From the NCBI RefSeq assembly GCF_000807775.2, contig NZ_CP047385.1:3968001-4032000 (forward strand): 64,000 bases of DNA. Reading direction: 5' to 3'. The stretch comes from Pandoraea fibrosis. Its GTDB lineage: Bacteria; Pseudomonadota; Gammaproteobacteria; Burkholderiales; Burkholderiaceae. A program made the translations under genes and the position numbers. The notes beneath the pieces were generated by a model that did not search any database, was not told the origin of the DNA, and saw only the letters and a list, made by a program, of their open reading frames with translations. This document shows, piece by piece, positions 1 to 64,000 of this stretch (the first letter of the stretch is position 1; every line of letters starts with the position of its first letter).

Positions 1-761
1 GCGCGCATACATACGCTTGCCGCACGCAAGGCACGGTCCCCCGTGGCATGACCGTGGCTGTCGTTGACGCGCTTGAAATGATCGATGTCGATCAGCAGAC
101 ATGCGAGCGGCGCACCGTAACGCGCGCCTCGCACCACTTCTTCGCGCAGGCGCTGATCGAAATAGCGACGATTCGACAACCCGGTCAGTGGGTCGGTCAG
201 GCCGATACGTTTGAGGCGTTCGCGATTCCACATGTTCTCGAGACACACGGCGACGACCGCGCCGAAGCGCTCGAGAAAATCGGTCGCCATTTCCGGCGAG
301 AAGCGGCGCGCGTCACGACTGCCCAATGCGATGACCCCGAGGTAGCGGCCATTGCGGGCGAGCGGCATGACAACGGCACTTGCCGGGGGACGCGGTCCGA
401 AGAGCGACGCATGACGTTCGCGCGGGGCGCCGATCCAGAGTTGGCCGTCGCCACATACGGCCGCGAAGGTATTGCTGTCCTGCGCGATGCACAGGCCGGC
501 ATCGAGCGCGCGGATCCCTTCGGCCGTGTCGATGAGATCGCGCAACGTGTCGTCGACTTCGGCAAGCATCAGACGCACGCCCGACAGATCGAAATCGTGG
601 CGCAGGCGGTTGAGCATCACTTCCAGAAACTGACCGAAGTCGGGCGCACCCATCAGCGCCAACTCAATGTCCTGAAAACGTTTTAGCGAACGCTCATTGC
701 GCTGGACGGTCGCCAGCAGCGATTGCAGGGAGTCGAGCGTCGGTGCCTGGTTGGTTGCCAC
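1..761 (-). CDS. DUF484/GAF-type sensor diguanylate cyclase, C-terminus outside window
   Basis: The first ~253 codons are visible, beginning at a GTG at 761, and the rest lies beyond the left edge. Residues ~30-170 form a GAF-like DUF484 region ending in a GSRDARRFSPEMATDFLERF block. It is followed by the usual entry to a GGDEF domain (LTDPLTGLSNRRYFDQRL) and the metal-binding segment LLIDIDHFKRVND. The GG(D/E)EF catalytic loop itself is not in the window, so cyclase activity cannot be judged. The family makes cyclic di-GMP in response to a signal sensed by the N-terminal domain. There is no membrane segment, so it is probably cytosolic. The ribosome site before the GTG is weak, so the start is uncertain. 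Confidence 0.8.
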   Translation of the reverse strand, partial: MATNQAPTLDSLQSLLATVQRNERSLKRFQDIELALMGAPDFGQFLEVMLNRLRHDFDLSGVRLMLAEVDDTLRDLIDTAEGIRALDAGLCIAQDSNTFAAVCGDGQLWIGAPRERHASLFGPRPPASAVVMPLARNGRYLGVIALGSRDARRFSPEMATDFLERFGAVVAVCLENMWNRERLKRIGLTDPLTGLSNRRYFDQRLREEVVRGARYGAPLACLLIDIDHFKRVNDSHGHATGDRALRAASVCMR

Positions 762-1301
762 GTAAGGTCTCGAAAGACACGCGGCACTTCGCGGCCGCCT
801 AGCGTGCTTGCCCGGCATCGTGCCTTGGCGCTCCGGCGTCGCGCCTGCACTGCGCGCCGAAGGACAAGTACCGGGCCGCAACGAATGCATCGAATGCGTT
901 CGCCAGACCCACGGTGGCCGTCATGATGACGTCTGCAACGAGACTGTCATGAGGCCGTTAACGGCACTTGCCTCTCAAATTGAAGGGTAGCGGAACTGAA
1001 TTTTGCCGCCACGAAATCGAGTCGTGGCGCAGCTTTTTGCGTTGCTAGGGAAAATACCTAGCCCATATGTAGATCATGTGGCAGCGCACCAAATTGGCAA
1101 GCCGGGCCTCGGAGCGGCATGCGGACGGTCGGCCGGCCATCTCGACAACGCAATATGGCGGCCCTACAATCGCGGCCGCTCGCACGCACTGTCGGTGACA
1201 AGGCAGTCGCGCGATCCGGCCCGATCGGCCGGTGGCAACGCGGCGCGCGCCCCTGCCCAAGGGACGCGCCAGCACTCAAACCTACGGAGACCCTGTTGTC
1301 C
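762..1301. other. Intergenic region with two inverted repeats
   Basis: I find no convincing gene in these 540 bases between divergent genes. Two perfect inverted repeats stand out: CGCCACGA (1007-1014) with TCGTGGCG (1022-1029), and GCTAGG (1044-1049) with CCTAGC (1057-1062). They could be operators or leader structures for the downstream secreted protein. No strong sigma-70 promoter could be assigned. Confidence 0.4.
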
Positions 1302-1643
1302 ATGTTCTACCCGCGCACCCTGCGCAACGTCGGCGCCGCCCTCGCGCTGACCACGTTCGCGATGTTCCCGGCTGCGGCATTCGCCGCTTCCGCCGCCCAC
1401 ACCCCCTCCGGTCATCACGCCAAGGCGCATGCCTCGTCCGCGAAGCATCGCCACCATGCCGCCGTGTCCAGAACGTCGGCAACATCGGCTTCGAAAACGT
1501 CCGCGCACAAGCCATCGCACGCGAACAAGACTGCGCACGGCAAGAAGAAGGCCGTGAAGACGCATCACACGTTGCCACCCAAAAAGACGCACCGCGCTCG
1601 CCCGACAGTCGCCAGCCAACGGCATTCGCATTCCCACGCCTGA
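1302..1643 (+). CDS. Secreted His/Lys/Ala-rich small protein of unknown function
   Basis: The 113-residue protein begins with a clear Sec signal peptide (hydrophobic stretch ~10-30 ending AAAFAAS). The mature part is very rich in His, Lys, Ala, Ser and Thr, with many H-pairs and no predicted fold. The ATG at 1302 has ACGGAGA at 1284-1290; an in-frame TTG at 1296 is an alternative start closer to that site. Such basic, histidine-rich exported proteins occur widely in Burkholderiaceae without known function. Metal binding or envelope association is only a guess. It stands alone, with the next gene 267 bases downstream. Confidence 0.6.
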   Translation: MFYPRTLRNVGAALALTTFAMFPAAAFAASAAHTPSGHHAKAHASSAKHRHHAAVSRTSATSASKTSAHKPSHANKTAHGKKKAVKTHHTLPPKKTHRARPTVASQRHSHSHA

Positions 1644-1910
1644 GGTCGTGTACCGCGCTATAGTGAACGACGGGTGTCAACGCGCAGCCACGCGACTCAC
1701 CCTTTCGTCCCCTTTCGCTCAAACCGCATAGCGCGGTGACACGTCCATGACATCCCGGCAAGCCAGCGCTCGCGTTGCGTCCACGCCACAAGACAAGCCT
1801 TCTCACACGCCGCCTGACATTATTTTTTTGTTCGCCTGTTTCGGCGGCACTCCGGCTCGTCACGTCTCTCATTTCGTCGAGAGCACTTCCCGGATAACGG
1901 GAACACGCGC

Positions 1911-2447
1911 ATGACGGCGATCCGCATTCTGCCCGCGACGATGCAGGACGCCACGCTGATCGCCGAGCTACATGCACGCAGTTGGCAATCGACATACGCA
2001 CATAGACTGGCGACAGAACATGTGCGCGATCATCTCGCACAGGAACACGCTGCGTTGTGGCGAGACCGTCTGATGCGCATCGACGATCCCGCACTGCGTA
2101 TATGGAAAGCGTGTCCCGAGGTCGGGAACGAACCACTTGCCGGATTCGTGTGCGCGCTATCGGGCGCCGATGGCATCTTGCTCGATAACCTTCACGTGGC
2201 CGCTGCGTGGCAAGGCCAGGGCATTGGCCGCGCGTTGTTTTATCAGGTGAAGGTCTGGGCGAACGCGCTCGATCCGCAGGCTGCGCTTTATCTCTGGGTT
2301 CTCGCGCACAACACGCGCGCGCGGCAGTTTTATGACCGGCTGGGCGGTCGCGCGGAGGGCATTCATCCAATCGCGGTATCGCCCGGCATTGAAATTCCGG
2401 CACTGCGATACGTCTGGCAGCCCGAAAGGAGATGGCCTCGGCCGTGA
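1911..2447 (+). CDS. GNAT family N-acetyltransferase
   Basis: This 178-residue protein has the GNAT layout. An N-terminal strand-helix segment (IRILPATMQDATLIAELHARSW) is followed by the core beta-strand LDNLHVAAAW and the acetyl-CoA pyrophosphate loop QGQGIGRALF near residues 100-110. A C-terminal ARQFYDRLGGR motif is typical of RimI-like members. It should transfer an acetyl group from acetyl-CoA to an amine, but the substrate cannot be inferred. It lies alone between the secreted protein and the cold-shock gene. Confidence 0.85.
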   Translation: MTAIRILPATMQDATLIAELHARSWQSTYAHRLATEHVRDHLAQEHAALWRDRLMRIDDPALRIWKACPEVGNEPLAGFVCALSGADGILLDNLHVAAAWQGQGIGRALFYQVKVWANALDPQAALYLWVLAHNTRARQFYDRLGGRAEGIHPIAVSPGIEIPALRYVWQPERRWPRP

Positions 2448-2555
2448 GATGGCGATGTCGGTCTGACCGGTCGCCCGGCAAAGCCGAACGCATGTCGCAA
2501 CGCAGCGAAAAGTGGCTTGAAACTGGCGTGGATCAACAATCTAAAGTTTCCCTGC

Positions 2556-2584
2556 TTGACACCTTCCCACCTTTCCCGTAAAAA
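2556..2584 (+). promoter_or_regulatory. Probable sigma-70 promoter of the cold-shock gene
   Basis: TTGACA at 2556-2561 and TAAAAA at 2579-2584 are separated by 17 bases. Transcription from here would start near 2591 and give a leader of about 140 nt before the ATG at 2729. Long leaders are characteristic of cold-induced csp mRNAs, where the leader refolds with temperature. Confidence 0.55.
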
Positions 2585-2728
2585 AACGGGTGCATGAACG
2601 TTGTATGGCGAGTCTTGTGTCATCTAATGTCGCCCTCTGCGTCAACTCGGTTGTACCTGATCAGCTTTAATGTCATGCGCTCGCTGAGCTTCTCGCTCGC
2701 TCATTTGAAAACTTTAAGGATTTAAGAA

Positions 2729-2932
2729 ATGGCAACTGGTACCGTCAAGTGGTTTAACGACGCCAAGGGTTTTGGTTTTATTACGCCGGACGAAGGTGGT
2801 GAAGATCTCTTCGCTCACTTCTCGGAAATCCAATCGAAGGGTTTCAAGTCGCTGCAAGAAAACCAAAAGGTCAGCTTCGAAGTGAAGAACGGACCGAAGG
2901 GCCGCCAAGCCAGCAACATCCAGCCCATCTAA
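2729..2932 (+). CDS. cspA: CspA-family cold-shock protein
   Basis: The 67-residue protein is a single cold-shock domain. It has both RNA-binding motifs, KGFGFIT (RNP1) and DLFAHF (RNP2 position, with one substitution against VFVHF), and the usual opening TGTVKWFN. These proteins bind single-stranded RNA and DNA and melt secondary structure, acting as RNA chaperones. The ribosome site AAGGA at 2716-2720 is ideally placed. The gene is monocistronic, with its own promoter, a long leader and a terminator. Which csp paralogue it is cannot be told from one locus. Confidence 0.95.
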
Positions 2933-2976
2933 GGGATAGATGTTTCGCTGCTGATCGCTAACGCGGTCGACGCGCC

Positions 2977-3003
2977 TCGGGCAGTTCCGCAAGGTCTGCC
3001 CGA
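2977..3003 (+). repeat. Hairpin in the csp 3' untranslated region
   Basis: TCGGGCAG (2977-2984) and CTGCCCGA (2996-3003) form a perfect 8-bp stem with an 11-nt loop, directly before the terminator. It has no U-tract of its own and may protect the mRNA 3' end. Confidence 0.5.
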
Positions 3004-3007
3004 ACTG

Positions 3008-3035
3008 AAAACCCCGCTCACGCGGGGTTTTTTCG
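3008..3035 (+). terminator. Rho-independent terminator of the cold-shock gene
   Basis: CCCCGC (3012-3017) pairs with GCGGGG (3022-3027) around a TCAC loop, is extended by A/T pairs, and is followed by six T. Confidence 0.9.
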
Positions 3036-3075
3036 TTTTTGCAGGTATGCTGAACGTTTCGATCCGGAGGTTGCA

Positions 3076-4071
3076 ATGGGCTTACTGGTAGACGGCGAAT
3101 GGCACACCGATTGGTACGACACGCGCGCCACTGGCGGGCGCTTCGAGCGACGCCCCGCCACCTTCCGCCACTGGGTCACGCCCGACGGCGCCCCCGGCCC
3201 CAGCGGTGAAGGCGGCTTCGCCGCGCAGCGTGATCGCTACCTGCTGTATGTCAGCTATGCCTGCCCATGGGCGCACCGCACGCTCATCATGCGCGCGCTC
3301 AAAGGGTTGCAGGACATGATTCCGGTGGCCGTTGTGAACTGGCTGATGCTCGACGACGGCTGGACGTTCCAACCCGGCCCGGGCGTTACCGGCGATCCGG
3401 TGCACGGCGCGCCCTTTCTTCGCGACGTCTATCTCGCGGCTAACGAACGCTTCACCGGCCGCGTTACCGTGCCCGTGTTGTGGGACAAGGAACGCGGCAC
3501 CATCGTCAGCAACGAGTCTTCGGAAATCCTGCGCATGCTCAACAGCGCCTTCGACGCGCTCGGCGCAACGCCGGGGGATTACTACCCGCTCGCCCTGCGC
3601 GAAGACATCGATGCGCTGAATGCCCGCATCTACGACACCGTGAACAACGGCGTCTATAAAGCTGGCTTCGCCACAACGCAGTCCGCTTACGAGGAAGCCG
3701 TCGCGCCGCTCTTCGACACGCTGGATAGGCTTGAGGCGCGTCTGGCGACGCGACGCTTCCTGAGCGGCGAGCGCATGACGGAAGCGGACATCCGGCTCTT
3801 CACCACGCTGATTCGCTTCGATGCCGTATACGTCGGCCATTTCAAGTGCAACCTGCGACGCATTGCCGACTATCCGAATCTTTCCGCCTACACGCGCGAC
3901 ATCTATCAGCAGCCCGGCATCGCGGACACGGTGAACTTCGAGCACATCAAACGGCACTACTACGAGAGCCACCGCACGATCAATCCGACAGGTATCGTGC
4001 CCAAAGGCCCGTTGCAGGATTTCGCGGCACCGCACGGCCGAGCGCAGATGATAACCGTGCAAAGTCCTTGA
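3076..4071 (+). CDS. Glutathione S-transferase, glutathionyl-hydroquinone reductase (Xi/omega-like) type
   Basis: The 331-residue protein matches the Xi-class GST family, which uses glutathione to reduce glutathionyl-hydroquinones. It shows an extended N-terminus (VDGEWHTDWYDT, RFERR), the thioredoxin-fold catalytic cysteine in SYACPWAHR, the glutathione-contact segment VPVLWDKERGTIVSNESS, and an all-alpha C-terminal half with LSGERMTEADIRLFTTL. The length is normal for the family. GGAGG at 3066-3070 supports the ATG at 3076. It probably acts in the cytosol in quinone detoxification; the natural substrate is unknown. Confidence 0.9.
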   Translation: MGLLVDGEWHTDWYDTRATGGRFERRPATFRHWVTPDGAPGPSGEGGFAAQRDRYLLYVSYACPWAHRTLIMRALKGLQDMIPVAVVNWLMLDDGWTFQPGPGVTGDPVHGAPFLRDVYLAANERFTGRVTVPVLWDKERGTIVSNESSEILRMLNSAFDALGATPGDYYPLALREDIDALNARIYDTVNNGVYKAGFATTQSAYEEAVAPLFDTLDRLEARLATRRFLSGERMTEADIRLFTTLIRFDAVYVGHFKCNLRRIADYPNLSAYTRDIYQQPGIADTVNFEHIKRHYYESHRTINPTGIVPKGPLQDFAAPHGRAQMITVQSP

Positions 4072-4105
4072 ACTTGCGCTGCGGCCACCCGGCCACGATG
4101 TCCAT

Positions 4106-4918
4106 TCATCCCGCCAGAAAACCGCCGTCGGTGGCCAGAACGTGTCCAACGACGTAGCTCGACTCGCTTGAGCTCAGCCACACGACGGCAGCGGCCACCT
4201 CCTCGGGATGTCCCATACGCTTGAGAGGAAGGCCCGCCGCAACGCTGCGCATGTCCGCAATGCCGGAGGCGAGCATCATGGCGGTCACCACGCGTCCCGG
4301 CGCGACGGCATTGATACGAATCCCCGCAGGGGCATACTCCATTGCCGCAGCGCGCGTGAGCGAATTGAGCGCCGCCTTGGAGGCGCCGTAGAGCGAGAGC
4401 CCGGCATTGGGATTGCGCACGCCGCTCACGCTCGTGTTGTTCACGAGGGTGCCCCCGCCGGAGGCAAGCAGCGCCGGAATCTCATGACGCATCGCGTGAA
4501 AGACTGCGCGAACGTTGGTATCGAACACCTGCGAATAGACCGCATCCGTCTGATCCGCCAAACGCGCTCGCGGCTCTTGAAAACCGGCGTTGTTGAACAC
4601 GGCATCGAGCCGGCCGAAGCGCGTCATCGTCTGCGCGATCGTGTTGACGATATCCGCCTCGCATGTCAGATCGGCCGCCACGAACAAGCTCTGGGCGCCC
4701 AACTGCCGGATGTCATCGGCGAGCGCGTCGCCGAGCGCCTGACGACGTCCGGTAACGATCACCGCACGCGCTCCCTCCTGCGCCATGCGCAAGGCCGTGG
4801 CGCGGCCAATACCGCTGGTACCGCCCATCACGAGACACACGCGGTCATCGAGACGACGGGCAGGCGCGTCGACAGGCACCGGGCCGGCAAGCTCGATGAG
4901 AGACGGGGAATCGTTCAT
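4106..4918 (-). CDS. Short-chain dehydrogenase/reductase
   Basis: The 270-residue classical SDR has the NAD(P)-binding motif GGTSGIG (~residues 30-36), NNAG, a catalytic Ser in NTSVSG, and YGASK. It ends in the DGGF signature of Rossmann SDRs. Position 1 of the TGxxxGxG motif is replaced (MGGTSGIG), which is tolerated in the family. The start at 4918 is supported by GAGG upstream; an in-frame upstream extension exists but lacks a better site. The gene lies ~100 bases downstream of, and co-directional with, the MarR regulator gene, so co-regulation is likely. The substrate is unknown. Confidence 0.88.
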   Translation of the reverse strand: MNDSPSLIELAGPVPVDAPARRLDDRVCLVMGGTSGIGRATALRMAQEGARAVIVTGRRQALGDALADDIRQLGAQSLFVAADLTCEADIVNTIAQTMTRFGRLDAVFNNAGFQEPRARLADQTDAVYSQVFDTNVRAVFHAMRHEIPALLASGGGTLVNNTSVSGVRNPNAGLSLYGASKAALNSLTRAAAMEYAPAGIRINAVAPGRVVTAMMLASGIADMRSVAAGLPLKRMGHPEEVAAAVVWLSSSESSYVVGHVLATDGGFLAG

Positions 4919-5018
4919 GGTCGTGACCTCACAAGACATTGCGCCGGGAACGTGCCCGGGGAGTCGTTGCAACGCGTTCCACGCTTGCGCCAAACACCCC
5001 GCCGCGCGCACGCCGTCG

Positions 5019-5450
5019 TCAACGTTGCTTCAATGCGTCGGCATAGAGCCGCATGCCTTCCAGCACGATGCGATCCTGACCGCGCGTCAGCCGCCCCAGC
5101 GCATCGATCACTTGCGCACGCGCAAACGCGTGAATCGCCGTAACGCGCTTTTTGCCGGCCGGGGTCAAGAACAGAACCTTCACGCGCGCGTCGTGCTCCG
5201 AGATCGCTTCCCCGATGTCGCCAGACAGCACCAGCTTGCGCAGCATGCGACTAACGCTCGACTTCTCGAGGCGAAGCCGCGCACCAAGCTCACGCGCCGT
5301 GACACCCCCGCGCTCGATCTCGATCAGCGCATGGACCGCCGACGGCGACAGATCGGTGCCCGCAAAATCACCGCCCATGAAACCCAACTCTCGAACCATT
5401 TCACGCGATACGGCGCGAATGGCGTCAACCAACGACGGATCGGGACTCAC
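5019..5450 (-). CDS. MarR-family transcriptional regulator
   Basis: The 143-residue protein has the MarR winged helix: LSPSAVHALIEIE, the helix-turn-helix TARELGARLRLEKSSVSRMLRKL, and the wing DARVKVLFLTPAGKK. It should bind DNA as a dimer and respond to small ligands. It starts at GTG 5450, preceded by GGGAGAG. A palindrome in its own promoter region (5506-5522) suggests autoregulation. The adjacent SDR gene is the probable co-regulated partner. Confidence 0.9.
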   Translation of the reverse strand: MSPDPSLVDAIRAVSREMVRELGFMGGDFAGTDLSPSAVHALIEIERGGVTARELGARLRLEKSSVSRMLRKLVLSGDIGEAISEHDARVKVLFLTPAGKKRVTAIHAFARAQVIDALGRLTRGQDRIVLEGMRLYADALKQR

Positions 5451-5505
5451 TGTGCAGACTCTCCCTTTGGCTTTCGGTGCGATGCGTCATCCAGCACGAC
5501 AATAT

Positions 5506-5522
5506 AGTTGCACAATACAACT
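5506..5522. promoter_or_regulatory. Candidate MarR operator
   Basis: AGTTG (5506-5510) and CAACT (5518-5522) form an inverted repeat with a 7-nt spacer. On the minus strand TATATT lies beside the repeat and could be the -10 of the marR promoter, so binding here would block transcription. No good -35 was found. The assignment rests on position and symmetry only. Confidence 0.4.
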
Positions 5523-5545
5523 TAATGATGACGCTTCGCAACCAC

Positions 5546-5592
5546 AAAAATAAAAAAGCGGGCGTCGTGAACCGAAGCCCACCACGCCCGCT
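5546..5592 (-). terminator. Rho-independent terminator of purT
   Basis: Read on the minus strand, AGCGGGCG pairs with CGCCCGCT, with partial pairing beyond. The hairpin is followed by TTTTTTATTTTT, about 60 bases after the purT stop. Confidence 0.85.
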
Positions 5593-5652
5593 CACTGCGT
5601 CAGTTCGTCAGCGCCTCATGTGCCGTCGAAGATCCGCCGCAGTCCCGCTGAC

Positions 5653-6855
5653 TTACACCGCGCGCGGCTTCACACGGCTTGCGGCCTCGACGGCATTGCT
5701 ACGTGCGACATCCAGATCGTCGTGATACGCGAGTGCAACGCCCATGCGGCGCTTCACGAAGCTCTCCGGCTTACCGAACAGACGGATGTCGGTCTGCGGC
5801 ACTTGCAACGCCCGGTCCACATCGTCGAACACGATACCCGTCGCGTCCACGCCGCCGTATATGACCGCGCTCGCGCCCGGCGTCTTCAGCGTGGTGTTCA
5901 CCGGCAGACCGAGAATCGCGCGCGCATGCAGTTCGAACTCGTTCTGCCACTGCGTGATCATGGTGACCATGCCCGTATCGTGCGGACGCGGGCTGACTTC
6001 GCTGAACCACACCTCGTCGCCCTTCACAAACAACTCGACGCCGAAGAGGCCCTGTCCGCCCAGATTGTTGGTCACGTCACGTGCGATCAGACGAGCACGC
6101 TCGAGCGCCACCGACGACATCGGATGCGGCTGCCAGCTCTCGACATAATCGCCGCTCACCTGCTTGTGACCGATAGGCGCACAGAAGTGCGTTTCGACCT
6201 GCGCGTCGGTGCCACGCGCGCGCACGGTCAGCAGCGTGATTTCGTAGTCGAAGTCGATGAAGCCTTCGACGATGATGCGGCCGTGGCTCACGCGGCCACC
6301 AGCCATCGCGTAGTCCCATGCCGCCTTCACATCGGCCGGCCCGTCGATCTTGCTCTGCCCCTTGCCCGAACTGCTCATCACCGGCTTGACGATGCACGGA
6401 TAGCCAATGCCACCGTCGATCGCGGCCTGCAACTGCTCGAGCGAGTCGCAGAACTGATACGGACTCGTGGGCAGCCCCAGCGTTTCGGCCGCCAGGCGGC
6501 GTATGCCTTCGCGATCCATCGTCAGACGCGCAGCACGCGCGGTCGGGATCACGCGCACCACACCATCCGCTTCAAGCGCTTCGAGCATCGGTGTGGCAAT
6601 GGCTTCGATTTCGGGCACGACGAGATCCGGCTTCTCGGCCTCGATCAGAGCCTTGAGTTGCTCGGGATCGGTCATCGCGATGGTGCGGGCGTGGTGAGCT
6701 ACCTGCTGCCCCGGCGCGTTCTCGTAGCGATCCACGGCAATCGTTTCGACGCCCAGACGCTGCAAGGCAATCAGCACTTCACGGCCGAGTTCGCCCGAGC
6801 CCAACAACATGACCTTCGTCGCGCTCGGCGACAGCGGTGTTCCGATAGTGGTCAT
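5653..6855 (-). CDS. purT: Phosphoribosylglycinamide formyltransferase 2 (formate-dependent, PurT)
   Basis: The 400-residue ATP-grasp enzyme makes formyl-GAR from GAR, formate and ATP in purine synthesis, bypassing the folate-dependent PurN step. The N-terminal part has [12 protein letters not shown], the central part the ATP-grasp segment [17 protein letters not shown], and the C-terminal part [11 protein letters not shown] and [14 protein letters not shown], all diagnostic of PurT. The length equals that of characterised PurT. It is monocistronic, with its own terminator. Confidence 0.96.
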
Positions 6856-6961
6856 TTTCGACCTTTGGAGAGTGAGAAATCAGAAGCGTCGACGCGACCT
6901 GGCATCGCACGCGAAAGCCGTATTGTAGCGATCATGACCGTCACCGCGCCGTCGCGCCATA

Positions 6962-7669
6962 TCAAATCAACGCGCCTCGCAGCACGCGGCGGCAACTCGC
7001 CACCATGCATGCCTCGCTGTCCTGATAGTCCGTCAGCACCCAGGCGGTGCCCGCGTTGGTCATCGCGCCCACCAGCGCCACGCCGACGATTCTCGCCTGC
7101 GCTTGTGCCTCGTCACCGGCCGGCGGCGGCGTGTTGGCCATGCGCAGAATCAGCTTCGCGAATTCCGAGATGTAGCGGTGATAGGTCTGATCGGTCTCGG
7201 GGCTCACGCCCATCACTTCGAGCAGCAGGACGCGCGCCGCATGCGGGTGACGCAAAAACGCGAAGAAGCTGTGCAAACCGGCGTCGAGTCGTGCGTCGAG
7301 CGCCGGCCCGCTTGACTCAATGGCGGCGTGCAACTGGTCAAGCAAGGTCTGCGCATGATGCGCATAGGTCGCCCGCAGCAAATGCTCCATGTTCTCGAAC
7401 GCCGCGTAGAAGTACCGATCGTTGAGCCTGGCCAGACGACACACCGAGCGCACCGTCGCCCGGCGGAATCCCACCGTGCCGAAGACCTCGGTCGCAGCGT
7501 CGATCAGCGCGGCGCGACGCGCCTGCTCCCGCTGAGCCTGCCCCACCCCGCCATAGCGCCGCCCGCCCGGCGTCGGTAACGCGCCCGGCAGAGACGACGC
7601 AGACGCGTCAGCGCCGCCCGAGGGCGATGCCGTCGACGCGGCATCCATCGATTCGAGTCCTTGTTCCAT
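6962..7669 (-). CDS. TetR-family regulator, divergent from the SDR/monooxygenase genes
   Basis: The protein has ~235 residues, with a disordered Ala/Ser/Gly-rich N-terminus (~1-45) unusual for the family. The helix-turn-helix is RRAALIDAATEVFGTVGFRRATVRSVCRLARLNDR-like, followed by YFYAAFENMEHLL, and a ligand-binding all-alpha domain. I chose the ATG at 7669; a GTG at 7687 or an ATG near 7636 with AGGAC upstream are alternatives. It is transcribed away from the SDR-BVMO-hydrolase genes, the classic arrangement for a local repressor. No clear operator palindrome was found. Confidence 0.82.
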   Translation of the reverse strand: MEQGLESMDAASTASPSGGADASASSLPGALPTPGGRRYGGVGQAQREQARRAALIDAATEVFGTVGFRRATVRSVCRLARLNDRYFYAAFENMEHLLRATYAHHAQTLLDQLHAAIESSGPALDARLDAGLHSFFAFLRHPHAARVLLLEVMGVSPETDQTYHRYISEFAKLILRMANTPPPAGDEAQAQARIVGVALVGAMTNAGTAWVLTDYQDSEACMVASCRRVLRGALI

Positions 7670-7789
7670 TTCGCTATTTGACAACACCCGGGCGGAAAAC
7701 TAAAGTGGTGACACGCATCACCAAATTATAGGCCACGCGATTCCTGCCATCCACGGCGTATTGACGCGGCGAATCTCGGAGACAGCGCA

Positions 7790-8686
7790 ATGAAGACGTT
7801 CACGGACAAGGTGGCCGCCATCACCGGTGCAGGATCGGGCATGGGGCGGGCTCTGGCACTCGAGCTGGCGCGCCGCGGGACGCATCTCGCGTTATCGGAT
7901 ATCGATGAGAGCAGCGTGGCGAACACCGCGACCGCCTGTCGCGCGTTGGGCGTTCGCGTCACCGCGCAACGACTCGACGTCGCCGATCGTGACGCCATTT
8001 TCGCCTGGGCCCGCGAGACGGTCGCCGCCCACGGCAAAGTGAATCTCGTCTTCAATAACGCGGGGGTCTCGCTGTCGGTGCCGGTGGCGACCATGCGCGA
8101 GGACGATATCCGATGGCTGATGGACATCAACTTCTGGGGTGTCGTGCACGGCACACAGGCGTTTCTGCCCTACCTGACGGCGTCCGGCGAGGGCCATATC
8201 GTCAACACGTCGAGCCTGTTCGGCATCATCGCCATGCCGACCCAATCGGCCTATAACGCCAGCAAGTTCGCCGTGCGTGGCTTCACCGAAGCGCTGCGCA
8301 TGGAACTCGACCTGGCACATGCGCCCGTCTCGTGTACCTGTGTGCATCCGGGTGGTGTGGCGACCAATATCGTGCAGACCTCGCGTATCGACGAGAGCAT
8401 CGGCACGCTCACCGGCCTGGACGCCCAAACGCACCGCCGGCGCGCCAACAAACTCATCGACGTCACGAGCGCCGACGCCGCCGCACGGCAGATCCTCGCG
8501 GGCGTCGAGCGCAATGCCCGACGCGTACTCGTCGGGTCCGATGCCCGTCGCATCGACAAGCTGGCCCGCCTGCTCGGCGCGCGCTATCAGGCAATGGTGG
8601 TCTGGCTCTACCGGCGCACCGCCATGGCGCACAAGCCGTCCCGGAACGAGCGCGACGCTGCGGCCCGCTCCGCGGCCACCAAATAA
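7790..8686 (+). CDS. Short-chain dehydrogenase/reductase of the BVMO cluster
   Basis: The 298-residue SDR has the cofactor motif TGAGSGMG (~residues 12-19), D/I pairing at the end of beta-2, NNAG, a catalytic Ser in NTSSLFG, and YNASK. The C-terminal extension (~240-298) is basic and hydrophobic (MVVWLYRRT), which may mean membrane contact. It lies 21 bases before a Baeyer-Villiger monooxygenase gene, so it probably oxidises an alcohol to the ketone that the next enzyme uses, or the reverse. The substrate is unknown. Confidence 0.88.
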   Translation: MKTFTDKVAAITGAGSGMGRALALELARRGTHLALSDIDESSVANTATACRALGVRVTAQRLDVADRDAIFAWARETVAAHGKVNLVFNNAGVSLSVPVATMREDDIRWLMDINFWGVVHGTQAFLPYLTASGEGHIVNTSSLFGIIAMPTQSAYNASKFAVRGFTEALRMELDLAHAPVSCTCVHPGGVATNIVQTSRIDESIGTLTGLDAQTHRRRANKLIDVTSADAAARQILAGVERNARRVLVGSDARRIDKLARLLGARYQAMVVWLYRRTAMAHKPSRNERDAAARSAATK

Positions 8687-8707
8687 TCGATCGCCGGAGA
8701 CCTCGCC

Positions 8708-10291
8708 ATGACGGCAAACACCCCAGCTACCGACATCGCCGGTGTCGCCACCGATCTCGACGTCATCATCGTCGGCGCCGGACTCTCCGGCATTGCTGCC
8801 GCGCACTACCTGCGCGAGCGTTGTCCCGGCACACGGTTCGCGATGCTCGAAGCGCGTCAATCGCTTGGCGGCACCTGGGATCTTTTCCGCTACCCCGGCG
8901 TGCGCTCCGATTCCGACATGTTCACGCTCGGCTTCAGCTTCCGGCCGTGGGCCAGCGATCAGGCCATCGCCGACGGCGGCAAGATTCTCGACTACCTCAA
9001 GGACACCGCGCATGCCGAGGGGCTCGACGGTCTGATCCGGTACGGCCATAAAGTGGCTGAAGGCCGCTGGGATTCGAGCCTCGCGCGCTGGACGCTGGAC
9101 ATCGAACGCACACGCGCCGACGGCCATCGCGACACGCAATCGCTCACATGCCGGTTCCTTTTCATGTGCAGCGGTTACTACGCCTACGACGCGGGACATA
9201 CCCCGACCTGGCCCGACATGGACACCTTCACCGGCACCATCGTCCATCCGCAGCATTGGCCTCAGGATCTGGACTATCGCGACAAGCGCGTGGTCGTCAT
9301 CGGCAGCGGCGCGACGGCAGTGACACTGCTGCCGAGCCTGGCCGCGACGGCGGCTCACGTCACCATGCTGCAACGCTCGCCAAGCTACATACTGTCGATG
9401 CCGGGGCGTGACGGCGTGGCCGAACGATTGCGCCGATGGTTGCCGGCGGGCATGGCGCACCGCATAGTGCGCGCGAAGAACGTGCTCATCACGCTCGGGT
9501 TCTACAATGCCGCGCGACGCTGGCCGCACGCCATTCGTCGCGTATTGATTCGTCGTGCGGCGCGACAGGCGCCGGGGCATGTCGACGTCGAGCGCGATCT
9601 CACGCCTCGCTACAACCCGTGGGACCAACGGCTTTGCCTGGCGCCCAGCGGCGACATCTTCAAGGCGTTGCGCGGTGGGCGGGCCGCCATCGTGACCGAC
9701 GAGATTGCGTCCTTTACCGCGAATGGCCTTGCCCTCAAGAGTGGCAAGACGCTCGACGCCGACATCGTGGTGACGGCCACCGGGCTACGCGTGCAGTTGA
9801 TGGGCGGCGCGCGTCTGCTGGTCGATGGCAAACCGGTGGTGCTCTCCGACTCGGTCTCCTACAAAGGCATGATGTACAGCGACGTGCCCAATCTGGCGTC
9901 GGTCTTTGGCTACACCAATGCGTCGTGGACGCTCAAAGCCGAGTTGATCGCGCAATACGTCTGCCGTCTCATCAATCATATGAATGCGCAGGGCGCCGAT
10001 ACTTGTGTGCCACGCCTGCGCGACGCCGAGCACTTCGAGAAGATGCCCGCCATCGGCCTGACGTCAGGCTACATTCAGCGCGCCGCCGGGGCGCTGCCGA
10101 AGCAAGGTGGGCGAAAACCGTGGGTGTTTTATCAAAGCTATTTGCGTGACTTGCGACTGATGCGCTGGGGCAGCGTCGACGATGGCGCCATGCATTTCGA
10201 GCGGCGCGCCACGCAATCGGCCGCACCGGGAACGGACGCGCCCGCGCAAGCGTCGAATACGCCGAGTGCCGTGGCGTCGGCGACGCGTTAG
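8708..10291 (+). CDS. Flavin-containing Baeyer-Villiger monooxygenase
   Basis: The 527-residue protein has the FAD motif IVGAGLSGIAAAHYL at ~17-31 and the NADPH-site motif VIGSGATAVTLLPSL near 199-213. Between them is the BVMO fingerprint FTGTIVHPQHWP, matching FxGxxxHxxxWP. It would insert oxygen next to a ketone carbonyl to give an ester or lactone, using NADPH and O2. It resembles the EthA/MymA branch in overall layout. The neighbours are an SDR before it and an alpha/beta hydrolase after it, forming a plausible alcohol-to-ketone-to-ester-to-acid route. Confidence 0.92.
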   Translation: MTANTPATDIAGVATDLDVIIVGAGLSGIAAAHYLRERCPGTRFAMLEARQSLGGTWDLFRYPGVRSDSDMFTLGFSFRPWASDQAIADGGKILDYLKDTAHAEGLDGLIRYGHKVAEGRWDSSLARWTLDIERTRADGHRDTQSLTCRFLFMCSGYYAYDAGHTPTWPDMDTFTGTIVHPQHWPQDLDYRDKRVVVIGSGATAVTLLPSLAATAAHVTMLQRSPSYILSMPGRDGVAERLRRWLPAGMAHRIVRAKNVLITLGFYNAARRWPHAIRRVLIRRAARQAPGHVDVERDLTPRYNPWDQRLCLAPSGDIFKALRGGRAAIVTDEIASFTANGLALKSGKTLDADIVVTATGLRVQLMGGARLLVDGKPVVLSDSVSYKGMMYSDVPNLASVFGYTNASWTLKAELIAQYVCRLINHMNAQGADTCVPRLRDAEHFEKMPAIGLTSGYIQRAAGALPKQGGRKPWVFYQSYLRDLRLMRWGSVDDGAMHFERRATQSAAPGTDAPAQASNTPSAVASATR

Positions 10292-10396
10292 CCCGCCCGC
10301 ACGAGGACATGCAAAATGTCGTCGCATCGCCCGACTCGCGCCCCGCATTGTGACGATGCGGACTGACCGACATTGCCCGCGGATACACACCACATC

Positions 10397-11413
10397 ATGC
10401 TCATTGCCTATCTACTCGGTTGCCTCGTCATTGCGTTTGCCGCCGTGGTGTTCGTGTTGATGCGATTCACGCGTCGCGTTGCACGTCGCGCCGAGGCAGC
10501 CGTACCGCCGGACGGCCAATATCTCGATATCGACGGCGAACGTTTGCACTACGTCGATTTCGGTCACGGGCCGGCCGTCGTGTTCATTCACGGCCTCTGC
10601 GGCCAGTTGCGCAACTTCGCCTATCTGCCTCTGGCTGCGCTCGCGCGCACACATCGCGTCGTGCTCGTCGACCGGCCCGGGTCCGGCTACTCGACGCGTG
10701 CCGCCCAGCACGATGGCGCCATTGCTTCGCAGGCAAATGCCGTTGCTCGATTGATCGACGCCCTCGCGCTTGACCGTCCGCTTGTCGTGGGCCATTCGCT
10801 GGGCGGCGCGGTATCGCTGGCGCTGTCACTCGATCACCCGCACCGCGTCGGTGCGCTCGCGTTGATCGCACCGCTCACGCAGCCGGTATCCGAAGTCCCC
10901 GCCGCGTTTCGCGCGCTGGCCATTCGCAGCGTCCGGTGGCGCCGCTGGGTTGGGCGCACCCTGGCCGTGCCCATCGGCATGATGACGGGCCGCTCGACCC
11001 TCACCTATGTCTTCGGTCCCGAAGAGGCTCCGAAGGACTTCCTCATTCGCGGCGGCGGCGTCCTGGGCTTCCGTCCGGGAAACTTCGAAGCGGGCAGCGT
11101 CGATCTCCTTGCCGCCGAACGCGACATGCCCGGACTGGCCGCGCGCTATGCCGGCCTGTCGGTTCCCGTCGATATCTTGTATGGACGCGGCGACCGCATT
11201 CTCGATTACCGCCTGCAAGGCGAGACCATGCCGCTCGCCAGCGAGCGTGTGCGGCTGACGCTCGTGGACGGCGGCCACATGCTGCCCGTCACGCAACCCG
11301 AGGCAACGATGCAGTGGCTACAGGAAATTGCGACACGGATGTCGGCACCGCAGTACGGCGCCGTGCAGCCGGCCATGACGGTGTCGGTGCATGCGGCGAA
11401 CGACGCCGCATAA
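10397..11413 (+). CDS. Alpha/beta hydrolase with N-terminal membrane anchor
   Basis: The 338-residue protein starts with one hydrophobic helix (~2-24), then an alpha/beta-hydrolase fold. Visible motifs are the oxyanion segment FIHGLCGQ, the nucleophile elbow GHSLGG (catalytic Ser), an Asp in DILYGRGDRILDY and a final His in DGGHMLP. It probably cleaves the ester made by the upstream monooxygenase at the inner membrane face. The ATG at 10397 has only a weak ribosome site; a TTG at 10373 is in frame. It lies 105 bases after the monooxygenase gene in the same direction. Confidence 0.85.
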   Translation: MLIAYLLGCLVIAFAAVVFVLMRFTRRVARRAEAAVPPDGQYLDIDGERLHYVDFGHGPAVVFIHGLCGQLRNFAYLPLAALARTHRVVLVDRPGSGYSTRAAQHDGAIASQANAVARLIDALALDRPLVVGHSLGGAVSLALSLDHPHRVGALALIAPLTQPVSEVPAAFRALAIRSVRWRRWVGRTLAVPIGMMTGRSTLTYVFGPEEAPKDFLIRGGGVLGFRPGNFEAGSVDLLAAERDMPGLAARYAGLSVPVDILYGRGDRILDYRLQGETMPLASERVRLTLVDGGHMLPVTQPEATMQWLQEIATRMSAPQYGAVQPAMTVSVHAANDAA

Positions 11414-11530
11414 GGCATCGCATTCACGCGGGCATGAGATCCGATCAGGGGTAGCCCCGCCTGCGGCGAACCCATTCCAGTGGCACACTAGGCGCTTCCC
11501 GAGTCAGCACGGCTTGCGTCCGAACGCCCA

Positions 11531-13228
11531 ATGTCCGATCGCCCTGAAGCCCCCGCAATCCCCGCCAGCCTCCGTATGGCCGCCAGTCTTGTCATGCTGC
11601 GCGAGCGGGCGAGCGGCATGGAAGTGCTGCTGTTGCGGCGCGCCATACGCGCAACCGATTTCGGTTCCGATGCTTATGTGTTCCCCGGTGGCGTGGTCGA
11701 TACGGGCGACCGGCAGGGGCATGCCGTCTGCCTTGAACTCGATGACGCGGCGGCCAGTCAGCGCTTGCAATTGCCCGCGGGTGGCCTCGATTACTACGTG
11801 GCAGCCATACGGGAATGCTTCGAGGAAACCGGGGTTCTGTTCGCGAGCGATCGCACGGGCGCGTCCGTTGATACGCATCGCCTTAACGCCATGCGCGGCA
11901 AACGCGAGGCGTTGCACGACGGACAGATCGATATGGCTGCGCTGTGCAATGCGTTCGAGGTACGGCTCACGCCACAACGGCTCCACTATCTGAGCCATTG
12001 GGTGACGCCGCTGGCCCTGCCCAAGCGTTTCGATACGCGGTTCTTTCTGGCGATGCTGCCCGAAGGCCAGCAAGTCGAAGTCGATCAGATCGAGACGGCA
12101 GCACACCGATGGATGCGTCCGCAATACGCGCTCGCCCATGCCGATCAACTTCGTCTGCTGCCGCCTACCCGCAAGCTGTTGCAGTGGCTGGACGGCATGG
12201 AAACGGTGCAGCGAGCCATGGCAGCCGCGCAGGCGCTGGAGGACATACCGCGCATTCAGCCGCGTCTGGCCAATGGGAAACGCGGTCGCTGGCCGGTCAC
12301 GCCTGACGAGCCGTCGTGGGCCGAACTGACGCTGATCGATGCGAACGAGCAAGGCACGGGAAGCTACGAGATCGTGCCGGGACGGGTCGTCACGCTGATG
12401 CCCGGCCTGCTGCGACTCGCCGCGCCGAATCCGGGCATGATGACCGGGCCCGGCACGAACACCTATCTCGTGGGCGGTGGGCCCGGGAATGCATGGGCCG
12501 TGATCGATCCGGGGCCCGACGATCCCGCGCACATCGACGCCATTCTGCACGCCGCCCCCGGCCCCATCCGGCAGATTTTCGTCACGCATACACATCGCGA
12601 TCATTCGCCCGGTGCACGCCTGCTGAAAGAGAAGACGGGGGCAACGACATATGGCATGCCTGCACGTCATCACGAAGGACAAGACACGGTGTTTGCGCCC
12701 GATGTGACGCTCGGAGACGGCGACGCCGTGACGTTGCCTGACGGCCGTCAACTACGCGCGATTCATACACCGGGACATGCGGCCAATCACTTTTGCTATG
12801 CATTGCCCGACGCAAAGCTGGTCTTCACTGGCGATCACGTCATGCAAGGGTCGACGGTCGTCATCAATCCGCCTGACGGGCATATGGCGACCTATCTGGC
12901 GTCGCTCGAGAAGCTGGCTGCGCTTGCCCCAGAATGGCTTGCCCCGGGGCACGGGTTCGTGATGGACCAGCCGGCCCGGAGAATCGCGCGGCTCGTGAAT
13001 CATCGGCTGGCGCGCGAATCCCGGACGCTCGATGCGCTCGCTCGGCTAGGGCCCGCGACGATCGAAACGCTCACGCCAGTGGTGTACGCCGACGTGCCTG
13101 CGGCGCGTCATGCCGTCGCGCGGCGCTCGTTGCAAGCGCATCTGGAGAAACTGGCCGAGGACGGACTCGCGTCGGTGTCGGCAGAAGGTCAATGGCGACG
13201 CACGAGTGTGGCGATGGCGCCGCGTTGA
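11531..13228 (+). CDS. Fused Nudix hydrolase / metallo-beta-lactamase-fold hydrolase
   Basis: The 565-residue protein has two enzymes in one chain. Residues ~12-255 are a NUDT19-like Nudix domain: FPGGVVD, then an insertion of about 25 residues, then AAIRECFEETGVLF, the split Nudix box seen in that subgroup. Residues ~290-540 are a LACTB2-like metallo-beta-lactamase domain with GPGTNTYLVG, THTHRDHSPGA, HTPGHAANHFCY, FTGDHVMQ and a late APGHG histidine, so the zinc ligands are complete. The C-terminal helices are winged-helix-like. The first domain may split CoA or other nucleotide diphosphates. The target of the second is unknown. Confidence 0.88.
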   Translation: MSDRPEAPAIPASLRMAASLVMLRERASGMEVLLLRRAIRATDFGSDAYVFPGGVVDTGDRQGHAVCLELDDAAASQRLQLPAGGLDYYVAAIRECFEETGVLFASDRTGASVDTHRLNAMRGKREALHDGQIDMAALCNAFEVRLTPQRLHYLSHWVTPLALPKRFDTRFFLAMLPEGQQVEVDQIETAAHRWMRPQYALAHADQLRLLPPTRKLLQWLDGMETVQRAMAAAQALEDIPRIQPRLANGKRGRWPVTPDEPSWAELTLIDANEQGTGSYEIVPGRVVTLMPGLLRLAAPNPGMMTGPGTNTYLVGGGPGNAWAVIDPGPDDPAHIDAILHAAPGPIRQIFVTHTHRDHSPGARLLKEKTGATTYGMPARHHEGQDTVFAPDVTLGDGDAVTLPDGRQLRAIHTPGHAANHFCYALPDAKLVFTGDHVMQGSTVVINPPDGHMATYLASLEKLAALAPEWLAPGHGFVMDQPARRIARLVNHRLARESRTLDALARLGPATIETLTPVVYADVPAARHAVARRSLQAHLEKLAEDGLASVSAEGQWRRTSVAMAPR

Positions 13229-13291
13229 GGCTACCCCATCGTCGACGGTCGCTGGCGGTCGGCTCGCGACCGACCAGAGACTTCGTCAGTC

Positions 13292-13537
13292 CTACGAATC
13301 GTCGCCGAACAACTCGTCGACGATTCGCTCTCCGGCCTTACGCCCAGCCATCTCGGCGTCGACCCGATTGTCGCGATGTCCGTCGGGAGATCGCACCTCT
13401 GGCCCTTCCGGCTTGCCGTGCCGCATGACCTGCACCAGATAGTCCCACGGCCCGGCGTACTCGTTCTGAAAGGCGCGCACGCGAATTTGATAACCCGCGT
13501 GGTATTCGTAGACCTGCTCATGCGATGCGTAGCTCAT
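13292..13537 (-). CDS. Small conserved-looking hypothetical protein
   Basis: The 81-residue, charged, soluble protein starts MSYASHEQVYEYHAGYQIRV. It contains a predicted beta-strand-rich first half (RVRAFQNEYAGPWDYLVQV) and a helical end (RKAGERIVDELFG). It has no signal peptide or membrane segment. Codon use fits the core genome. It sits between the Nudix fusion and another small gene on the same strand, 120 bases apart. I do not recognise a named family. Confidence 0.6.
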   Translation of the reverse strand: MSYASHEQVYEYHAGYQIRVRAFQNEYAGPWDYLVQVMRHGKPEGPEVRSPDGHRDNRVDAEMAGRKAGERIVDELFGDDS

Positions 13538-13659
13538 GACAGACTCCGGTTGGCGAGATGCAGGAAACGTCGCGGCGAATGCGGTTAGCGTGGGCTCGTC
13601 GCGATGGGACGGGTTCGGTTCGATCGGCGAATCAGACGAATCAGGCGAATCAGGCGGCG

Positions 13660-13914
13660 TCAGGGCACGTCGACGACGATGGGGTCGGTGCGCACCCCAC
13701 TGGCAATCGCCTTCGCGGCAAGGTCGACGATCTCGTCTTCGGCATCCATGAACTGATCGAACAGGGCTTCGCCGCTGGCGTCGGCCTTTGCGAGACGATT
13801 GAGCGCGGCTCGTCCGATCTGACAGTTGAAAACGTTTCCGTCGACGTTGACGTAAAAGCGCACGAACTCGCCGCCATTCCCGAGTCCGATGCCGCCGTGC
13901 AGGAAGGAACTCAT
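13660..13914 (-). CDS. DUF1488-like small protein
   Basis: The protein has 84 residues from ATG 13914, which has GGAGG five bases upstream. A longer in-frame extension to 14100 exists but would run into a terminator hairpin. The core VRFYVNVDGNVFNCQIGRAAL resembles DUF1488 proteins (a strand pair followed by a Cys-containing strand and an Ala/Leu helix), and the end is acidic. No function is known. The family assignment comes from pattern memory only. Confidence 0.6.
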   Translation of the reverse strand: MSSFLHGGIGLGNGGEFVRFYVNVDGNVFNCQIGRAALNRLAKADASGEALFDQFMDAEDEIVDLAAKAIASGVRTDPIVVDVP

Positions 13915-14055
13915 TGCCGCCTCCGCTGTGTCCTGAAAGTCGAAAAAATACCCAACGCGCTGAAAAATCGTAGCACGTTCGAATTCCATCGGTGACATCG
14001 GGACGTCACGCCCGGAATAGCGGGCACGAGGAGATAAGCGGAGAAGAAAGTGGAT

Positions 14056-14085
14056 GAAAAAAGACCCACCTGAGGGGTGGGTCTC
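14056..14085 (-). terminator. Minus-strand rho-independent terminator with no gene feeding it
   Basis: On the minus strand GACCCACC/GGTGGGTC makes an 8-bp stem with a 5-nt loop, followed by six T. It lies upstream of the DUF1488-like gene and nothing recognisable on the minus strand ends at it, so its original gene may have been lost where the accessory stretch begins. Confidence 0.75.
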
Positions 14086-14280
14086 GAAACCGGGTCGCAT
14101 GGGGCACCATGGCGTCCCGGGAAGACAGGGTCATGAAAACATGACGAGTTCATTATGAGCGCCCCGGCCCCTGCCGGCGGCGCGTGTCGAGCGGGGAATT
14201 AGATGTAGATCAAACTTTGTGGTGGGGCGGTTGGCCCCACCGCGGACACTAAAGAAGCGCCCGATCTTTCCGTAATATAA

Positions 14281-14997
14281 ATGTGCCAAATTGTTGCCAA
14301 CGACATGTCAATCACCCTCACTCTGATTTTTGACGCCGCAACTAAAATTATCCCGGTGATCTCCACCGCCGCAATCGCTTGGCGTAGGTACAGTCGCGAG
14401 CCCAAGGTGAAGCGCAAGACGAGGGATCAACAGAAGCTCGATCAATTGAGCGCATTCCTTGCGTTTGACATCAGACACCGCGATCGCCTCGTTGTCGAAC
14501 AGCAATTCCGAATTTTCTTCTCGGGCAGGATCGATTACTTGGAGATCGTCTGCCTCCTAGGCGCAAAGCGGCAACTTACGGCGTTCACATTTCTGCCAAC
14601 CGCTCGTCCGTTCGTCATTTTCAATGAATCCGAGGGGCACTTCGCCTTTCGCAATCTGTACTCAACGCAGACAAAACGCCGCATTTGGAAAGCATCTTTC
14701 TTCGCCGTATATTGCTTCCTTTGCCTGGCTGCGTTTCTCCCATGGTCAACGCTCGACTTTGAGAGAAGTGGATGGCAATCGGTATTCGCGCTCTCCGTGT
14801 TATGTGCCATGTCCTTTTGGGCTGCATGGGGATCGCTCACATTCTCTGCAGATCTTTCAATCGCCGAGAAATTCGTAGATGCGGCCAAAAGCGCCGAGGT
14901 GACCGCCCCCAAACTTCGCCAAGCGGCCAATACTGCCAATGCTACGAATTCTCCGCATCAGGCGTCGCACCCGCAGGCAGCCAATCGCCCCGGATAA
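14281..14997 (+). CDS. Hypothetical membrane protein, accessory region
   Basis: The 238-residue protein has an N-terminal hydrophobic segment (~10-30), a soluble basic region with YLEIVCLLGAKRQLTAF, two membrane helices at ~145-165 (ASFFAVYCFLCLAAFLPW) and ~172-192, and an Ala/Asn-rich tail. Base composition is clearly more AT-rich than the flanks, suggesting transfer. I recognise no family. An ATG nine codons in (MSITLTL) is an alternative start. An 8-bp hairpin, GGTGGGGC/GCCCCACC at 14221-14241, lies upstream. Confidence 0.55.
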   Translation: MCQIVANDMSITLTLIFDAATKIIPVISTAAIAWRRYSREPKVKRKTRDQQKLDQLSAFLAFDIRHRDRLVVEQQFRIFFSGRIDYLEIVCLLGAKRQLTAFTFLPTARPFVIFNESEGHFAFRNLYSTQTKRRIWKASFFAVYCFLCLAAFLPWSTLDFERSGWQSVFALSVLCAMSFWAAWGSLTFSADLSIAEKFVDAAKSAEVTAPKLRQAANTANATNSPHQASHPQAANRPG

Positions 14998-15004
14998 TCA
15001 ACAC

Positions 15005-15187
15005 ATGCCAGAACGCTACATGTACGAAGACGAAGTCAAAGTTGGCTTAAATCTGCTTGGCGTTGCCACCAATGCGGATGAGAGAATCACATCCGGTCAA
15101 CGATTAGAGAAGGCATCCAAGCGATTGTGGTTAAGATGTTTGTCCCCCCCCCGAACACAGTATTCATCTGACAGCGAAAATGCTTGA
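15005..15187 (+). CDS. Short hypothetical reading frame with a C9 tract
   Basis: The 60-codon frame starts MPERYMYEDEVKVGLNLLG, eight bases after the membrane-protein stop, so it may be the second gene of an operon. A run of nine C at 15144-15152 falls in codons ~47-50. With one C fewer the frame would continue to a stop near 15239 (~77 residues). Either the tract varies or the gene is decayed. No family recognised. Confidence 0.35.
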   Translation: MPERYMYEDEVKVGLNLLGVATNADERITSGQRLEKASKRLWLRCLSPPRTQYSSDSENA

Positions 15188-15190
15188 AGC

Positions 15191-15382
15191 ATGCAACGCG
15201 GTGCGGTGCGCGACCTCATTGACTCAGACACAACACTGACCCGCATTGAAATCGCCGCGTTGCGCGAAAGTCACCAAGGTTATTGCGCCGAAATCGAGAG
15301 TTGGACATCGAAGGCCGAGCAATATGCAAAGCAACGCGCTAAAGCGGGCGAAGTGGTAAAGCGCCATTTGCACAAGATTTGA
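15191..15382 (+). CDS. Short hypothetical protein, low support
   Basis: The 63-residue frame starts MQRGAVRDLIDSD. It is in the same frame as the preceding short frame after its stop, predicted mostly helical and charged (SWTSKAEQYAKQRAKAGEVVKR). There is no clear ribosome site. It could be the displaced end of the frame before it rather than an independent gene. Confidence 0.3.
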   Translation: MQRGAVRDLIDSDTTLTRIEIAALRESHQGYCAEIESWTSKAEQYAKQRAKAGEVVKRHLHKI

Positions 15383-15525
15383 ACATTCCCGGAAGTCCCC
15401 ACCCAACCGTATCAATTGCCGCGCAACACGCACCTGTAGCCGTCAAACCATCCCTGACACAGCGATAGATTTTTCTTCTGCTGCCGCAGGAACCAGCCCG
15501 TCGCTAAATTAATGCGGGCGTGAGG

Positions 15526-15756
15526 CTAGTCCCAATTCCCCGTATCGATGCGATGGCGGGCCAATTGCAGTCCCCAATCGAGCGCCACAGCCGACGCCTG
15601 CGGTGCCTCGTAGTCCACGGTGCGACGCAAGCGGTCTACCACTTCGCCATCTGCCTTGATGACGATCGAGACATCAAATCCATTGGGATGCTTGATCTTG
15701 TTCGCCAGCTCAACCAACACACTGATTGCATGGCCTTCGTAGTCCACTGCATACAT
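15526..15756 (-). CDS. Small hypothetical protein with strong ribosome site
   Basis: The 76-residue protein starts MYAVDYEGHAISVLVELANK. AAGGAG lies six bases before the ATG at 15756, which is good evidence that it is translated. It looks like a compact alpha/beta protein (SIVIKADGEVVDRLRRTVDYEAP). It lies in the accessory stretch downstream of tRNA-His, opposite in direction to the other small frames. No family recognised. The ~300 bases from here to the tRNA hold nothing else I can support. Confidence 0.6.
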   Translation of the reverse strand: MYAVDYEGHAISVLVELANKIKHPNGFDVSIVIKADGEVVDRLRRTVDYEAPQASAVALDWGLQLARHRIDTGNWD

Positions 15757-16054
15757 ACCGATCTCCTTCGCTTTCGAATAATCCTTGGACCTGAAGAAAC
15801 GAGCGGCATATCCGGTCTCCGGGCACTTGGCGCTTCACGCTGAATGACGGCCAACCCATCGCGATGACGGAAATATGCAAACACCGGAAAGCCGACGTTT
15901 TCGACTTTGTCGCGCGCACAGACTCGGGCACGACGATGCGTCATCACGACTGCAAACGCGCGAAGTATGCGTCACCGACGAAGCGGGCAAATTGACAACT
16001 CGGGGATTTCGGTAACAACCGAAGTGATGACTGCTGGGAAAAACAAGGGAATTT

Positions 16055-16131
16055 TGGGGTGACCGATGGGACTCGAACCCACGACGACTGGAATCACAAT
16101 CCAGGACTCTACCAACTGAGCTACGGCCACC
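16055..16131 (-). tRNA. tRNA-His (GTG)
   Basis: The cloverleaf is complete: acceptor GTGGCCG/CGGTCAC, D-arm with AGCTCAGTTGGTAGAG, anticodon loop TTGTGAT with GTG, T-arm GGGTTCGAATCCC, discriminator C and encoded CCA (16055-16057). A G at position -1 (16131) is encoded opposite C73, the hallmark of tRNA-His. Confidence 0.97.
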
Positions 16132-16173
16132 GCCGTGATCAGCAACTTGACTTGCTTGCTGAACAGAAACAAG

Positions 16174-16203
16174 ATTATAGCGACGTTTTTATTGCGCTGC
16201 CAA
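16174..16203 (-). promoter_or_regulatory. Probable promoter of tRNA-His
   Basis: On the minus strand TTGGCA (16203-16198), an 18-nt spacer and TATAAT (16179-16174) lie ~40 bases before the tRNA 5' end. Confidence 0.6.
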
Positions 16204-16318
16204 GCACTTTTTTCACTTCTTCGAAATATTTGTTCGCTCTCGTGCACGATCGATGCGCAGCATCGTCATCTCACGCGGCGAACGCTCACAAGGCAACGTC
16301 GCTCGCCACCGCAAAACA

Positions 16319-17332
16319 TCATGCCGTCGCGAACGACGCCTCGTCGTCCCGCTCGGAAAACGCGCCCGCACGCAACTGTGCGCGCGCTTCTTCGAACGCG
16401 CCAATGCCCGCCTTCAGGCGCTTCGGATCGGATAGCACCCGACGCCATCCGCGAGCGCCCGGCACGCCGCGATACAGGCCGAGCGCATGACGCGTAATCG
16501 CGCCAAGATACCGGCCCTTCTCCACTTGCCCCGCTGCGTAAGCGATCAACGCGTCCTCCACCTCCTCGCGCGATTTCACCGGTGACGTGTCGCCGTAGAA
16601 GCGTGCGTCGACTTCGGCCAGTACATACGGGTTGTGATACGCCTCACGGCCCAGCATCACACCGTCGACGTACTGCAAATGCTGTTCGACTTCATCGAGC
16701 GTCTTCACACCGCCGTTGATCAGGATCTCAAGCTGCGGGAAAACTTGCTTCAGGCGATAGGCGTAGTCGTACTTGAGCGGCGGAATCTCGCGATTCTCCT
16801 TCGGGCTCAGTCCTTTCAGAATGGCATTGCGCGCATGCACGATAAACGTTGTGCAACCGGCTTCAGCGATTTGGCCGACGAAGTCCTCAACGAACGAGAA
16901 CGACTCCACATCATCGATCCCGATGCGATGCTTGACCGTGACCGGCACCTGCACCACATCGCGCATCGCTTTCACACAGTCGGCCACCAACGCCGGCTCG
17001 GCCATGAGACAGGCGCCGAACGCACCACGCTGCACGCGCTCCGACGGACAACCGCAATTCAGGTTGATCTCGTCGTACCCCCACTGCTCGCCGAGCTTCG
17101 CCGCGCGCGCGAGATCCTGCGGCTCGCTGCCGCCCAGTTGCAACGCCACGGGATGCTCCACGGCGTCGAAGTCGAGATGGCGCGCCACGTCCCCATGCAG
17201 CAGCGCACCGGTCGTGACCATCTCGGTATACAGCCACGTGTGACGCGAAAGCTGACGATGAAAGACGCGACAGTTCGAATCGGTCCAATCCATCATCGGC
17301 GCCACGCTGACGCGGCGGGGAGGTAAATTCAT
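16319..17332 (-). CDS. dusA: tRNA-dihydrouridine synthase A
   Basis: The 337-residue FMN enzyme reduces U20/20a in tRNA D-loops with NADPH. The start VSVAPMMDWTD, the catalytic-cysteine block NCGCPSERVQRGAFGACLM, the VKHRIGID strand and INGGVKTLDEV near the C-terminus identify DusA. The start is ATG 17332, since the base triplet before it is TTG. The first three codons (ATG AAT TTA) use A/T-rich codons and lie on the outer side of the integration core, so they were probably donated by the integrated element. Its upstream region is now element DNA. Confidence 0.96.
   Translation of the reverse strand: MNLPPRRVSVAPMMDWTDSNCRVFHRQLSRHTWLYTEMVTTGALLHGDVARHLDFDAVEHPVALQLGGSEPQDLARAAKLGEQWGYDEINLNCGCPSERVQRGAFGACLMAEPALVADCVKAMRDVVQVPVTVKHRIGIDDVESFSFVEDFVGQIAEAGCTTFIVHARNAILKGLSPKENREIPPLKYDYAYRLKQVFPQLEILINGGVKTLDEVEQHLQYVDGVMLGREAYHNPYVLAEVDARFYGDTSPVKSREEVEDALIAYAAGQVEKGRYLGAITRHALGLYRGVPGARGWRRVLSDPKRLKAGIGAFEEARAQLRAGAFSERDDEASFATA
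17284..17332. repeat. attL: left direct repeat of the dusA-integrated element
   Basis: This 49-bp stretch, covering the first ~16 codons of dusA, recurs at 29568-29616 with 44 of 49 positions identical. The identical 20-bp core is ACGCTGACGCGGCGGGGAGG (17304-17323). Integration at the dusA 5' end is a known habit of a large class of tyrosine-integrase elements. Confidence 0.93.
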
Positions 17333-17414
17333 CAAAAATCTCTTACAAAACAGTCGATTACAGCAAAAAGCGTAGTGCCAGATTTCCCAATTTTAGCCCC
17401 GATTTTCGCTCGTT

Positions 17415-17462
17415 TTAGCACCCAAGTGCTACGGTGTAGCATCGAAAAACGCCATGTAGCAC
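17415..17462. promoter_or_regulatory. Candidate integrase arm-binding repeats, left end
   Basis: GTGCTAC occurs at 17426-17432 and its complement GTAGCAC at 17456-17462. One-mismatch copies lie at 17415-17421 (TTAGCAC) and 17436-17442 (GTAGCAT). The same heptamer is found twice near the right end, as expected for arm-type sites of a tyrosine recombinase. They lie between attL and the integrase start and may also control int and dusA transcription. Confidence 0.5.
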
Positions 17463-17474
17463 CGACGAAAACCT

Positions 17475-18560
17475 ATGGGAACAATCACAGTTCGGGAACG
17501 AAAGGACAAAAGTATAGGGTATACCGCACAGATCCGCCTGAAGCGCGGCGGACGGGTGGCCTACACCGAGGCGAAGACGTTTGACCGCAGGCAGGCTGCG
17601 GCGGCGTGGATCGTCAAGAGGGAGAAGGAACTGGCGCGTCCGGGGGCGATGGAAGCCGCAGTGCAGACGGACCCGCTATTTAGTGAGGTGATTGATAAGT
17701 ATGTCCGCGAATCCATCAAGATCATCGGGCGAACGAAGGCTCAGGTACTAAATGCCGTCGCCCGCGCACCAATCGGGGAAAAGCGTTGCAGCGAACTCGG
17801 AAGTACCGACTACGTTGACTTCGCCAAGAGCCTAGACGTCCTTCCGCAGACCGCGAGCAACTATATGTCACACATCGGGGCAGTCGTGAACGTCGCTCGT
17901 CCCGCGTGGGGCTATCCGTTGTCCGAGCAAGCGTTGAAAGATGCCCGACGAGTCCTCTCTCACCTCGGCCACACCGGTAAGTCGGTCAAAAGGGAACGAC
18001 GCGTAAGCTTTTCCGAGTTGGATCTGCTGCTCGAACATTTTGTAGGGATTCGTAAGCGGCATCCGAATAGCGTTCCGATGCAATACATCGTGCCGTTCGC
18101 GATCTTCTCGACGCGACGCCAAGAGGAGATCGTCACGATCAAGTGGTCGAACTTGGACAGGGATGGCTCGCGGATACTAGTACGGGACATGAAGCATCCA
18201 GGGCAAAAGATCGGCAACGATGTCTGGTGCGACCTTCCCCCGGAAGCAATCCGCATTCTGTCGGTGATACCGCGACGCGAAGGAGAAGACCGAATCCTCC
18301 CCCACACCACCGACGCCGTCAGCGCAGCATTCACACGCGCCTGCCAGTTTCTTCAAATTCCGGATCTGAGATTTCATGACCTGCGCCACGAAGGTACTAG
18401 CTGGCTGTTCGAGCAAGGCCTATCGATACCTCGCGTGGCAGCCGTCACCGGGCACCGGAGCTGGACAAGCCTAAAGCGGTACACGCATATCCGCCAAACG
18501 GGCAATCGATTCGCCGACTGGCCGTGGCTTGCGAGACTAGCCCCGGCGATGAACGCATGA
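17475..18560 (+). CDS. int: Tyrosine-type site-specific integrase
   Basis: The 361-residue recombinase has an N-terminal arm-binding region (~1-55, RKDKSIGYTAQIRLKRGG, a beta-sheet fold), a core-binding domain (~68-165) and a catalytic domain with the active-site set visible. R214 is in STRRQEEIVTIKW, K240 in RDMKHPG, H301xxR304 in FHDLRHEG, H327 in TGHRS and the nucleophile Y336 in LKRYTHI. All key residues are present, so it should be active. It reads inward from attL, 150 bases from the dusA start, and should integrate and excise the element at dusA. Confidence 0.94.
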   Translation: MGTITVRERKDKSIGYTAQIRLKRGGRVAYTEAKTFDRRQAAAAWIVKREKELARPGAMEAAVQTDPLFSEVIDKYVRESIKIIGRTKAQVLNAVARAPIGEKRCSELGSTDYVDFAKSLDVLPQTASNYMSHIGAVVNVARPAWGYPLSEQALKDARRVLSHLGHTGKSVKRERRVSFSELDLLLEHFVGIRKRHPNSVPMQYIVPFAIFSTRRQEEIVTIKWSNLDRDGSRILVRDMKHPGQKIGNDVWCDLPPEAIRILSVIPRREGEDRILPHTTDAVSAAFTRACQFLQIPDLRFHDLRHEGTSWLFEQGLSIPRVAAVTGHRSWTSLKRYTHIRQTGNRFADWPWLARLAPAMNA

Positions 18561-18942
18561 CTCAGCAAGCACCTGAGCGTGACAAAGCGCAGCACCAAGA
18601 TTTGACTCGTAAGCTATTAACCTTGGGTGGGGGGGGAGGCTCGTGGGGTAAGGAGTTGCCGAAGGGGAGCAGACTATTTTGGGGTATTACAGCCCGAGGA
18701 TAAGTCGTTGATTTTATAGTGAATGAATTTGAGCGATAGTAGTAGGCGTGGTGCGAAATTGAGTCGAAATGATCGGCATCTCGATGGTGGTTCTCGACCC
18801 GTTTCTGCAGTAGCACGCCGCACCAAGTGAGTGGCTGCCTTTTCAGGCTCAAAGGCCATCGCCCATATCAAATGTTCGAGTTCAAATTTCGATGTAATAA
18901 TGCGCTAAATATTCCCACCGAAAACCAATTTGGACGGCGAAC
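18561..18942. other. AT-rich gap between integrase and SIR2 genes
   Basis: I see no gene here. There is a G-rich run (GGGTGGGGGGGGAGG) near 18626 and AT-rich sequence before the SIR2 start, which probably holds the promoter of the defence pair, but no confident -35/-10 pair could be chosen. Confidence 0.35.
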
Positions 18943-19980
18943 TTGGAGCTTGGTCAACTAAAAATGCTGCTTCAGCAGCACTTTACTGATGGACTGGTAA
19001 CCATCGTCGGTTCTGGTTTGTCATGCGCGGAGGGGCTTCCAGGCATGGGCGAGCTTGCACATTACCTCCAAGTTAACATCGAGGCCGATTTGTCGGATGA
19101 CGACAAGAATCACTGGACCCAACTGTCGCCCTTGATCACGGCAACCGGACTGGAAGCCGCACTACTATCTAAACCGCCGACGCCTACGCTTGAAACTGCC
19201 ATTGTCGCGAAAACGGTCGAATTAATCGCGCAGCGTGAACGTGACATAGTAGCTGAGGTATTCACTAAGGCGCGCACCCTCCGTTTCACTCGTCTTTTGA
19301 AACACCTTCTTAAGCCAACTACGGGAGTGCCGGTTGTCACCACCAACTACGATCGACTGCTGGAGGTCGCGGCGGAGGAGGCTGGCCTCGGTGCGGACAC
19401 ACTGTTTGTAGGTCAATTCGCCGGACATTTGGACGAACAGGAAAGTAAATTAAGTTTCTGCCGCGAGGTCACCCTAAAGGGAAAAAGTGTTCAATATCGC
19501 TATCGGCAAAAGGTGAATGTCTTCAAGCCACATGGTAGCCTCGACTGGTACCATCGTGATGGAAAGCCTGTGCGCTACGCCGGCGATCTCCACTTACAGC
19601 GTTTAATTATCACACCGGGCTTGAATAAATTTCGGAGCGGTTATGAGAGTCCATTTGATCGGCACCGCGAGCGCGCAAATGGGGCGATCGACAAGGCGAG
19701 CCGCTTTCTTGTGTTGGGCTATGGATTTAACGATGATCACCTTGAAACGCATCTAACGCCGCGAATCAAAAGTGGGATTCCGACTCTTTTGCTGACACAC
19801 TCGCTTTCGGACAATGCTCTGAAGCTCGCTCGTGACCACGCCAACGTCATCGCGATCCAGCACGGGACTATCGGTGGGGTGTCCGGCTCGTCGGTTTTCG
19901 TCAACAAGATTGAGGGTTTCGTACCAGTGCTTGCTCTCTGGGATCTCAACTCATTCATTTCAGAGGTACTTGAACCGTGA
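18943..19980 (+). CDS. SIR2-family NADase of a SIR2-HerA anti-phage pair
   Basis: The 345-residue SIR2-like domain protein has the NAD-binding start IVGSGLSCAEGLPGM (~21-35), TTNYDRLLE with the catalytic Asn (~135), KPHGSLDW with the catalytic His (~198), and VLGYGFNDDHLE near the end of the fold. In defence systems such domains degrade NAD+ when phage infection is sensed. The gene overlaps the HerA gene by four bases (GTGA), so the two proteins are translationally coupled. The start is TTG 18943; an ATG at 18964 is the alternative. Composition is more AT-rich than the core. Confidence 0.92.
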   Translation: MELGQLKMLLQQHFTDGLVTIVGSGLSCAEGLPGMGELAHYLQVNIEADLSDDDKNHWTQLSPLITATGLEAALLSKPPTPTLETAIVAKTVELIAQRERDIVAEVFTKARTLRFTRLLKHLLKPTTGVPVVTTNYDRLLEVAAEEAGLGADTLFVGQFAGHLDEQESKLSFCREVTLKGKSVQYRYRQKVNVFKPHGSLDWYHRDGKPVRYAGDLHLQRLIITPGLNKFRSGYESPFDRHRERANGAIDKASRFLVLGYGFNDDHLETHLTPRIKSGIPTLLLTHSLSDNALKLARDHANVIAIQHGTIGGVSGSSVFVNKIEGFVPVLALWDLNSFISEVLEP

Positions 19981-21722
19981 CAGATGCCGCTCTCCAGTTT
20001 ACTGACGACGATAGAATCGGTCGGGTCGCGTCGGTCGACACCAGTCGCGTAGCAATAGATGTAACTAACTCAATCCTTCTCACCCGCATTGGAATCGGTC
20101 AACTCATCGCCATTCGTGGTACGACGGAGCGGGAGTACCTCATTGCCATGACCGAGCGTGTGACGCGAAGCATGCGTGATGAGTTGCCAAATTCTGACGA
20201 TTCTGGAGAAGATGGCCAGCTTCTAGAAGCGGTTGCGGATGATTTGATCCAAGCCGTTCTTATTGGCACCTTTCGCACGATCGAGGGCGAGAAGGTAAAC
20301 ACCTTCAAGCGCGGCGCGGACAGTTTTCCCCAGATTGACCGAGAGTGTTATGTCATCGAGGGCGGAAATCTTCAGCGCTTCATGGGCATCCTGGGTGCGG
20401 GCTTCGCGGAGGAGGAGCGGCTGAAACTCGGCACATTTGTCGCTGACCGGTCGGCTAATGCGATCGCGAGCGGCGACAAGTTCTTTCAACGGCACGCGGC
20501 CATCCTAGGGAGTACCGGTTCGGGCAAGAGTTGGGCTGTGGCACTTATCTTGGAACGAGCCGCAAAACTGAAGTTTCCGAACATCATTGTCTTTGACATG
20601 CACGGCGAGTACGCGCCACTTGCCGATGAAGCAATCGGTGGCTTTGCGCAACGATTTCGCATCGCCGGACCTGGTGACTTGGACAAGCCTGGCGATGATG
20701 TGTTGTTTTTGCCATATTGGCTTCTGAATCGCGACGAGATGCTCTCGATGATCCTCGACAGAAGCGATCAGAATGCACCGAATCAGGCCTCGCGGTTCAC
20801 ACTTCACGTCCGTACCCTCAAGGGAGAGACACTCGATACCGAGAAGCGGGATGTGGTTAAGAAGACATTCACCGTAGACTCCCCGATCCCCTATGACATA
20901 AAAAAGCTCGTAAAGCTTCTGGAGACCGACAATACGACCAAGGGCGTGGGAAAAACCGGGCCCGTGAAGGGCGAGTGGGAGGACAAGCTTACCCGCTTCC
21001 TGTCTCGACTGGAGACGAAGCTCGACGATCGTCGGTATGGATTCATGTTTGCACCGCCGCTAGCGGCAATGGCATACGATTGGTTGGCCAACCAAGTCCT
21101 CCGGCTTTTGACATCAAACGGTGGATCTGGGATCAAGGTCGTTGATTTTTCAGAGGTGCCCGCCGACGTCCTTCCCGTCGTGACCGGCACTTTGGCGCGA
21201 TTACTCTATGACGTCCAATTCTGGATGCGCTCGGGCAAGCGGACACCGGTTACGCTGCTCTGTGACGAAGCCCATCTTTATCTGCCCGTGCGGGAAGATG
21301 CTGACGCGGTACAGCGGCAAGCGCTCGGCTCGTTTGAACGGATCGCCAAGGAAGGCCGTAAGTACGGTTTTTCGCTATTAGTGGTTAGTCAACGCCCTGC
21401 CGACGTCAGCCGAACGATTCTAAGCCAGTGTAATAATTTCCTGGCGTTACGGTTGACGAATGAGACGGACCAAGGCGTAATTAAACGGCTTATGCCGGAT
21501 TCACTGGCGGGCTTGACCAGCATTCTCCCGCTTCTCGACACAGGAGAAGCGTTGCTCTTAGGTGATGCGGTGCTGCTGCCGACGCGCATAAAGCTCGATA
21601 TCCCAAAGATCACGCCGGACAGCGCGACAAGGGATTTTTGGAGGGAATGGGGAACGCAAGAGCCGCAGGAAGATGCAATCAAGTTGGCCATCGAAAGCCT
21701 TCGAAGCCAGGCGAGGATTTAG
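19977..21722 (+). CDS. HerA-like DNA translocase/ATPase, partner of SIR2
   Basis: The 581-residue protein has an N-terminal HAS-barrel-like region (~10-120), then a HerA/FtsK-type RecA fold with Walker A GSTGSGKS (~178-185), FDMHGEY after it, Walker B LLCDEAHLYLP (~427) and the sensor VVSQRPADVSRTILSQCNN. HerA proteins form hexameric rings. In SIR2-HerA systems the ring assembles with SIR2 into a large complex that depletes NAD+ and can act on DNA. The start is GTG 19977, overlapping the SIR2 stop. All ATPase motifs are intact, so the pair looks functional. Confidence 0.93.
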   Translation: MTDAALQFTDDDRIGRVASVDTSRVAIDVTNSILLTRIGIGQLIAIRGTTEREYLIAMTERVTRSMRDELPNSDDSGEDGQLLEAVADDLIQAVLIGTFRTIEGEKVNTFKRGADSFPQIDRECYVIEGGNLQRFMGILGAGFAEEERLKLGTFVADRSANAIASGDKFFQRHAAILGSTGSGKSWAVALILERAAKLKFPNIIVFDMHGEYAPLADEAIGGFAQRFRIAGPGDLDKPGDDVLFLPYWLLNRDEMLSMILDRSDQNAPNQASRFTLHVRTLKGETLDTEKRDVVKKTFTVDSPIPYDIKKLVKLLETDNTTKGVGKTGPVKGEWEDKLTRFLSRLETKLDDRRYGFMFAPPLAAMAYDWLANQVLRLLTSNGGSGIKVVDFSEVPADVLPVVTGTLARLLYDVQFWMRSGKRTPVTLLCDEAHLYLPVREDADAVQRQALGSFERIAKEGRKYGFSLLVVSQRPADVSRTILSQCNNFLALRLTNETDQGVIKRLMPDSLAGLTSILPLLDTGEALLLGDAVLLPTRIKLDIPKITPDSATRDFWREWGTQEPQEDAIKLAIESLRSQARI

Positions 21723-22361
21723 TGCTCGAGTGAGGAAATCAGAAACCAATACGAATAACAAGAGATTGGCGAAAATTTTCCAAGCTCGTGGTTCTCTGTT
21801 AGAGGAGCGAGATTTATTTCTTCTACAGAGAATTGGATACGAAGGCTTCGATCATAGGATGCTTGCGCATTTGGCCTGTCGACGTATTGAGATCGGGTCA
21901 CTCCGATCTTGAAGTTTGAGGACGAGTATCTGCTAATGGCTATCTGGAAAGAGACGATAGTAGTCTGCGCCAAAGCCAGATATTCGCGACAGGTACATTT
22001 GTGCCGTGCGCAAGTCCGGTTCGGCCAATAGGTTGGCAGGTGTAAAGGCGAGCGGACGTCCGTTGCCCGGGGCGAACCCGATATGTCCGCGAGAGCGCTG
22101 GCCAATCACTGTTTATGGCCGACTTCAGCCGTTAGTGAGCGTCTGCCATCGACCCATCGCGGATGGGTCGATAAACATGAGAACAACGGCAGCGTTCCGA
22201 GCGAACGGACAGACTCACGCCTAAATTGGGGTACGGGCCGGCCACGCGCCTCAATCGGATTTCGAGCAGGTGTGTGGTTTACACCTCCCCACACGCGGGG
22301 CATACGTTGCACTGCCTAGGCCGAGCGTCACCGAAAAAAAATGGAAAGTATCGCGCAGGAA
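21723..22361. other. Gene-poor stretch after HerA with an 11-bp hairpin
   Basis: No gene can be supported here. A short frame runs to ~21912 directly after herA, but it has no ribosome site. At 22148-22172 ATCGACCCATC and GATGGGTCGAT form a perfect 11-bp stem with a 3-nt loop and no U-tract. The rest looks like decayed sequence leading to the insertion-sequence boundary. Confidence 0.4.
22354..22361. repeat. Target-site duplication, left copy (CGCAGGAA)
   Basis: CGCAGGAA here is repeated at 24459-24466 on the other side of the IS256-family element. Eight bases is the usual duplication length for that family. Confidence 0.75.
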
Positions 22362-22457
22362 GGGGGTGTCAGAATTTCCGTGTTCAAGGCGGGTTGAGAA
22401 TTACACGGACGGTCGAACGGTAATGCCCCCATTTTCCACGGCCGCGAGAAGTAGAAA

Positions 22458-23258
22458 CTAAGCGGCCATGGCCAGCCGCTGCTTCGGGGTAAAGCCGCCC
22501 AATGCCATATTTGGGCGCTCGTGATTGTAAGTCCACATCCAGTCGGCCGCTGCCTGCCGAACCTGCTCCAGGTCTTCCCACAGATATTGCGAGAGCCATT
22601 CGTATCGCGCGGTCCGATTGAACCGTTCGATGTACGCGTTCTGTTGCGGCTTGCCCGGCTCAATGTATTCCAGCCGTATACCTAGCTTCTGCGTCCAAGT
22701 CACGATGGCTATGCTCAGGTATTCTGGGGCGTTGTCACAACGAATTACCTTCGGCTTGCCACGCCATTCCATGTGCTGCTCCAGCGTGCGAATCACCCGC
22801 TCGGACGGCAGCGAGAAATCCACCTCAATGCCCAGCGCCTCGCGGTTGAAATCATCAATCACGTTCAGCGTCCGGATGCTGCGCCCGTCAACGAGCTGGT
22901 CATGCATGAAGTCCATTGACCACACTTCGTTGATGGCATGCGGCACCGACAGCGGCTGCGGCGTTTCGCGCACCAAGCGTTTCTTCGGCTTGATGCGCAG
23001 GTTCAGCTCCAGCTCCCGATAAATCCGGTAGATGCGCTTGTGGTTCCACCCGAATCCCTTCACGTTACGCAAGTAGTAATAGCACAGCAGAAAGCCCCAG
23101 TTGCGATGACAGCCCGTGATACGCATCAGCCAGTCTGCAATCTCTTCGTTCTCCGTGTTCAATTTCGCCTCGTATCGGTAGCACGACTCGCTGATGCCGA
23201 ACACTGTGCACGCCACACGAATTGACACGCGGCGCTGTTGCACAACCTGCTTTGCCAT
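22458..23258 (-). CDS. IS3-family transposase, OrfB (DDE catalytic part)
   Basis: The 266-residue rve-type integrase domain begins with the HTH_21 region ([35 protein letters not shown]). It contains the DDE triad, with D in WSMDFMHD, D in RCDNAPEY and E in [12 protein letters not shown]. Translation is expected as an OrfAB fusion by -1 slippage at the A7G run at 23285-23292 (minus strand); the orfB frame is open back to that point. Motifs are complete, so this IS may be active. Confidence 0.93.
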
Positions 23259-23278
23259 CTCGCGCCGGCGAGATGGCT

Positions 23279-23545
23279 TCAGAACTTTTTTTGCAGCGCC
23301 TCCGAGGCAATCTCAGCCTTGAGCTTCTCCTCGATGTACATCTTGCGCAGCCGGGCATTCTCCGCCTCGAGCTCCTTCATGCGCGACATCATCGACGCGT
23401 CCATCCCGCCGTACTTCGAGCGCCATTTGTAGAACGTTGCCGAACTGATGCCCAGTTCCCGGCATAGCTCCGGCACCGCAAGCCCAGCCTCCGCGCGCTT
23501 GAGCGCCTCCAATATCTGGCTGTCTGTGAATCTCGACTTCTTCAT
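23279..23545 (-). CDS. IS3-family transposase, OrfA (HTH part)
   Basis: The 88-residue OrfA has the IS3 helix-turn-helix ([36 protein letters not shown]) and a leucine-zipper-like end ([19 protein letters not shown]). Its last codons contain AAAAAAAG, the slippery sequence that lets ribosomes shift into orfB. Confidence 0.93.
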
Positions 23546-23574
23546 CTGCAGAACTCCCTCTTAACGAGAAAATT

Positions 23575-24411
23575 CTACTTCTCCCAGCGCCGGTTTGCGG
23601 GGGGCATTACCCAGGTTTGCAGCGTTGTTGCCGGAAATACGGCAGCCAGCGCCTCGGGCATGCCCTTGAGGCCATCGGTCACCGCAATCAGAATGTCGTT
23701 CACGCCGCGCGTTTTCAGATCGTTAAACACCTTCATCCAGAACTTGGCGCCTTCGGTGTTTTCGATCCACAGGCCCAGGATGTCGCGCGTACCGTCGGGC
23801 AGGATGCCCAGCGCCAGATATACCGCCTTGTTGCGTACGACGGCATCCTCGCGAATCTTCACACGCAGCGCGTCGAAGAACACGACCGGATACATCGGTT
23901 CGAGCGGCCGGGACTGCCAGGCGGTGACTTCACTCATCACCTCGTCGGTGACCGAGCTGATGAACTCGGGCGAGACTTCCGTGCCGTACTGTTCCTGTAC
24001 GAAGCCCTGAATTTCACGAACGGTCATGCCACGGGCATACATGGCGATGATCTTGTCATCAAAGCCCGTGAAGCGTCGTCCGTGTTTGGGGATCAACAGC
24101 GGCTCGAAGCTGCCGTCGCGGTCACGCGGCACCTCGATGCGGATCGGGCCGTCCTCTGTCAGGACCGTCTTGGCACCACGGCCGTTGCGCTGGTTCGTCA
24201 CGCTGGCCGGTTTGGCCGTGCCCGACGGGTAGCCGAGATGGTGATTCATCTCGCCGCCCAGCGCACGCTCGATCAACGCTTTCTTGAAGGCCAGCGATGC
24301 GGCATTGATGGCGTCGGCCGTCATCGGGCCGTTGCCGAACTGCTCAAGCAGTTCGGCGGGGATCGTCGGCAGCTCTGCCGGTGGGGTTTTCGGTTTGCGA
24401 GGCATCGTCAC
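23575..24411 (-). pseudogene. IS256-family transposase, C-terminus lost
   Basis: About 270 residues of a Mutator/IS256-type transposase remain: TADAINAASLAFKKALIERA, a conserved EMNHHLGYPSG start, PRDRDGSFEPLLIPKHGRR, YARGMTVREIQ, and the first catalytic region YPVVFFDALRVKIRED. The normal sequence stops after TTLQTW; the following ten residues come from the inserted IS3 end. The last catalytic Glu region is missing, so it cannot transpose by itself. Confidence 0.88.
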
Positions 24412-24458
24412 TCCTTGGCGACATGTTATGCCTCAAACACGAAATTAATGACAGCCCC

Positions 24459-24466
24459 CGCAGGAA
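24459..24466. repeat. Target-site duplication, right copy (CGCAGGAA)
   Basis: This pairs with 22354-22361. Removing the insertion would rejoin AT-rich sequence just downstream of the HNH gene stop. Confidence 0.75.
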
Positions 24467-24496
24467 TACAACTCGCATTCCGCATAAGGCTACTGA

Positions 24497-25168
24497 CTAC
24501 CATACTTCACAACGAGTATGCATTATGTTCGCGGAGAACTGCCTTGCCCTTATCATTGCCCTATCATCACAGGGGGATACTCGTAGCAAAGAAAGTTCCA
24601 TCCCTTGAGTCAAACCCGCCAATTGATATAGCTCCGAGTCTATTTCGTTCTTTAGTTCTTGATTGCAAGGCTCACACAAGGTGACTAAATTCCTAGAATT
24701 GGTTTCCCCTCCTAGCGAGAAAGGCAGAACATGCTGAAGGGTCAAGTTCTCAGGGGCGTGGCAGCGCAAACAACGCCTGCCGTCTCTATCAAGAATCTGC
24801 TCCCTTGCCTGCCCGCGATAACTGCGACTTAGCATTTTCGGGGATGCAATATCTCTATCGGTGAATGAACCAAATGGTGATTTTATACATTGACGACCAC
24901 TCAACCATTGACAGATTGATCTCTCAGCATAATCACAATCCACCAAGGCCCACCCATGAATGCATAGCCAATTTCGATAGCTTTCATCCGAATTTACCTG
25001 CAATGCCTGCTGACCTAACTCTGCGAGCGCAGTAACAAACTGACCTTCGTACACCTCTGACGGAATCCTGCGCTCGAACCCTCTGTCTCCCGGTTTGCTT
25101 CCATGCGTATAAACACTGAAGTAGGCGTAGCCACCGCAAACCTGCTTCAAATCAAATGCGTAAGGCAT
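24497..25168 (-). CDS. HNH endonuclease-domain protein
   Basis: The 223-residue protein has an unassigned N-terminal part (~1-115, with FDLKQVCGGYAYFSVY) and a C-terminal HNH domain at ~135-180. CLRCHAPENLTLQHV supplies the first Cys pair and the His, GGETNSRNLVTLCEPCNQ the Asn and second Cys pair. This is a zinc-stabilised HNH nuclease fold. The start is ATG 25168, behind a run of seven G; longer in-frame extensions to 25288 are less likely. It is transcribed toward the insertion sequences and opposite to SIR2-HerA. A role in defence or in element mobility is possible but unproven. Confidence 0.8.
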   Translation of the reverse strand: MPYAFDLKQVCGGYAYFSVYTHGSKPGDRGFERRIPSEVYEGQFVTALAELGQQALQVNSDESYRNWLCIHGWALVDCDYAERSICQWLSGRQCIKSPFGSFTDRDIASPKMLSRSYRGQAREQILDRDGRRCLRCHAPENLTLQHVLPFSLGGETNSRNLVTLCEPCNQELKNEIDSELYQLAGLTQGMELSLLRVSPCDDRAMIRARQFSANIMHTRCEVW

Positions 25169-25723
25169 TTCCCCCCCAAGGCTGTTCGATTTATGTTTAA
25201 AATAAATTTTTGGAGCGGAGCGTATCGACAAGAATAGACTCCGGGCAGCAATATGCCGCCGTGCCGATGGGCGATCTCCGCCTACCACGACTAACGCTCA
25301 CCAAGGGTCCCTCGTTGCCTTCGTACTGGCGCGCCTCGTCCTTGTCGTCACCATCTTTGATGACCATCGGCGTTACGGCACTAGGCTACCGTCAACTGTA
25401 CGATGTTTCAAATGATGGCGTGCCGGACGACCAAATGCCTCAGGGGCGGTCGAAGAGGGATCATTCACTTCTTCCTCGGCTTGCGGAATTTCGTTCTCGG
25501 TCGAGAACGGAATCGCGTCGCTGCACCGTCTGTTTGGGCAAGCTCTTATATCTCCCCTCGCTAGTCTCCTCTGAGCCTCCCGGCGACCGCAAGCCGGATA
25601 GGCGTAGAAGCGATTGTCTACATTGGATACACCCTCCAGCTACGGACTCAACATGAGATTGCCGGCGTACAATCCGCGCCCATACCAACCGGGAGATACC
25701 GGCAAGTCCGCAGGAGGAGTTTT
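25169..25723. other. Gap without a convincing gene
   Basis: Open frames exist on both strands (plus 25210-25656, minus 25461-25742) but their translations are low-complexity Ser/Arg/Pro-rich, without ribosome sites or recognisable motifs. An AGGAGGAG at 25712-25719 precedes a 12-codon frame at 25724-25762 that overlaps the next gene's start and may be a leader cistron. Confidence 0.35.
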
Positions 25724-25746
25724 GATGCACGACGAGGAGCACTCAC

Positions 25747-26211
25747 TTGTCTCCCGCAACTAAATGGGTATTGGTTGAGGCGTTGCTCCCACTCTTCGGA
25801 GCAAGTTTGATTTATGGATTTCTTGGAGTAGCAAGATGGCTAGTCACGCCAGCAACCAAGCGAGTTAAATGGGCTTGGGGCGAAGCTTTCGACGCGATGG
25901 GCTGGTTGTATGGCGGCGTAATTCTTGCGGTTCAAGCTGGTATTCGAGGTTATGAGGCCGCTGCCACCGGGCCACATTTCGTCGTTGTCTGGATTTGCTT
26001 TATCGCTGCGATCGCATGCGGCATCCTTTTATCCGCGGCCATGATGGCGCGCGGGGAGGATCACGAATGGAAGCCGCCAGCAGTCATGCTAGTATCCACA
26101 AGCTTCTTGATGATCGTGATTGTGGTCACGGCACACACGGTCCAGGAGGTGACATTAGCCAACGGAGTAGATGATGTCTGCCACACCGACGCGAAAAAGA
26201 CTTGCAGCTAG
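25747..26211 (+). CDS. Small four-helix membrane protein of the element
   Basis: The 154-residue protein has about four hydrophobic helices: LVEALLPLFGASLIYGFLG (~8-26), MGWLYGGVILAVQAGI (~50-66), FVVVWICFIAAIACGILLSA (~77-97) and VMLVSTSFLMIVIVVTA (~112-129). The proposed start is TTG 25747 with GAGGAG eight bases upstream. A 12-codon frame starting at ATG 25724 behind AGGAGG ends inside the first codons and could couple translation. It overlaps the next gene by 41 bases. No family recognised. Confidence 0.6.
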   Translation: MSPATKWVLVEALLPLFGASLIYGFLGVARWLVTPATKRVKWAWGEAFDAMGWLYGGVILAVQAGIRGYEAAATGPHFVVVWICFIAAIACGILLSAAMMARGEDHEWKPPAVMLVSTSFLMIVIVVTAHTVQEVTLANGVDDVCHTDAKKTCS

Positions 26212-26446
26212 TGCATCGAAGGCGCGTTCTTTCAAGAAAATGCGTTTTGCGCACGGCCGCAACATCCCCACGAGTCAGCACCGCTCGCAAGCCGCTAGCG
26301 GGATGATTAAGTTCGCGTCCACACTCAGTGGTGGAACTGCGGTTGGACTTGCTGTGGCGCTTCTTACGCCCAGCGTCATCGTTACGATAGGCGCAATGAT
26401 CGCAGGGCTCATCGGTAGCGGGCTATTAGTCAAACGATTCGGATAG
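26171..26446 (+). CDS. Small basic protein with C-terminal membrane helices
   Basis: The 91-residue protein (or 90 from the second ATG) has a strongly basic N-terminal half (RKRLAASASKARSFKKMRF) and a glycine-rich hydrophobic C-terminal half (TAVGLAVALLTPSVIVTIGAMIAGLIGSG) ending LVKRFG. GGAG at 26163-26166 precedes the ATG. It overlaps the end of the upstream membrane-protein gene, indicating one transcript, which ends at the terminator 20 bases downstream. The layout recalls small ssDNA-phage structural or assembly proteins, but the topology does not match a standard coat protein and no function is assigned. Confidence 0.6.
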   Translation: MMSATPTRKRLAASASKARSFKKMRFAHGRNIPTSQHRSQAASGMIKFASTLSGGTAVGLAVALLTPSVIVTIGAMIAGLIGSGLLVKRFG

Positions 26447-26468
26447 AATCGTTTGTCCACACATCGCA

Positions 26469-26494
26469 ACGGAGCCTTTCGGCTCCGTTTTCGT
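26469..26494 (+). terminator. Rho-independent terminator after the small membrane-protein genes
   Basis: ACGGAGCC (26469-26476) and GGCTCCGT (26481-26488) form an 8-bp stem with a TTTC loop, followed by TTTTCGTTT. Confidence 0.88.
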
Positions 26495-26640
26495 TTCTAG
26501 CGGCACATCGCGATTAACTTCCCCGTCGACCAAGGAGAATCCCTATTGAGGCATCGGAATGTTCTGAATCGCAATGAGTGACCTAGAATGCGACTCCGAA
26601 CGCGTGGTGCCCACAACGTCAGCTCGATAATCTTGTTCCC

Positions 26641-26861
26641 GTCGCGCCCCAAACGCGACCGGGTTTGACGACCCGAACGGTCTTATCTCGGGCACACGGC
26701 CGCGAAGTTTGCGGCTTTCGTGTGCGCTGTGCCACGCCTCGATGTCTACGGGTGGGCCTGGATTGGGACACCTTCGGGTGTGCCGCCTAATCCGAGTGAC
26801 CAGCGGTTCGTCAACCTAGTCCAGTGCCCGCCCACCCCTGCGCAATGCAGCGGGTGGCGGG
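26641..26861. other. Cluster of five GC-rich hairpins, candidate replication/packaging region or structured RNA
   Basis: Five non-overlapping stems fall in 221 bases. H1 is GTCGCG/CGCGAC (26641-26659). H2 is CGGGT/ACCCG (26660-26675). H3 is GCACACG-GCCGC/GCGGC-CGTGTGC with a 3-nt bulge (26692-26725). H4 is GGATT/AATCC enclosing ACACC-TTCG-GGTGT (26760-26793). H5 has 14 pairs with two single-base bulges around a GCAAT loop (26827-26861). No coding frame explains the region. It lies between a terminator and a small gene, upstream of the HUH Rep. Filamentous phages carry a comparable hairpin row as origin and packaging signal. A structured RNA is the alternative. Confidence 0.6.
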
Positions 26862-26893
26862 AATCGCAAATTGGCTAGTTAGAGGTGCCCCGC

Positions 26894-27115
26894 ATGACGC
26901 TTCATCTTCCCGCAGCTTCCTTAGTCCACGCTTCCGTCGACAGGCTCAACACTCTCTCCGAACGTATCCTTGCGCTGACGATGTGCACCAACACAGACGC
27001 CGGCAAGGAGATGCCCCATCGGTTCCTGCTCGCGATCTTCGAAGAGCTTGGCGAAATGACCGTCGAACTCGTCTGTGAATGTCACAAGTTGAAGGCTGAT
27101 TGTCTCGACGCGTAG
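26894..27115 (+). CDS. Small hypothetical protein after the hairpin cluster
   Basis: The 73-residue protein starts MTLHLPAASLVHASVDRLN. GAGG at 26882-26885 is eight bases before ATG 26894, and an in-frame GTG at 26885 is less likely. It is predicted helical with an acidic middle (FLLAIFEELGEMTVELVCE) and three or four Cys, without a clear zinc pattern. It is 32 bases after the fifth hairpin. No family recognised. Confidence 0.5.
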   Translation: MTLHLPAASLVHASVDRLNTLSERILALTMCTNTDAGKEMPHRFLLAIFEELGEMTVELVCECHKLKADCLDA

Positions 27116-27850
27116 TCGTCCGCCAGCAGTTCATCTGACTCTGCCAACGGCATGGCCCCCCGCATATTTCGGCTGTCTCTACAGCATCGCGCTGCCCTCA
27201 TGTGCGCTCGCTGTTTCAATTTCACGCCAAGCCTTTCGCCATGCCCGCCATCAATTCCCTCCCCGCCGCTCCAATCGGAATTTCCCCATATACGGTGCGT
27301 TCGCGCGCTGCTTTAATAGCCCCACGTTTGCGCCACGCTTCCATACGTGGCTTCCGATTGTATTCAGTGCATAGCGTCACCACTTCTGGCTACAAACGCC
27401 GGAAGTCGATTCGCGCTCAAGAGCGTTCGCTGGGGCAATTTAACGAGAGCTCGGCCAAGATCCCATCGCGGGCAGTGTCCATCGTCGTACTGCGGCCATC
27501 ATCCAAAATTCCCTATCTCACCCAGCAGGTAACACCGTCGTAACCCAACCTCATCCGTTGGTTCGTTCGTTGACATTTGTACTTCCTTAAGCCGGTCGTC
27601 TTTCAGGACATCTAGCGTCGGGAGTGTCAGCGCCGTACCCGAAGAGAGGGTTGCGTATGCGTGCTTGCGGAGTCCGGGCGGTTATCGCGCGGCTCAGCGC
27701 GGCCCGCGTGACCGAGCAGCGGGTAATACCTCGCGCGTTCGCCAAGACCTCATTCCTTTGCATTCCGGCTCTCATGCCGAACCTTTCGGCCGTCAATGGC
27801 GCGCTATCGCTCGTCTTGTACGCCAAGGGTTACGGACAGAAGTTTGGAAG
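27116..27850. other. Non-coding or unrecognised stretch upstream of the origin-like repeats
   Basis: Plus-strand frames at 27202-27543 and 27624-27911 are open, but their products are Arg/Ser/Ala-rich without motifs, and the second ends inside the large inverted repeat. I could not support a gene here. The spacing between the hairpin cluster and the Rep gene suggests regulatory or replication DNA. Confidence 0.3.
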
Positions 27851-27902
27851 CACTGCGAGCGCCCGCCGCCCGCAGGGGCGAGGACGGCGGGCGCTCGCAG
27901 TG
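27851..27902. repeat. Perfect 18-bp inverted repeat
   Basis: CACTGCGAGCGCCCGCCG (27851-27868) and its exact complement (27885-27902) flank a 16-nt G/C-rich loop. It has no U-tract and no gene ends at it, so it is not an ordinary terminator. It lies 136 bases before the Rep start. Confidence 0.9.
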
Positions 27903-27910
27903 CGCCCATA

Positions 27911-27942
27911 GACTTGTACTACTAATACTTAACGTACAAGTC
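27911..27942. other. Candidate double-strand (nick) origin for Rep
   Basis: GACTTGTAC (27911-27919) and GTACAAGTC (27934-27942) form a perfect 9-bp stem, presenting a 14-nt A/T-rich loop TACTAATACTTAAC. A short stem with an A/T-rich loop just upstream of an HUH Rep gene is the classic layout of rolling-circle nick sites. The loop resembles, but does not match, the TAATATTAC nick sequence of circular ssDNA replicons. Neither nicking nor the exact site can be shown from sequence. Confidence 0.5.
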
Positions 27943-28037
27943 ATCGGAATCGCAGGCCCGATCAGGCACGACAGGAACACCGACTCCCCAAGCAATCAAC
28001 GCGCGGGGCACCCTGGTCAGAGAGATAGAGGTTTGCG

Positions 28038-28838
28038 ATGAATGACACCAACGTTTTGAATTACTCGCCCTTCCGCCGTGAATGGATCGTCCGTCTCCGT
28101 GCATTCGAAGATGGTCAAGTGGAAGCTTATGCAATTCGCTTTGACCGGTACATGAAGACGCAGTCCCTTCATCTGATGCCGAGAGCCAAACGTGGCGAGT
28201 CGGATTCCACTGAGGCGAACAAACTAGTTGCCGCGAAGCGTGCAAAACAGCAAGTTCGGCTGCGCTGCAAGGCGATTGGTGCCGATCGAATGATCACTCT
28301 CACGTATCGCGAGAACGTGCTCGACAAGGAGAGGATCAAGCGCGATTTCGATTCGCTGCGACGCCTCTTGGGTAAGGTTCAGAACTTCCAATATGTCGCT
28401 GTAGCTGAACGGCAGAAGCGAGGAGCTTGGCATCTGCACATCGCCGTCAAAGGGCGGCAGAACTATCGCGTCTTGCGGGAGCTGTGGCTTCGTGTGGTCG
28501 GCGAGGGAAATGGGAACGTCGACGTGCGCAATCCGAATCGCGAAGCCGGCCTACGTCACAAGATCGCCAGTTACATCGGAAAGTACATCGTCAAGAATTT
28601 CGATGAGCATAAGCTCAACGAGAAGCGGTATTGGGCAAGTCGTGGCATCAAGGTTCCGGAGGCGGAGACGGTCAAGCACGTTCTTGAAGATTCACCCGCC
28701 GATGCCATCGTCGCTGCGTACAAAGCCGTCCTCGCGACTGGAGCAACGCTTGAGGATCATCAGCAGTGTTGGGATCAGGATGCGGGCTACTTCTGGATGG
28801 CGACCAAAGAACGGCCAACGTCCTCCAGCAAGGCGTGA
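28038..28838 (+). CDS. rep: HUH-type rolling-circle replication initiator (Rep, inovirus ORF2/gpII-like)
   Basis: The 266-residue protein shows the three Rep motifs in order: motif 1 MITLTYREN (~85-93), the metal-binding HUH motif in WHLHIAV (H132-x-H134), and the catalytic region SYIGKYIVKNF with Tyr179 and Tyr183 spaced as Y-x3-Y. Such enzymes nick one strand at an origin, remain bound to the 5' end, and drive rolling-circle replication. Its size and the QKRGAWHLH context resemble the filamentous-phage replication protein family. It lies ~95 bases after the origin-like hairpin and heads an operon with two small genes. Confidence 0.85.
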   Translation: MNDTNVLNYSPFRREWIVRLRAFEDGQVEAYAIRFDRYMKTQSLHLMPRAKRGESDSTEANKLVAAKRAKQQVRLRCKAIGADRMITLTYRENVLDKERIKRDFDSLRRLLGKVQNFQYVAVAERQKRGAWHLHIAVKGRQNYRVLRELWLRVVGEGNGNVDVRNPNREAGLRHKIASYIGKYIVKNFDEHKLNEKRYWASRGIKVPEAETVKHVLEDSPADAIVAAYKAVLATGATLEDHQQCWDQDAGYFWMATKERPTSSSKA

Positions 28839-28848
28839 GGGGGTATCG

Positions 28849-29010
28849 ATGAGAAATCTGACCTCGATGCTTCTCGAACCGGAAGCAGTCGTCGCGCGGA
28901 CCAGGAGCCGCATACACGCTGACACGTTCGCCGGCTTTCATGCTGACAACATGCCGCCGATCGCAATCTGGCCCTGGATGGGCAAGCCAAGCAAAGGGGC
29001 TATCCGATGA
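28849..29010 (+). CDS. 53-residue hypothetical protein between Rep and PrtN genes
   Basis: It starts MRNLTSMLLEPEAVVARTRS, ten bases after the rep stop, with GAGGGGG as ribosome site. It contains HADTFAGFHADNMPP and ends WMGKPSKGAIR. Its stop overlaps the next start (ATGA), so it is part of the rep-prtN operon. Such short linker proteins are common before PrtN-family genes, but I know no function. Confidence 0.6.
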   Translation: MRNLTSMLLEPEAVVARTRSRIHADTFAGFHADNMPPIAIWPWMGKPSKGAIR

Positions 29011-29267
29011 ACACCACTTTTCTTCTTATGGCTCAGTACGGTGCCGTCGCAGTAGTCCCTTTAGAAGCCGTGTGCCGAGACTACTTCTCCCACCTGAGCA
29101 CGGAAAAACTGACGCGAAAGATTGGCGCAGGCGATATCGCGCTTCCGCTAGTTCGAATGGAAGGCTCTCAGAAAAGCGCGAAGGGGGTACATGTGGAGGA
29201 TCTTGCGAAATACATCGACGAACGACGCGCGGCGGCGGTAAAAGAGTGCCACCAACTCTGTCACTGA
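29007..29267 (+). CDS. PrtN-family (pyocin activator-like) regulator
   Basis: The 86-residue protein carries the PrtN signature over its full length: NTTFLLMAQYGAVAVVPLE, VCRDYFSHLSTEKLTRKI, GDIALPLVRMEGSQKSAKG and the terminal VEDLAKYIDERRAAA. PrtN itself activates pyocin genes. Relatives on integrative elements probably act as transcriptional regulators or as helpers of excision. It is translationally coupled to the preceding gene by ATGA and sits nearest to attR, at the opposite end from the integrase. Confidence 0.85.
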   Translation: MNTTFLLMAQYGAVAVVPLEAVCRDYFSHLSTEKLTRKIGAGDIALPLVRMEGSQKSAKGVHVEDLAKYIDERRAAAVKECHQLCH

Positions 29268-29313
29268 ATCGTAAGCCTCAATCGCAGTAACAAGAGGCTC
29301 GATGTGCAGCCTG

Positions 29314-29357
29314 CACCCCGAAAGTTGGATGCAAATCCAATCTTTGGGGTGTTTTTT
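29314..29357 (+). terminator. Strong terminator of the rep-prtN operon
   Basis: CACCCC-GAAAG-TTGGAT pairs with ATCCAA-TCTTT-GGGGTG around a GCAA loop (17 positions, one mismatch, two G-U), followed by six T. It insulates the element from the host genes beyond attR. Confidence 0.92.
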
Positions 29358-29490
29358 ATGGCCATCTCGCCACGGAATACACGCCACTCGCCGGCCGACG
29401 CACGCGGCTGCTCACAGCCCGGAACCGCCTCGCCTGATGCGCACCCACTCATCCACAACAGACCTCGACCACGGTACGCCCGGCAAAAAA

Positions 29491-29508
29491 GTGCTACATC
29501 CGTGCTAC
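29491..29508. promoter_or_regulatory. Candidate integrase arm-binding repeats, right end
   Basis: Two direct copies of GTGCTAC at 29491-29497 and 29502-29508 (11-bp period) match the heptamer copies next to attL. They lie 60 bases inside attR. Confidence 0.5.
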
Positions 29509-29559
29509 GCCGAACACCGCCATGCCCCAGAACGACCAAACGACGCGGGTTTTGCGCCC

Positions 29560-29616
29560 TCAAGCCATCCAATCCATCATCGGTGCGACGCTGACGCGGC
29601 GGGGAGGCAGGTTCAT
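29560..29616 (-). pseudogene. Duplicated 5' end of dusA at attR (18-codon stub)
   Basis: Read on the minus strand this gives MNLPPRRVSVAPMMDWMA and a stop. The first 16 residues equal intact DusA, with only synonymous differences in the DNA. The original host dusA ribosome site and promoter lie just right of it, so this stub may still be transcribed. Confidence 0.85.
29568..29616. repeat. attR: right direct repeat of the element
   Basis: It matches 17284-17332 at 44 of 49 positions, and the 20-bp core is at 29588-29607. The five differences are all silent in the dusA reading frame. Confidence 0.93.
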
Positions 29617-29637
29617 ACAAATTCCTCGGTACGGCAA

Positions 29638-29665
29638 ACGTCGTCTTGTTCTGACAAGACGACGT
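29638..29665. repeat. 11-bp hairpin in the original dusA upstream region
   Basis: ACGTCGTCTTG (29638-29648) and CAAGACGACGT (29655-29665) form a perfect stem with a TTCTGA loop, 22 bases beyond the attR dusA start. In the uninterrupted chromosome this would be the dusA mRNA leader or an operator. Confidence 0.7.
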
Positions 29666-29846
29666 CTCTTGATCAACAAAACACAAAGTATACGTCATGC
29701 CCTTCACGCTCGCTCCGGATCAGGCAAGCCGCCTCAGCCAGGCTCTGTGAGCCTTCGCTCAGGTTTTCCGCACGACACGTCGACGCCTCAGGAGTACACT
29801 TTCGCCTTTCTCTCATTGCATTGATGCAGCACAAGGAGACGCCCGC

Positions 29847-30731
29847 ATGGCACCGAAGGATCTGTTGCAGGCACTCATCGTCGTACTCGCCTGGGGCGTG
29901 AACTTCGTGGTCATCAAGGTCGGTCTTCATGGCGTGCCGCCCATGTTGCTGGGCGCCCTCCGATTCCTGCTCGCCGCCTTCCCTGCGATCTTCTTCGTCA
30001 AGCGTCCGCAGGTGCCATGGCGCTGGCTGATCGCCTACGGTGCAACGATTTCGTTCGGACAATTCGCGCTGTTGTTTACTGCGATGTACGTCGGCATGCC
30101 CGCCGGCCTCGCCTCGCTCGTGCTTCAGGCGCAGGCCTTCTTCACGCTGGGACTTGCCGTGCTGTGCCTCGGAGAACGCTTTCGTGCGCAGAACGTCATC
30201 GGCCTGCTCATTGCCGCAGCGGGCCTCGCCGTCATCGGCATGCACGGCGGCGGCGCAATGACACTGCTCGGGTTCGTGCTCACGCTTTGCGCGTCGCTCA
30301 GCTGGGCCACGGGCAACATCGTCACGAAAAAAATCGGCAACGTCGATCTCGTCGGCCTCGTTGTCTGGGCCAGCCTGATTCCGCCGATTCCTTTCGCCCT
30401 GCTCTCTTATTGGTTCGAAGGTCCCCAGCAAATCGCGGACTCGCTCGCACATATCTCGGCGACCTCGATCTTCGCGATCGCCTACCTCGCCTTCATTGCA
30501 ACGCTCGTCGGCTACTCCCTGTGGGGCCGCCTGATGACACGCTATCCCGCGAGTCAGGTCGCACCTTTCTCACTGCTCGTGCCGATCATCGGCCTCGCTT
30601 CCGCCGCGCTACTGCTCGACGAGCAACTCGCCGGCCCGCAAATCGCAGGCGCGGCACTCGTGATGGCCGGCCTCGCAGTGAACGTCTTCGGCGCGAAGAT
30701 CAAACAGCGTCTGCTGCCGGCGTCGCGCTAG
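29847..30731 (+). CDS. EamA-family (drug/metabolite transporter) exporter
   Basis: The 294-residue inner-membrane protein has ten predicted helices in two EamA repeats (~5-135 and ~143-285). It opens LLQALIVVLAWGVNFVVIKVGL and has an internal SWATGNIVTKKIG. The best-known relative exports O-acetylserine and cysteine. The ribosome site AAGGAG precedes the ATG at 29847. It is the first host gene right of the element and converges with a GNAT gene, overlapping it by 32 bases. Confidence 0.9.
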   Translation: MAPKDLLQALIVVLAWGVNFVVIKVGLHGVPPMLLGALRFLLAAFPAIFFVKRPQVPWRWLIAYGATISFGQFALLFTAMYVGMPAGLASLVLQAQAFFTLGLAVLCLGERFRAQNVIGLLIAAAGLAVIGMHGGGAMTLLGFVLTLCASLSWATGNIVTKKIGNVDLVGLVVWASLIPPIPFALLSYWFEGPQQIADSLAHISATSIFAIAYLAFIATLVGYSLWGRLMTRYPASQVAPFSLLVPIIGLASAALLLDEQLAGPQIAGAALVMAGLAVNVFGAKIKQRLLPASR

Positions 30732-31164
30732 CCAGTCGCATGTGCAGCAGCGGGAACGGGCGCCCCTGCCCGTCAAGCGCCGAGCGCCCTGTCACCTCGA
30801 ACCCCTCGCGCCGATAAAATGCCAGCGCTTGCGGGTTTTGCTCGTTGACGTCGACACTCGTGCAATCCAGCTCGCGCACGGCATACGCCAGCAATGCCGC
30901 ACCGATACCTTGTCTGCAAGCGTCGGGCGCGACGAACAACATCTCCACGTTACCCTGCGCCACGCCGAGAAAACCACGAAGGGTGCCTGCATCATCGCGA
31001 AACACACGCAACGTGACGGCCCCCAGATATTCATTGCGGATGCGCGGACGCAGCCACGCAATGTCGTCGTCGCTCAGGAAATCGTGCGTGGCGCGCACAG
31101 ACGCCTCCCAAAGCGCCGTGATGGCGTCGAATTCGTTTTCGTCTGTGGTGAAGATGCCAGACAT
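30700..31164 (-). CDS. GNAT family N-acetyltransferase (YjaB-like)
   Basis: The 154-residue protein has VEMLFVAPDACRQGIGAALLAYAV as GNAT core and acetyl-CoA loop, then VDVNEQNPQALAFYRREGFEVTGRS, the pattern of YjaB/PhnO-like enzymes. Its stop region overlaps the 3' end of the exporter gene on the other strand. The substrate is unknown. Confidence 0.87.
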   Translation of the reverse strand: MSGIFTTDENEFDAITALWEASVRATHDFLSDDDIAWLRPRIRNEYLGAVTLRVFRDDAGTLRGFLGVAQGNVEMLFVAPDACRQGIGAALLAYAVRELDCTSVDVNEQNPQALAFYRREGFEVTGRSALDGQGRPFPLLHMRLASATPAADAV

Positions 31165-31257
31165 GGAAACCCGTGATTGGATATCGTGAATGTCGTGCGC
31201 CTTGCATCGGCCCGCGCGCTTATCGCGAGTGACGGCGCAGACGACGAGGCAAAACGC

Positions 31258-31290
31258 AAAAAGCCTGATTTCTTGTGGAAATCAGGCTTT
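31258..31290 (-). terminator. Terminator of tRNA-fMet
   Basis: AAAGCCTGATTT and AAATCAGGCTTT form a perfect 12-bp stem with a 7-nt loop, seven bases after the tRNA 3' end on the minus strand, followed by TTTG. Confidence 0.85.
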
Positions 31291-31296
31291 CGAATT

Positions 31297-31373
31297 TGGT
31301 TGCGGGGACAGGATTTGAACCTGTGACCTTCGGGTTATGAGCCCGACGAGCTGCCAGACTGCTCCACCCCGCG
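31297..31373 (-). tRNA. Initiator tRNA-fMet (CAT)
   Basis: The cloverleaf starts CGCGGGG and ends CCCCGCA-ACCA, so C1 faces A72, the unpaired end that defines initiator tRNA. The anticodon loop CTCATAA follows GGG, and CCC comes after it, giving the three G-C pairs of initiators. CCA is encoded. Confidence 0.97.
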
Positions 31374-31386
31374 TCTGAAGAATTAG

Positions 31387-31415
31387 ATTATATGGCAATT
31401 GCCATCGCAGTGCAA
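31387..31415 (-). promoter_or_regulatory. Promoter of tRNA-fMet
   Basis: On the minus strand TTGCAC (31415-31410), a 17-nt spacer and a perfect TATAAT (31392-31387) lie 13 bases before the tRNA. Confidence 0.8.
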
Positions 31416-31555
31416 CATGACTGGCCGAATATTTTTCAAGCCCACGTCTGGCGACCGATGAAACATCGCGGCATGTCCCCGCAACACGGGTTATCCCGGC
31501 AGGCCGTTTGCGTCGCCGCACAGCGTGCGTCGCCGATGATACACTCGCAGCAACC

Positions 31556-32188
31556 ATGAACCGACGTCCTCCCATCCAATTCTGTTCCGCCTGCGGCCAT
31601 CCGGTCGAGTTGCGCATTCCGCCCGGCGATAATCGCGAGCGGCATGTCTGCACCCATTGCGGCACGATCCACTATCAGAACCCGCGCAACGTGCTCGGCA
31701 CGGTGCCTGTATGGGGTGATCAGGTGCTGCTGTGCAAGCGCGCCATCGAGCCGCGCCTCGGCTACTGGACGCTACCCGCAGGCTTCATGGAAATCGGCGA
31801 GACGACGTCGCAGGCCGCAGCACGCGAGACGCTCGAAGAAGCCGGTGCCATCGTCGAAGTCGGCGCGCTCTTCTCGCTGCTCAACGTGCCGCATGTGAAT
31901 CAGGTGCATATCTTCTATCTGGCCCAGATGCGCGAACCGCAGTTCGCTGCCGGAGAGGAAAGCCTCGAAGTCGCGCTGTTCTCGGAAGACGAAATTCCCT
32001 GGGACGAGATCGCATTCCCGACCGTCGCGAAGACCCTGCGCTTCTTCTTCGAAGATCGCCGCACAGGCGCGTTCGGCGTTCACCTCGAAGCCCTGCAGGA
32101 CGCCGCGGTGCCGGGGGTACCGGTTCCGTCGCTCCCCGTCAACACGGCGCACACCGAGGACATCCTCACGCCGATGCTGCGTGTCTGA
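31556..32188 (+). CDS. Nudix hydrolase with N-terminal zinc ribbon
   Basis: The 210-residue protein has a zinc ribbon CSACGHP...CTHCGTIHYQNP (~10-45), as in NADH pyrophosphatases. The Nudix box GFMEIGETTSQAAARETLEEAGA follows (~80-102, with the expected G, E, REx2EE and G). The likely role is hydrolysis of a nucleoside diphosphate derivative such as NADH or ADP-ribose. The start at 31556 fits the zinc ribbon; an upstream in-frame ATG at 31508 would overlap the promoter region. TGATACACT just before the ATG could be a -10, implying a very short leader. Confidence 0.88.
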   Translation: MNRRPPIQFCSACGHPVELRIPPGDNRERHVCTHCGTIHYQNPRNVLGTVPVWGDQVLLCKRAIEPRLGYWTLPAGFMEIGETTSQAAARETLEEAGAIVEVGALFSLLNVPHVNQVHIFYLAQMREPQFAAGEESLEVALFSEDEIPWDEIAFPTVAKTLRFFFEDRRTGAFGVHLEALQDAAVPGVPVPSLPVNTAHTEDILTPMLRV

Positions 32189-32247
32189 GCGCACGCGCAT
32201 CGCGCCTCGCATGAAGCCGCCCGCCGCTCCGAAGCGCTAACGTCACC

Positions 32248-33012
32248 ATGGTCGTCTGGCTCGAAGCAAACGATCCCTTCCCAGCGGTGGCCGAAGCGCT
32301 CGACGCCTCGAGCGACGCGCCCGGGCTGCTCGCGGCCGGCCTCGACCTCTCACCGCAACGTCTGCTCGCCGCGTACCGGCAAGGCATCTTCCCGTGGTAC
32401 TCGCAGGGACAGCCGGTGCTCTGGTGGAGCCCCGATCCGCGCATGGTCCTGCGCCCCGAGAACTTCGTCGTCAGCCATAACTTCCGCAAATTGCTGCGCC
32501 GCGTGTTGCGCGACGACGCCTGGGAAATCCGTCTGGACGCCGACTTTGCCGCCGTCATGCAAGCGTGCGCGCAAGCCCCCCGGCGCGGCCAGGACGGCAC
32601 ATGGATCACCCCCGCCATCGTTGCCGCCTACCGCGCGCTGCACGACGCCGGGCTGGCCCACAGTGTGGAAACCTTCTACGAAGGCGAGCGTGTCGGCGGC
32701 CTTTACGGCGTGGCGCTCGGGCGCATGTTCTACGGCGAATCGATGTTCGCGAAGCGTACCGACGCGTCGAAAATCGCGCTCGCCGCCCTCGTCGCGTTTG
32801 CACGCACACACGCAATAGAGGTGATAGACTGCCAGCAAAGTACTGCCCATCTGGCGTCGCTCGGCGGCGGCGAAATTCCCCGCCAGGCATTTCTGGCGCA
32901 CGTTCAGACGGCGGTCATGGCCCCCGCGCCGGTCTGGCGTCTGGATAAGCAGATGCTCAGCGCCCTGGCCTACGGTAACGCAGCAGACAAGGCTCACGAG
33001 GTTTTGCAGTGA
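32248..33012 (+). CDS. aat: Leucyl/phenylalanyl-tRNA-protein transferase
   Basis: The 254-residue enzyme adds Leu or Phe to proteins with N-terminal Arg or Lys, marking them for ClpS/ClpAP. Signature segments are [57 protein letters not shown] and FYGESMF. The stop overlaps the bpt start (GTGA), so the two N-degron transferases are one operon. Confidence 0.95.
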
Positions 33013-33791
33013 CCCATCCGAACGAACTGCCGCTCTCTCCTCTGTCCGCCCTTCAGTTCTACGCAACGGCGCCCTACCCCTGCAGCTATCTCGACAATCA
33101 CACGGCCCGTTCGCAGGTCGCCACGCCCAGCCATCTGATCAATTCGGACGTCTATAGCGAACTCGTTCGCTCCGGATTCCGTCGCAGCGGTGTCTTCACC
33201 TACCGCCCGTACTGCGACGGTTGCCGCGCGTGCGTGCCGGTGCGCGTGCCCATCGCCCGCTTCACGCCGAACCGCACGCAGCGACGCATCTGGCGACGCC
33301 ATGCCGGGCTCGCCGTCAACGTGTCGGGCCTGCATTACACCGAAGAGCACTACCAGCTCTACATGCGCTATCAATCGCGACGTCATGCGGGCGGCGGCAT
33401 GGACCACGACAGCCGCGAGCAATACGAGCAATTCCTGCTGCAAAGCCGCGTGAACTCCCGCCTGGTGGAATTTCGCGAACCGCCCGGCCATCAGGGCGCA
33501 GGTACGCTGCGCATGATCAGCATGGTGGACATCCTGAGCGATGGCCTGTCGTCGGTCTACACGTTCTTCGACCCTGACGTCGAAGGCGCCTCGTATGGCA
33601 CGTACAACATCCTGTGGCAGATCGAACAGGCACGCGCCCTCGGACTGCCGCACGTCTATCTCGGCTACTGGATTCAGGCGAGCCGCAAGATGGTCTACAA
33701 GGCCAATTTCCGGCCGCTACAGGGCTTGCTCGACGGCCAGTGGCAAGACATGCCGGACGCCATGCTCGACGCTGCTGGCCAGCAACCCTGA
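33009..33791 (+). CDS. bpt: Aspartate/glutamate leucyltransferase (Bpt, arginyltransferase-fold)
   Basis: The 260-residue bacterial Bpt/Ate-type enzyme has the N-terminal cysteine motif CSYLDN and [14 protein letters not shown]. It also has [44 protein letters not shown] and the usual GNAT-like fold. It moves Leu from tRNA to N-terminal Asp or Glu. The start is GTG 33009, coupled to aat. With Aat it gives the cell both arms of the leucine N-degron pathway. Confidence 0.95.
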
Positions 33792-33854
33792 CACACCGTG
33801 CCGGCAGTGCGCATCGCGCTCATTCGCCCCCCATTACCGCGCAAAACAAGAGTA

Positions 33855-33884
33855 CGCAGAGCGTAGAAAAAGACGCGCTCTGCG
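33855..33884. repeat. Hairpin between bpt and pyrD
   Basis: CGCAGAGCG (33855-33863) and CGCTCTGCG (33876-33884) form a perfect 9-bp stem with an A-rich 12-nt loop. There is no U-tract downstream. TAAAAT at 33898-33903 may be the pyrD -10, so the hairpin sits at the promoter. Confidence 0.6.
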
Positions 33885-33935
33885 ACCGGGATACCGGTAA
33901 AATGGCGACTTTCCGATTCTGCCGAACCTGACATC

Positions 33936-34964
33936 GTGCTTGCGCCCCTCTATCCCCTGGCCCGTCGCGCCCTGTTCTGTCTCGATGCCGAGCAAGCCCA
34001 CCATCTGACGCTGGCCACGCTGCGTGGCGCCGCGTCGCTCGGACTGGCCGGCCTTGTAGGCCAGACGCTGCCGGAAGATCCGCGCACGGTCATGGGCATC
34101 CGCTTCCCGAATCCCGTCGGTCTTGCTGCTGGCCTCGACAAGGACGGCAGTTGCATCGACGGCCTCGCCGCGCTCGGTTTCGGTTTCGTGGAAGTGGGTA
34201 CGGTCACGCCGCGCCCGCAGCCCGGCAACCCGAAGCCGCGCATTTTCCGTCTGCCGCAAGCCGAAGCGATCATCAATCGTATGGGCTTCAACAACGGCGG
34301 CGTCGAACAGTTTCTACAGAACGTGCAGTCGGCCCGCTACAAGGGTCCGCTGGGCCTGAACATCGGCAAGAACGCCGACACGCCGATCGAGCGCGCCGTC
34401 GACGACTACCTCATCTGCCTCGAGAAGGTCTATCCGTACGCCACGTATGTGACGGTCAACATCTCGTCGCCGAACACCAAGAATTTGCGCCAATTGCAAG
34501 GCGGCGACGAACTGGACGCCCTGCTCGGCAAGCTCAAGGACAAACAGCGCGAACTGTCCGATCGCCATGGCAAGTACGTGCCGATTGCACTGAAGATCGC
34601 GCCGGATCTCGACGACGAACAGATCAAGGTCATCGCCGGCACGCTGACGCGTCACGGCTTCGACGGCGTGATCGCCACCAACACCACGCTCTCGCGCGAA
34701 GCGGTCGCCGGTCTGCCATACGCCAACGAGACGGGTGGCCTGTCGGGACGGCCGGTGTTCGACGCGTCGAATCGCGTGATTCGCGCACTCGCCACCGAAC
34801 TGGGCGGTGCGTTGCCGATCATCGGCGTTGGCGGCATTCTGTCGGGCGCCGACGCACAGGCAAAGCTCGATGCCGGGGCGAGCCTCGTTCAGGTCTACAG
34901 CGGGCTGATTTACCGCGGCCCCGAGCTGGTGCGAGAATGCGTGCAAGCGCTGCGTGCGGCCTGA
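33936..34964 (+). CDS. pyrD: Dihydroorotate dehydrogenase, quinone-dependent (class 2)
   Basis: The 342-residue membrane-associated FMN enzyme oxidises dihydroorotate to orotate and passes electrons to ubiquinone. The N-terminal amphipathic helices ([19 protein letters not shown]) are the quinone-tunnel region of class 2. [28 protein letters not shown] with the catalytic Ser, and [12 protein letters not shown] are conserved. The start is GTG 33936. Confidence 0.97.
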
Positions 34965-35013
34965 CCGGCTGAACGTCGCCCCCCTTCATCTGCTTCAGGG
35001 AGACTTCCTCATC

Positions 35014-35811
35014 ATGAAAGCCTGGCTCAAGACGCTGTGCCTCGTACCGCTGACCGCCGCCGCACTCATGGGCACCTCGCCCGCCCGTGCGGCCGATCTG
35101 CTCGACTCCGTGAAGTCCGCCGGCGTGCTGAAAATCGGTATTGAAGGCACCTACCCGCCGTTCAACTATCGCGGCACCGACGGTCAACTCGACGGCTTCG
35201 ATGTCGACGTCGCCAAGGCAGTGGCCGAGCGTCTCGGCGTGAAGCCCATGTTCGTGACGACGGAATGGAGTGGCATCATCGGTGGCCTCGTGGCCGGCAA
35301 GTTCGACGTCATCGTCAATCAGGTCGCCATCACGGACGAGCGCAAGAAGTCGCTCGACTTCAGCCAGCCGTACACCTACTCTGCCGCACAGCTCATTCAG
35401 CGCAAGGACGACAAGCGCGAATTCAGCTCGCTCGACGCGCTCAAGGGCCACAAGCTCGGCGTGAGTCTGGGCAGCAACTACGACAAGCTTGCAAAGGCAG
35501 TGCCCGGTATCGACGTGCGTACCTACCCGGGCGCACCCGAGTATTTGCGTGATCTGGCCGCAGGTCGCGTCGACGCCGCGCTCAACGATCGTCTGATGCT
35601 GGCGTACCTGATCAAGACGTCGAACCTGCCGCTGCGTCCGGGCGCGGTGCTGCAAAGCACCAACCAATCGGTCGGCATCCCGTTCCGCAAGGGCAATCCG
35701 AAGTTTGCGAAGGCCATCGACGATGCGCTCGCGAGCATGAAGCAGGATGGTTCGCTCGCCAAGCTTGCGGAAAAGTGGTTTGGTGAGGACGTGTCCAAGC
35801 CGGCGAAGTAA
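35014..35811 (+). CDS. Amino-acid ABC transporter periplasmic binding protein (cystine-like)
   Basis: The 265-residue SBP_bac_3 protein has a signal peptide (1-26, LMGTSPARA cleavage), then VLKIGIEGTYPPFNYRGTDGQLDGFDVDVAKA, the class start. FDVIVNQVAITDERKKSLDFSQPY and PEYLRDLAAGRVDAALNDRL line the binding cleft. It is closest in pattern to cystine-binding FliY/TcyJ types. ATG 35014 follows AGGGAGA. The permease gene is 114 bases downstream; no ATPase gene follows in the window, so that subunit must be encoded elsewhere. Confidence 0.9.
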   Translation: MKAWLKTLCLVPLTAAALMGTSPARAADLLDSVKSAGVLKIGIEGTYPPFNYRGTDGQLDGFDVDVAKAVAERLGVKPMFVTTEWSGIIGGLVAGKFDVIVNQVAITDERKKSLDFSQPYTYSAAQLIQRKDDKREFSSLDALKGHKLGVSLGSNYDKLAKAVPGIDVRTYPGAPEYLRDLAAGRVDAALNDRLMLAYLIKTSNLPLRPGAVLQSTNQSVGIPFRKGNPKFAKAIDDALASMKQDGSLAKLAEKWFGEDVSKPAK

Positions 35812-35925
35812 TACGCAAGCCGCGCAGCGACACCTTTCGGTCGCCCCACGGCCGGCACTCCGCCAACGACGCGAGTGCCGGCCGTCGTCTTTCCGGCTCA
35901 CGATTCACCACCAGAAATCCCCCCC

Positions 35926-36585
35926 ATGAATCCATTCGAACTCGCCGCCCAATCCATGCCGGTGCTGTTGCAAGGCACGGTGCTCACGATCAAGTTCGCA
36001 TTGATGTCGATGGTGTTCGGCCTGGCGATCGGCGTCATCGTGGCGATCATGGGCATCGGCAAAATCCGCGTGCTGCGCGGCATTGCCCGCGCCTATGTCA
36101 GCGTGATGCGCGGCACGCCGCTGCTCGTGCAGATCTTCGTGATCTACTACGGCCTGCCGGGCATCGGCATCTCGCTCGATCCGACACCGGCGGGTGTCCT
36201 CACCCTCAGCCTGAATGTGGGTGCGTACCTGTCGGAGAGCATGCGCGGCGCGCTTGAAGGCATGCCCCGCGGCCAATGGCTGGCGGCGTACAGTCTGGGC
36301 CTGTCGTACTGGCAGACGCTGCGCTACATCATCGCGCCGCAAGCGCTGCGTATCGCCGTACCGAGCCTTGGCAACAGCCTCATCAGCCTGATCAAGGACA
36401 CATCGCTGGTCTCGGTCATCACCGTGACGGAATTGTTGCGCTCCGCGCAGGAGGTGATTGCATCGACGTATCAGCCCCTGCCGCTCTATCTCGCATGCGC
36501 TGCCATCTACTGGGTGCTGTCGACCGGATTGTCGGCGTTACAGAGACGCATTGAAAAACGGCTCGCGTTGCCAGCCCGAAGCTGA
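35926..36585 (+). CDS. Amino-acid ABC transporter permease (TcyL/HisM type)
   Basis: The 219-residue inner-membrane protein has about five helices and the EAA-type coupling loop EGMPRGQWLAAYSLGLSYWQTLRYIIAPQALR, typical of polar amino-acid permeases. VMRGTPLLVQIFVIYYGLP is the family's first conserved block. It likely forms a homodimer with the upstream binding protein. The operon ends at the terminator at 36601. Confidence 0.92.
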   Translation: MNPFELAAQSMPVLLQGTVLTIKFALMSMVFGLAIGVIVAIMGIGKIRVLRGIARAYVSVMRGTPLLVQIFVIYYGLPGIGISLDPTPAGVLTLSLNVGAYLSESMRGALEGMPRGQWLAAYSLGLSYWQTLRYIIAPQALRIAVPSLGNSLISLIKDTSLVSVITVTELLRSAQEVIASTYQPLPLYLACAAIYWVLSTGLSALQRRIEKRLALPARS

Positions 36586-36600
36586 GTCTCGCGCAGACAA

Positions 36601-36653
36601 AAAAAGCCGGCGCCACGGTTGCCTGTCAAGGACACTCGGGGCCCGGCTTTTTG
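36601..36653. terminator. Bidirectional terminator between the ABC operon and lutB
   Basis: AAAAAGCCGG (36601-36610) and CCGGCTTTTT (36644-36653) can pair. T-runs exist in both directions, so it can end the permease transcript and the lutA-lutB transcript. Confidence 0.8.
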
Positions 36654-36709
36654 TTGCCGATGCATTGACGCTGCGTCAATGACACCGGCGATACCTCATC
36701 ACACTACGC

Positions 36710-38119
36710 TCATCGCGGCGCGCGACGCTCGCGATACATCGCACGGAACGTCTTGCCGCTCGGTGCCGGCATTTCCCGGGTGTCGGTCCACCCACCGCCG
36801 AAGGGCAGCTTCGAAATGCTGCCGCGATCACGCCCCATTCTTCGCAACGCCCACGAGCCCAGCCCCGAGAGCGCGGCATAGAGACGCGGCCGACGTGCAG
36901 CAAAAGCCCACGCGGCGAGCGCCGCCCGCTCCTGCCATGGGCGCAGACCACGATCGACCTGACGCTCGCGCAACTTGCGCAGGAGATCGGAAATCGGAAT
37001 GCCCACCGGACAAACGCGATTGCACTCACCGCACAGCGTGGCCGCCTGCGGCAGATCGAGCGTCTTCTCAAGCCCGACGTAACTCGGTGTGAGCACCGAT
37101 CCCATCGGCCCCGGATACACCCAACCGTAGGCATGCCCGCCGATCTTCTGATAGACCGGGCAGTGGTTCATGCATGCGCCACAGCGAATGCAGCGCAGCA
37201 TCTCCTGAAACGCGCCGCCGATCAGGCCCGAGCGGCCACCGTCGACCAGCACGAAGTACATGTGGTCGGGGCCATCGACTTCGCCCTCGGCACGCGTGCC
37301 GGTCAACAGCGAGAAATAGTTCGACGTGCCCTGCCCGGTTGCCGAGCGCGGCAGCAGACGCATCGCCGTCGCCAGATCCTCGAGCGTCGGCAGCACCTTC
37401 TCGATGCCCGTCACCGCCACATGCACGCGCGGCATGATCGTGCACATCCCTTCGTTGCCTTCATTCGTGACCACGGCGACGGAGCCGGTTTCTGCCACCA
37501 GGAAGTTTCCGCCGGTCACCCCCATGTCGGCAGACAGGAACTGCGGACGCAGCATCTCGCGCGCTTCACGCGTCATCGCGGGAATTTCGGTCAGACGCGG
37601 CTTGTGGTGAACGCGCGCGAACAGGTCGGCGACTTCGTCCTTATCCTTGTGCACCACTGGCGCAATGATGTGCGACGGCGGCTCGTTGTCGTTGATCTGA
37701 AGAATGTACTCGCCCAGATCGGTCTCGACCGACTGCACCCCCATGTCGGCGAGCACCTTGTTGAGCTGCAACTCTTCCGTGACCATCGACTTCGACTTGA
37801 TCACCTTCTTCACGTCGTGTTTGCGGGCGATCTCCGCGATCAGACGCGCCGCGTCCTGCGTCGATTCGGCGAACAGCACAGTCGCGCCACGCCGGGTGGC
37901 TTCACGCTCGAAGATTTCGAGCCAGACATCGAGCGTTTCGAGCCCGCGATTGCGACGCTCTTTGAGCGCCTCGCGCGTCGCCTCGAAATCGATCTCCTCG
38001 ATGGCGCTCGCGCGTGCCGTCACGAACTTGGTCGAGAGCTTCTTGAGATTGGCTTGCAGACGCTGGTCGGCGAGCTTTTGCCCGGCGCGCGCCTTGAATT
38101 GCATCGATTGAACTTGCAT
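36710..38119 (-). CDS. lutB: Iron-sulfur LUD-domain protein LutB/LldF (L-lactate oxidation)
   Basis: The 469-residue protein has an N-terminal LUD domain (~65-290, with GVTGGNFLVAETGSVAVVTNEGN). A ferredoxin-like module follows: CIRCGACMNHCPVYQKIGGHAYG and CGECNRVCPVGIPI, eight Cys for two [4Fe-4S] clusters. With LutA it forms part of the LutABC lactate oxidase that gives pyruvate. lutA is 80 bases upstream. The usual lutC partner is not next to it: a terminator follows 57 bases after the stop. Confidence 0.93.
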   Translation of the reverse strand: MQVQSMQFKARAGQKLADQRLQANLKKLSTKFVTARASAIEEIDFEATREALKERRNRGLETLDVWLEIFEREATRRGATVLFAESTQDAARLIAEIARKHDVKKVIKSKSMVTEELQLNKVLADMGVQSVETDLGEYILQINDNEPPSHIIAPVVHKDKDEVADLFARVHHKPRLTEIPAMTREAREMLRPQFLSADMGVTGGNFLVAETGSVAVVTNEGNEGMCTIMPRVHVAVTGIEKVLPTLEDLATAMRLLPRSATGQGTSNYFSLLTGTRAEGEVDGPDHMYFVLVDGGRSGLIGGAFQEMLRCIRCGACMNHCPVYQKIGGHAYGWVYPGPMGSVLTPSYVGLEKTLDLPQAATLCGECNRVCPVGIPISDLLRKLRERQVDRGLRPWQERAALAAWAFAARRPRLYAALSGLGSWALRRMGRDRGSISKLPFGGGWTDTREMPAPSGKTFRAMYRERRAPR

Positions 38120-38198
38120 CGCGACTCACGAGAGGTGATGACCGCCGACACGCGCTACCGCGCGCACGGGCGTGATTGTCGGGAGGACTGCGGCGAAC

Positions 38199-38924
38199 TC
38201 ACGCATCGCCGGCGAGCACCTGCGCGATGTGCAATACGCGCGTCTTCGTGTCCCCGGTGCGGCGCAGACGCCCCTCGATGTTGAGCATGCACCCGAGGTC
38301 GCCAAGCACGACGGCGGGCGCACCGCTCGCCGCAATGTTGGCGCACTTCTCGTCGACGATGGCGGTCGAGATATTGCCGTACTTGAGCGCGAACGTGCCG
38401 CCAAAGCCACAGCAAGCCTGACAGTCCTTCATCTCCGTCATCTTCACGCCAGGCATTTTCGCGAGCAATGCGCGCGGTTGCGTCTTCACGCCAAGCTCGC
38501 GCAGCCCCGAACAGGCATCGTGATAAGTGACTTCACCGTTGTAGTCGCCGGGCACCGCATCGACGTGCAGCACGTTGACGAGAAAATCGGTCAGCTCGAA
38601 CACGCGCGGACGCAGCCGTTCAAAACGCCCCATCAGTTCCGGGTCGTCGGCGAAGAGATCGCCGTAATGCGCCTTGACCATGCCGCCGCACGATCCCGAC
38701 GGCACAACGACATAGTCGAACGATTCGAATTCGTCGAGGAATTTCTGGGCGAGATCACGGGCGATGGCCCGTTCGCCGGAGTTGTAGCCAGGCTGGCCGC
38801 AACAGGTCTGGGAATCGGGAATCACGACCTCGCAGCCGGCTGTCTCGAGCAGCTTGAGCGTCGAGAAACCAATCTCCGGACGCATCATGTCGATCAGACA
38901 CGTGACAAAGAGTCCGACGCGCAT
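38199..38924 (-). CDS. lutA: CCG-domain Fe-S oxidoreductase LutA/LldE
   Basis: The 241-residue protein has two cysteine-rich CCG repeats, TCCGQPGYNSG (~60) and ACCGFGGTFALK (~190), with VPSGSCGGMVKAHY between them, as in LldE/GlpC-type subunits. It begins MRVGLFVTCLIDMMRPEIG. It is the first gene of the lutAB transcript. No lactate regulator gene is visible upstream. Confidence 0.93.
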   Translation of the reverse strand: MRVGLFVTCLIDMMRPEIGFSTLKLLETAGCEVVIPDSQTCCGQPGYNSGERAIARDLAQKFLDEFESFDYVVVPSGSCGGMVKAHYGDLFADDPELMGRFERLRPRVFELTDFLVNVLHVDAVPGDYNGEVTYHDACSGLRELGVKTQPRALLAKMPGVKMTEMKDCQACCGFGGTFALKYGNISTAIVDEKCANIAASGAPAVVLGDLGCMLNIEGRLRRTGDTKTRVLHIAQVLAGDA

Positions 38925-39034
38925 TGTGGGAATCCTCTATTCGGGAATAATGCGCCATTATAAGTCGCTGGGCCGGACCGGCCCAGCGTGGATTCCCGCA
39001 TATCGCGCCGAGGCGTGCAAAGGCTCGCTACCGA

Positions 39035-40336
39035 TCAGGCCCTGCGTGCGCCAGCGTGTGTGTATGGGCTCCAGGAATTGGCGCGCTCGGGCGTCGGACG
39101 ACTGTCGTTCGGTGCTTCACCGGTCGGAAATCGCGAGAGCGCCACCATGGTAGAACGCGTTGACGCAGCTTCTTGCAAACGCGACAAACGCTGCAGATCC
39201 CGCCTGAAATCCTCAAGCTTGCGGTCCATACTACTGAAACCCGCCGCCAGTGTCGCGTTCATGCCACTTTCCAGGGTGTCGATGCGCTGGTCCACTGCCA
39301 CAAACCGTTGGTCCATATTGTCCCGCAATGAGTCCATGCGGGAGACGACACCATTGAGCTGTTCCGCCATCGCACTGACCTGACCGGTGAGACCGCTTGA
39401 CTGAGACCTCAGGTCGGTCAGCATTTCCCACACCCGATCTTCACGCGCCAGCGCCGCACGCTGGTCACTGATATACAGACTCGTTTTCATCGTTGCCCCC
39501 TCCGTTTCAATAAATTGCTTGGTATTCGCCAACAGACTCTCCACCGACTTCCACCCACGCTCTCGGTCAAACCCGCGAATGCTTCCCAAACTGACGATGC
39601 GAATCACCATCGCCAAAACCACCGCGGCGACGGCAAGCGTGCCGCTCGAGGCAATCAGTCCCGCGATCGCAATGCCACCCGCGATGCAATACAAGACCCC
39701 CGAGAGGGCAAAGCGCTTGCCGAAATGCTTCCTCTCCGGCCAGACCTCCTTGGACCCACGCCGGATGGTCTCGCGCGCGGCGTCCAGACATTGCTCGACG
39801 TCGGCCAGAACATCCAGGCAATCGGCGCCGATCTTCGCGTACTCGGCCCGCTCCCGCTCGATGTCCTCGAAGGTCGCACTCGCGAGCGCCATCGAGCGCG
39901 CGGTCATCTCGCCACATTTGCTCAGGATCTCCTCCTCCCGGCGCAGCGCCTCCCCCAATTGCCCGAGGATCATCGAAAACCGCCGCGCGGACGGCGTGAG
40001 ACGATCCATATCGCGGTCATGCACCTGCTCCCCAACCAGGGCGTACAGGTCATGACGATGCGGGTTGGACGGGTAACGGTAGAACCCGTCCCAAAGCCCA
40101 CCGCCCCAGTAGCCTGAGGTTGCCTTTCTGTACGTCGAAAAAAATGCGCTCTCCAGCTTGGTGATCGACTCGTTGCTCAATCCCAACTGCGCCTTTGTAT
40201 TCGCGATCCGCTGAAACTGTCGGACGATCTCCGCGTGCTTGTCGGCGATCGATAGGCCACTTGTGACGGCCTTTCGTTTCAGTTTGCACGTCTCCTGCGG
40301 CCATGACGCCGCCGGCGCATAAACATACCCATACAT
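39035..40336 (-). CDS. Unrecognised membrane protein with C-terminal coiled coil
   Basis: The 433-residue protein starts MYGYVYAPAASWPQE, supported by AAGGAGG eight bases before ATG 40336. It has a charged helical N-terminal half (~30-200), two adjacent membrane helices at ~205-245 (ALSGVLYCIAGGIAIAGLIA and TLAVAAVVLAMVIRIV), then a long heptad-like region ~255-400 (SGLTGQVSAMAEQLNGVVSRM, VDQRIDTLESGM), and a disordered tail. This is a stalked, membrane-anchored coiled-coil layout. It lies between lutA and an IclR gene without an operon partner. I recognise no family. Confidence 0.65.
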   Translation of the reverse strand: MYGYVYAPAASWPQETCKLKRKAVTSGLSIADKHAEIVRQFQRIANTKAQLGLSNESITKLESAFFSTYRKATSGYWGGGLWDGFYRYPSNPHRHDLYALVGEQVHDRDMDRLTPSARRFSMILGQLGEALRREEEILSKCGEMTARSMALASATFEDIERERAEYAKIGADCLDVLADVEQCLDAARETIRRGSKEVWPERKHFGKRFALSGVLYCIAGGIAIAGLIASSGTLAVAAVVLAMVIRIVSLGSIRGFDRERGWKSVESLLANTKQFIETEGATMKTSLYISDQRAALAREDRVWEMLTDLRSQSSGLTGQVSAMAEQLNGVVSRMDSLRDNMDQRFVAVDQRIDTLESGMNATLAAGFSSMDRKLEDFRRDLQRLSRLQEAASTRSTMVALSRFPTGEAPNDSRPTPERANSWSPYTHAGARRA

Positions 40337-40640
40337 TCCCAGCGCCTCCTTGATGGTGCCGGCCACATCTTCCGATCCGACCGGACACCGAATTAAATGG
40401 CAAGGCAATGGTAGGCGGGCGAGCGAAAGACCACTTTCGGTTTCGGTCAGCGGTTACTGCGGCAACGACGCACTCCCGTGGCACGCCCGTCACGGCTCGC
40501 CGGACCCATTAAGCGCTTAGGCCATTGATCTCGGCGGCGCATCGGCGGGCCGACTTTTCGCATAACTCCTCTATGCGAAGCCTGCGAATTTTTCACAATA
40601 TGATATAGAATCAAGCCTATACGAAACTCGGCCCTACCCC
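40337..40640. other. Divergent promoter region before the IclR gene
   Basis: No gene here. AT-rich sequence just before 40641 contains a TATAGAAT stretch that may be the iclR -10 element. Confidence 0.35.
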
Positions 40641-41468
40641 ATGAAAGACGAAAGCAGTCAAGGCGCAGAGTCGCGCACGTCCATTCAGGTGATCGAGCGC
40701 ATGATGCGTCTGCTCGATGCACTTGCCGGCCATGCCGACCCCGTCAGTCTCAAGGAATTGGCGCACGCCACCGAACTTCATCCGTCGACCGCTCACCGCA
40801 TCCTGAACGACATGGTGGCGTGCCGTTTTGTCGATCGCTGTGACCCGGGTACGTATCGCCTCGGCATGCGTCTGCTCGAACTCGGCAATCTGGTCAAAGC
40901 GCGGCTGTCGGTGCGCGACGCCGCTCTCTCGCCGATGCGCGGCCTGCACCGCATCACCGGACAAACGGTCAATCTATCGGTACGTCAGGGCGATGAGATC
41001 GTCTACATCGAACGCGCCTACAGCGAGCGCTCGGGCATGCAGGTGGTACGCGCCATCGGCGGTCATGCGCCCTTGCATCTCACGTCGGTCGGCAAGCTCT
41101 TCCTCGCCGCCGACGAAGCTGCGCGCGTGCGCGCCTACGCGACGCGCACGGGTCTGTCGGGACATACGCGCAACAGCATCACCGATCTGCAAAAACTCGA
41201 ACGCGAGTTGAATCACGTGCGCAAATCGGGCTATGCGCGCGATAACGAAGAACTCGAGCTGGGCGTGCGATGCATTGCGGCGGGGATTTACGACGATAGC
41301 GGCAAGCTCGTTGCAGGGCTCTCCCTTTCTGCGCCCGCCGATCGCTTGCAGGATGCATGGCTCGTCAATCTGAACGAGACCGCGTTACTCATTTCAGCGT
41401 CGCTCGGCTTTCACTCGCCGAACCCCGACGCGGGGGGCAGCCCCTCGCAGATCGCTACGGCCGAGTAA
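40641..41468 (+). CDS. IclR-family transcriptional regulator
   Basis: The 275-residue protein has an N-terminal winged helix-turn-helix (~15-80: IQVIERMMRLLDALA, LKELAHATELHPSTAHRIL). An IclR effector domain follows (~95-260: SVRQGDEIVYIERAYSE, HLTSVGKLFLA, GVRCIAAGIYDDSGKLVAGLSLSAP). It should bind a small organic ligand. The neighbours do not identify the regulon: lutAB lies beyond the unknown membrane protein and pbpG converges with it. Confidence 0.93.
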   Translation: MKDESSQGAESRTSIQVIERMMRLLDALAGHADPVSLKELAHATELHPSTAHRILNDMVACRFVDRCDPGTYRLGMRLLELGNLVKARLSVRDAALSPMRGLHRITGQTVNLSVRQGDEIVYIERAYSERSGMQVVRAIGGHAPLHLTSVGKLFLAADEAARVRAYATRTGLSGHTRNSITDLQKLERELNHVRKSGYARDNEELELGVRCIAAGIYDDSGKLVAGLSLSAPADRLQDAWLVNLNETALLISASLGFHSPNPDAGGSPSQIATAE

Positions 41469-41486
41469 ATCGAGACACCGTGAAAC

Positions 41487-41515
41487 AAAAAGGCGCTCCC
41501 GAGGGAGCGCCTTTT
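41487..41515. terminator. Bidirectional terminator between iclR and pbpG
   Basis: GGCGCTCCC (41492-41500) and GGGAGCGCC (41503-41511) form a 9-bp stem flanked by A5 and T4, able to end transcription from both sides. Confidence 0.85.
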
Positions 41516-41534
41516 GCATGGCCGTCGATGCGTC

Positions 41535-42815
41535 TTACAGCGCGTGTTCGTTGTTGGTCGCGACCTGTGCCGTCGGCGTCGTGCCCGCCGTGCGTTGCGG
41601 CGTAACACCACCGCCTTCGAGCAGCCACTTGCGAACGCGCGTCGCGTCGGCAAAGCGCGAATACTTGCCGGTCGAATCGAGCAGAATCATGATCACCGGA
41701 CGCCCCTCAACGTTGGCCTGCATCACGAGACACTGACCCGCTTCGTTGATGTAGCCCGTCTTCTGCAAGCCGATTTCCCAGCCCGGGTGACCGATCAGGT
41801 GATTCGTGCTGACGTAGTGCAATTCACGACGGCCAGTGTTGACGTCGTAGTTGGAATCCGTCGAGAAGCGGCGAATCATCGGATACTGATAAGCGGCCTT
41901 GACCATCTTCACGAGATCGCGCGCGCTCGACACGTTCTGGCTCGACAGCCCGGTCGGATCGTTGAAATGCGTGTCGTTCATGCCGAGTTGCTTCGCCTTG
42001 CGGTTCATCGCCGCCAGGAAGGCGGGACGGCCGCCCGGGAAGTAACGCGACAGCGCAGCCGCCGCACGATTCTCCGACGACATCAGCGCAATATGCAGCA
42101 TGTCTTCGCGCGACAGGCGCGACCCCACCGACAGGCGCGAGCCCGTTCCCTTTTCGTAATCGCGATCTTCATCCGTCACTTCCATGACGTCCGTCATCGG
42201 GATGCCAGCATCGAGCGAGACCATCGCCGTCATCAGCTTCGAGATCGAGGCGATCGGCAGCACCGCTTGCGAGTTCTTGTCGAACAGCGATTCGCCGGTG
42301 CGCTCGTCGATCACGTAAGCGACCGAGGAACGCAGTGCGAGGGCGTCAGGCGTTTCATGCAGACCGAACGCCCGGCCCGTCGACAGACGCTCCGGTGCCT
42401 GCGGCGCAAAGTTGACAGTGCGATACGACGTGACGACACGACGCTTGCCGTTCTTGTAGACGACACGCTTGACAGCGACGCGCTTGGCAGCGGGTCCGTC
42501 GTCGTCGACGGTGGCCAGCTTGCGCGCCTTACCACCGGCCTTCACGCTCTTGGTATCGCGAGCGGCGGTCGTGGCAACGGCACGTTTGGCACCGGCTTTG
42601 GAAGTTGATTTAGCCGTGACGGCGGATGCCGTCGCTTTGGGATTGGCACATGCGCGCTTCTGGGCAGCAGTCTTGGCCGTCTTGGGCGAGCATTCGCTCG
42701 TCTTACCAGCGGCGTAAGTCACTGCGGGGGCACCGGCGGCGAGCGAAATCGCCACGACGGCAGCCCCCCAGAGGCGGGAGCGGCACAGACGCGCAAGAGT
42801 CGTGATCGCGAACAT
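41535..42815 (-). CDS. pbpG: D-alanyl-D-alanine endopeptidase (PBP7/PbpG-like, S11 family)
   Basis: The 426-residue periplasmic protein has a signal peptide (~1-36). A Lys/Ala/Thr-rich linker (~37-125) may contact the wall or membrane. An S11 transpeptidase-fold domain follows with SISK (catalytic Ser-Lys), SSENRA (SxN motif) and QKTGYINEAG (KTG motif). It cuts peptide cross-links in peptidoglycan. The long basic linker makes it larger than E. coli PBP7 (~310 residues). Confidence 0.93.
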   Translation of the reverse strand: MFAITTLARLCRSRLWGAAVVAISLAAGAPAVTYAAGKTSECSPKTAKTAAQKRACANPKATASAVTAKSTSKAGAKRAVATTAARDTKSVKAGGKARKLATVDDDGPAAKRVAVKRVVYKNGKRRVVTSYRTVNFAPQAPERLSTGRAFGLHETPDALALRSSVAYVIDERTGESLFDKNSQAVLPIASISKLMTAMVSLDAGIPMTDVMEVTDEDRDYEKGTGSRLSVGSRLSREDMLHIALMSSENRAAAALSRYFPGGRPAFLAAMNRKAKQLGMNDTHFNDPTGLSSQNVSSARDLVKMVKAAYQYPMIRRFSTDSNYDVNTGRRELHYVSTNHLIGHPGWEIGLQKTGYINEAGQCLVMQANVEGRPVIMILLDSTGKYSRFADATRVRKWLLEGGGVTPQRTAGTTPTAQVATNNEHAL

Positions 42816-43003
42816 AAATTGGGGGTAGCGTGAGGTTGGCAGGCAACGAGGTTGGGAGAAGTTTAGTAACTTCCGAAAAAATAAGCAATATGAATGACTT
42901 AGCTGAAATACTTAAACCGGCATCTGGCAGTTTTGTGCAGCGCAACGCGGAAAATTACACAATCGCCACAAATTGCAAAATTACGCCAACCTCTTGATAT
43001 ACG

Positions 43004-43828
43004 TTAATTCAAAAAATGCGCCCACTCATTCAGGGGCGCACGCTCGGTAACGAGCCCGTTTTCGACCGCGTTCGGATCGGCATAACCCAATGCCATGCCG
43101 CACACGACCATCCGTGTCTCGGGCAATCGAAGTTCCGCAGCAATCACCCGATGGAACGTGGCAAACGCCGCCTGCGGACAGGTATCGAGCCCGCGTGCCC
43201 GCGCCGCGACCATCACGCTTTGCAGGAACATGCCGTAGTCCAGCCAGCTCCCCTGCTCCAGATGCCGATCGATCGTAAAGATCAAACCGACCGGCGCATC
43301 GAAAAACGTGAAGTTTCGTGCGTGCTGCCCGTGCATGCGCTCCTTGTCGGCGCGCCCGATACCCAGCAACCCATACAGATCCCAACCCACCTTGCGACGC
43401 CGCGCCTGATAAGGCTCGCTCCACTCGCGCGGGTAGTACGCGTACTCTTCCTGATGCATCAAGCGCTGTGCCGGATCGTTGAACGCATCCAGGAGTCGCG
43501 ACGTGAGGGACTTCAACGCTTCCCCCGTCAGCACATAGGTCTGCCACGGCTGGATGTTGCTGCCCGATGGCGCACGCGACGCCACCGAAAGAATGTCCGC
43601 CACGCAAGCTTGCGGCACCGGCGTTGGCAGGTAGGCCCGAATCGAGCGCCGGCTGCGAATCGCCTCGTCAACATATTCCACGCGCAACCCGGCGTTATCG
43701 TTGACAGCCGGTCGATAAGGACTTTCCCCAGCGGTGGGTTGCGGCGTGGGTACGCCGGATGTCGCAGCGTTGTCGCTTTGTGCGGGTTGTGCGGCTTGCG
43801 CACGCGGATGTTCGGTTTTCATGGACAT
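43004..43828 (-). CDS. Nitroreductase-family FMN enzyme
   Basis: The 274-residue protein has a disordered N-terminus (~1-50), then VDEAIRSRRSIRAYLPTPVP, the family's FMN-phosphate motif, and SRAPSGSNIQPWQTYVLTG. It ends ERAPLNEWAHFLN. The enzymes use NAD(P)H to reduce nitro compounds, quinones or other small acceptors. The ATG at 43828 and a second in-frame ATG two codons on are both possible. The stop is just upstream of the pbpG promoter region. Substrate unknown. Confidence 0.88.
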   Translation of the reverse strand: MSMKTEHPRAQAAQPAQSDNAATSGVPTPQPTAGESPYRPAVNDNAGLRVEYVDEAIRSRRSIRAYLPTPVPQACVADILSVASRAPSGSNIQPWQTYVLTGEALKSLTSRLLDAFNDPAQRLMHQEEYAYYPREWSEPYQARRRKVGWDLYGLLGIGRADKERMHGQHARNFTFFDAPVGLIFTIDRHLEQGSWLDYGMFLQSVMVAARARGLDTCPQAAFATFHRVIAAELRLPETRMVVCGMALGYADPNAVENGLVTERAPLNEWAHFLN

Positions 43829-43867
43829 TGGCTCGCGGCAATCGATGAAAGGAAAGGCGTGCCGAGA

Positions 43868-44878
43868 TCAGGACACCGGCGCAGCAGGTGCCGCGCGCCG
43901 TTCGATCACAAGGGCAACACCCAGGGCCGCCACGACCATGCCAGCTGCACTCAGCGGAGACAGCGTCTCGCCGAACAGCAGCCAGGCCATGACGGCAGTG
44001 GTCGGGGGCGTCAGATACATGAGGCTGGACACCTTGGTCGCAGCCCCATGACGAATCAGCAGGAACAGCAAGGAAATCGCACCGATCGAGAGCGCCAGCA
44101 CCGACCAGGCGAGTGCGCCCAACATTTCGGCGTTCCAGCGCACTTGCATCGTTTCAAGCGCCCATGCCGCGGGCAGCGTTACCGCGAAAGCGGCACCGAA
44201 CTGTACGAGCGTCCCCACGCGTAAGTCGAAATGCGCGCAGAAGCGTTTTTGATAGAGCGTGCCCGCCGTGATGGCCAACAGACTCAGGACGCACAACGCC
44301 ACCGCCCCGGCCCCGATGCCGCGAACTCCCACTTTGTTGGCGACGACCAGCCCGACGCCAACGAACCCGCACAGCAGGCCGAGCCATTGACGACGCGAAA
44401 CCGGCTCACCGACGACACGCGCGAAGAGTGCCGTCAGCAATGGCTGGATGCCGACGATCAGCGCCGCCAGCCCCGCCGGCGCACCCTGTTTGATCGCCGC
44501 CCATACGCCGCCGAGATACACCGCCTGAATCAGGATGCCCGACACCGCGAGGTGGGCGATGAGTGGCCAGTCGATTCGACGCGCGGCGTCGTGCACGCCA
44601 TCGCTCGCGCCTCGAACGGGCCAGGGCGTACCCGTGAGCAACGCGACGGGCAGCATGACCAGCAATGTGCCGCCGAAACGCCATGCCAGAAAAGTCAGCG
44701 GTTCGGCATTCGGCATGCCGTACTTGGCTACGATAAAGCCGGTACTCCAGATGAGCACGAACCACCATGGCATGGTCGCGCTCCAGATACCAAGGCGCGG
44801 CGCATTTGCCACGACGGGCGCGCTGGCCGAATGCGAGGGATGCTGCGATGTTGTCGATGTTGTCTGACGCTCACTCAT
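43868..44878 (-). CDS. DMT-superfamily (EamA) transporter
   Basis: The 336-residue inner-membrane protein has two EamA repeats and ten predicted helices (MPWWFVLIWSTGFIVAKYGMPNAEPLTFLAWRF-like start; internal GAAFAVTLPAAWALE; end LSPLSAAGMVVAALGVALVI). Its start overlaps the upstream gene's stop by ATGA, so it is co-translated with the HDAC-family enzyme and may export or import a related compound. Substrate unknown. Confidence 0.88.
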   Translation of the reverse strand: MSERQTTSTTSQHPSHSASAPVVANAPRLGIWSATMPWWFVLIWSTGFIVAKYGMPNAEPLTFLAWRFGGTLLVMLPVALLTGTPWPVRGASDGVHDAARRIDWPLIAHLAVSGILIQAVYLGGVWAAIKQGAPAGLAALIVGIQPLLTALFARVVGEPVSRRQWLGLLCGFVGVGLVVANKVGVRGIGAGAVALCVLSLLAITAGTLYQKRFCAHFDLRVGTLVQFGAAFAVTLPAAWALETMQVRWNAEMLGALAWSVLALSIGAISLLFLLIRHGAATKVSSLMYLTPPTTAVMAWLLFGETLSPLSAAGMVVAALGVALVIERRAAPAAPVS

Positions 44879-45816
44879 ACGAGAACACCGCCCGCTGGCG
44901 CGCGATAGGCACGACGGCTTACACGCTGGAATTGGCTGGCCAAACGGATCGTGGCGAAATGCGCGGCGACGGTCTGGGCGATGTCGCGGCCATAGCCGCC
45001 GGCCATTGCAATCGCCACCGGCAGTCCGCGCTCTGCGCATGCCGTCAGTACGCGTCGGTCGCGCGCGAGGAGTCCGTCGTGCGTGAGGGCAAGCCGGCCG
45101 AGCCGGTCGTTTTCCAAGGGATCGGCCCCTGCGAGATAAATCACGATCGAGGGCGTGAACTGTGCGAACAAATCGGTGAGCGCATGGCCCAGTGCAACGA
45201 GGTACTCGTCGTCGCCACATCCGTCCGGCAGCGCCACATCGAGATCGCCGTTCGCTTTATGAAACGGATAATTATGTTCACCGTGCAACGACAGCGTGAA
45301 AACGCTCGGGTCATGCTCGAAAATAGCTGCCGTGCCGTTGCCCTGATGCACGTCGAGATCGATGACGGCAACGCGCGTACCCGGACCAAGCTCGGCCTGC
45401 ATCGTGCGGGCAGCGACGGCGGCGTCGTTGAACACACAGAATCCTTCGCCGCGATCGGCATACGCATGGTGAGTGCCGCCGGCAAGATTCACCGCTACGC
45501 CATCGTGAAGCGCGGCGCGGCAGGCGGCTACCGTCGCTCCGGCAGACCGGCGCGAGCGCTCGACCATCTGCGCAGACCAGGGAAAGCCGATATCTCGCTG
45601 CTCTTTCGGATTCAGCTCACCAGCGCTCACGCGCGCAACGTAGGCCAACGAGTGCGCACGCCCGAGCATCACGTCGTCGGCGGGCAGCGCCTCGGCGAGT
45701 GAGATATCCGGCAACTCACTCGCAACACGCTCGCGAAGACGGGAATACTTCTCCATGGGGAACCGGTGCCCGGGCGGCAGCGGCAGAACGAAATGGTCGC
45801 TGTAAAACGCTTGCAT
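44875..45816 (-). CDS. Histone deacetylase-superfamily hydrolase
   Basis: The 313-residue zinc amidohydrolase of the arginase/deacetylase fold begins FYSDHFVLPLPPGHRFPMEKY. Zinc ligands are seen in VIDLDVHQGNGTA (Asp, His) and AGADPLENDRLG (Asp). GGTHHAYADRGEGFCVFND holds the catalytic His pair. Bacterial members deacetylate acetylpolyamines, acetoin-type or other small amides. The single-domain length is typical. It is the first gene of a two-gene operon with the DMT transporter. Confidence 0.92.
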   Translation of the reverse strand: MQAFYSDHFVLPLPPGHRFPMEKYSRLRERVASELPDISLAEALPADDVMLGRAHSLAYVARVSAGELNPKEQRDIGFPWSAQMVERSRRSAGATVAACRAALHDGVAVNLAGGTHHAYADRGEGFCVFNDAAVAARTMQAELGPGTRVAVIDLDVHQGNGTAAIFEHDPSVFTLSLHGEHNYPFHKANGDLDVALPDGCGDDEYLVALGHALTDLFAQFTPSIVIYLAGADPLENDRLGRLALTHDGLLARDRRVLTACAERGLPVAIAMAGGYGRDIAQTVAAHFATIRLASQFQRVSRRAYRAPAGGVLV

Positions 45817-46110
45817 CGACGCGAATGGCCGGCAGGTGCGGCACGCAAAAAGGCGTTGAACGACATCGGCACGGGCGGACAGGCCACGCGCGGCACCCCT
45901 GAAAAGGGATTGTTATCTTGCACGCGTCACCGTCCCGCCAGTGCCGGAACCTGTCGATAGTACCATCGCCAGACATGGTGCGCCGGGCGCCAAAGCGGTG
46001 CAAAGCCGCACCAATCAAGGCTTTCCGGGTAACAACAGGATTTCGCCGCAACGCGGTGTCACCTCTCTTTCACGGGATCCCAAACACTTGATTTGTAAGC
46101 CTTTGTTGAA
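45817..46110. other. Divergent upstream region between HDAC and phaP genes
   Basis: This stretch holds the 5' side of the HDAC-family gene and sequence leading to the phaP control region. I see no gene and no other structure here. Confidence 0.3.
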
Positions 46111-46127
46111 TTTGTGCGATGCACAAA
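46111..46127. promoter_or_regulatory. Upstream PhaR-type operator of phaP
   Basis: The palindrome TTTGTGCGATGCACAAA (TTGTGC-GAT-GCACAA core at 46112-46126) sits just upstream of the -35. An identical 15-bp core recurs at 46167-46181. TGC/GCA-containing palindromes before phasin genes are the usual targets of the repressor PhaR. Confidence 0.7.
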
Positions 46128-46133
46128 AAAGAC

Positions 46134-46161
46134 TTGACACTGACAAAAATATCTCTACACT
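46134..46161 (+). promoter_or_regulatory. phaP promoter
   Basis: TTGACA (46134-46139) and TACACT (46156-46161) are 16 bases apart, between the two identical palindromes. Transcription should start near 46168, inside the second operator. Confidence 0.75.
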
Positions 46162-46166
46162 TGCAA

Positions 46167-46181
46167 TTGTGCGATGCACAA
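46167..46181. promoter_or_regulatory. Downstream PhaR-type operator of phaP
   Basis: This is the second copy of TTGTGCGATGCACAA, 55 bp centre to centre from the first, covering the expected transcription start. Repressor here would block initiation directly. Confidence 0.7.
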
Positions 46182-46296
46182 AAGAGATCGCACCCATTGA
46201 GAGGCCCCAACCGTGTTTTCACCGCCATAAGGTGAGAACCAACCAGCGAACACGGAGTGGGTCGATACGTTGTGTTTGACACCATAGGAGAACGCC

Positions 46297-46857
46297 ATGT
46301 CGTTTCTGACCCCCGAGCAACTCGCTGCTGCCCACAAAGCCAACCTTGAAACCCTGTTTGGCCTGACCAACAAAGCCTTCGAAGGCGTTGAAAAGCTGGT
46401 CGAGCTGAACCTGCAAGCCGTCAAGGCATCGCTGGCCGAATCGGCTTCGACCGCGCAAAAGGCTTTCGCTGTGAAGGACGCACAAGAGCTGCTCGCACTG
46501 CAAGCCAACCTCGTTCAGCCGGCTGCCGAAAAGGCACTCGCGTATGGCCGTCACCTGTATGAAATCGCCTCGTCGACGCAAGCCGAAGTGACCAAGGTGG
46601 CTGAAGCCCAACTGGCTGAAGGCTCGCACAACGTGCAAGCGCTGTTCGACAACCTGGCCAAGAACGCCCCGGCCGGTTCCGAGTCGGCCGTTGCACTCGC
46701 CAAGTCGGCCCTGTCGGCTGCCAACAGCGCGTTTGACAGCGTGCAGAAGGCAACCAAGCAAGCCGTTGAAATCGCTGAGACGAACTTCGCTGCTGCGACC
46801 AACGTCGCCTCGAAGGCTGCGGCTCAGGCTTCGCGTGCTGCCAGCGCCAAGAAGTAA
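46297..46857 (+). CDS. phaP: Phasin (polyhydroxyalkanoate granule protein)
   Basis: The 186-residue, Ala-rich, all-helical protein contains the phasin_2 core: [63 protein letters not shown]. Phasins coat PHA granules and control their size and number. TAGGAGA precedes the ATG. The twin palindromes upstream indicate repression by PhaR, which is relieved when PHA sequesters it. A terminator follows at 46971. Confidence 0.95.
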
Positions 46858-46968
46858 TCGATAGCGCTTTGATAGCGCTGTCACGAGGGACGCTTGAGAT
46901 TCTGGCGTTGCGTCGCAAATCGATGTAACGACAACCCGTTGTCTCCTCGGTACCGCAGGTACCTTTCG

Positions 46969-46995
46969 AACCCGGCTTCACGCCGGGTTTTTCTT
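46969..46995 (+). terminator. Terminator of phaP
   Basis: AACCCGGC and GCCGGGTT (46982-46989) pair around a TTCAC loop, followed by TTTCTTTTTC. Confidence 0.88.
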
Positions 46996-47136
46996 TTTCT
47001 GAATCGGTTCTCGCGTTGCCCCTTACGCGCTTTCCTGCACGATGAGCTTGGCCGAACGTCCAACGCGACGCTCATGGCAGACGTGCAGTTACACCAGCCC
47101 CACGTTTCGACACGTTTCCTGCAGAATTTGCATCCA

Positions 47137-47170
47137 TAAAAAAACCGCCACCCCTTAGCAGGATGGCGGC
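47137..47170 (-). terminator. Terminator of the pdh operon
   Basis: On the minus strand CCGCCA/TGGCGG closes a 13-nt loop and is followed by seven T. It lies ~150 bases after the lpdA stop. The remaining gap to phaP holds nothing else I recognise. Confidence 0.75.
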
Positions 47171-47188
47171 CTCTTTTCGTTCAATGCC

Positions 47189-47227
47189 GTAACGCTGTTA
47201 CGCTGTTACGCTGTTACGCTGTTACGC
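47189..47227. repeat. 8-bp tandem repeat (GTTACGCT, ~4.9 copies)
   Basis: The first copy has one change (GTAACGCT), then three exact GTTACGCT copies and a final GTTACGC. It lies in the 3' untranslated part of the pdh operon, between the lpdA stop and the terminator. Copy number is likely to vary between strains. Confidence 0.9.
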
Positions 47228-47313
47228 AGCGACTTCTAACGTATCCGGCCACGCGTTGGTGGTCGACACCGGCATCGAAAATACGCGATGCCAAGCGTCG
47301 AGGTGGGCGTGTG

Positions 47314-49092
47314 CTACTTCTTGCGAGCCGGCGGTACGTCGGTGCAAACCCCTTCGTAAATCTCCGCGGCCATGCCGATCGATTCGGCCAGCGTCGGGTG
47401 CGGATGAATCGTCTTGCCGATGTCGACAGCGTCTGCGCCCATTTCGACGGCCAGACACAATTCACCGATCAGATCCCCGGCATGGGTACCGACGATCGCG
47501 CCGCCAACGATGCGATGCGTCTCCTCGTCGAACAGCAGCTTGGTGAAGCCTTCGTCACGGCCATTGGCAATCGCACGGCCCGAGGCGGCCCACGGGAACA
47601 CTGCCTTGCCGTACTTCACGCCTTCCGCCTTCAGTTGGTCTTCCGTCTTGCCAGCCCAGGCCACTTCCGGATCGGTGTAGGCCACCGACGGAATCTGGAT
47701 CGCATCGAAGTACGCCTTCTCGCCTGCGGCCGCTTCGGCGGCAACGTGCGCTTCGTGCACGGCCTTGTGGGCAAGCATCGGCTGTCCCACGATATCGCCG
47801 ATCGCGAAGATGTTCGGCACGTTGGTGCGCATTTGCTTGTCGACGGAGATGAACCCGCGATCGCCCACCGACACGCCGGCGCGCTCGGCACCGATCTTCT
47901 TCCCGTTCGGGCTACGGCCCACAGCGACGAGCACCAGATCGTAGCGTTGCGGCTCGGCCGGCGCGGCCTCGCCCTCGAACTTCACATAGATGCCATCTGG
48001 CTTGGCCTCGGCACCCACCGTCTTGGTCTTGAGCATGACGCGGCCAAAACGCTTCGCGTTCATCTTTTCCCAGACCTTGACCAGATCGCGATCCGCACCT
48101 TGCATCAGGCCATCGAGCATTTCCACGACGTCGATCTCGGTCCCCAGGGCACTATAGACCGTCGCCATTTCGAGGCCGATGATGCCGCCACCGATGACCA
48201 GCATCTTCTTCGGCAGTTGACGCAGTTCGAGTGCGCCGGTCGAGTCGACGATGCGCGGATCTTCCGGCAGGAACGGCAGCTTCACTGCTTGTGAACCCGC
48301 AGCGATGATCGCTTGTGCAAACTTCACCGTGCGCTTGCTGCCGTCTTCGGCCACGACTTCGATGTGATTCGGATCGAGGAACGTGCCCACGCCGCGCACG
48401 ACTTCCACTTTGCGCATCTTGGCCATGCCGGCCAGACCGCCCGTGAGCTTGCCAACGACGCTTTCCTTGTAGGCACGCAGCTTGTCGAGATCGACTTCCG
48501 GCTTGCCGAACGAGATACCGTGATGGCCCAGCGATTGCGCCTCTTCGAGGACTGCCGCCGTGTGGAGCAATGCCTTCGAGGGGATGCAACCCACGTTCAG
48601 GCAAACGCCGCCAAGCGTTGCGTAGCGCTCGACGAGGACCGTCTTGCGACCCATGTCGGCACTGCGGAAAGCCGCGGAGTATCCGCCCGGACCGGCACCC
48701 AGCACGAGCACATCGCACTCGGTGTCTGCGCCACCACTGTGCTTGGCAACGGCCGGCGCCGGGGCGCTCGGTTGCGCTGCGGGAGCGGCCGCAGGTGCTG
48801 AAGGGGCGGCCGGCGCGGGCGCAGCCGCGGGGGTTGCCGACTTGCCGGCACCCGCGTCATCGGCTTCGATAAGCGCGATCAGTGTGCCTTGGCTGGCCTT
48901 GTCGCCCACCTTGATTTTCACTTCCTTGACCGTGCCCGACACTTCGGACGGCACTTCCATGGAAGCCTTGTCGGACTCCAGCGTGATGAGCGACGCTTCC
49001 TTGGCGATCTTGTCGCCGGGCTTGATCATCACTTCGATGACATCCACGCCCTCTGCGCCGATGTCCGGCACTTTGACTTCGATGAGACTCAT
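47314..49092 (-). CDS. lpdA: Dihydrolipoyl dehydrogenase with N-terminal lipoyl domain (PDH E3)
   Basis: The 592-residue protein carries a lipoyl domain (~1-80, lipoyl-Lys in LESDKASMEVPS) and an Ala/Pro hinge (~85-120) before the E3 flavoprotein. That part has FAD motif VLGAGPGGYSAAFRSAD, redox disulfide GGVCLNVGCIPSK, NAD motif IGGGIIGLEMA and the catalytic His in HPHPTLAES. It reoxidises dihydrolipoamide in the pyruvate dehydrogenase complex. The extra lipoyl domain on E3 is known in betaproteobacteria. The start lies 20 bases after the BPH stop, in the same operon. Confidence 0.96.
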   Translation of the reverse strand: MSLIEVKVPDIGAEGVDVIEVMIKPGDKIAKEASLITLESDKASMEVPSEVSGTVKEVKIKVGDKASQGTLIALIEADDAGAGKSATPAAAPAPAAPSAPAAAPAAQPSAPAPAVAKHSGGADTECDVLVLGAGPGGYSAAFRSADMGRKTVLVERYATLGGVCLNVGCIPSKALLHTAAVLEEAQSLGHHGISFGKPEVDLDKLRAYKESVVGKLTGGLAGMAKMRKVEVVRGVGTFLDPNHIEVVAEDGSKRTVKFAQAIIAAGSQAVKLPFLPEDPRIVDSTGALELRQLPKKMLVIGGGIIGLEMATVYSALGTEIDVVEMLDGLMQGADRDLVKVWEKMNAKRFGRVMLKTKTVGAEAKPDGIYVKFEGEAAPAEPQRYDLVLVAVGRSPNGKKIGAERAGVSVGDRGFISVDKQMRTNVPNIFAIGDIVGQPMLAHKAVHEAHVAAEAAAGEKAYFDAIQIPSVAYTDPEVAWAGKTEDQLKAEGVKYGKAVFPWAASGRAIANGRDEGFTKLLFDEETHRIVGGAIVGTHAGDLIGELCLAVEMGADAVDIGKTIHPHPTLAESIGMAAEIYEGVCTDVPPARKK

Positions 49093-49112
49093 GCGGGGTC
49101 TCCCTGTCGCAT

Positions 49113-49694
49113 TTATGACTTGATGGTGGGATCGATCGGAAACGCATGCACCTGAAACGGGCCGGCAGAACTCTTGTCGAACTCTGCCCCCGCCTTCACG
49201 CCCGCTTCGGCGATGGCGCTAGCGCTCAGATCCTGGTCGTAGAGGGCATACATGGCACCGAGCGCGAAGTTGCGCCCCGAGCCGATCCCCCAGAACCGAT
49301 CGAAAACAAACACTTCCCGGTAGGAATAGACCCCGTAAATACCCGTCGGATTCGCGATCACGCTGGTGATCTGCGACGACTCGTACGGATCGTCCTCCTC
49401 TTCCTTCGTGTTGAGGAAATACTCTTCTTTTAGCTTCTGATGGACGCGGCAGAACGTGCGAAACACTTCGTCACGCGAGTGCAGACGGCATTCATCTGCC
49501 ATGCCGGAAAGAATGGCGCGCATGACCGGAAAGTGCGCAGTCGTGCCTGCAAGGCCGACATAGGAATCGCCCACGAGAAAAACCTTGCGATTTTCCTCGT
49601 ACGATTGCGAGAGTCTTGTGTCGCCGAACGTCACTAGCGAATCGGCGGCAATGGCGATCTCTCCTGCCTTCTTGACGACTACCACGGTGGTCAT
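49113..49694 (-). CDS. Betaproteobacterial proteasome homologue (BPH), HslV/20S-like Ntn hydrolase
   Basis: The 193-residue protein begins M-TTVVVVKKAGEIAIAADSL. After Met removal the Thr nucleophile is exposed, and the start aligns with HslV (TT-V-V-x-G-x-x-x-A-D), with Asp in AADSL and Lys in ENRKVFLV at the expected active-site spacing. GSGRNFALGAMYALYD is the conserved proteasome-fold helix region. Members assemble into double rings, and their partner ATPase is unknown. Here the gene lies between aceF (83 bases) and lpdA (20 bases), inside the pyruvate dehydrogenase operon. An HslV paralogue is the alternative reading. Confidence 0.82.
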   Translation of the reverse strand: MTTVVVVKKAGEIAIAADSLVTFGDTRLSQSYEENRKVFLVGDSYVGLAGTTAHFPVMRAILSGMADECRLHSRDEVFRTFCRVHQKLKEEYFLNTKEEEDDPYESSQITSVIANPTGIYGVYSYREVFVFDRFWGIGSGRNFALGAMYALYDQDLSASAIAEAGVKAGAEFDKSSAGPFQVHAFPIDPTIKS

Positions 49695-49777
49695 GATGCC
49701 CCCTTCCCGTCCAGATCCTGAAGCTGTCGCGCGAGCGCCGCCGGTCTGCGCTTACGCGCGGCCGGCGGCGTCACCTA

Positions 49778-51454
49778 TTACAGCATTGCGCGACGGAAGT
49801 CCTGCAACAGTTGGCCCAGGTAGGCGTTGAAGCGTGCGGCTTCGGCGCCGTCGATCACGCGGTGATCGTAGGACAACGACAGCGGCAGCGTCAGTTGCGG
49901 CAGGAACTGTTGCTTGCGCTCGTCCCACACCGGCTTCTGATACGAACGCGACAGACCCAGAATGGCCACTTCCGGTGCGTTGATGATCGGCGTGAAGGTC
50001 GTGCCGCCGATGCCGCCGAGTGACGAAATCGAGAAGCAACCGCCTTGCATCTGATCCGGCTTGAGCTTGCCCTCGCGAGCGAGCTTGGCCAGTTCGGACG
50101 TCTCACGTGCAATCTCGAACACGCCCTTCTTGTCCGCATCGCGAACGACCGGCACGACGAGGCCATTGGGTGTATCCGCCGCAAAGCCGATATGGAAGTA
50201 CTGCTTGAAGACGAGGTTGTCGCCGTCGAGGCTGGCGTTGAACGTCGGGAATTTCTTCAGCGCCAGAACACAGGCCTTGATAACGAAAGCGAGCATCGTT
50301 ACCTTGACGCCGGCTTTTTCGTTTTCCTTGTTCAATTGCACGCGGAAGGCTTCGAGCTCACCGATATCCGCTTCGTCGTTGTTCGTGACGTGCGGGATCA
50401 TGACCCAATTGCGATGCAGGTTCGCGCCCGAAATCTTCTTGATGCGCGACAGTGCCTTCGGCTCGACCGGGCCGAACTTCGAGAAGTCGACCTTCGGCCA
50501 CGGCAGCAGATTCAGCTCGCCGCCACCTGCCGGAGCTGCACCGCCAGCCGCCGGACGGTTGCCGGCGAGCGCACTCTTGATGAAGTTGCGCACGTCGTCG
50601 ACCACCACGCGTCCCTTCGGCCCCGTGCCCTTCACTTGCGTAACGTCGACGCCCAGTTCGCGGGCGAACTTACGCACCGACGGGCTGGCGTGGCTGATCG
50701 GCTGAACGCCAGCATTGCTGGCTGCGGCAGGTGCCGCCGCCGGAGCCGCAACGGGCGCAGGAGCCGCGACGGGTGCCGGTGCTGCCGGAGAAGCGCTTTG
50801 CGCAGCCGGCGCCGGTGCGGCTGCCGGTGCTGCGGCCTTTGCCGGAGCGGCCGCGCCTTCGAGCACGACGATCAACGTGCCTTCCGACACCTTGTCGCCC
50901 ACCTTGACCTTCAGTTCCTTGACCACCCCTGCTGCCGGACTCGGCACGTCCATCGACGCCTTGTCCGATTCCAGCGTGACGAGCGATTGCTCGGCAGTCA
51001 CGGTGTCGCCCACCTTGACCAGCACGTCGATCACGGGCACATCGTCGTAACCGCCGATATCCGGTACCTTCACGTCGATCTTGCTCGTACCGCCGCTGGC
51101 GGCCGGTGTGGCCGGCGCTGCTGCGGGAGCAGGTGCAGCGGCTTGCGGGGCAGCCGCAGGTGCCGGTGCAGGGGCTGCGGCACCGTTGGCCTGCGCACCC
51201 GAGCCCGAGCCATTCGCGGTCTCGAGCGTCAGAATGAGAGATCCCTCGGACACTTCATCGCCGACCTTCAGGCTCAGCGCCTTGATGGTACCGGCGGCCG
51301 GGCTCGGCACATCCATGGTGGCCTTGTCCGACTCCAGCGTGATCAGGGCCTGCTCGGCATCGATCTTGTCGCCCGCCTTGACCAGCACGTCGATGACGGG
51401 CAAGTCCTTGAAGTCACCGATATCCGGGACTTTCACTTCGATCACTTGACTCAT
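49778..51454 (-). CDS. aceF: Pyruvate dehydrogenase E2 (dihydrolipoyl acetyltransferase)
   Basis: The 558-residue E2 has two N-terminal lipoyl domains (each with ESDKA around the lipoyl-Lys, ~45 and ~165). They are joined by long Ala/Pro hinges, then a peripheral-subunit-binding domain (SPSVRKFARELGVDVTQVKGTGPKGRV, ~255-285) and the catalytic domain ending DHRVIDGAEAARF with the active-site His-Asp. It passes acetyl groups from lipoamide to CoA and forms the complex core. Confidence 0.97.
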   Translation of the reverse strand: MSQVIEVKVPDIGDFKDLPVIDVLVKAGDKIDAEQALITLESDKATMDVPSPAAGTIKALSLKVGDEVSEGSLILTLETANGSGSGAQANGAAAPAPAPAAAPQAAAPAPAAAPATPAASGGTSKIDVKVPDIGGYDDVPVIDVLVKVGDTVTAEQSLVTLESDKASMDVPSPAAGVVKELKVKVGDKVSEGTLIVVLEGAAAPAKAAAPAAAPAPAAQSASPAAPAPVAAPAPVAAPAAAPAAASNAGVQPISHASPSVRKFARELGVDVTQVKGTGPKGRVVVDDVRNFIKSALAGNRPAAGGAAPAGGGELNLLPWPKVDFSKFGPVEPKALSRIKKISGANLHRNWVMIPHVTNNDEADIGELEAFRVQLNKENEKAGVKVTMLAFVIKACVLALKKFPTFNASLDGDNLVFKQYFHIGFAADTPNGLVVPVVRDADKKGVFEIARETSELAKLAREGKLKPDQMQGGCFSISSLGGIGGTTFTPIINAPEVAILGLSRSYQKPVWDERKQQFLPQLTLPLSLSYDHRVIDGAEAARFNAYLGQLLQDFRRAML

Positions 51455-51548
51455 TTTCCACAGTCTCCTCGAGGCTGCGCTTAACGTGCAGCGTGCGCCC
51501 GCCTGCCGCCCTGAGCGGCTGACGGGCGCACACCGCGCGAAGCGGCCT

Positions 51549-54236
<2,688 letters not shown>

Positions 54237-54321
54237 GGTGTCTCCTTGTCTGTCGTTAGCGGGTTGGCGTAACGGTCGATACCCGCTTCATGGACGGGCC
54301 CACCGGCTTTTTTACCGGGGC

Positions 54322-54351
54322 ATTGTACGAAGGATATTCCTGCCTTCGCAA
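54322..54351 (-). promoter_or_regulatory. Probable promoter of the pdh operon
   Basis: On the minus strand TTGCGA (54351-54346), an 18-nt spacer and TACAAT (54327-54322) give a start ~80 bases before aceE. The rest of the 342-base divergent gap is AT-rich and must also hold the histidine-kinase promoter, which I could not assign. Confidence 0.55.
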
Positions 54352-54578
54352 GCTAAATTTCAGATTACGATAGCAAATTTCATAATACGGAATTCTGTTG
54401 CAGTGCACATAAAATCAAGGGGTTGCCGGCACTATCACATCACGATTTCAAAGCGTACCGATCGGTCTCAGCATCACTTTGCGCTGTCGTCTTACCGAAA
54501 AGGTCGGACGCTTCCGAAAAGCCATCTGTATCCGGTTCCGGCAGAGGGAAACTGGCCGGCCTGCGCTACAATCTCGCC

Positions 54579-57062
54579 ATGCTTTCGCCACGCCTTGCCA
54601 ACTCCGCTCCGCCGTCCCGGTCCGCCGCCACGCCTGCCCGCTCCAACCGCTGGTTGCAGGGGTTCGCGGAGTCGCATTACTACTTGCTGGTCCCACTCGT
54701 CTCCATTGTGATCTTCCTCGTGGTGATGAGTTTGATCCTGTGGAGTCTGAATCGGCGGGAGACAGAGCAGCAGCAGGACACGCTGTATCGGAACGTGGCG
54801 TGGGCGCAGCAGCAGATTCGCCTCAATATGCTGGCCATTCAGGACCAGATCAGTTCCCTCGCCCGCGATACCGCGGCAAAGCCCCAGGACATCGCGCATT
54901 TCCAGAATACGGCGAGCGAACTGATGCAGAATCATGCGGACATCGTCTTCATGAACTGGCTCGACGCATCGCAACGTCCGAAGTGGGCGGTGCCGGCCGA
55001 CTCACCGTTCGCTTCGCGCTTGCAGGGATCGGCGCAGCATCCGATGGAGGACGAACTCCTCGTCGCGTTTCGCGCAGCCCGCGATTCTCGCCGCTCGGCC
55101 TATTCCACACTGATCTACGACGCCTCCGGGGCGAGCTACATCGTCGTTCAAGTCCCCGTGCTGCGTGAGCGAGAATTCCTCGGCACGATCAGCGCCGTGT
55201 ATTCCGTGGAAGGTCTGCTGATTCACGAGCTGCCGCAGGAGCTTGGCGACAAATTCAAGGTGTCGTTCATCGACACGCATAACAACGAGTTGGCCACAAC
55301 CTCGACCCGGCCGCCGCTACCTCGCGACGTCTCGTACGAGCTGTTGCTCGACCCGCCAGGCCATAGTCTCGCCGTGCGGATCTACTCGTATCCGGCGGTC
55401 GGCAATTTCGTCAACAACACACTGGTCTGGCTAATCGCTGGACTGTCCTGCTTCGTCCTCTGGAGTCTGTGGAGTCTTTGGCGGCATACGCGACAGCGAT
55501 TCGAGGCGCAGCAGGCGCTATTCAACGAGACATCGTTCCGGCGGGCGATGGAAAACTCCATCGTGATCGGTATGCGCGTGCTCGATCTTCAGGGCCACAT
55601 CACTTATGTGAACCCGGCGTTCTGTCGGATGACGGGCTGGGATGAGCCGGACCTCATGAACCGCGCCCCGCCCTATCCGTACTGGCCCAAGGACGATATC
55701 CACGAGATGCAGCGTCGCATCGACATGACGCTACGTGGCAAGGCGCCGTCTCATGGCTTCGAAATCCGTGTGCAACGCAAGGACGGGACGATCTTCTACG
55801 CACGCATGTTCGTCTCGCCACTGGTGGATGCGCATGGTCGTCAGACCGGCTGGATGTCGTCGCTGACCGACATCAGCGAACCGAAACGGGCGCGAGAGGA
55901 ACTTGCCGCAGCCCACGAACGGTTTACGACCGTGCTTGAAAGCCTTGACGCCTCGGTGTCCGTGCTCGCCGTCGACAAGGCAGAGTTGCTGTTTGCCAAC
56001 CGCTACTACCGCCAACTGTTCGGCACACGCCCCGAAGGCCATCTGGAACTGTCGGGCGGCGGCGAACTCTCGCCGGCTTCGCTCGACCATATCGACATGG
56101 TCGATGCCTTTGCCGGGCTGCCCGCCGCCTCATTGACCGATACGGCGGCCGAGACGCAAGAAATCTATTTGCCAACGCACCAGAAATGGTTCGAAGTCCG
56201 ACGCCAGTATATTCAGTGGGTCGATGGCCATCTGGCGCAGTTGCAGGTGGCGACGGACATCACCGCACGGCGTCACGCCGAAGAGCTGGCTCGCCAGGAA
56301 GAAGAACGCCTGCAATTCACGGGACGTCTGACGACAATGGGAGAGATGGCATCGTCGCTCGCCCACGAACTGAATCAGCCGCTCGCCGCGATCAATAACT
56401 ACTGTATGGGCACTGCGGCGCTCGTCCGCGCGGGACGCACCTCGCCCGAGACCTTGCTGCCTGCGCTGGAGAAAACATCTCAGCAGGCGGTTCGTGCAGG
56501 CATGATCATCAAGCGGATTCGCGCATTCGTGAAACGCAGCGAACCGAAACGCCAGCCGTCATCGATTTATGAGATCGTGGCAGACGCCGTGGGGCTTGCC
56601 GAGATCGAGGCGCGCAAACGCCGCATTCGCATCGTGACCGAGTTGCCGGCAGGCCTGCCGCAGATCAACGTCGACCCGGTGCTTATCGAACAGGTGATCG
56701 TGAACCTGCTCAAGAACGCCGCCGAGGCGATGCACGGCTACACGCCGCCGCCGGGCCAGAGGCGTGATTCCACGGTGCGTCTGCACGTGGAACGTCGCGA
56801 CAAATCGATCGAATTCCAGGTCTCGGATCACGGGCCCGGTGTCGACGAAGCGACCATCGAACGATTGTTTGAACCGTTTTTCAGCACGAAATCGGACGGC
56901 ATGGGCATGGGCCTGAATATCTGCCGTTCGATCATTGAATCGCACCACGGCCGTCTTTGGGTAGAAAACAATGAAATCGACGGCGTGCGGAATGGTTGTA
57001 CATTTTGTATTCTGTTACCGTTAGAAGGCGATACGACATCCGGATCCGGGGGAGGACTATGA
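54579..57062 (+). CDS. PAS-domain sensor histidine kinase (FixL-like)
   Basis: The 827-residue membrane sensor has a first helix ~40-63 (YLLVPLVSIVIFLVVMSLIL) and a periplasmic sensory part ~64-285. A second helix is at ~285-305, then a PAS domain with PAC (~325-455: GMRVLDLQGHITYVNPAFCRMTGW), a second PAS-like part (~460-580), and HisKA with the phospho-His in SLAHELNQPLAAINNY. The ATPase domain has NLLKNAAEAMHG, DHGPGVDE and GMGMGLNICRSI. The start ATG 54579 follows a TACAAT; a TTG 156 bases upstream is in frame. It overlaps the response regulator gene by ATGA. The signal is unknown. Confidence 0.93.
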   Translation: MLSPRLANSAPPSRSAATPARSNRWLQGFAESHYYLLVPLVSIVIFLVVMSLILWSLNRRETEQQQDTLYRNVAWAQQQIRLNMLAIQDQISSLARDTAAKPQDIAHFQNTASELMQNHADIVFMNWLDASQRPKWAVPADSPFASRLQGSAQHPMEDELLVAFRAARDSRRSAYSTLIYDASGASYIVVQVPVLREREFLGTISAVYSVEGLLIHELPQELGDKFKVSFIDTHNNELATTSTRPPLPRDVSYELLLDPPGHSLAVRIYSYPAVGNFVNNTLVWLIAGLSCFVLWSLWSLWRHTRQRFEAQQALFNETSFRRAMENSIVIGMRVLDLQGHITYVNPAFCRMTGWDEPDLMNRAPPYPYWPKDDIHEMQRRIDMTLRGKAPSHGFEIRVQRKDGTIFYARMFVSPLVDAHGRQTGWMSSLTDISEPKRAREELAAAHERFTTVLESLDASVSVLAVDKAELLFANRYYRQLFGTRPEGHLELSGGGELSPASLDHIDMVDAFAGLPAASLTDTAAETQEIYLPTHQKWFEVRRQYIQWVDGHLAQLQVATDITARRHAEELARQEEERLQFTGRLTTMGEMASSLAHELNQPLAAINNYCMGTAALVRAGRTSPETLLPALEKTSQQAVRAGMIIKRIRAFVKRSEPKRQPSSIYEIVADAVGLAEIEARKRRIRIVTELPAGLPQINVDPVLIEQVIVNLLKNAAEAMHGYTPPPGQRRDSTVRLHVERRDKSIEFQVSDHGPGVDEATIERLFEPFFSTKSDGMGMGLNICRSIIESHHGRLWVENNEIDGVRNGCTFCILLPLEGDTTSGSGGGL

Positions 57063-57703
57063 CGACACCCAACACCACTATTGACCAAGAAACCGTCTTC
57101 GTTGTCGATGACGACGAGGCGGTCCGTGACTCGCTTCGCTGGCTTCTCGAGGCCAATGGCTACCATGTGCGAGGCTTTGCTAGCGCAGAGGAATTTCTTT
57201 CGCACTACAACGGACATCAGGTTGGCTGCCTGATACTTGACGTTCGCATGCCCGGTATGAGCGGGCTGGAATTGCAGGAAAAACTGGTCGAAAACCGGTT
57301 CAACATTCCCATCATCTTCGTGACGGGTCACGGCGACGTGCCGATGGCAGTGGATACGATGAAAAAAGGCGCGATGGACTTCATCGAAAAGCCTTTTGAT
57401 GAAGCGGAACTGCGTGCGCAAGTCGAACGAATGCTGTCGAAGGCCCGGCAGGACGCGAGCAGCCAACGCGAGCAGCAAGCCGCCGAAGATTTGCTCTCGA
57501 AGCTCACGAGTCGCGAACATCAGGTACTGGAGCGCATCATTGCCGGTCGTCTGAACAAGCAGATCGCCGACGATCTCGGCATCAGCATCAAAACGGTCGA
57601 GGCACACCGTGCCAACATCATGGAGAAGCTCAACGTCAATACCGTCGCCGACCTGCTCCGCCTGGCACTTTCGAAACGTTCGAGCGGGTCGCCTCGCCCT
57701 TAA
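57059..57703 (+). CDS. FixJ/NarL-type response regulator
   Basis: The 214-residue protein has a receiver domain (~12-125: VFVVDDDEAVRDSL, phospho-Asp in CLILDVRMPGMSG, Thr in IIFVTGHGD, Lys in FIEKPF). A LuxR-type helix-turn-helix follows (~140-205: LTSREHQVLERIIAGRLNKQIADDLGISIKTVEAHRANIM). It is coupled to the kinase gene, so the pair is a cognate two-component system. FixJ-type regulators of this layout control oxygen- or dicarboxylate-linked genes. The target here is unknown. Confidence 0.95.
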   Translation: MTTPNTTIDQETVFVVDDDEAVRDSLRWLLEANGYHVRGFASAEEFLSHYNGHQVGCLILDVRMPGMSGLELQEKLVENRFNIPIIFVTGHGDVPMAVDTMKKGAMDFIEKPFDEAELRAQVERMLSKARQDASSQREQQAAEDLLSKLTSREHQVLERIIAGRLNKQIADDLGISIKTVEAHRANIMEKLNVNTVADLLRLALSKRSSGSPRP

Positions 57704-58033
57704 CCGGGGTATCGGCTGCCGCACATGAAGCACCGCGTTGATTCACCGACGGGGTGCCGGATCTTCGGCCGGCGGATCGTCCTCCGGTCGTCTCTGCATG
57801 GCGTTGCTCTCCCTCATCATTGAGCGACGCCAGTTCGACACAGCCCTTGGCTAACAAGGCTATCGAAGCATGGCCGAAGGCAGCCTAACGTTGCCTGCCG
57901 CGGGCAATCCGCCCCCTCCCGCCCATTCCGGCGCGCCGTTATAATACGGTCTTTGCCTCGGTCACCGCCCGACCGTCGCAGCCGTATCCGGCCTTTCGGG
58001 CCAGCCCCCTTCCTTCATAGACACCCACGCATC
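57704..58033. other. folD upstream region with -10 element
   Basis: A perfect TATAAT at 57940-57945 lies ~90 bases before the folD start, with no good -35 (G/C-rich upstream). No terminator was found after the response-regulator gene. A tiny minus-strand frame exists here but has no support beyond a purine-rich ribosome site. Confidence 0.5.
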
Positions 58034-58888
58034 ATGACCGCCACCCTCATCGACGGCAACGCCCTCGCCAAACGCATTCGCGCTGAAGTTGCCACTCGCG
58101 CTGCTGCCCTCACCGCCCGTGGCCATCAGCCCGGTCTTGCCGTGGTTCTGGTCGGCGAGGACCCTGCCAGCCAAGTCTACGTGCGCAATAAGGTCAAGGC
58201 GTGCGAAGACAACGGCCTGTATTCGTCGCTCGATCGCTACCCGGCCGATCTGACGGAAACCGCCCTGCTCGCCCGCATCGATGAGCTCAATCGCGATCCC
58301 AAGATCAACGGGATTCTTGTGCAACTGCCGCTGCCGAAGCACATCGACAGCCACAAAGTGCTCGAAGCCATCGCTCCGGAGAAGGATGTCGATGGCTTCC
58401 ATGTTTCGAATGCCGGCGCCCTGATGACCGGAGCCCCCCTTTTCCGTCCCTGCACGCCCTACGGCTGCATGAAAATGCTGGAGTCGGTGGATTTCCCGCT
58501 TCGTGGCGCGGTGGCCGTGGTGATTGGTGCTTCGAACATCGTTGGCAAGCCGATGGCCATGATGCTGCTTCAGGCAGGCGCGACCGTCACGATCTGTAAC
58601 AGCAAAACGCGTGACCTGGCTGCCCATACCCGCAACGCCGATGTGATCGTGGCCGCGGTGGGGAAGCGCAACATCGTCACTGCCGATATGGTCAAGCCGG
58701 GCGCGGCAGTGATTGACGTTGGCATGAACCGTGACGATGCCGGCAAGCTTTGTGGCGACGTCGATTTCAACGGCGTCAAAGATGTGGCAGGCTTCATTAC
58801 GCCGGTGCCGGGGGGCGTCGGTCCAATGACGATCACGATGCTTCTCGTGAACACCATCGAAGCCGCCGAGCGCGCACTCGGGGCTTGA
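58034..58888 (+). CDS. folD: Bifunctional methylenetetrahydrofolate dehydrogenase/cyclohydrolase
   Basis: The 284-residue enzyme interconverts 5,10-methylene-THF, methenyl-THF and 10-formyl-THF with NADP. Conserved blocks are [18 protein letters not shown] (catalytic Lys), [55 protein letters not shown] and the end [17 protein letters not shown]. Length and motifs are normal. ATG 58034 fits the family start ([10 protein letters not shown]). Confidence 0.97.
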
Positions 58889-58916
58889 CGCACCACGTAG
58901 CACCGCGCTGCTCGCA

Positions 58917-58951
58917 GGGCGCAGCCGACCAATAGGCCGGCTGCGCCCTTG
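58917..58951 (+). terminator. Terminator-like hairpin after folD
   Basis: GGGCGCAGCCG (58917-58927) and CGGCTGCGCCC (58938-58948) form a perfect 11-bp stem. The following TTGTTG is a weak U-tract. Confidence 0.65.
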
Positions 58952-59223
58952 TTGCTTATGCGCGTTGAGCGACAGCCTCCCTCGGGAAAAGGCCGGCGCC
59001 CGAATCGGAATGTCCCGAAACTCTTGCCTGTATCGCGTAACAGAATCGCTATCTATCGCCTTCGCCCGTTTCTCCACGAAACGCGGCAAACGCATGCCCG
59101 ATATGGCTTTTCGGGACGTCTCTCATCTGCCATCCCAATCGTGCCGGTTGAAAAAAACGACTGGAAAATTCGACGGGATGCCCCCACACTCTTCGTAAGC
59201 CCCTTCACGTGGACAACGAACGC

Positions 59224-61302
59224 ATGAATACGCCGCAAACCAATCCTCTGCTCGATATCGAAGGACTCCCCCGTTTCGCCGAAATTCGCCCTGAACACGT
59301 CACGCCCGCCGTCGACGTGTTGCTCGAGCAAGCGCGTAACGCAGTCGACCGGGCGGCAGATCCGTCTACGCCAGCGACCTGGGCCAACATTCTCGATGCT
59401 GTGGAAGACGGCACCGAGGGTCTGGGCCGTGCCTGGGAAATCGTTGGGCACCTAAACGCCGTTGCCGATACCCCGGAACTGCGTGCGGCATACAGCGAAA
59501 ACCTGCCGCGCGTGACTGAGTTCTCGGCAAGCGTTGGTCAAAACCTGGCGTTGTTCGACAAGTACAAGGCCATTGCGGCTGGTCCCGAATTTGCTGGGCT
59601 TTCGCCGGCGCGCAAGAAGATTCTCGACAACGAGATGCGCGGCTTCCGTCTGGGGGGCGCGGAACTCCCCGAGGATCAGAAACCGCGTTTCGCTGAAATT
59701 CAGGAAGAGCAGGCGCATCTGGCCAAGAATTTTTCGGACCACGTTCTCGACGCCACCAACAAGTTTTCGCTTGTCATCACCGACGAACAGACGCTTGCCG
59801 GCATACCTGACGATGATAAAGCGGCTGCGCGCGCCGCGGCAGAGCGCGATGGGCGCGAAGGCTGGAAGTTCACCCTGCACTTCCCGTCTTATTTCCCGGT
59901 GCTGCAATATGCCGACAACCGCGCGCTGCGTGAGAAGCTCTACCGCGCGAACGTCACCCGCGCATCGGAGCTCGGCCCGAAATTTGGCGATGGCGAAGCC
60001 GGTTGGGACAACACGGGAATCATTGTCGAGCAACTTGCTCTGCGTCGCGAGGAAGCCCATATGCTCGGCTTCAAGAACTACGCGGAGGTATCGCTCGAAC
60101 CCAAGATGGCCGAATCGCCCGCGCAGGTCCTCGAATTCCTGGAGGACCTCGCGCGCCGGGCGCGTCCGTACGCCGAGAAGGATTGGGCAGAGCTGCAGGC
60201 GTTCGCCGCCGCGTCACTTGGCATCGACAAATTGGAGCCGTGGGACACGGCTTACGCGTCGGAAAAGCTGCGCCAACAACGCTACGCATTCTCGGAAACG
60301 GAAGTCCGCCAGTATTTCCCGCTGCCCAAGGTACTTGACGGCTTGTTCCGCGTCGCCGGCACGTTGTTCGGTGTCACGATTCGTCCGCAAGACGCCGAGA
60401 CCTGGCATCCCGACGTGCGCTTCTTCCGCATCGAGCGCGACGGCGAACTGGTTGCGCAGTTCTACATGGACCTGTTCGCCCGCGAAGGCAAACGTGGTGG
60501 CGCATGGATGGACAGCGCCCGCACCCGCAAGCGCCTGCACGATGGCAAACTGCAAACGCCGGTGGCCTATCTCGTTTGCAACTTCCCTGCGCCTGTCGGC
60601 GACAAGCCTGCGCTGCTGCCGCACGACGACGTCATCACGCTGTTCCATGAATTCGGCCACGGGCTGCACCACATGCTCACGCAAGTGGAAGATGCCGGCG
60701 TTGCGGGCATCAGCGGCGTTGAGTGGGATGCCGTCGAGCTGCCGTCTCAGTTCATGGAAAACTTCTGCTGGGAGTGGGACGTACTGGAGCATATGACGGC
60801 CCAGGTGGATACGGGTGCCCCGCTGCCACGCACGCTATTTGACAAGATGATCGCTGCGCGCAATTTCCAGAGCGGCCTGATGATGCTGCGCCAGTTGGTC
60901 TTCTCCGACTTCGATATGCATCTGCATTACGACTACGATCCACGCGGCAGCGAGTCGGTGCTGGAGCTCTCGAAGCGCATCAACGATCGGCTTCATGTGA
61001 CGCCGCAGGCCGAGTTCTCCCGTTGGCCGAATACGTTCAGCCACATTTTTGCGGGGGGGTATGCGGCTGGCTACTACAGCTACAAGTGGGCGGAAGTATT
61101 GTCGGCCGACGCGTATGCGGCATTTGAAGAAGCCGCAAAAGTGAGCGGATCGGTACTCGACACGGCTACGGGTGCTCGCTATCGCGACGAGATTCTCGCC
61201 GTGGGCGGCAGCCGCGAGGCGATGGAATCGTTTATCGCCTTCCGTGGCCGTGCGCCGCAAGTTGATGCCTTGCTGCGTCACAGCGGCATGTCGGCAAGCT
61301 AA
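59224..61302 (+). CDS. prlC: Oligopeptidase A (M3 family)
   Basis: The 692-residue cytosolic zinc metallopeptidase has the HExxH motif in TLFHEFGHGLHHML, and the third ligand Glu follows in GVEWDAVELPSQFMENFCWE. The flanking M3 blocks FYMDLFAREGKRGGAWMD and FAGGYAAGYYSYKWAEVLSAD are intact. It degrades short peptides, including cleaved signal peptides. I chose ATG 59224; an in-frame GTG at 59209 is possible. The 335-base gap upstream holds the folD hairpin and otherwise nothing I recognise. Confidence 0.95.
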   Translation: MNTPQTNPLLDIEGLPRFAEIRPEHVTPAVDVLLEQARNAVDRAADPSTPATWANILDAVEDGTEGLGRAWEIVGHLNAVADTPELRAAYSENLPRVTEFSASVGQNLALFDKYKAIAAGPEFAGLSPARKKILDNEMRGFRLGGAELPEDQKPRFAEIQEEQAHLAKNFSDHVLDATNKFSLVITDEQTLAGIPDDDKAAARAAAERDGREGWKFTLHFPSYFPVLQYADNRALREKLYRANVTRASELGPKFGDGEAGWDNTGIIVEQLALRREEAHMLGFKNYAEVSLEPKMAESPAQVLEFLEDLARRARPYAEKDWAELQAFAAASLGIDKLEPWDTAYASEKLRQQRYAFSETEVRQYFPLPKVLDGLFRVAGTLFGVTIRPQDAETWHPDVRFFRIERDGELVAQFYMDLFAREGKRGGAWMDSARTRKRLHDGKLQTPVAYLVCNFPAPVGDKPALLPHDDVITLFHEFGHGLHHMLTQVEDAGVAGISGVEWDAVELPSQFMENFCWEWDVLEHMTAQVDTGAPLPRTLFDKMIAARNFQSGLMMLRQLVFSDFDMHLHYDYDPRGSESVLELSKRINDRLHVTPQAEFSRWPNTFSHIFAGGYAAGYYSYKWAEVLSADAYAAFEEAAKVSGSVLDTATGARYRDEILAVGGSREAMESFIAFRGRAPQVDALLRHSGMSAS

Positions 61303-61329
61303 CGTCCGAACCGAGTTCTGCAATGAAGA

Positions 61330-61357
61330 ATGGGCGCCGTCAGGCGCCCATTTTTTT
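61330..61357 (+). terminator. Terminator of prlC
   Basis: TGGGCGCC (61331-61338) and GGCGCCCA (61343-61350) pair around a GTCA loop, followed by seven T. Confidence 0.92.
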
Positions 61358-61418
61358 GCTGCGACACACAGAGCAACGCGGGATTCAGTGGACGATCGGC
61401 CAACGAAATATCACTCCG

Positions 61419-62057
61419 TCAGCCCTCGTCGTCGCAACCATTCGGTTTCCAGACGTAGGCGTGCGTCTCGCGATCCAGACAGCGCGCCGCCTGGAAGCGA
61501 ACCGTGCACCCGTTCTCATACGTCCGAACGCACTCACCATTGATGCATCGGGTCTGCATCCGGATGACCTGCCCTGTCGGTATCTTGCACTGCATAGGCT
61601 GTGCCTGAGCGGCCTGAGGCCGCGGCAGTCGCTTCCCCGGGCGCTGACCATTGTCGAGCCAGACGTGTTCGCCATCGGCAGAACATTCCCCACCCCGCTG
61701 ACAAACGACAAAGGCATCCTGAACGGCGGAAGCTTGGGTGTCACCCAACGCCACCCCGATTTCGCCATTGTTTGCGCGCACGACCGCCCAGTAGGCAGGC
61801 CCATTCCCGGCCATCAACACCTCGCACCGCCCTCCCCGGCTGCCCGGCGCCAGTTGGGTTCTGCATCGGTCCAGTGCGGCCAGTTTGGCCTTGGCCATCG
61901 ATGTCTGGTTGGTCACGTAGACGTATCGAAGCCCATTCGCCGTGCGCACGCCAGCCACCGCCGATGCGGCAAAACCTGGCGAACTGGCGAACGCCATCGC
62001 GCCGCCAAGCCAAACGGAGAGAATCAAGGGATAGAGGCGGAACCACTCCAACTTCAT
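61419..62057 (-). CDS. Secreted cysteine-rich protein, DUF4189-like
   Basis: The 212-residue protein starts at ATG 62057 with a signal peptide (LYPLILSVWLGGAMAFASS, ~8-30). The mature part has the DUF4189-type pattern: YWAVVRANNGEIGVALGDTQASAVQDAFVVCQ and spaced Cys pairs (CQRGGEC, CKIPTG, CINGEC, NGCTVRF, CLDRE). It is likely periplasmic with several disulfides. Function is unknown, and the family assignment is from pattern only. Its 3' end is near the prlC terminator. Confidence 0.65.
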   Translation of the reverse strand: MKLEWFRLYPLILSVWLGGAMAFASSPGFAASAVAGVRTANGLRYVYVTNQTSMAKAKLAALDRCRTQLAPGSRGGRCEVLMAGNGPAYWAVVRANNGEIGVALGDTQASAVQDAFVVCQRGGECSADGEHVWLDNGQRPGKRLPRPQAAQAQPMQCKIPTGQVIRMQTRCINGECVRTYENGCTVRFQAARCLDRETHAYVWKPNGCDDEG

Positions 62058-62221
62058 CGTGACGGAGTCGCAGCCAGGAATTCTGCGAAAGTCGTGACTG
62101 AGATCGTATGAAATCACGTCATACGGCCGCATGAAGCCGCGAGTAGAGGGGATATTGCCCGTCAAATGGCTGCATCGCGACTGTCATGTCAACCAGCGGC
62201 CTGAAACCGACGAAGCACGCA

Positions 62222-62265
62222 TAAAACAAAACAGGCGGGCCATCTTCCGATGTCACCGCCTGTTT
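62222..62265 (-). terminator. Terminator of the phosphoribosyltransferase gene
   Basis: On the minus strand AAACAGGCGG/CCGCCTGTTT forms a 10-bp stem, followed by TGTTTTAT. It is ~55 bases after the stop of the 62321-62857 gene. Confidence 0.75.
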
Positions 62266-62320
62266 GCTGGGTTTCCCCACTCGAATCACGCCTCTCGGTG
62301 CGCGATCCTGTCAGTTTCGC

Positions 62321-62857
62321 TCAGGTACCGCGCTTGATCCACGCCGACAAATTGTGCGGACGCAGCGTGTCGTACTCTTCGAAAGGCTGATGGATCCAAG
62401 GGTTGGTTGCCAGAAAATCGACCGCATAATCCGGCGCCACCTTCGAACAGGCCTTGTGCCACAGCACTGCCGAGCGGACATCGGTCACCTTCGGGAAACG
62501 CTCCTTGAGGTGCTTGCCAACACGTTCGAGTGTCACGCCGGAATCGACCAGATCGTCGACCAGCAGCACGCGGCCTTCCAGCTCGCCGCGCGTGATGGTG
62601 ATGTACTGGGCGATGTCGAGATCGCCACGAACAGTGCCTTCGGCCTCACGATACGAACTGGTCGCCAGAATCGCGAGGGGCACGTCGTAGATGCGTGCGA
62701 GCTGATCGCCCACACGCAAGCCACCACGGGCCAGGCACAGGATCTTGTCGAACTTCCAGTTGGACTCGTAGACCTTGAGCGCCAGGCGCTCGATCAGTCG
62801 GTGGTACTCATCCCACGAGACCCAGAGGTTCTTATCGTCGTTTTGGGGCAGATTCAT
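62321..62857 (-). CDS. Purine-type phosphoribosyltransferase
   Basis: The 178-residue type I PRTase begins WVSWDEYHRLIERLALKVY. The PRPP-binding loop is VLLVDDLVDSGVTLERV (two Asp, Ser-Gly-Val-Thr). ILCLARGGLRVGDQLAR and the late WHKAC and DFLATNPWI segments fit xanthine/hypoxanthine-guanine PRTases. It salvages a 6-oxopurine with PRPP. The gene lies 27 bases downstream of purA on the same strand, a common betaproteobacterial arrangement. Exact base specificity cannot be told. Confidence 0.9.
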   Translation of the reverse strand: MNLPQNDDKNLWVSWDEYHRLIERLALKVYESNWKFDKILCLARGGLRVGDQLARIYDVPLAILATSSYREAEGTVRGDLDIAQYITITRGELEGRVLLVDDLVDSGVTLERVGKHLKERFPKVTDVRSAVLWHKACSKVAPDYAVDFLATNPWIHQPFEEYDTLRPHNLSAWIKRGT

Positions 62858-62884
62858 GGTTTGCCTTGCCAGTCCTACGGTATT

Positions 62885-64000
62885 TCAGTTCTTGAAGGGA
62901 TGACGCAACAGAATGGTTTCGTCACGGTCAGGCCCCGTCGACACCATATCGATCGGGATACCGCTCACCTCTTCAATACGCTTCAGGTAGTTCTGCGCCT
63001 GAACCGGCAATTGATCCCACGACGTCACGCCAAACGTGCTCTGCGTCCAGCCGGGGAAGTCTTCGTACACCGGTTCGCAGCGCGCCACATCCACGGCGCC
63101 GCGCGGCAGAATGTCGATCGTCTCGCCGTCGATCTTGTAGCCCACGCAAAGACGAACGGTCTCGAGACCGTCGAGCACGTCGAGCTTCGTCATGCACAAG
63201 CCCGTCACACCGTTGATCTGGATCGAACGCTTCAGTGCAGCGGCATCCAGCCAGCCCGTGCGGCGCGGACGCCCCGTCACCGAGCCGAACTCCTTGCCGA
63301 CCGTTGCCAGTTTCAGACCAATGGCTTCCTGACGTGCGGGGTTATCCGCATCGTACAACTCGCTCGGGAACGGGCCGGCACCCACGCGCGTGCAATAGGC
63401 CTTGGTGATGCCCAACACATAGTGCAACTGCTGCGGACCGACACCGGCGCCAGCCGAAGCAGCACCCGCCACGCAGTTGCTGCTGGTCACGAACGGATAC
63501 GTTCCGTGGTCGATATCGAGCAACGTGCCTTGCGCGCCTTCGAACAGCAGCTTCTGACCTTCTCGGTTGGCTGCGTAAAGCATCTGCGACACGTCGGCAA
63601 TCATCGGCTTCAGACGCGCCGCGTAGCTCAGCATCGTATCCAGCGTTTCCTGGAAGTCGACGGCCTTCGCGCCCAGATATTGGGTCAGGACGAAGTTGTG
63701 ATAATCGAGATTTTCACGCAGACGTGCGGCGAACGTTTCCGGATCGAACAGATCCTGCACGCGCAATGCACGGCGGCCGACCTTGTCTTCATAAGCCGGG
63801 CCAATGCCACGACCGGTCGTGCCGATCTTGCCGGCGCCGCGACGGACTTCGCGAGCCTGGTCGATGGCAATGTGGTACGGGAGGATCAGGGTACACGCTT
63901 CGGAAATACGCAGACGGCCGCAGACGTTCAGACCCGCGCTTTCCAGCTCTTCGATTTCCTTGAACAGCGCTTCCGGCGAGAGCACCACGCCGTTGCCGAT
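62885..64000 (-). CDS. purA: Adenylosuccinate synthetase, N-terminus outside window
   Basis: About 370 residues are visible, and the gene continues past the right edge. PurA makes adenylosuccinate from IMP, Asp and GTP. Seen here are [45 protein letters not shown] (IMP site), [30 protein letters not shown]-type [10 protein letters not shown] and the C-terminal [14 protein letters not shown]. The GTP P-loop at the true N-terminus is not in the window. Confidence 0.96.

Follow-up and report, generated by a model that had tools for sequence, protein, structure and literature searches.

Within the 64,000-nucleotide stretch analysed here (the window), the Pandoraea chromosome carries a 12.3-kb island bounded by two 57-nt dusA direct repeats, which are 86% identical and start 12,284 bp apart (Table 1). 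As in dusA-specific islands (DAI), a DAI-type integrase adjoins dusA and the direct repeats derive from the 5' end of this gene. The original prediction described a dusA-integrated element combining a tyrosine integrase, SIR2-HerA defence and an HUH rolling-circle Rep, and each of these parts is indeed matched by a profile. The integrase, foreseen as intact beside attL, is an open frame adjoining the left repeat; it is 55% identical to that of Burkholderia phage AH2, one of the phages with DAI integrases in PMC4482086.

Table 1. Features of the island and its borders (window coordinates).
Feature	Position	Strand	Evidence or remark
DusA, host gene, 5' end is the attachment site	16319–17335	-	NCBIfam PRK11815, E 1.2e-165
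attL, 57-nt direct repeat, dusA 5' end	17284–17340		86% identical to 29568–29624
dusA-type tyrosine integrase, open frame	17475–18560	+	PF00589
SIR2 defence protein, cargo	18943–19980	+	PADLOC SIR2, E 1.5e-153
HerA ATPase, cargo	19977–21722	+	PADLOC HerA, E 3.3e-234
IS3-family transposase, later insertion	22458–23545	-	NF033516, E 4.5e-65 for frame 22458–23258
Partial IS256-family transposase	23575–24411	-	NF033543, positions 1–215 of 338
HNH endonuclease, cargo	24497–25288	-	PF14279/PF01844
P154, small hydrophobic protein	25747–26211	+	In some sister elements: 92% in L039, pieces in L041 and L046
P91, small protein	26171–26446	+	62–91% in sister elements L038, L039, L041, L046; partial in L040
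Candidate a1/b1 target site of C4 RNA	26628–26679	+	RF03163, 34.5 bits, under the 46.7 cut-off
C4 antisense RNA	26744–26839	+	RF01695, 53.4 bits vs cut-off of 45 (covariance model)
P76, 76-aa core protein	26885–27115	+	Common to sister elements
Block A, non-coding, common to complete inoviruses; candidate function	27603–27726	+	Sequence match
Block B, long hairpin and second stem-loop	27845–27942	+	Fold; match to inoviruses
HUH rolling-circle Rep, filamentous-phage type	28038–28838	+	PF23343 REP_ORF2-G2P, E 5.8e-16; phrog_3419, E 1.4e-104
53-aa ORF, N-terminal stump of DUF4224 excisionase	28849–29010	+	Start resembles DUF4224 frames of L037 and L041
PrtN-type small protein, likely excisionase/activator	29007–29267	+	PF11112, E 1.2e-30; phrog_1300 'excisionase'
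attR	29568–29624		Direct-repeat partner of attL

The SIR2 and HerA genes are adjacent and both match PADLOC models, while neither protein attains the NCBIfam equivalog cut-offs for anti-phage SIR2 and HerA. Next to the IS3 transposase frame, the small frame 23279–23545 is presumed from its position to be OrfA. P154 has no family match in PHROG and Pfam scans. AlpA and primase-helicase are marker genes of PICI/P4-like satellites; neither was found when eight island genes were scanned with PHROG and nine with Pfam, and the terminase labels in these scans arise only via the HerA ATPase fold and the HNH domain.

At the right end, an operon of Rep, a 53-aa protein and PrtN had been predicted, preceded by inverted repeats and hairpins. 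Rep and PrtN stand, supported by their profile matches, whereas the 53-aa frame was rejected as a conserved gene: it starts like a DUF4224 excisionase and then breaks off. The PrtN-type protein is likely an excisionase/activator, judging from its matches. A hairpin does lie before Rep, and the repeat region further left contains the C4 antisense RNA.

Rep and its origin region

The phrog_3419 profile matched by Rep is labelled 'rolling circle DNA replication initiation', and residues H132, H134, Y179 and K182 are invariant (15/15). A Rep with homologues only in unrelated plasmids had been named beforehand as the outcome that would speak against the prediction. Instead, its relatives include Pandoraea inoviruses, among them two complete prophages on the same chromosome whose Reps are 66% and 64% identical to that of the island. 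On these matches, the island Rep is a filamentous-phage Rep that groups with those of complete Pandoraea inoviruses. Ten satellite Reps form a single clade (support 100/100), whose position among inovirus Reps is weakly supported. The median dN/dS of Rep is 0.073, indicating purifying selection, and values are low for Rep, P76, PrtN and integrase alike.

Among named phage records, six match Rep at 26–34% identity, no match covering 80% of the protein; IG has no match in the named-phage collection. Assignment as a plasmid Rep was rejected because the top identity over most of the query in the plasmid collection is only 40%, given by two Cupriavidus records (2.6 Mb), the remaining 15 records covering less than 80%.

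Two blocks lie between P76 and Rep. Block B, a candidate plus-strand origin, starts with a hairpin with 27-nt arms (27845–27908; fold z = -10 within 27840–27945), followed in the window by a second stem-loop (27911–27942) whose loop holds CTTAAC; the part matched in inoviruses is about 27855–27940. Block A is a candidate packaging signal or minus-strand origin. Since it folds alone in the window no better than shuffled sequences (z = +0.57) and its consensus fold shows covariation at one of 26 pairs, its reading as a fold was rejected and it is treated here as a conserved stretch of sequence. Of the 21 Pandoraea loci with Zot, all have block B and 18 have block A, once as a 23-nt core only; block A was not found in L006, an inovirus of the same genome, nor in L047 and L104.

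In most complete Pandoraea inoviruses, both blocks sit under the end of the secretin gene. Across 18 secretin genes, four-fold third-base identity has a background of 0.38–0.63 per bin (residues 20–459) and reaches 0.84/0.83 at residues 480–519, corresponding to block A, 0.66 at 520–539 and 0.82/0.95 at the end, corresponding to block B. Since this identity climbs at the blocks, mostly above 0.8, they are constrained as DNA. The block A motif pair occurs in 43 viral stretches, 40 of them with Zot.

Sister elements and potential helpers

Including that of the window, eleven elements were found in ten Pandoraea genomes, the ten sisters lying in nine other genomes. The sister core consists of the C4 RNA, P76, the origin region and Rep, and the cargo differs, often being defence-like. 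It had been asked of the prediction that related genomes show the same gene set between dusA repeats, and the core is indeed found at dusA in five sisters: both repeats are present in L039, L040 and L043, the second repeat of L038 is 17 nt long, and the contig of L046 stops before it. Five of the eleven elements carry an inovirus-type integrase instead of the dusA type. Three sisters occupy tRNA-Ser(GGA), the site beside which the window genome's own inovirus L007 sits, and L037 is arranged in tandem with the remnant of an inovirus. As read from these sequences, integration modules are swapped among the elements.

Many copies decay: Rep is truncated in two of the eleven elements (L046 and L045, the latter also devoid of block B) and lost in L080, and 13 further loci are remnants. 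Four elements in which no Rep was matched (L088, L089, L094 and L098) still retain block A; a minus-strand origin of their own would presumably serve them little unless a helper were present.

The eleven elements and L080 were scanned with profiles, using estimated ends for L042 and L045. In agreement with the earlier remark that no Zot-like coat-assembly gene is seen, none of the 12 has a Zot/pI-like assembly ATPase (profile of 21 Pandoraea sequences), and none has SSB, coat, pIII or TMp (18–19 Pandoraea sequences each); among 80 viral Rep loci, the same profiles detected Zot in 72. In 9 of the 12 elements, block A read-through gives a weak secretin signal. By these profiles, all 12 are without the Zot, coat, minor coat and ssDNA-binding proteins of an autonomous inovirus. 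The suggestion of a satellite or relative of ssDNA phages, mobilised by a helper, fits with these missing coat genes and with a Rep and origin region held in common with complete Pandoraea inoviruses.

The two complete inoviruses in the window genome, one of which bears blocks A and B, are plausible helpers in the same cell; the third Rep locus, L008, consists of Rep fragments alone. A distant P76 homologue occurs in 11 of 21 Zot-bearing Pandoraea loci. Co-occurrence of satellites and Zot lends no support, since Zot is present in 5 of 10 carrier versus 9 of 22 non-carrier genomes (Fisher p = 0.71).

Other genera were searched through 69 genome loci retrieved by two exact peptide words, a scope that misses relatives devoid of those words and leaves out more distant no-Zot loci (L147–L173 in part). 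Among the 69, L123 from Paraburkholderia is the sole non-Pandoraea locus with a Rep identity of at least 59% and no Zot match. It was dropped as a satellite: Rep, DUF4224 and integrase are kept, but upstream come host genes and what is, by eye, an IS21-like pair. L122 from Pandoraea was also dropped, since inspection by eye indicates an inovirus split by an IS.

A probable filamentous-phage satellite with a defence slot

The island has a rolling-circle Rep and origin of helper type, and it shares with inoviruses a cis region of putative function that is constrained there as DNA. We consider it fairly probable that this is a natural phagemid, a filamentous-phage satellite integrated in the chromosome, with a defence slot. 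Since coat genes are lost while Rep and the DNA signals are kept, its spread probably depends on the coat of a complete filamentous phage. The ancestor would have been a Pandoraea inovirus from which the entire block for ssDNA binding, coat, assembly (Zot) and secretin disappeared, while Rep, both origin-region blocks and the C4-P76 unit were retained, the slot being filled with defence genes. Excision as a circle would be the work of the dusA integrase, probably assisted by PrtN in the role of excisionase, and Rep would nick block B, giving rise to single strands. The proteins for ssDNA binding, coat and export would come from an inovirus that co-infects or already resides in the cell; block A, together with B, would be the same signal as in this helper and so allow its assembly machinery to accept the satellite strand. 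In a new cell, the integrase would insert the island in dusA and SIR2-HerA would guard the host.

Alternatively, the element could be a domesticated, inovirus-derived defence island, possibly forming a plasmid-like circle but unpackaged, with block A as a minus-strand origin only and spread via natural transformation, rare capture or vertical descent. The missing link to Zot-bearing genomes, the remnant loci, the repeated loss or truncation of Rep and the 17 plasmid records with distantly related Rep are consistent with this. Yet members of one lineage, their integration modules swapped, occupy dusA in some genomes and tRNA-Ser in others, which suggests repeated transfer, and block A persists in the four Rep-less elements; we therefore regard domestication as unlikely. 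Carriage by a tailed helper, with Rep just raising copy number, seems very improbable. It would suit an integrase of a type common in dusA prophages, the 39–66 kb of the 20 listed of 164 integrase-matching phage records (tailed-phage size, as far as length indicates) and the 48 prophages among 94 published dusA islands (PMC4482086), but not the inovirus-type integrase of five elements, the inovirus nature of the conserved part, or the scans devoid of AlpA, primase-helicase and genuine terminase labels. Finally, two IS copies within the island might suggest a composite artefact, a dusA island adjacent by chance to an unrelated inovirus remnant, with the right end acquired separately. This is already contradicted by the sister elements, as the arrangement recurs at dusA in five of them and the core accompanies another integrase in five more; the low dN/dS of all four genes also argues against it, leaving it hardly credible.

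The satellite reading could extend to a layered Pandoraea set of complete inoviruses with defence cargo, coat-less Rep satellites and Rep-less minimal satellites, with an antirepressor-type P76 and filamentous virions as general defence carriers, a tentative proposal to which we give somewhat less than an even chance. Rep satellites would then be natural phagemids of about 10–15 kb with whole defence systems, Rep-less ones would keep blocks A, B and the integrase and need helper replication and coat, and P76 would wake the helper, by analogy with RstC of RS1. The C4 RNA-P76 unit is common to satellites, most Rep-less elements and about half of complete inoviruses. If this is true, filamentous virions, which lengthen with their DNA, would carry defence islands unseen by Zot-keyed inovirus searches.

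A satellite family of this kind would add a route for the spread of immune systems without host-cell killing. Such satellites would escape inovirus searches that take the pI/Zot gene as their anchor (PMC6813254). Furthermore, block A, constrained within a helper coding gene and standing alone in the satellite, offers a candidate inovirus packaging signal that can be put to the test.

Comparison with known systems

To our knowledge, defence-carrying phage satellites are known mainly with tailed helpers, and filamentous-phage satellites from few cases. The helpers of P4-like satellites are tailed dsDNA phages, and RS1 is not known to carry coat genes and occurs in tandem with CTXphi. Among the listed titles and abstract openings of open-licence PMC articles, a scope outside which subscription papers and preprints lie, no report of integrating, defence-carrying filamentous satellites came up.

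DAI resemble the island in the site at the dusA 5' end, the integrase and a prtN homologue, present in 60 of 94, and excision of some was demonstrated by PCR (PMC4482086); on the other hand, the main text of that article is devoid of 'filamentous', 'inovir', 'zot', 'satellite', 'rolling circle' and 'SIR2'. P4-like and tailed-phage satellites share the variable slot for antiviral systems (PMC9122126, PMC11389934) and differ by the markers sought in vain in the scans of the Pandoraea element. RS1 of CTXphi from Vibrio cholerae, a filamentous-phage satellite with the antirepressor RstC (PMC4439123, PMC11389934), is similar as a satellite with its helper's type of replication; it is grouped with elements exploiting host Xer recombination (PMC4439123), whereas the Pandoraea island has a distinct Rep clade, its own integrase, a defence slot and a C4 RNA-P76 unit. 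TLCphi, also from V. cholerae, is a satellite phage with its own rolling-circle initiator, but the latter resembles those of E. coli filamentous phages (pfam05144, pfam05155), and the passages on TLCphi in the same article mention no defence cargo (PMC4439123); its integration proceeds via XerD, according to a reference title therein. The Shewanella element pDolos is likewise an inovirus satellite (PMC11389934, PMC13230959), but it is a plasmid, whereas the Pandoraea element is an integrating island.

Layout of the island and of its sister elements

The island resides in a Pandoraea genome of 5.59 Mb assembled as one contig. It is bounded at dusA by 57-nt repeats, the left one lying on the first dusA codons, and, as originally predicted, combines an integrase, SIR2-HerA and Rep. 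From left to right, its genes encode a dusA-type integrase, SIR2, HerA, an IS3 copy, a partial IS256 copy, an HNH endonuclease and the small proteins P154 and P91; to the right of these lie a C4 antisense RNA and P76, then 0.9 kb of non-coding DNA containing a strong hairpin, and finally Rep, a 53-aa ORF and PrtN. The truncated IS256 copy directly adjoins the IS3 copy, and one was probably inserted into the other.

Features of the island and its surroundings (positions in the window; blocks A and B are non-coding stretches between P76 and Rep)
Feature	Position	Remarks
dusA	16319-17335	first codons overlapped by attL
attL	17284-17340	57 nt, 86% identical to attR
IS3 and IS256 copies	22441-24411	within the island
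Block A	27603-27726	72-79% over 107-144 nt to complete inoviruses L007 or L048; two longer gapped alignments lower
Block B	about 27855-27940	shared with complete inoviruses
attR	29568-29624	57 nt; repeat starts 12,284 bp apart
Attachment-like stretch	34630-34651	22 nt, outside the island; 91% match to attachment core

Rep matches PF23343 and phrog_3419, and H132, H134, Y179 and K182 are invariant in a 15-row alignment. The same genome holds three other Rep loci: two complete inovirus prophages, L006 and L007, whose Reps are 66% and 64% identical to that of the window, and L008, with Rep fragments. Both prophages carry genes for SSB, coat, pIII-like protein, Zot, secretin, Rep, DUF4224 excisionase and integrase; Zot and secretin of L007 match PF05707 (1.8e-28) and PF00263 (3.3e-20). 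Judged by homology, the window protein is a filamentous-phage Rep, and the proposed kinship with ssDNA phages is borne out by these profile matches and by its identity to the resident Reps.

Rep matches were obtained in 25 of the 61 genomes searched. Ten further loci (L037-L046) encode a Rep with 79-91% identity where it aligns, which makes eleven elements in ten genomes together with the window. Six carry the dusA integrase and PrtN, five of them sisters in related genomes with the same core at dusA; the other five possess an inovirus-type DUF4224-integrase pair. Repeats of tRNA-Ser(GGA), the tRNA also found beside L007, flank all three of these five that were examined (L037, L041, L044), and no tRNA was found for L042 and L045. 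L037 stands in tandem with an inovirus remnant whose Rep, DUF4224 and integrase pieces are 92%, 100% and 98-99% identical to those of L007. Rep is truncated in L045, which is also devoid of block B, and in L046. In L092, from another Pandoraea genome, the dusA repeat occurs in single copy with EamA adjoining, corresponding to an empty site; a Zot-bearing inovirus lies by tRNA-His beside dusA, on the opposite side.

Integration type, between-repeat distance and cargo of the twelve elements scanned
Element	Integration type	Distance	Cargo
Window	dusA	12.3 kb	SIR2-HerA
L037	DUF4224-integrase	12.4 kb	AriA-like ATPase; many ATPase models match
L038	dusA	about 9.4 kb, on 17-nt repeat	NACHT with sub-threshold Mrr
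L039	dusA	9.7 kb	TIR and SIR2-like
L040	dusA	12.2 kb	ORC-CDC6-like ATPase and phosphoesterase (outside the clear cases)
L041	DUF4224-integrase	10.0 kb	5-hmdU DNA kinase domain (outside the clear cases)
L042	DUF4224-integrase		NsnA/GmrSD-like
L043	dusA	13.0 kb	protease PDC-M35A
L044	DUF4224-integrase	14.6 kb	SoFic and PD-Lambda-2_B-like
L045	DUF4224-integrase		no match for the single protein scanned
L046	dusA		NB-ARC with Schlafen
L080	dusA, Rep lost	6.5 kb	no match for the single protein scanned

Virion genes and retained non-coding blocks

With profiles made from 18-21 sequences of complete Pandoraea inoviruses for each morphogenesis gene, none of the twelve elements (ends of L042 and L045 estimated) gave a match to SSB, major coat, pIII, TMp or Zot, which agrees with the earlier claim that the island has no Zot-like coat-assembly gene. 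Among 80 viral Rep loci, the same profiles recovered Zot in 72; of these loci, 48 have less than 50% Rep identity. A weak secretin signal in nine of the twelve elements (E 2e-8 to 1.4e-4) maps by BLAST to secretin residues 491-514 and is due to read-through of the origin region.

Blocks A and B are common to the elements and the complete inoviruses. They occur in 18 and 21 of the 61 genomes, respectively, every one Pandoraea, and block A also matches Burkholderia and Paraburkholderia inovirus loci beyond these. Block B is present in 21/21 Zot-bearing Pandoraea loci and block A in 18/21 (as a 23-nt core only in L103); block A was not found in L006, L047 and L104. In ten satellites, block A (27596-27715) shows the top conservation of the region in 40-nt bins, 0.94-0.97, with 0.90-0.94 for block B. 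In L007- and L048-type inoviruses, the secretin gene overlaps both blocks at its C-terminal end. Four-fold third-base identity among 18 secretin genes of this kind, in 20-residue bins, is 0.74 in the first bin (0-19), 0.38-0.63 per bin over residues 20-459, then 0.60 (460-479), 0.84 and 0.83 (480-519), 0.66 (520-539), 0.82 (540-559) and 0.95 (end), figures that express a between-bin contrast and not a test on independent rows, as the genes share ancestry, some being almost copies of others. The blocks behave as DNA elements in inoviruses, and it is these that the satellites retained.

The block A motif pair matched 43 viral-contig stretches, 40 of them with Zot and the other three only 2.8-5.9 kb long. 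Block A is a candidate packaging signal or minus-strand origin. The motif pair is borne by L265, an IMG/VR contig of 7,118 bases, presumably the size of Ralstonia phage p12J.

The C4-P76 unit, defence cargo and lineage history

In phages P1 and P7, C4 RNA acts as the repressor of an antirepressor operon. In 32 Pandoraea genomes, C4 (RF01695) precedes P76 by 43-90 nt in 23/25 satellite-type places, all eleven elements included, and in 18/19 inovirus-type places. A P76-like gene is found in 11/21 Zot-bearing loci, indicating that the unit is not universal among complete inoviruses. Among 79 C4 matches (three below cut-off), 38 are not accompanied by a P76 within 250 nt. One Pandoraea genome, G015, accounts for 25 of these 38 and bears 26 matches (three below cut-off) over many contigs. 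In six sequences compared by eye, complementarity of at least 6 bases between a C4 segment and its upstream target is kept while the bases vary between elements. From its position, we propose that P76 could be a C4-controlled antirepressor-type protein.

Nineteen hand-picked proteins from the sisters and L080 were scanned with PADLOC (cut-off 1e-3), and ten matched. Judging PADLOC and Pfam together, eight of the twelve elements carry clear defence-type cargo. Complete inoviruses have similar cargo upstream of the P76-like gene: ten proteins gave six strong PADLOC matches (DrmMII/MTase, AbiEii twice, LmuB, helicase, NERD-UvrD), two weak and two none. In L007, this slot holds a DrmMII-like DNA cytosine methyltransferase gene (L007:16996-18552).

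In the Rep tree, ten satellite sequences group together as a single clade (support 100/100, stem 0.61 changes per column). The clade sits within the Pandoraea inovirus Reps; support for this position is weak (87/78, 92/79). Satellites of the two integration types are intermixed in the tree, and well-supported branches force at least three changes. Rep and PrtN follow in the order of the predicted Rep-53aa-PrtN operon; its middle member is a broken start, which resembles the first part of the DUF4224 excisionase found with the other integration type and ends abruptly before PrtN. This ORF reads as a scar of integration-module exchange; L043 has a comparable stump. Median dN/dS is 0.073 for Rep (35/36 pairs used, dS near 1.5), 0.107 for P76 (36/36), 0.053 for PrtN (12/15) and 0.067 for the integrase (15/15). 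This is a mobile lineage of long standing, not the outcome of a recent deletion.

Thirteen further P76 loci (L294-L306), at dusA, near tRNA-Ser or elsewhere, have no Rep and no block, save one chance-level 35-nt match, while the satellite-type P76 is still open and some keep P91/P154; integrated copies therefore often decay. Four short elements without a Rep match (L088, L089, L094, L098) have a repressor, both blocks, DUF4224 and integrase, and look like Rep-less minimal satellites; the last three additionally hold C4, a P76-like gene and a decayed SSB, and L094 carries AbiEii.

Relation to known satellites

From its sequence, the best description of the island is that of a filamentous-phage satellite, integrated and carrying defence genes. 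Co-occurrence with possible helpers is not above chance (Zot in 5/10 carriers versus 9/22 others, p = 0.71). In RS1, RstC would be the parallel of P76 if the latter is of antirepressor type. In Ff phages, as outlined in PMC4403547, the intergenic region, with both origins and the packaging signal, renders a plasmid packageable by a helper; the satellites, as far as their sequences tell, share this design. Filamentous satellites as a kind have precedents in RS1, TLCphi and pDolos. Judging from the papers listed in searches of open-licence literature, the novel features are an integrase of its own within modules that can be swapped, a slot for defence genes, the C4-P76 unit and a genus-wide family.
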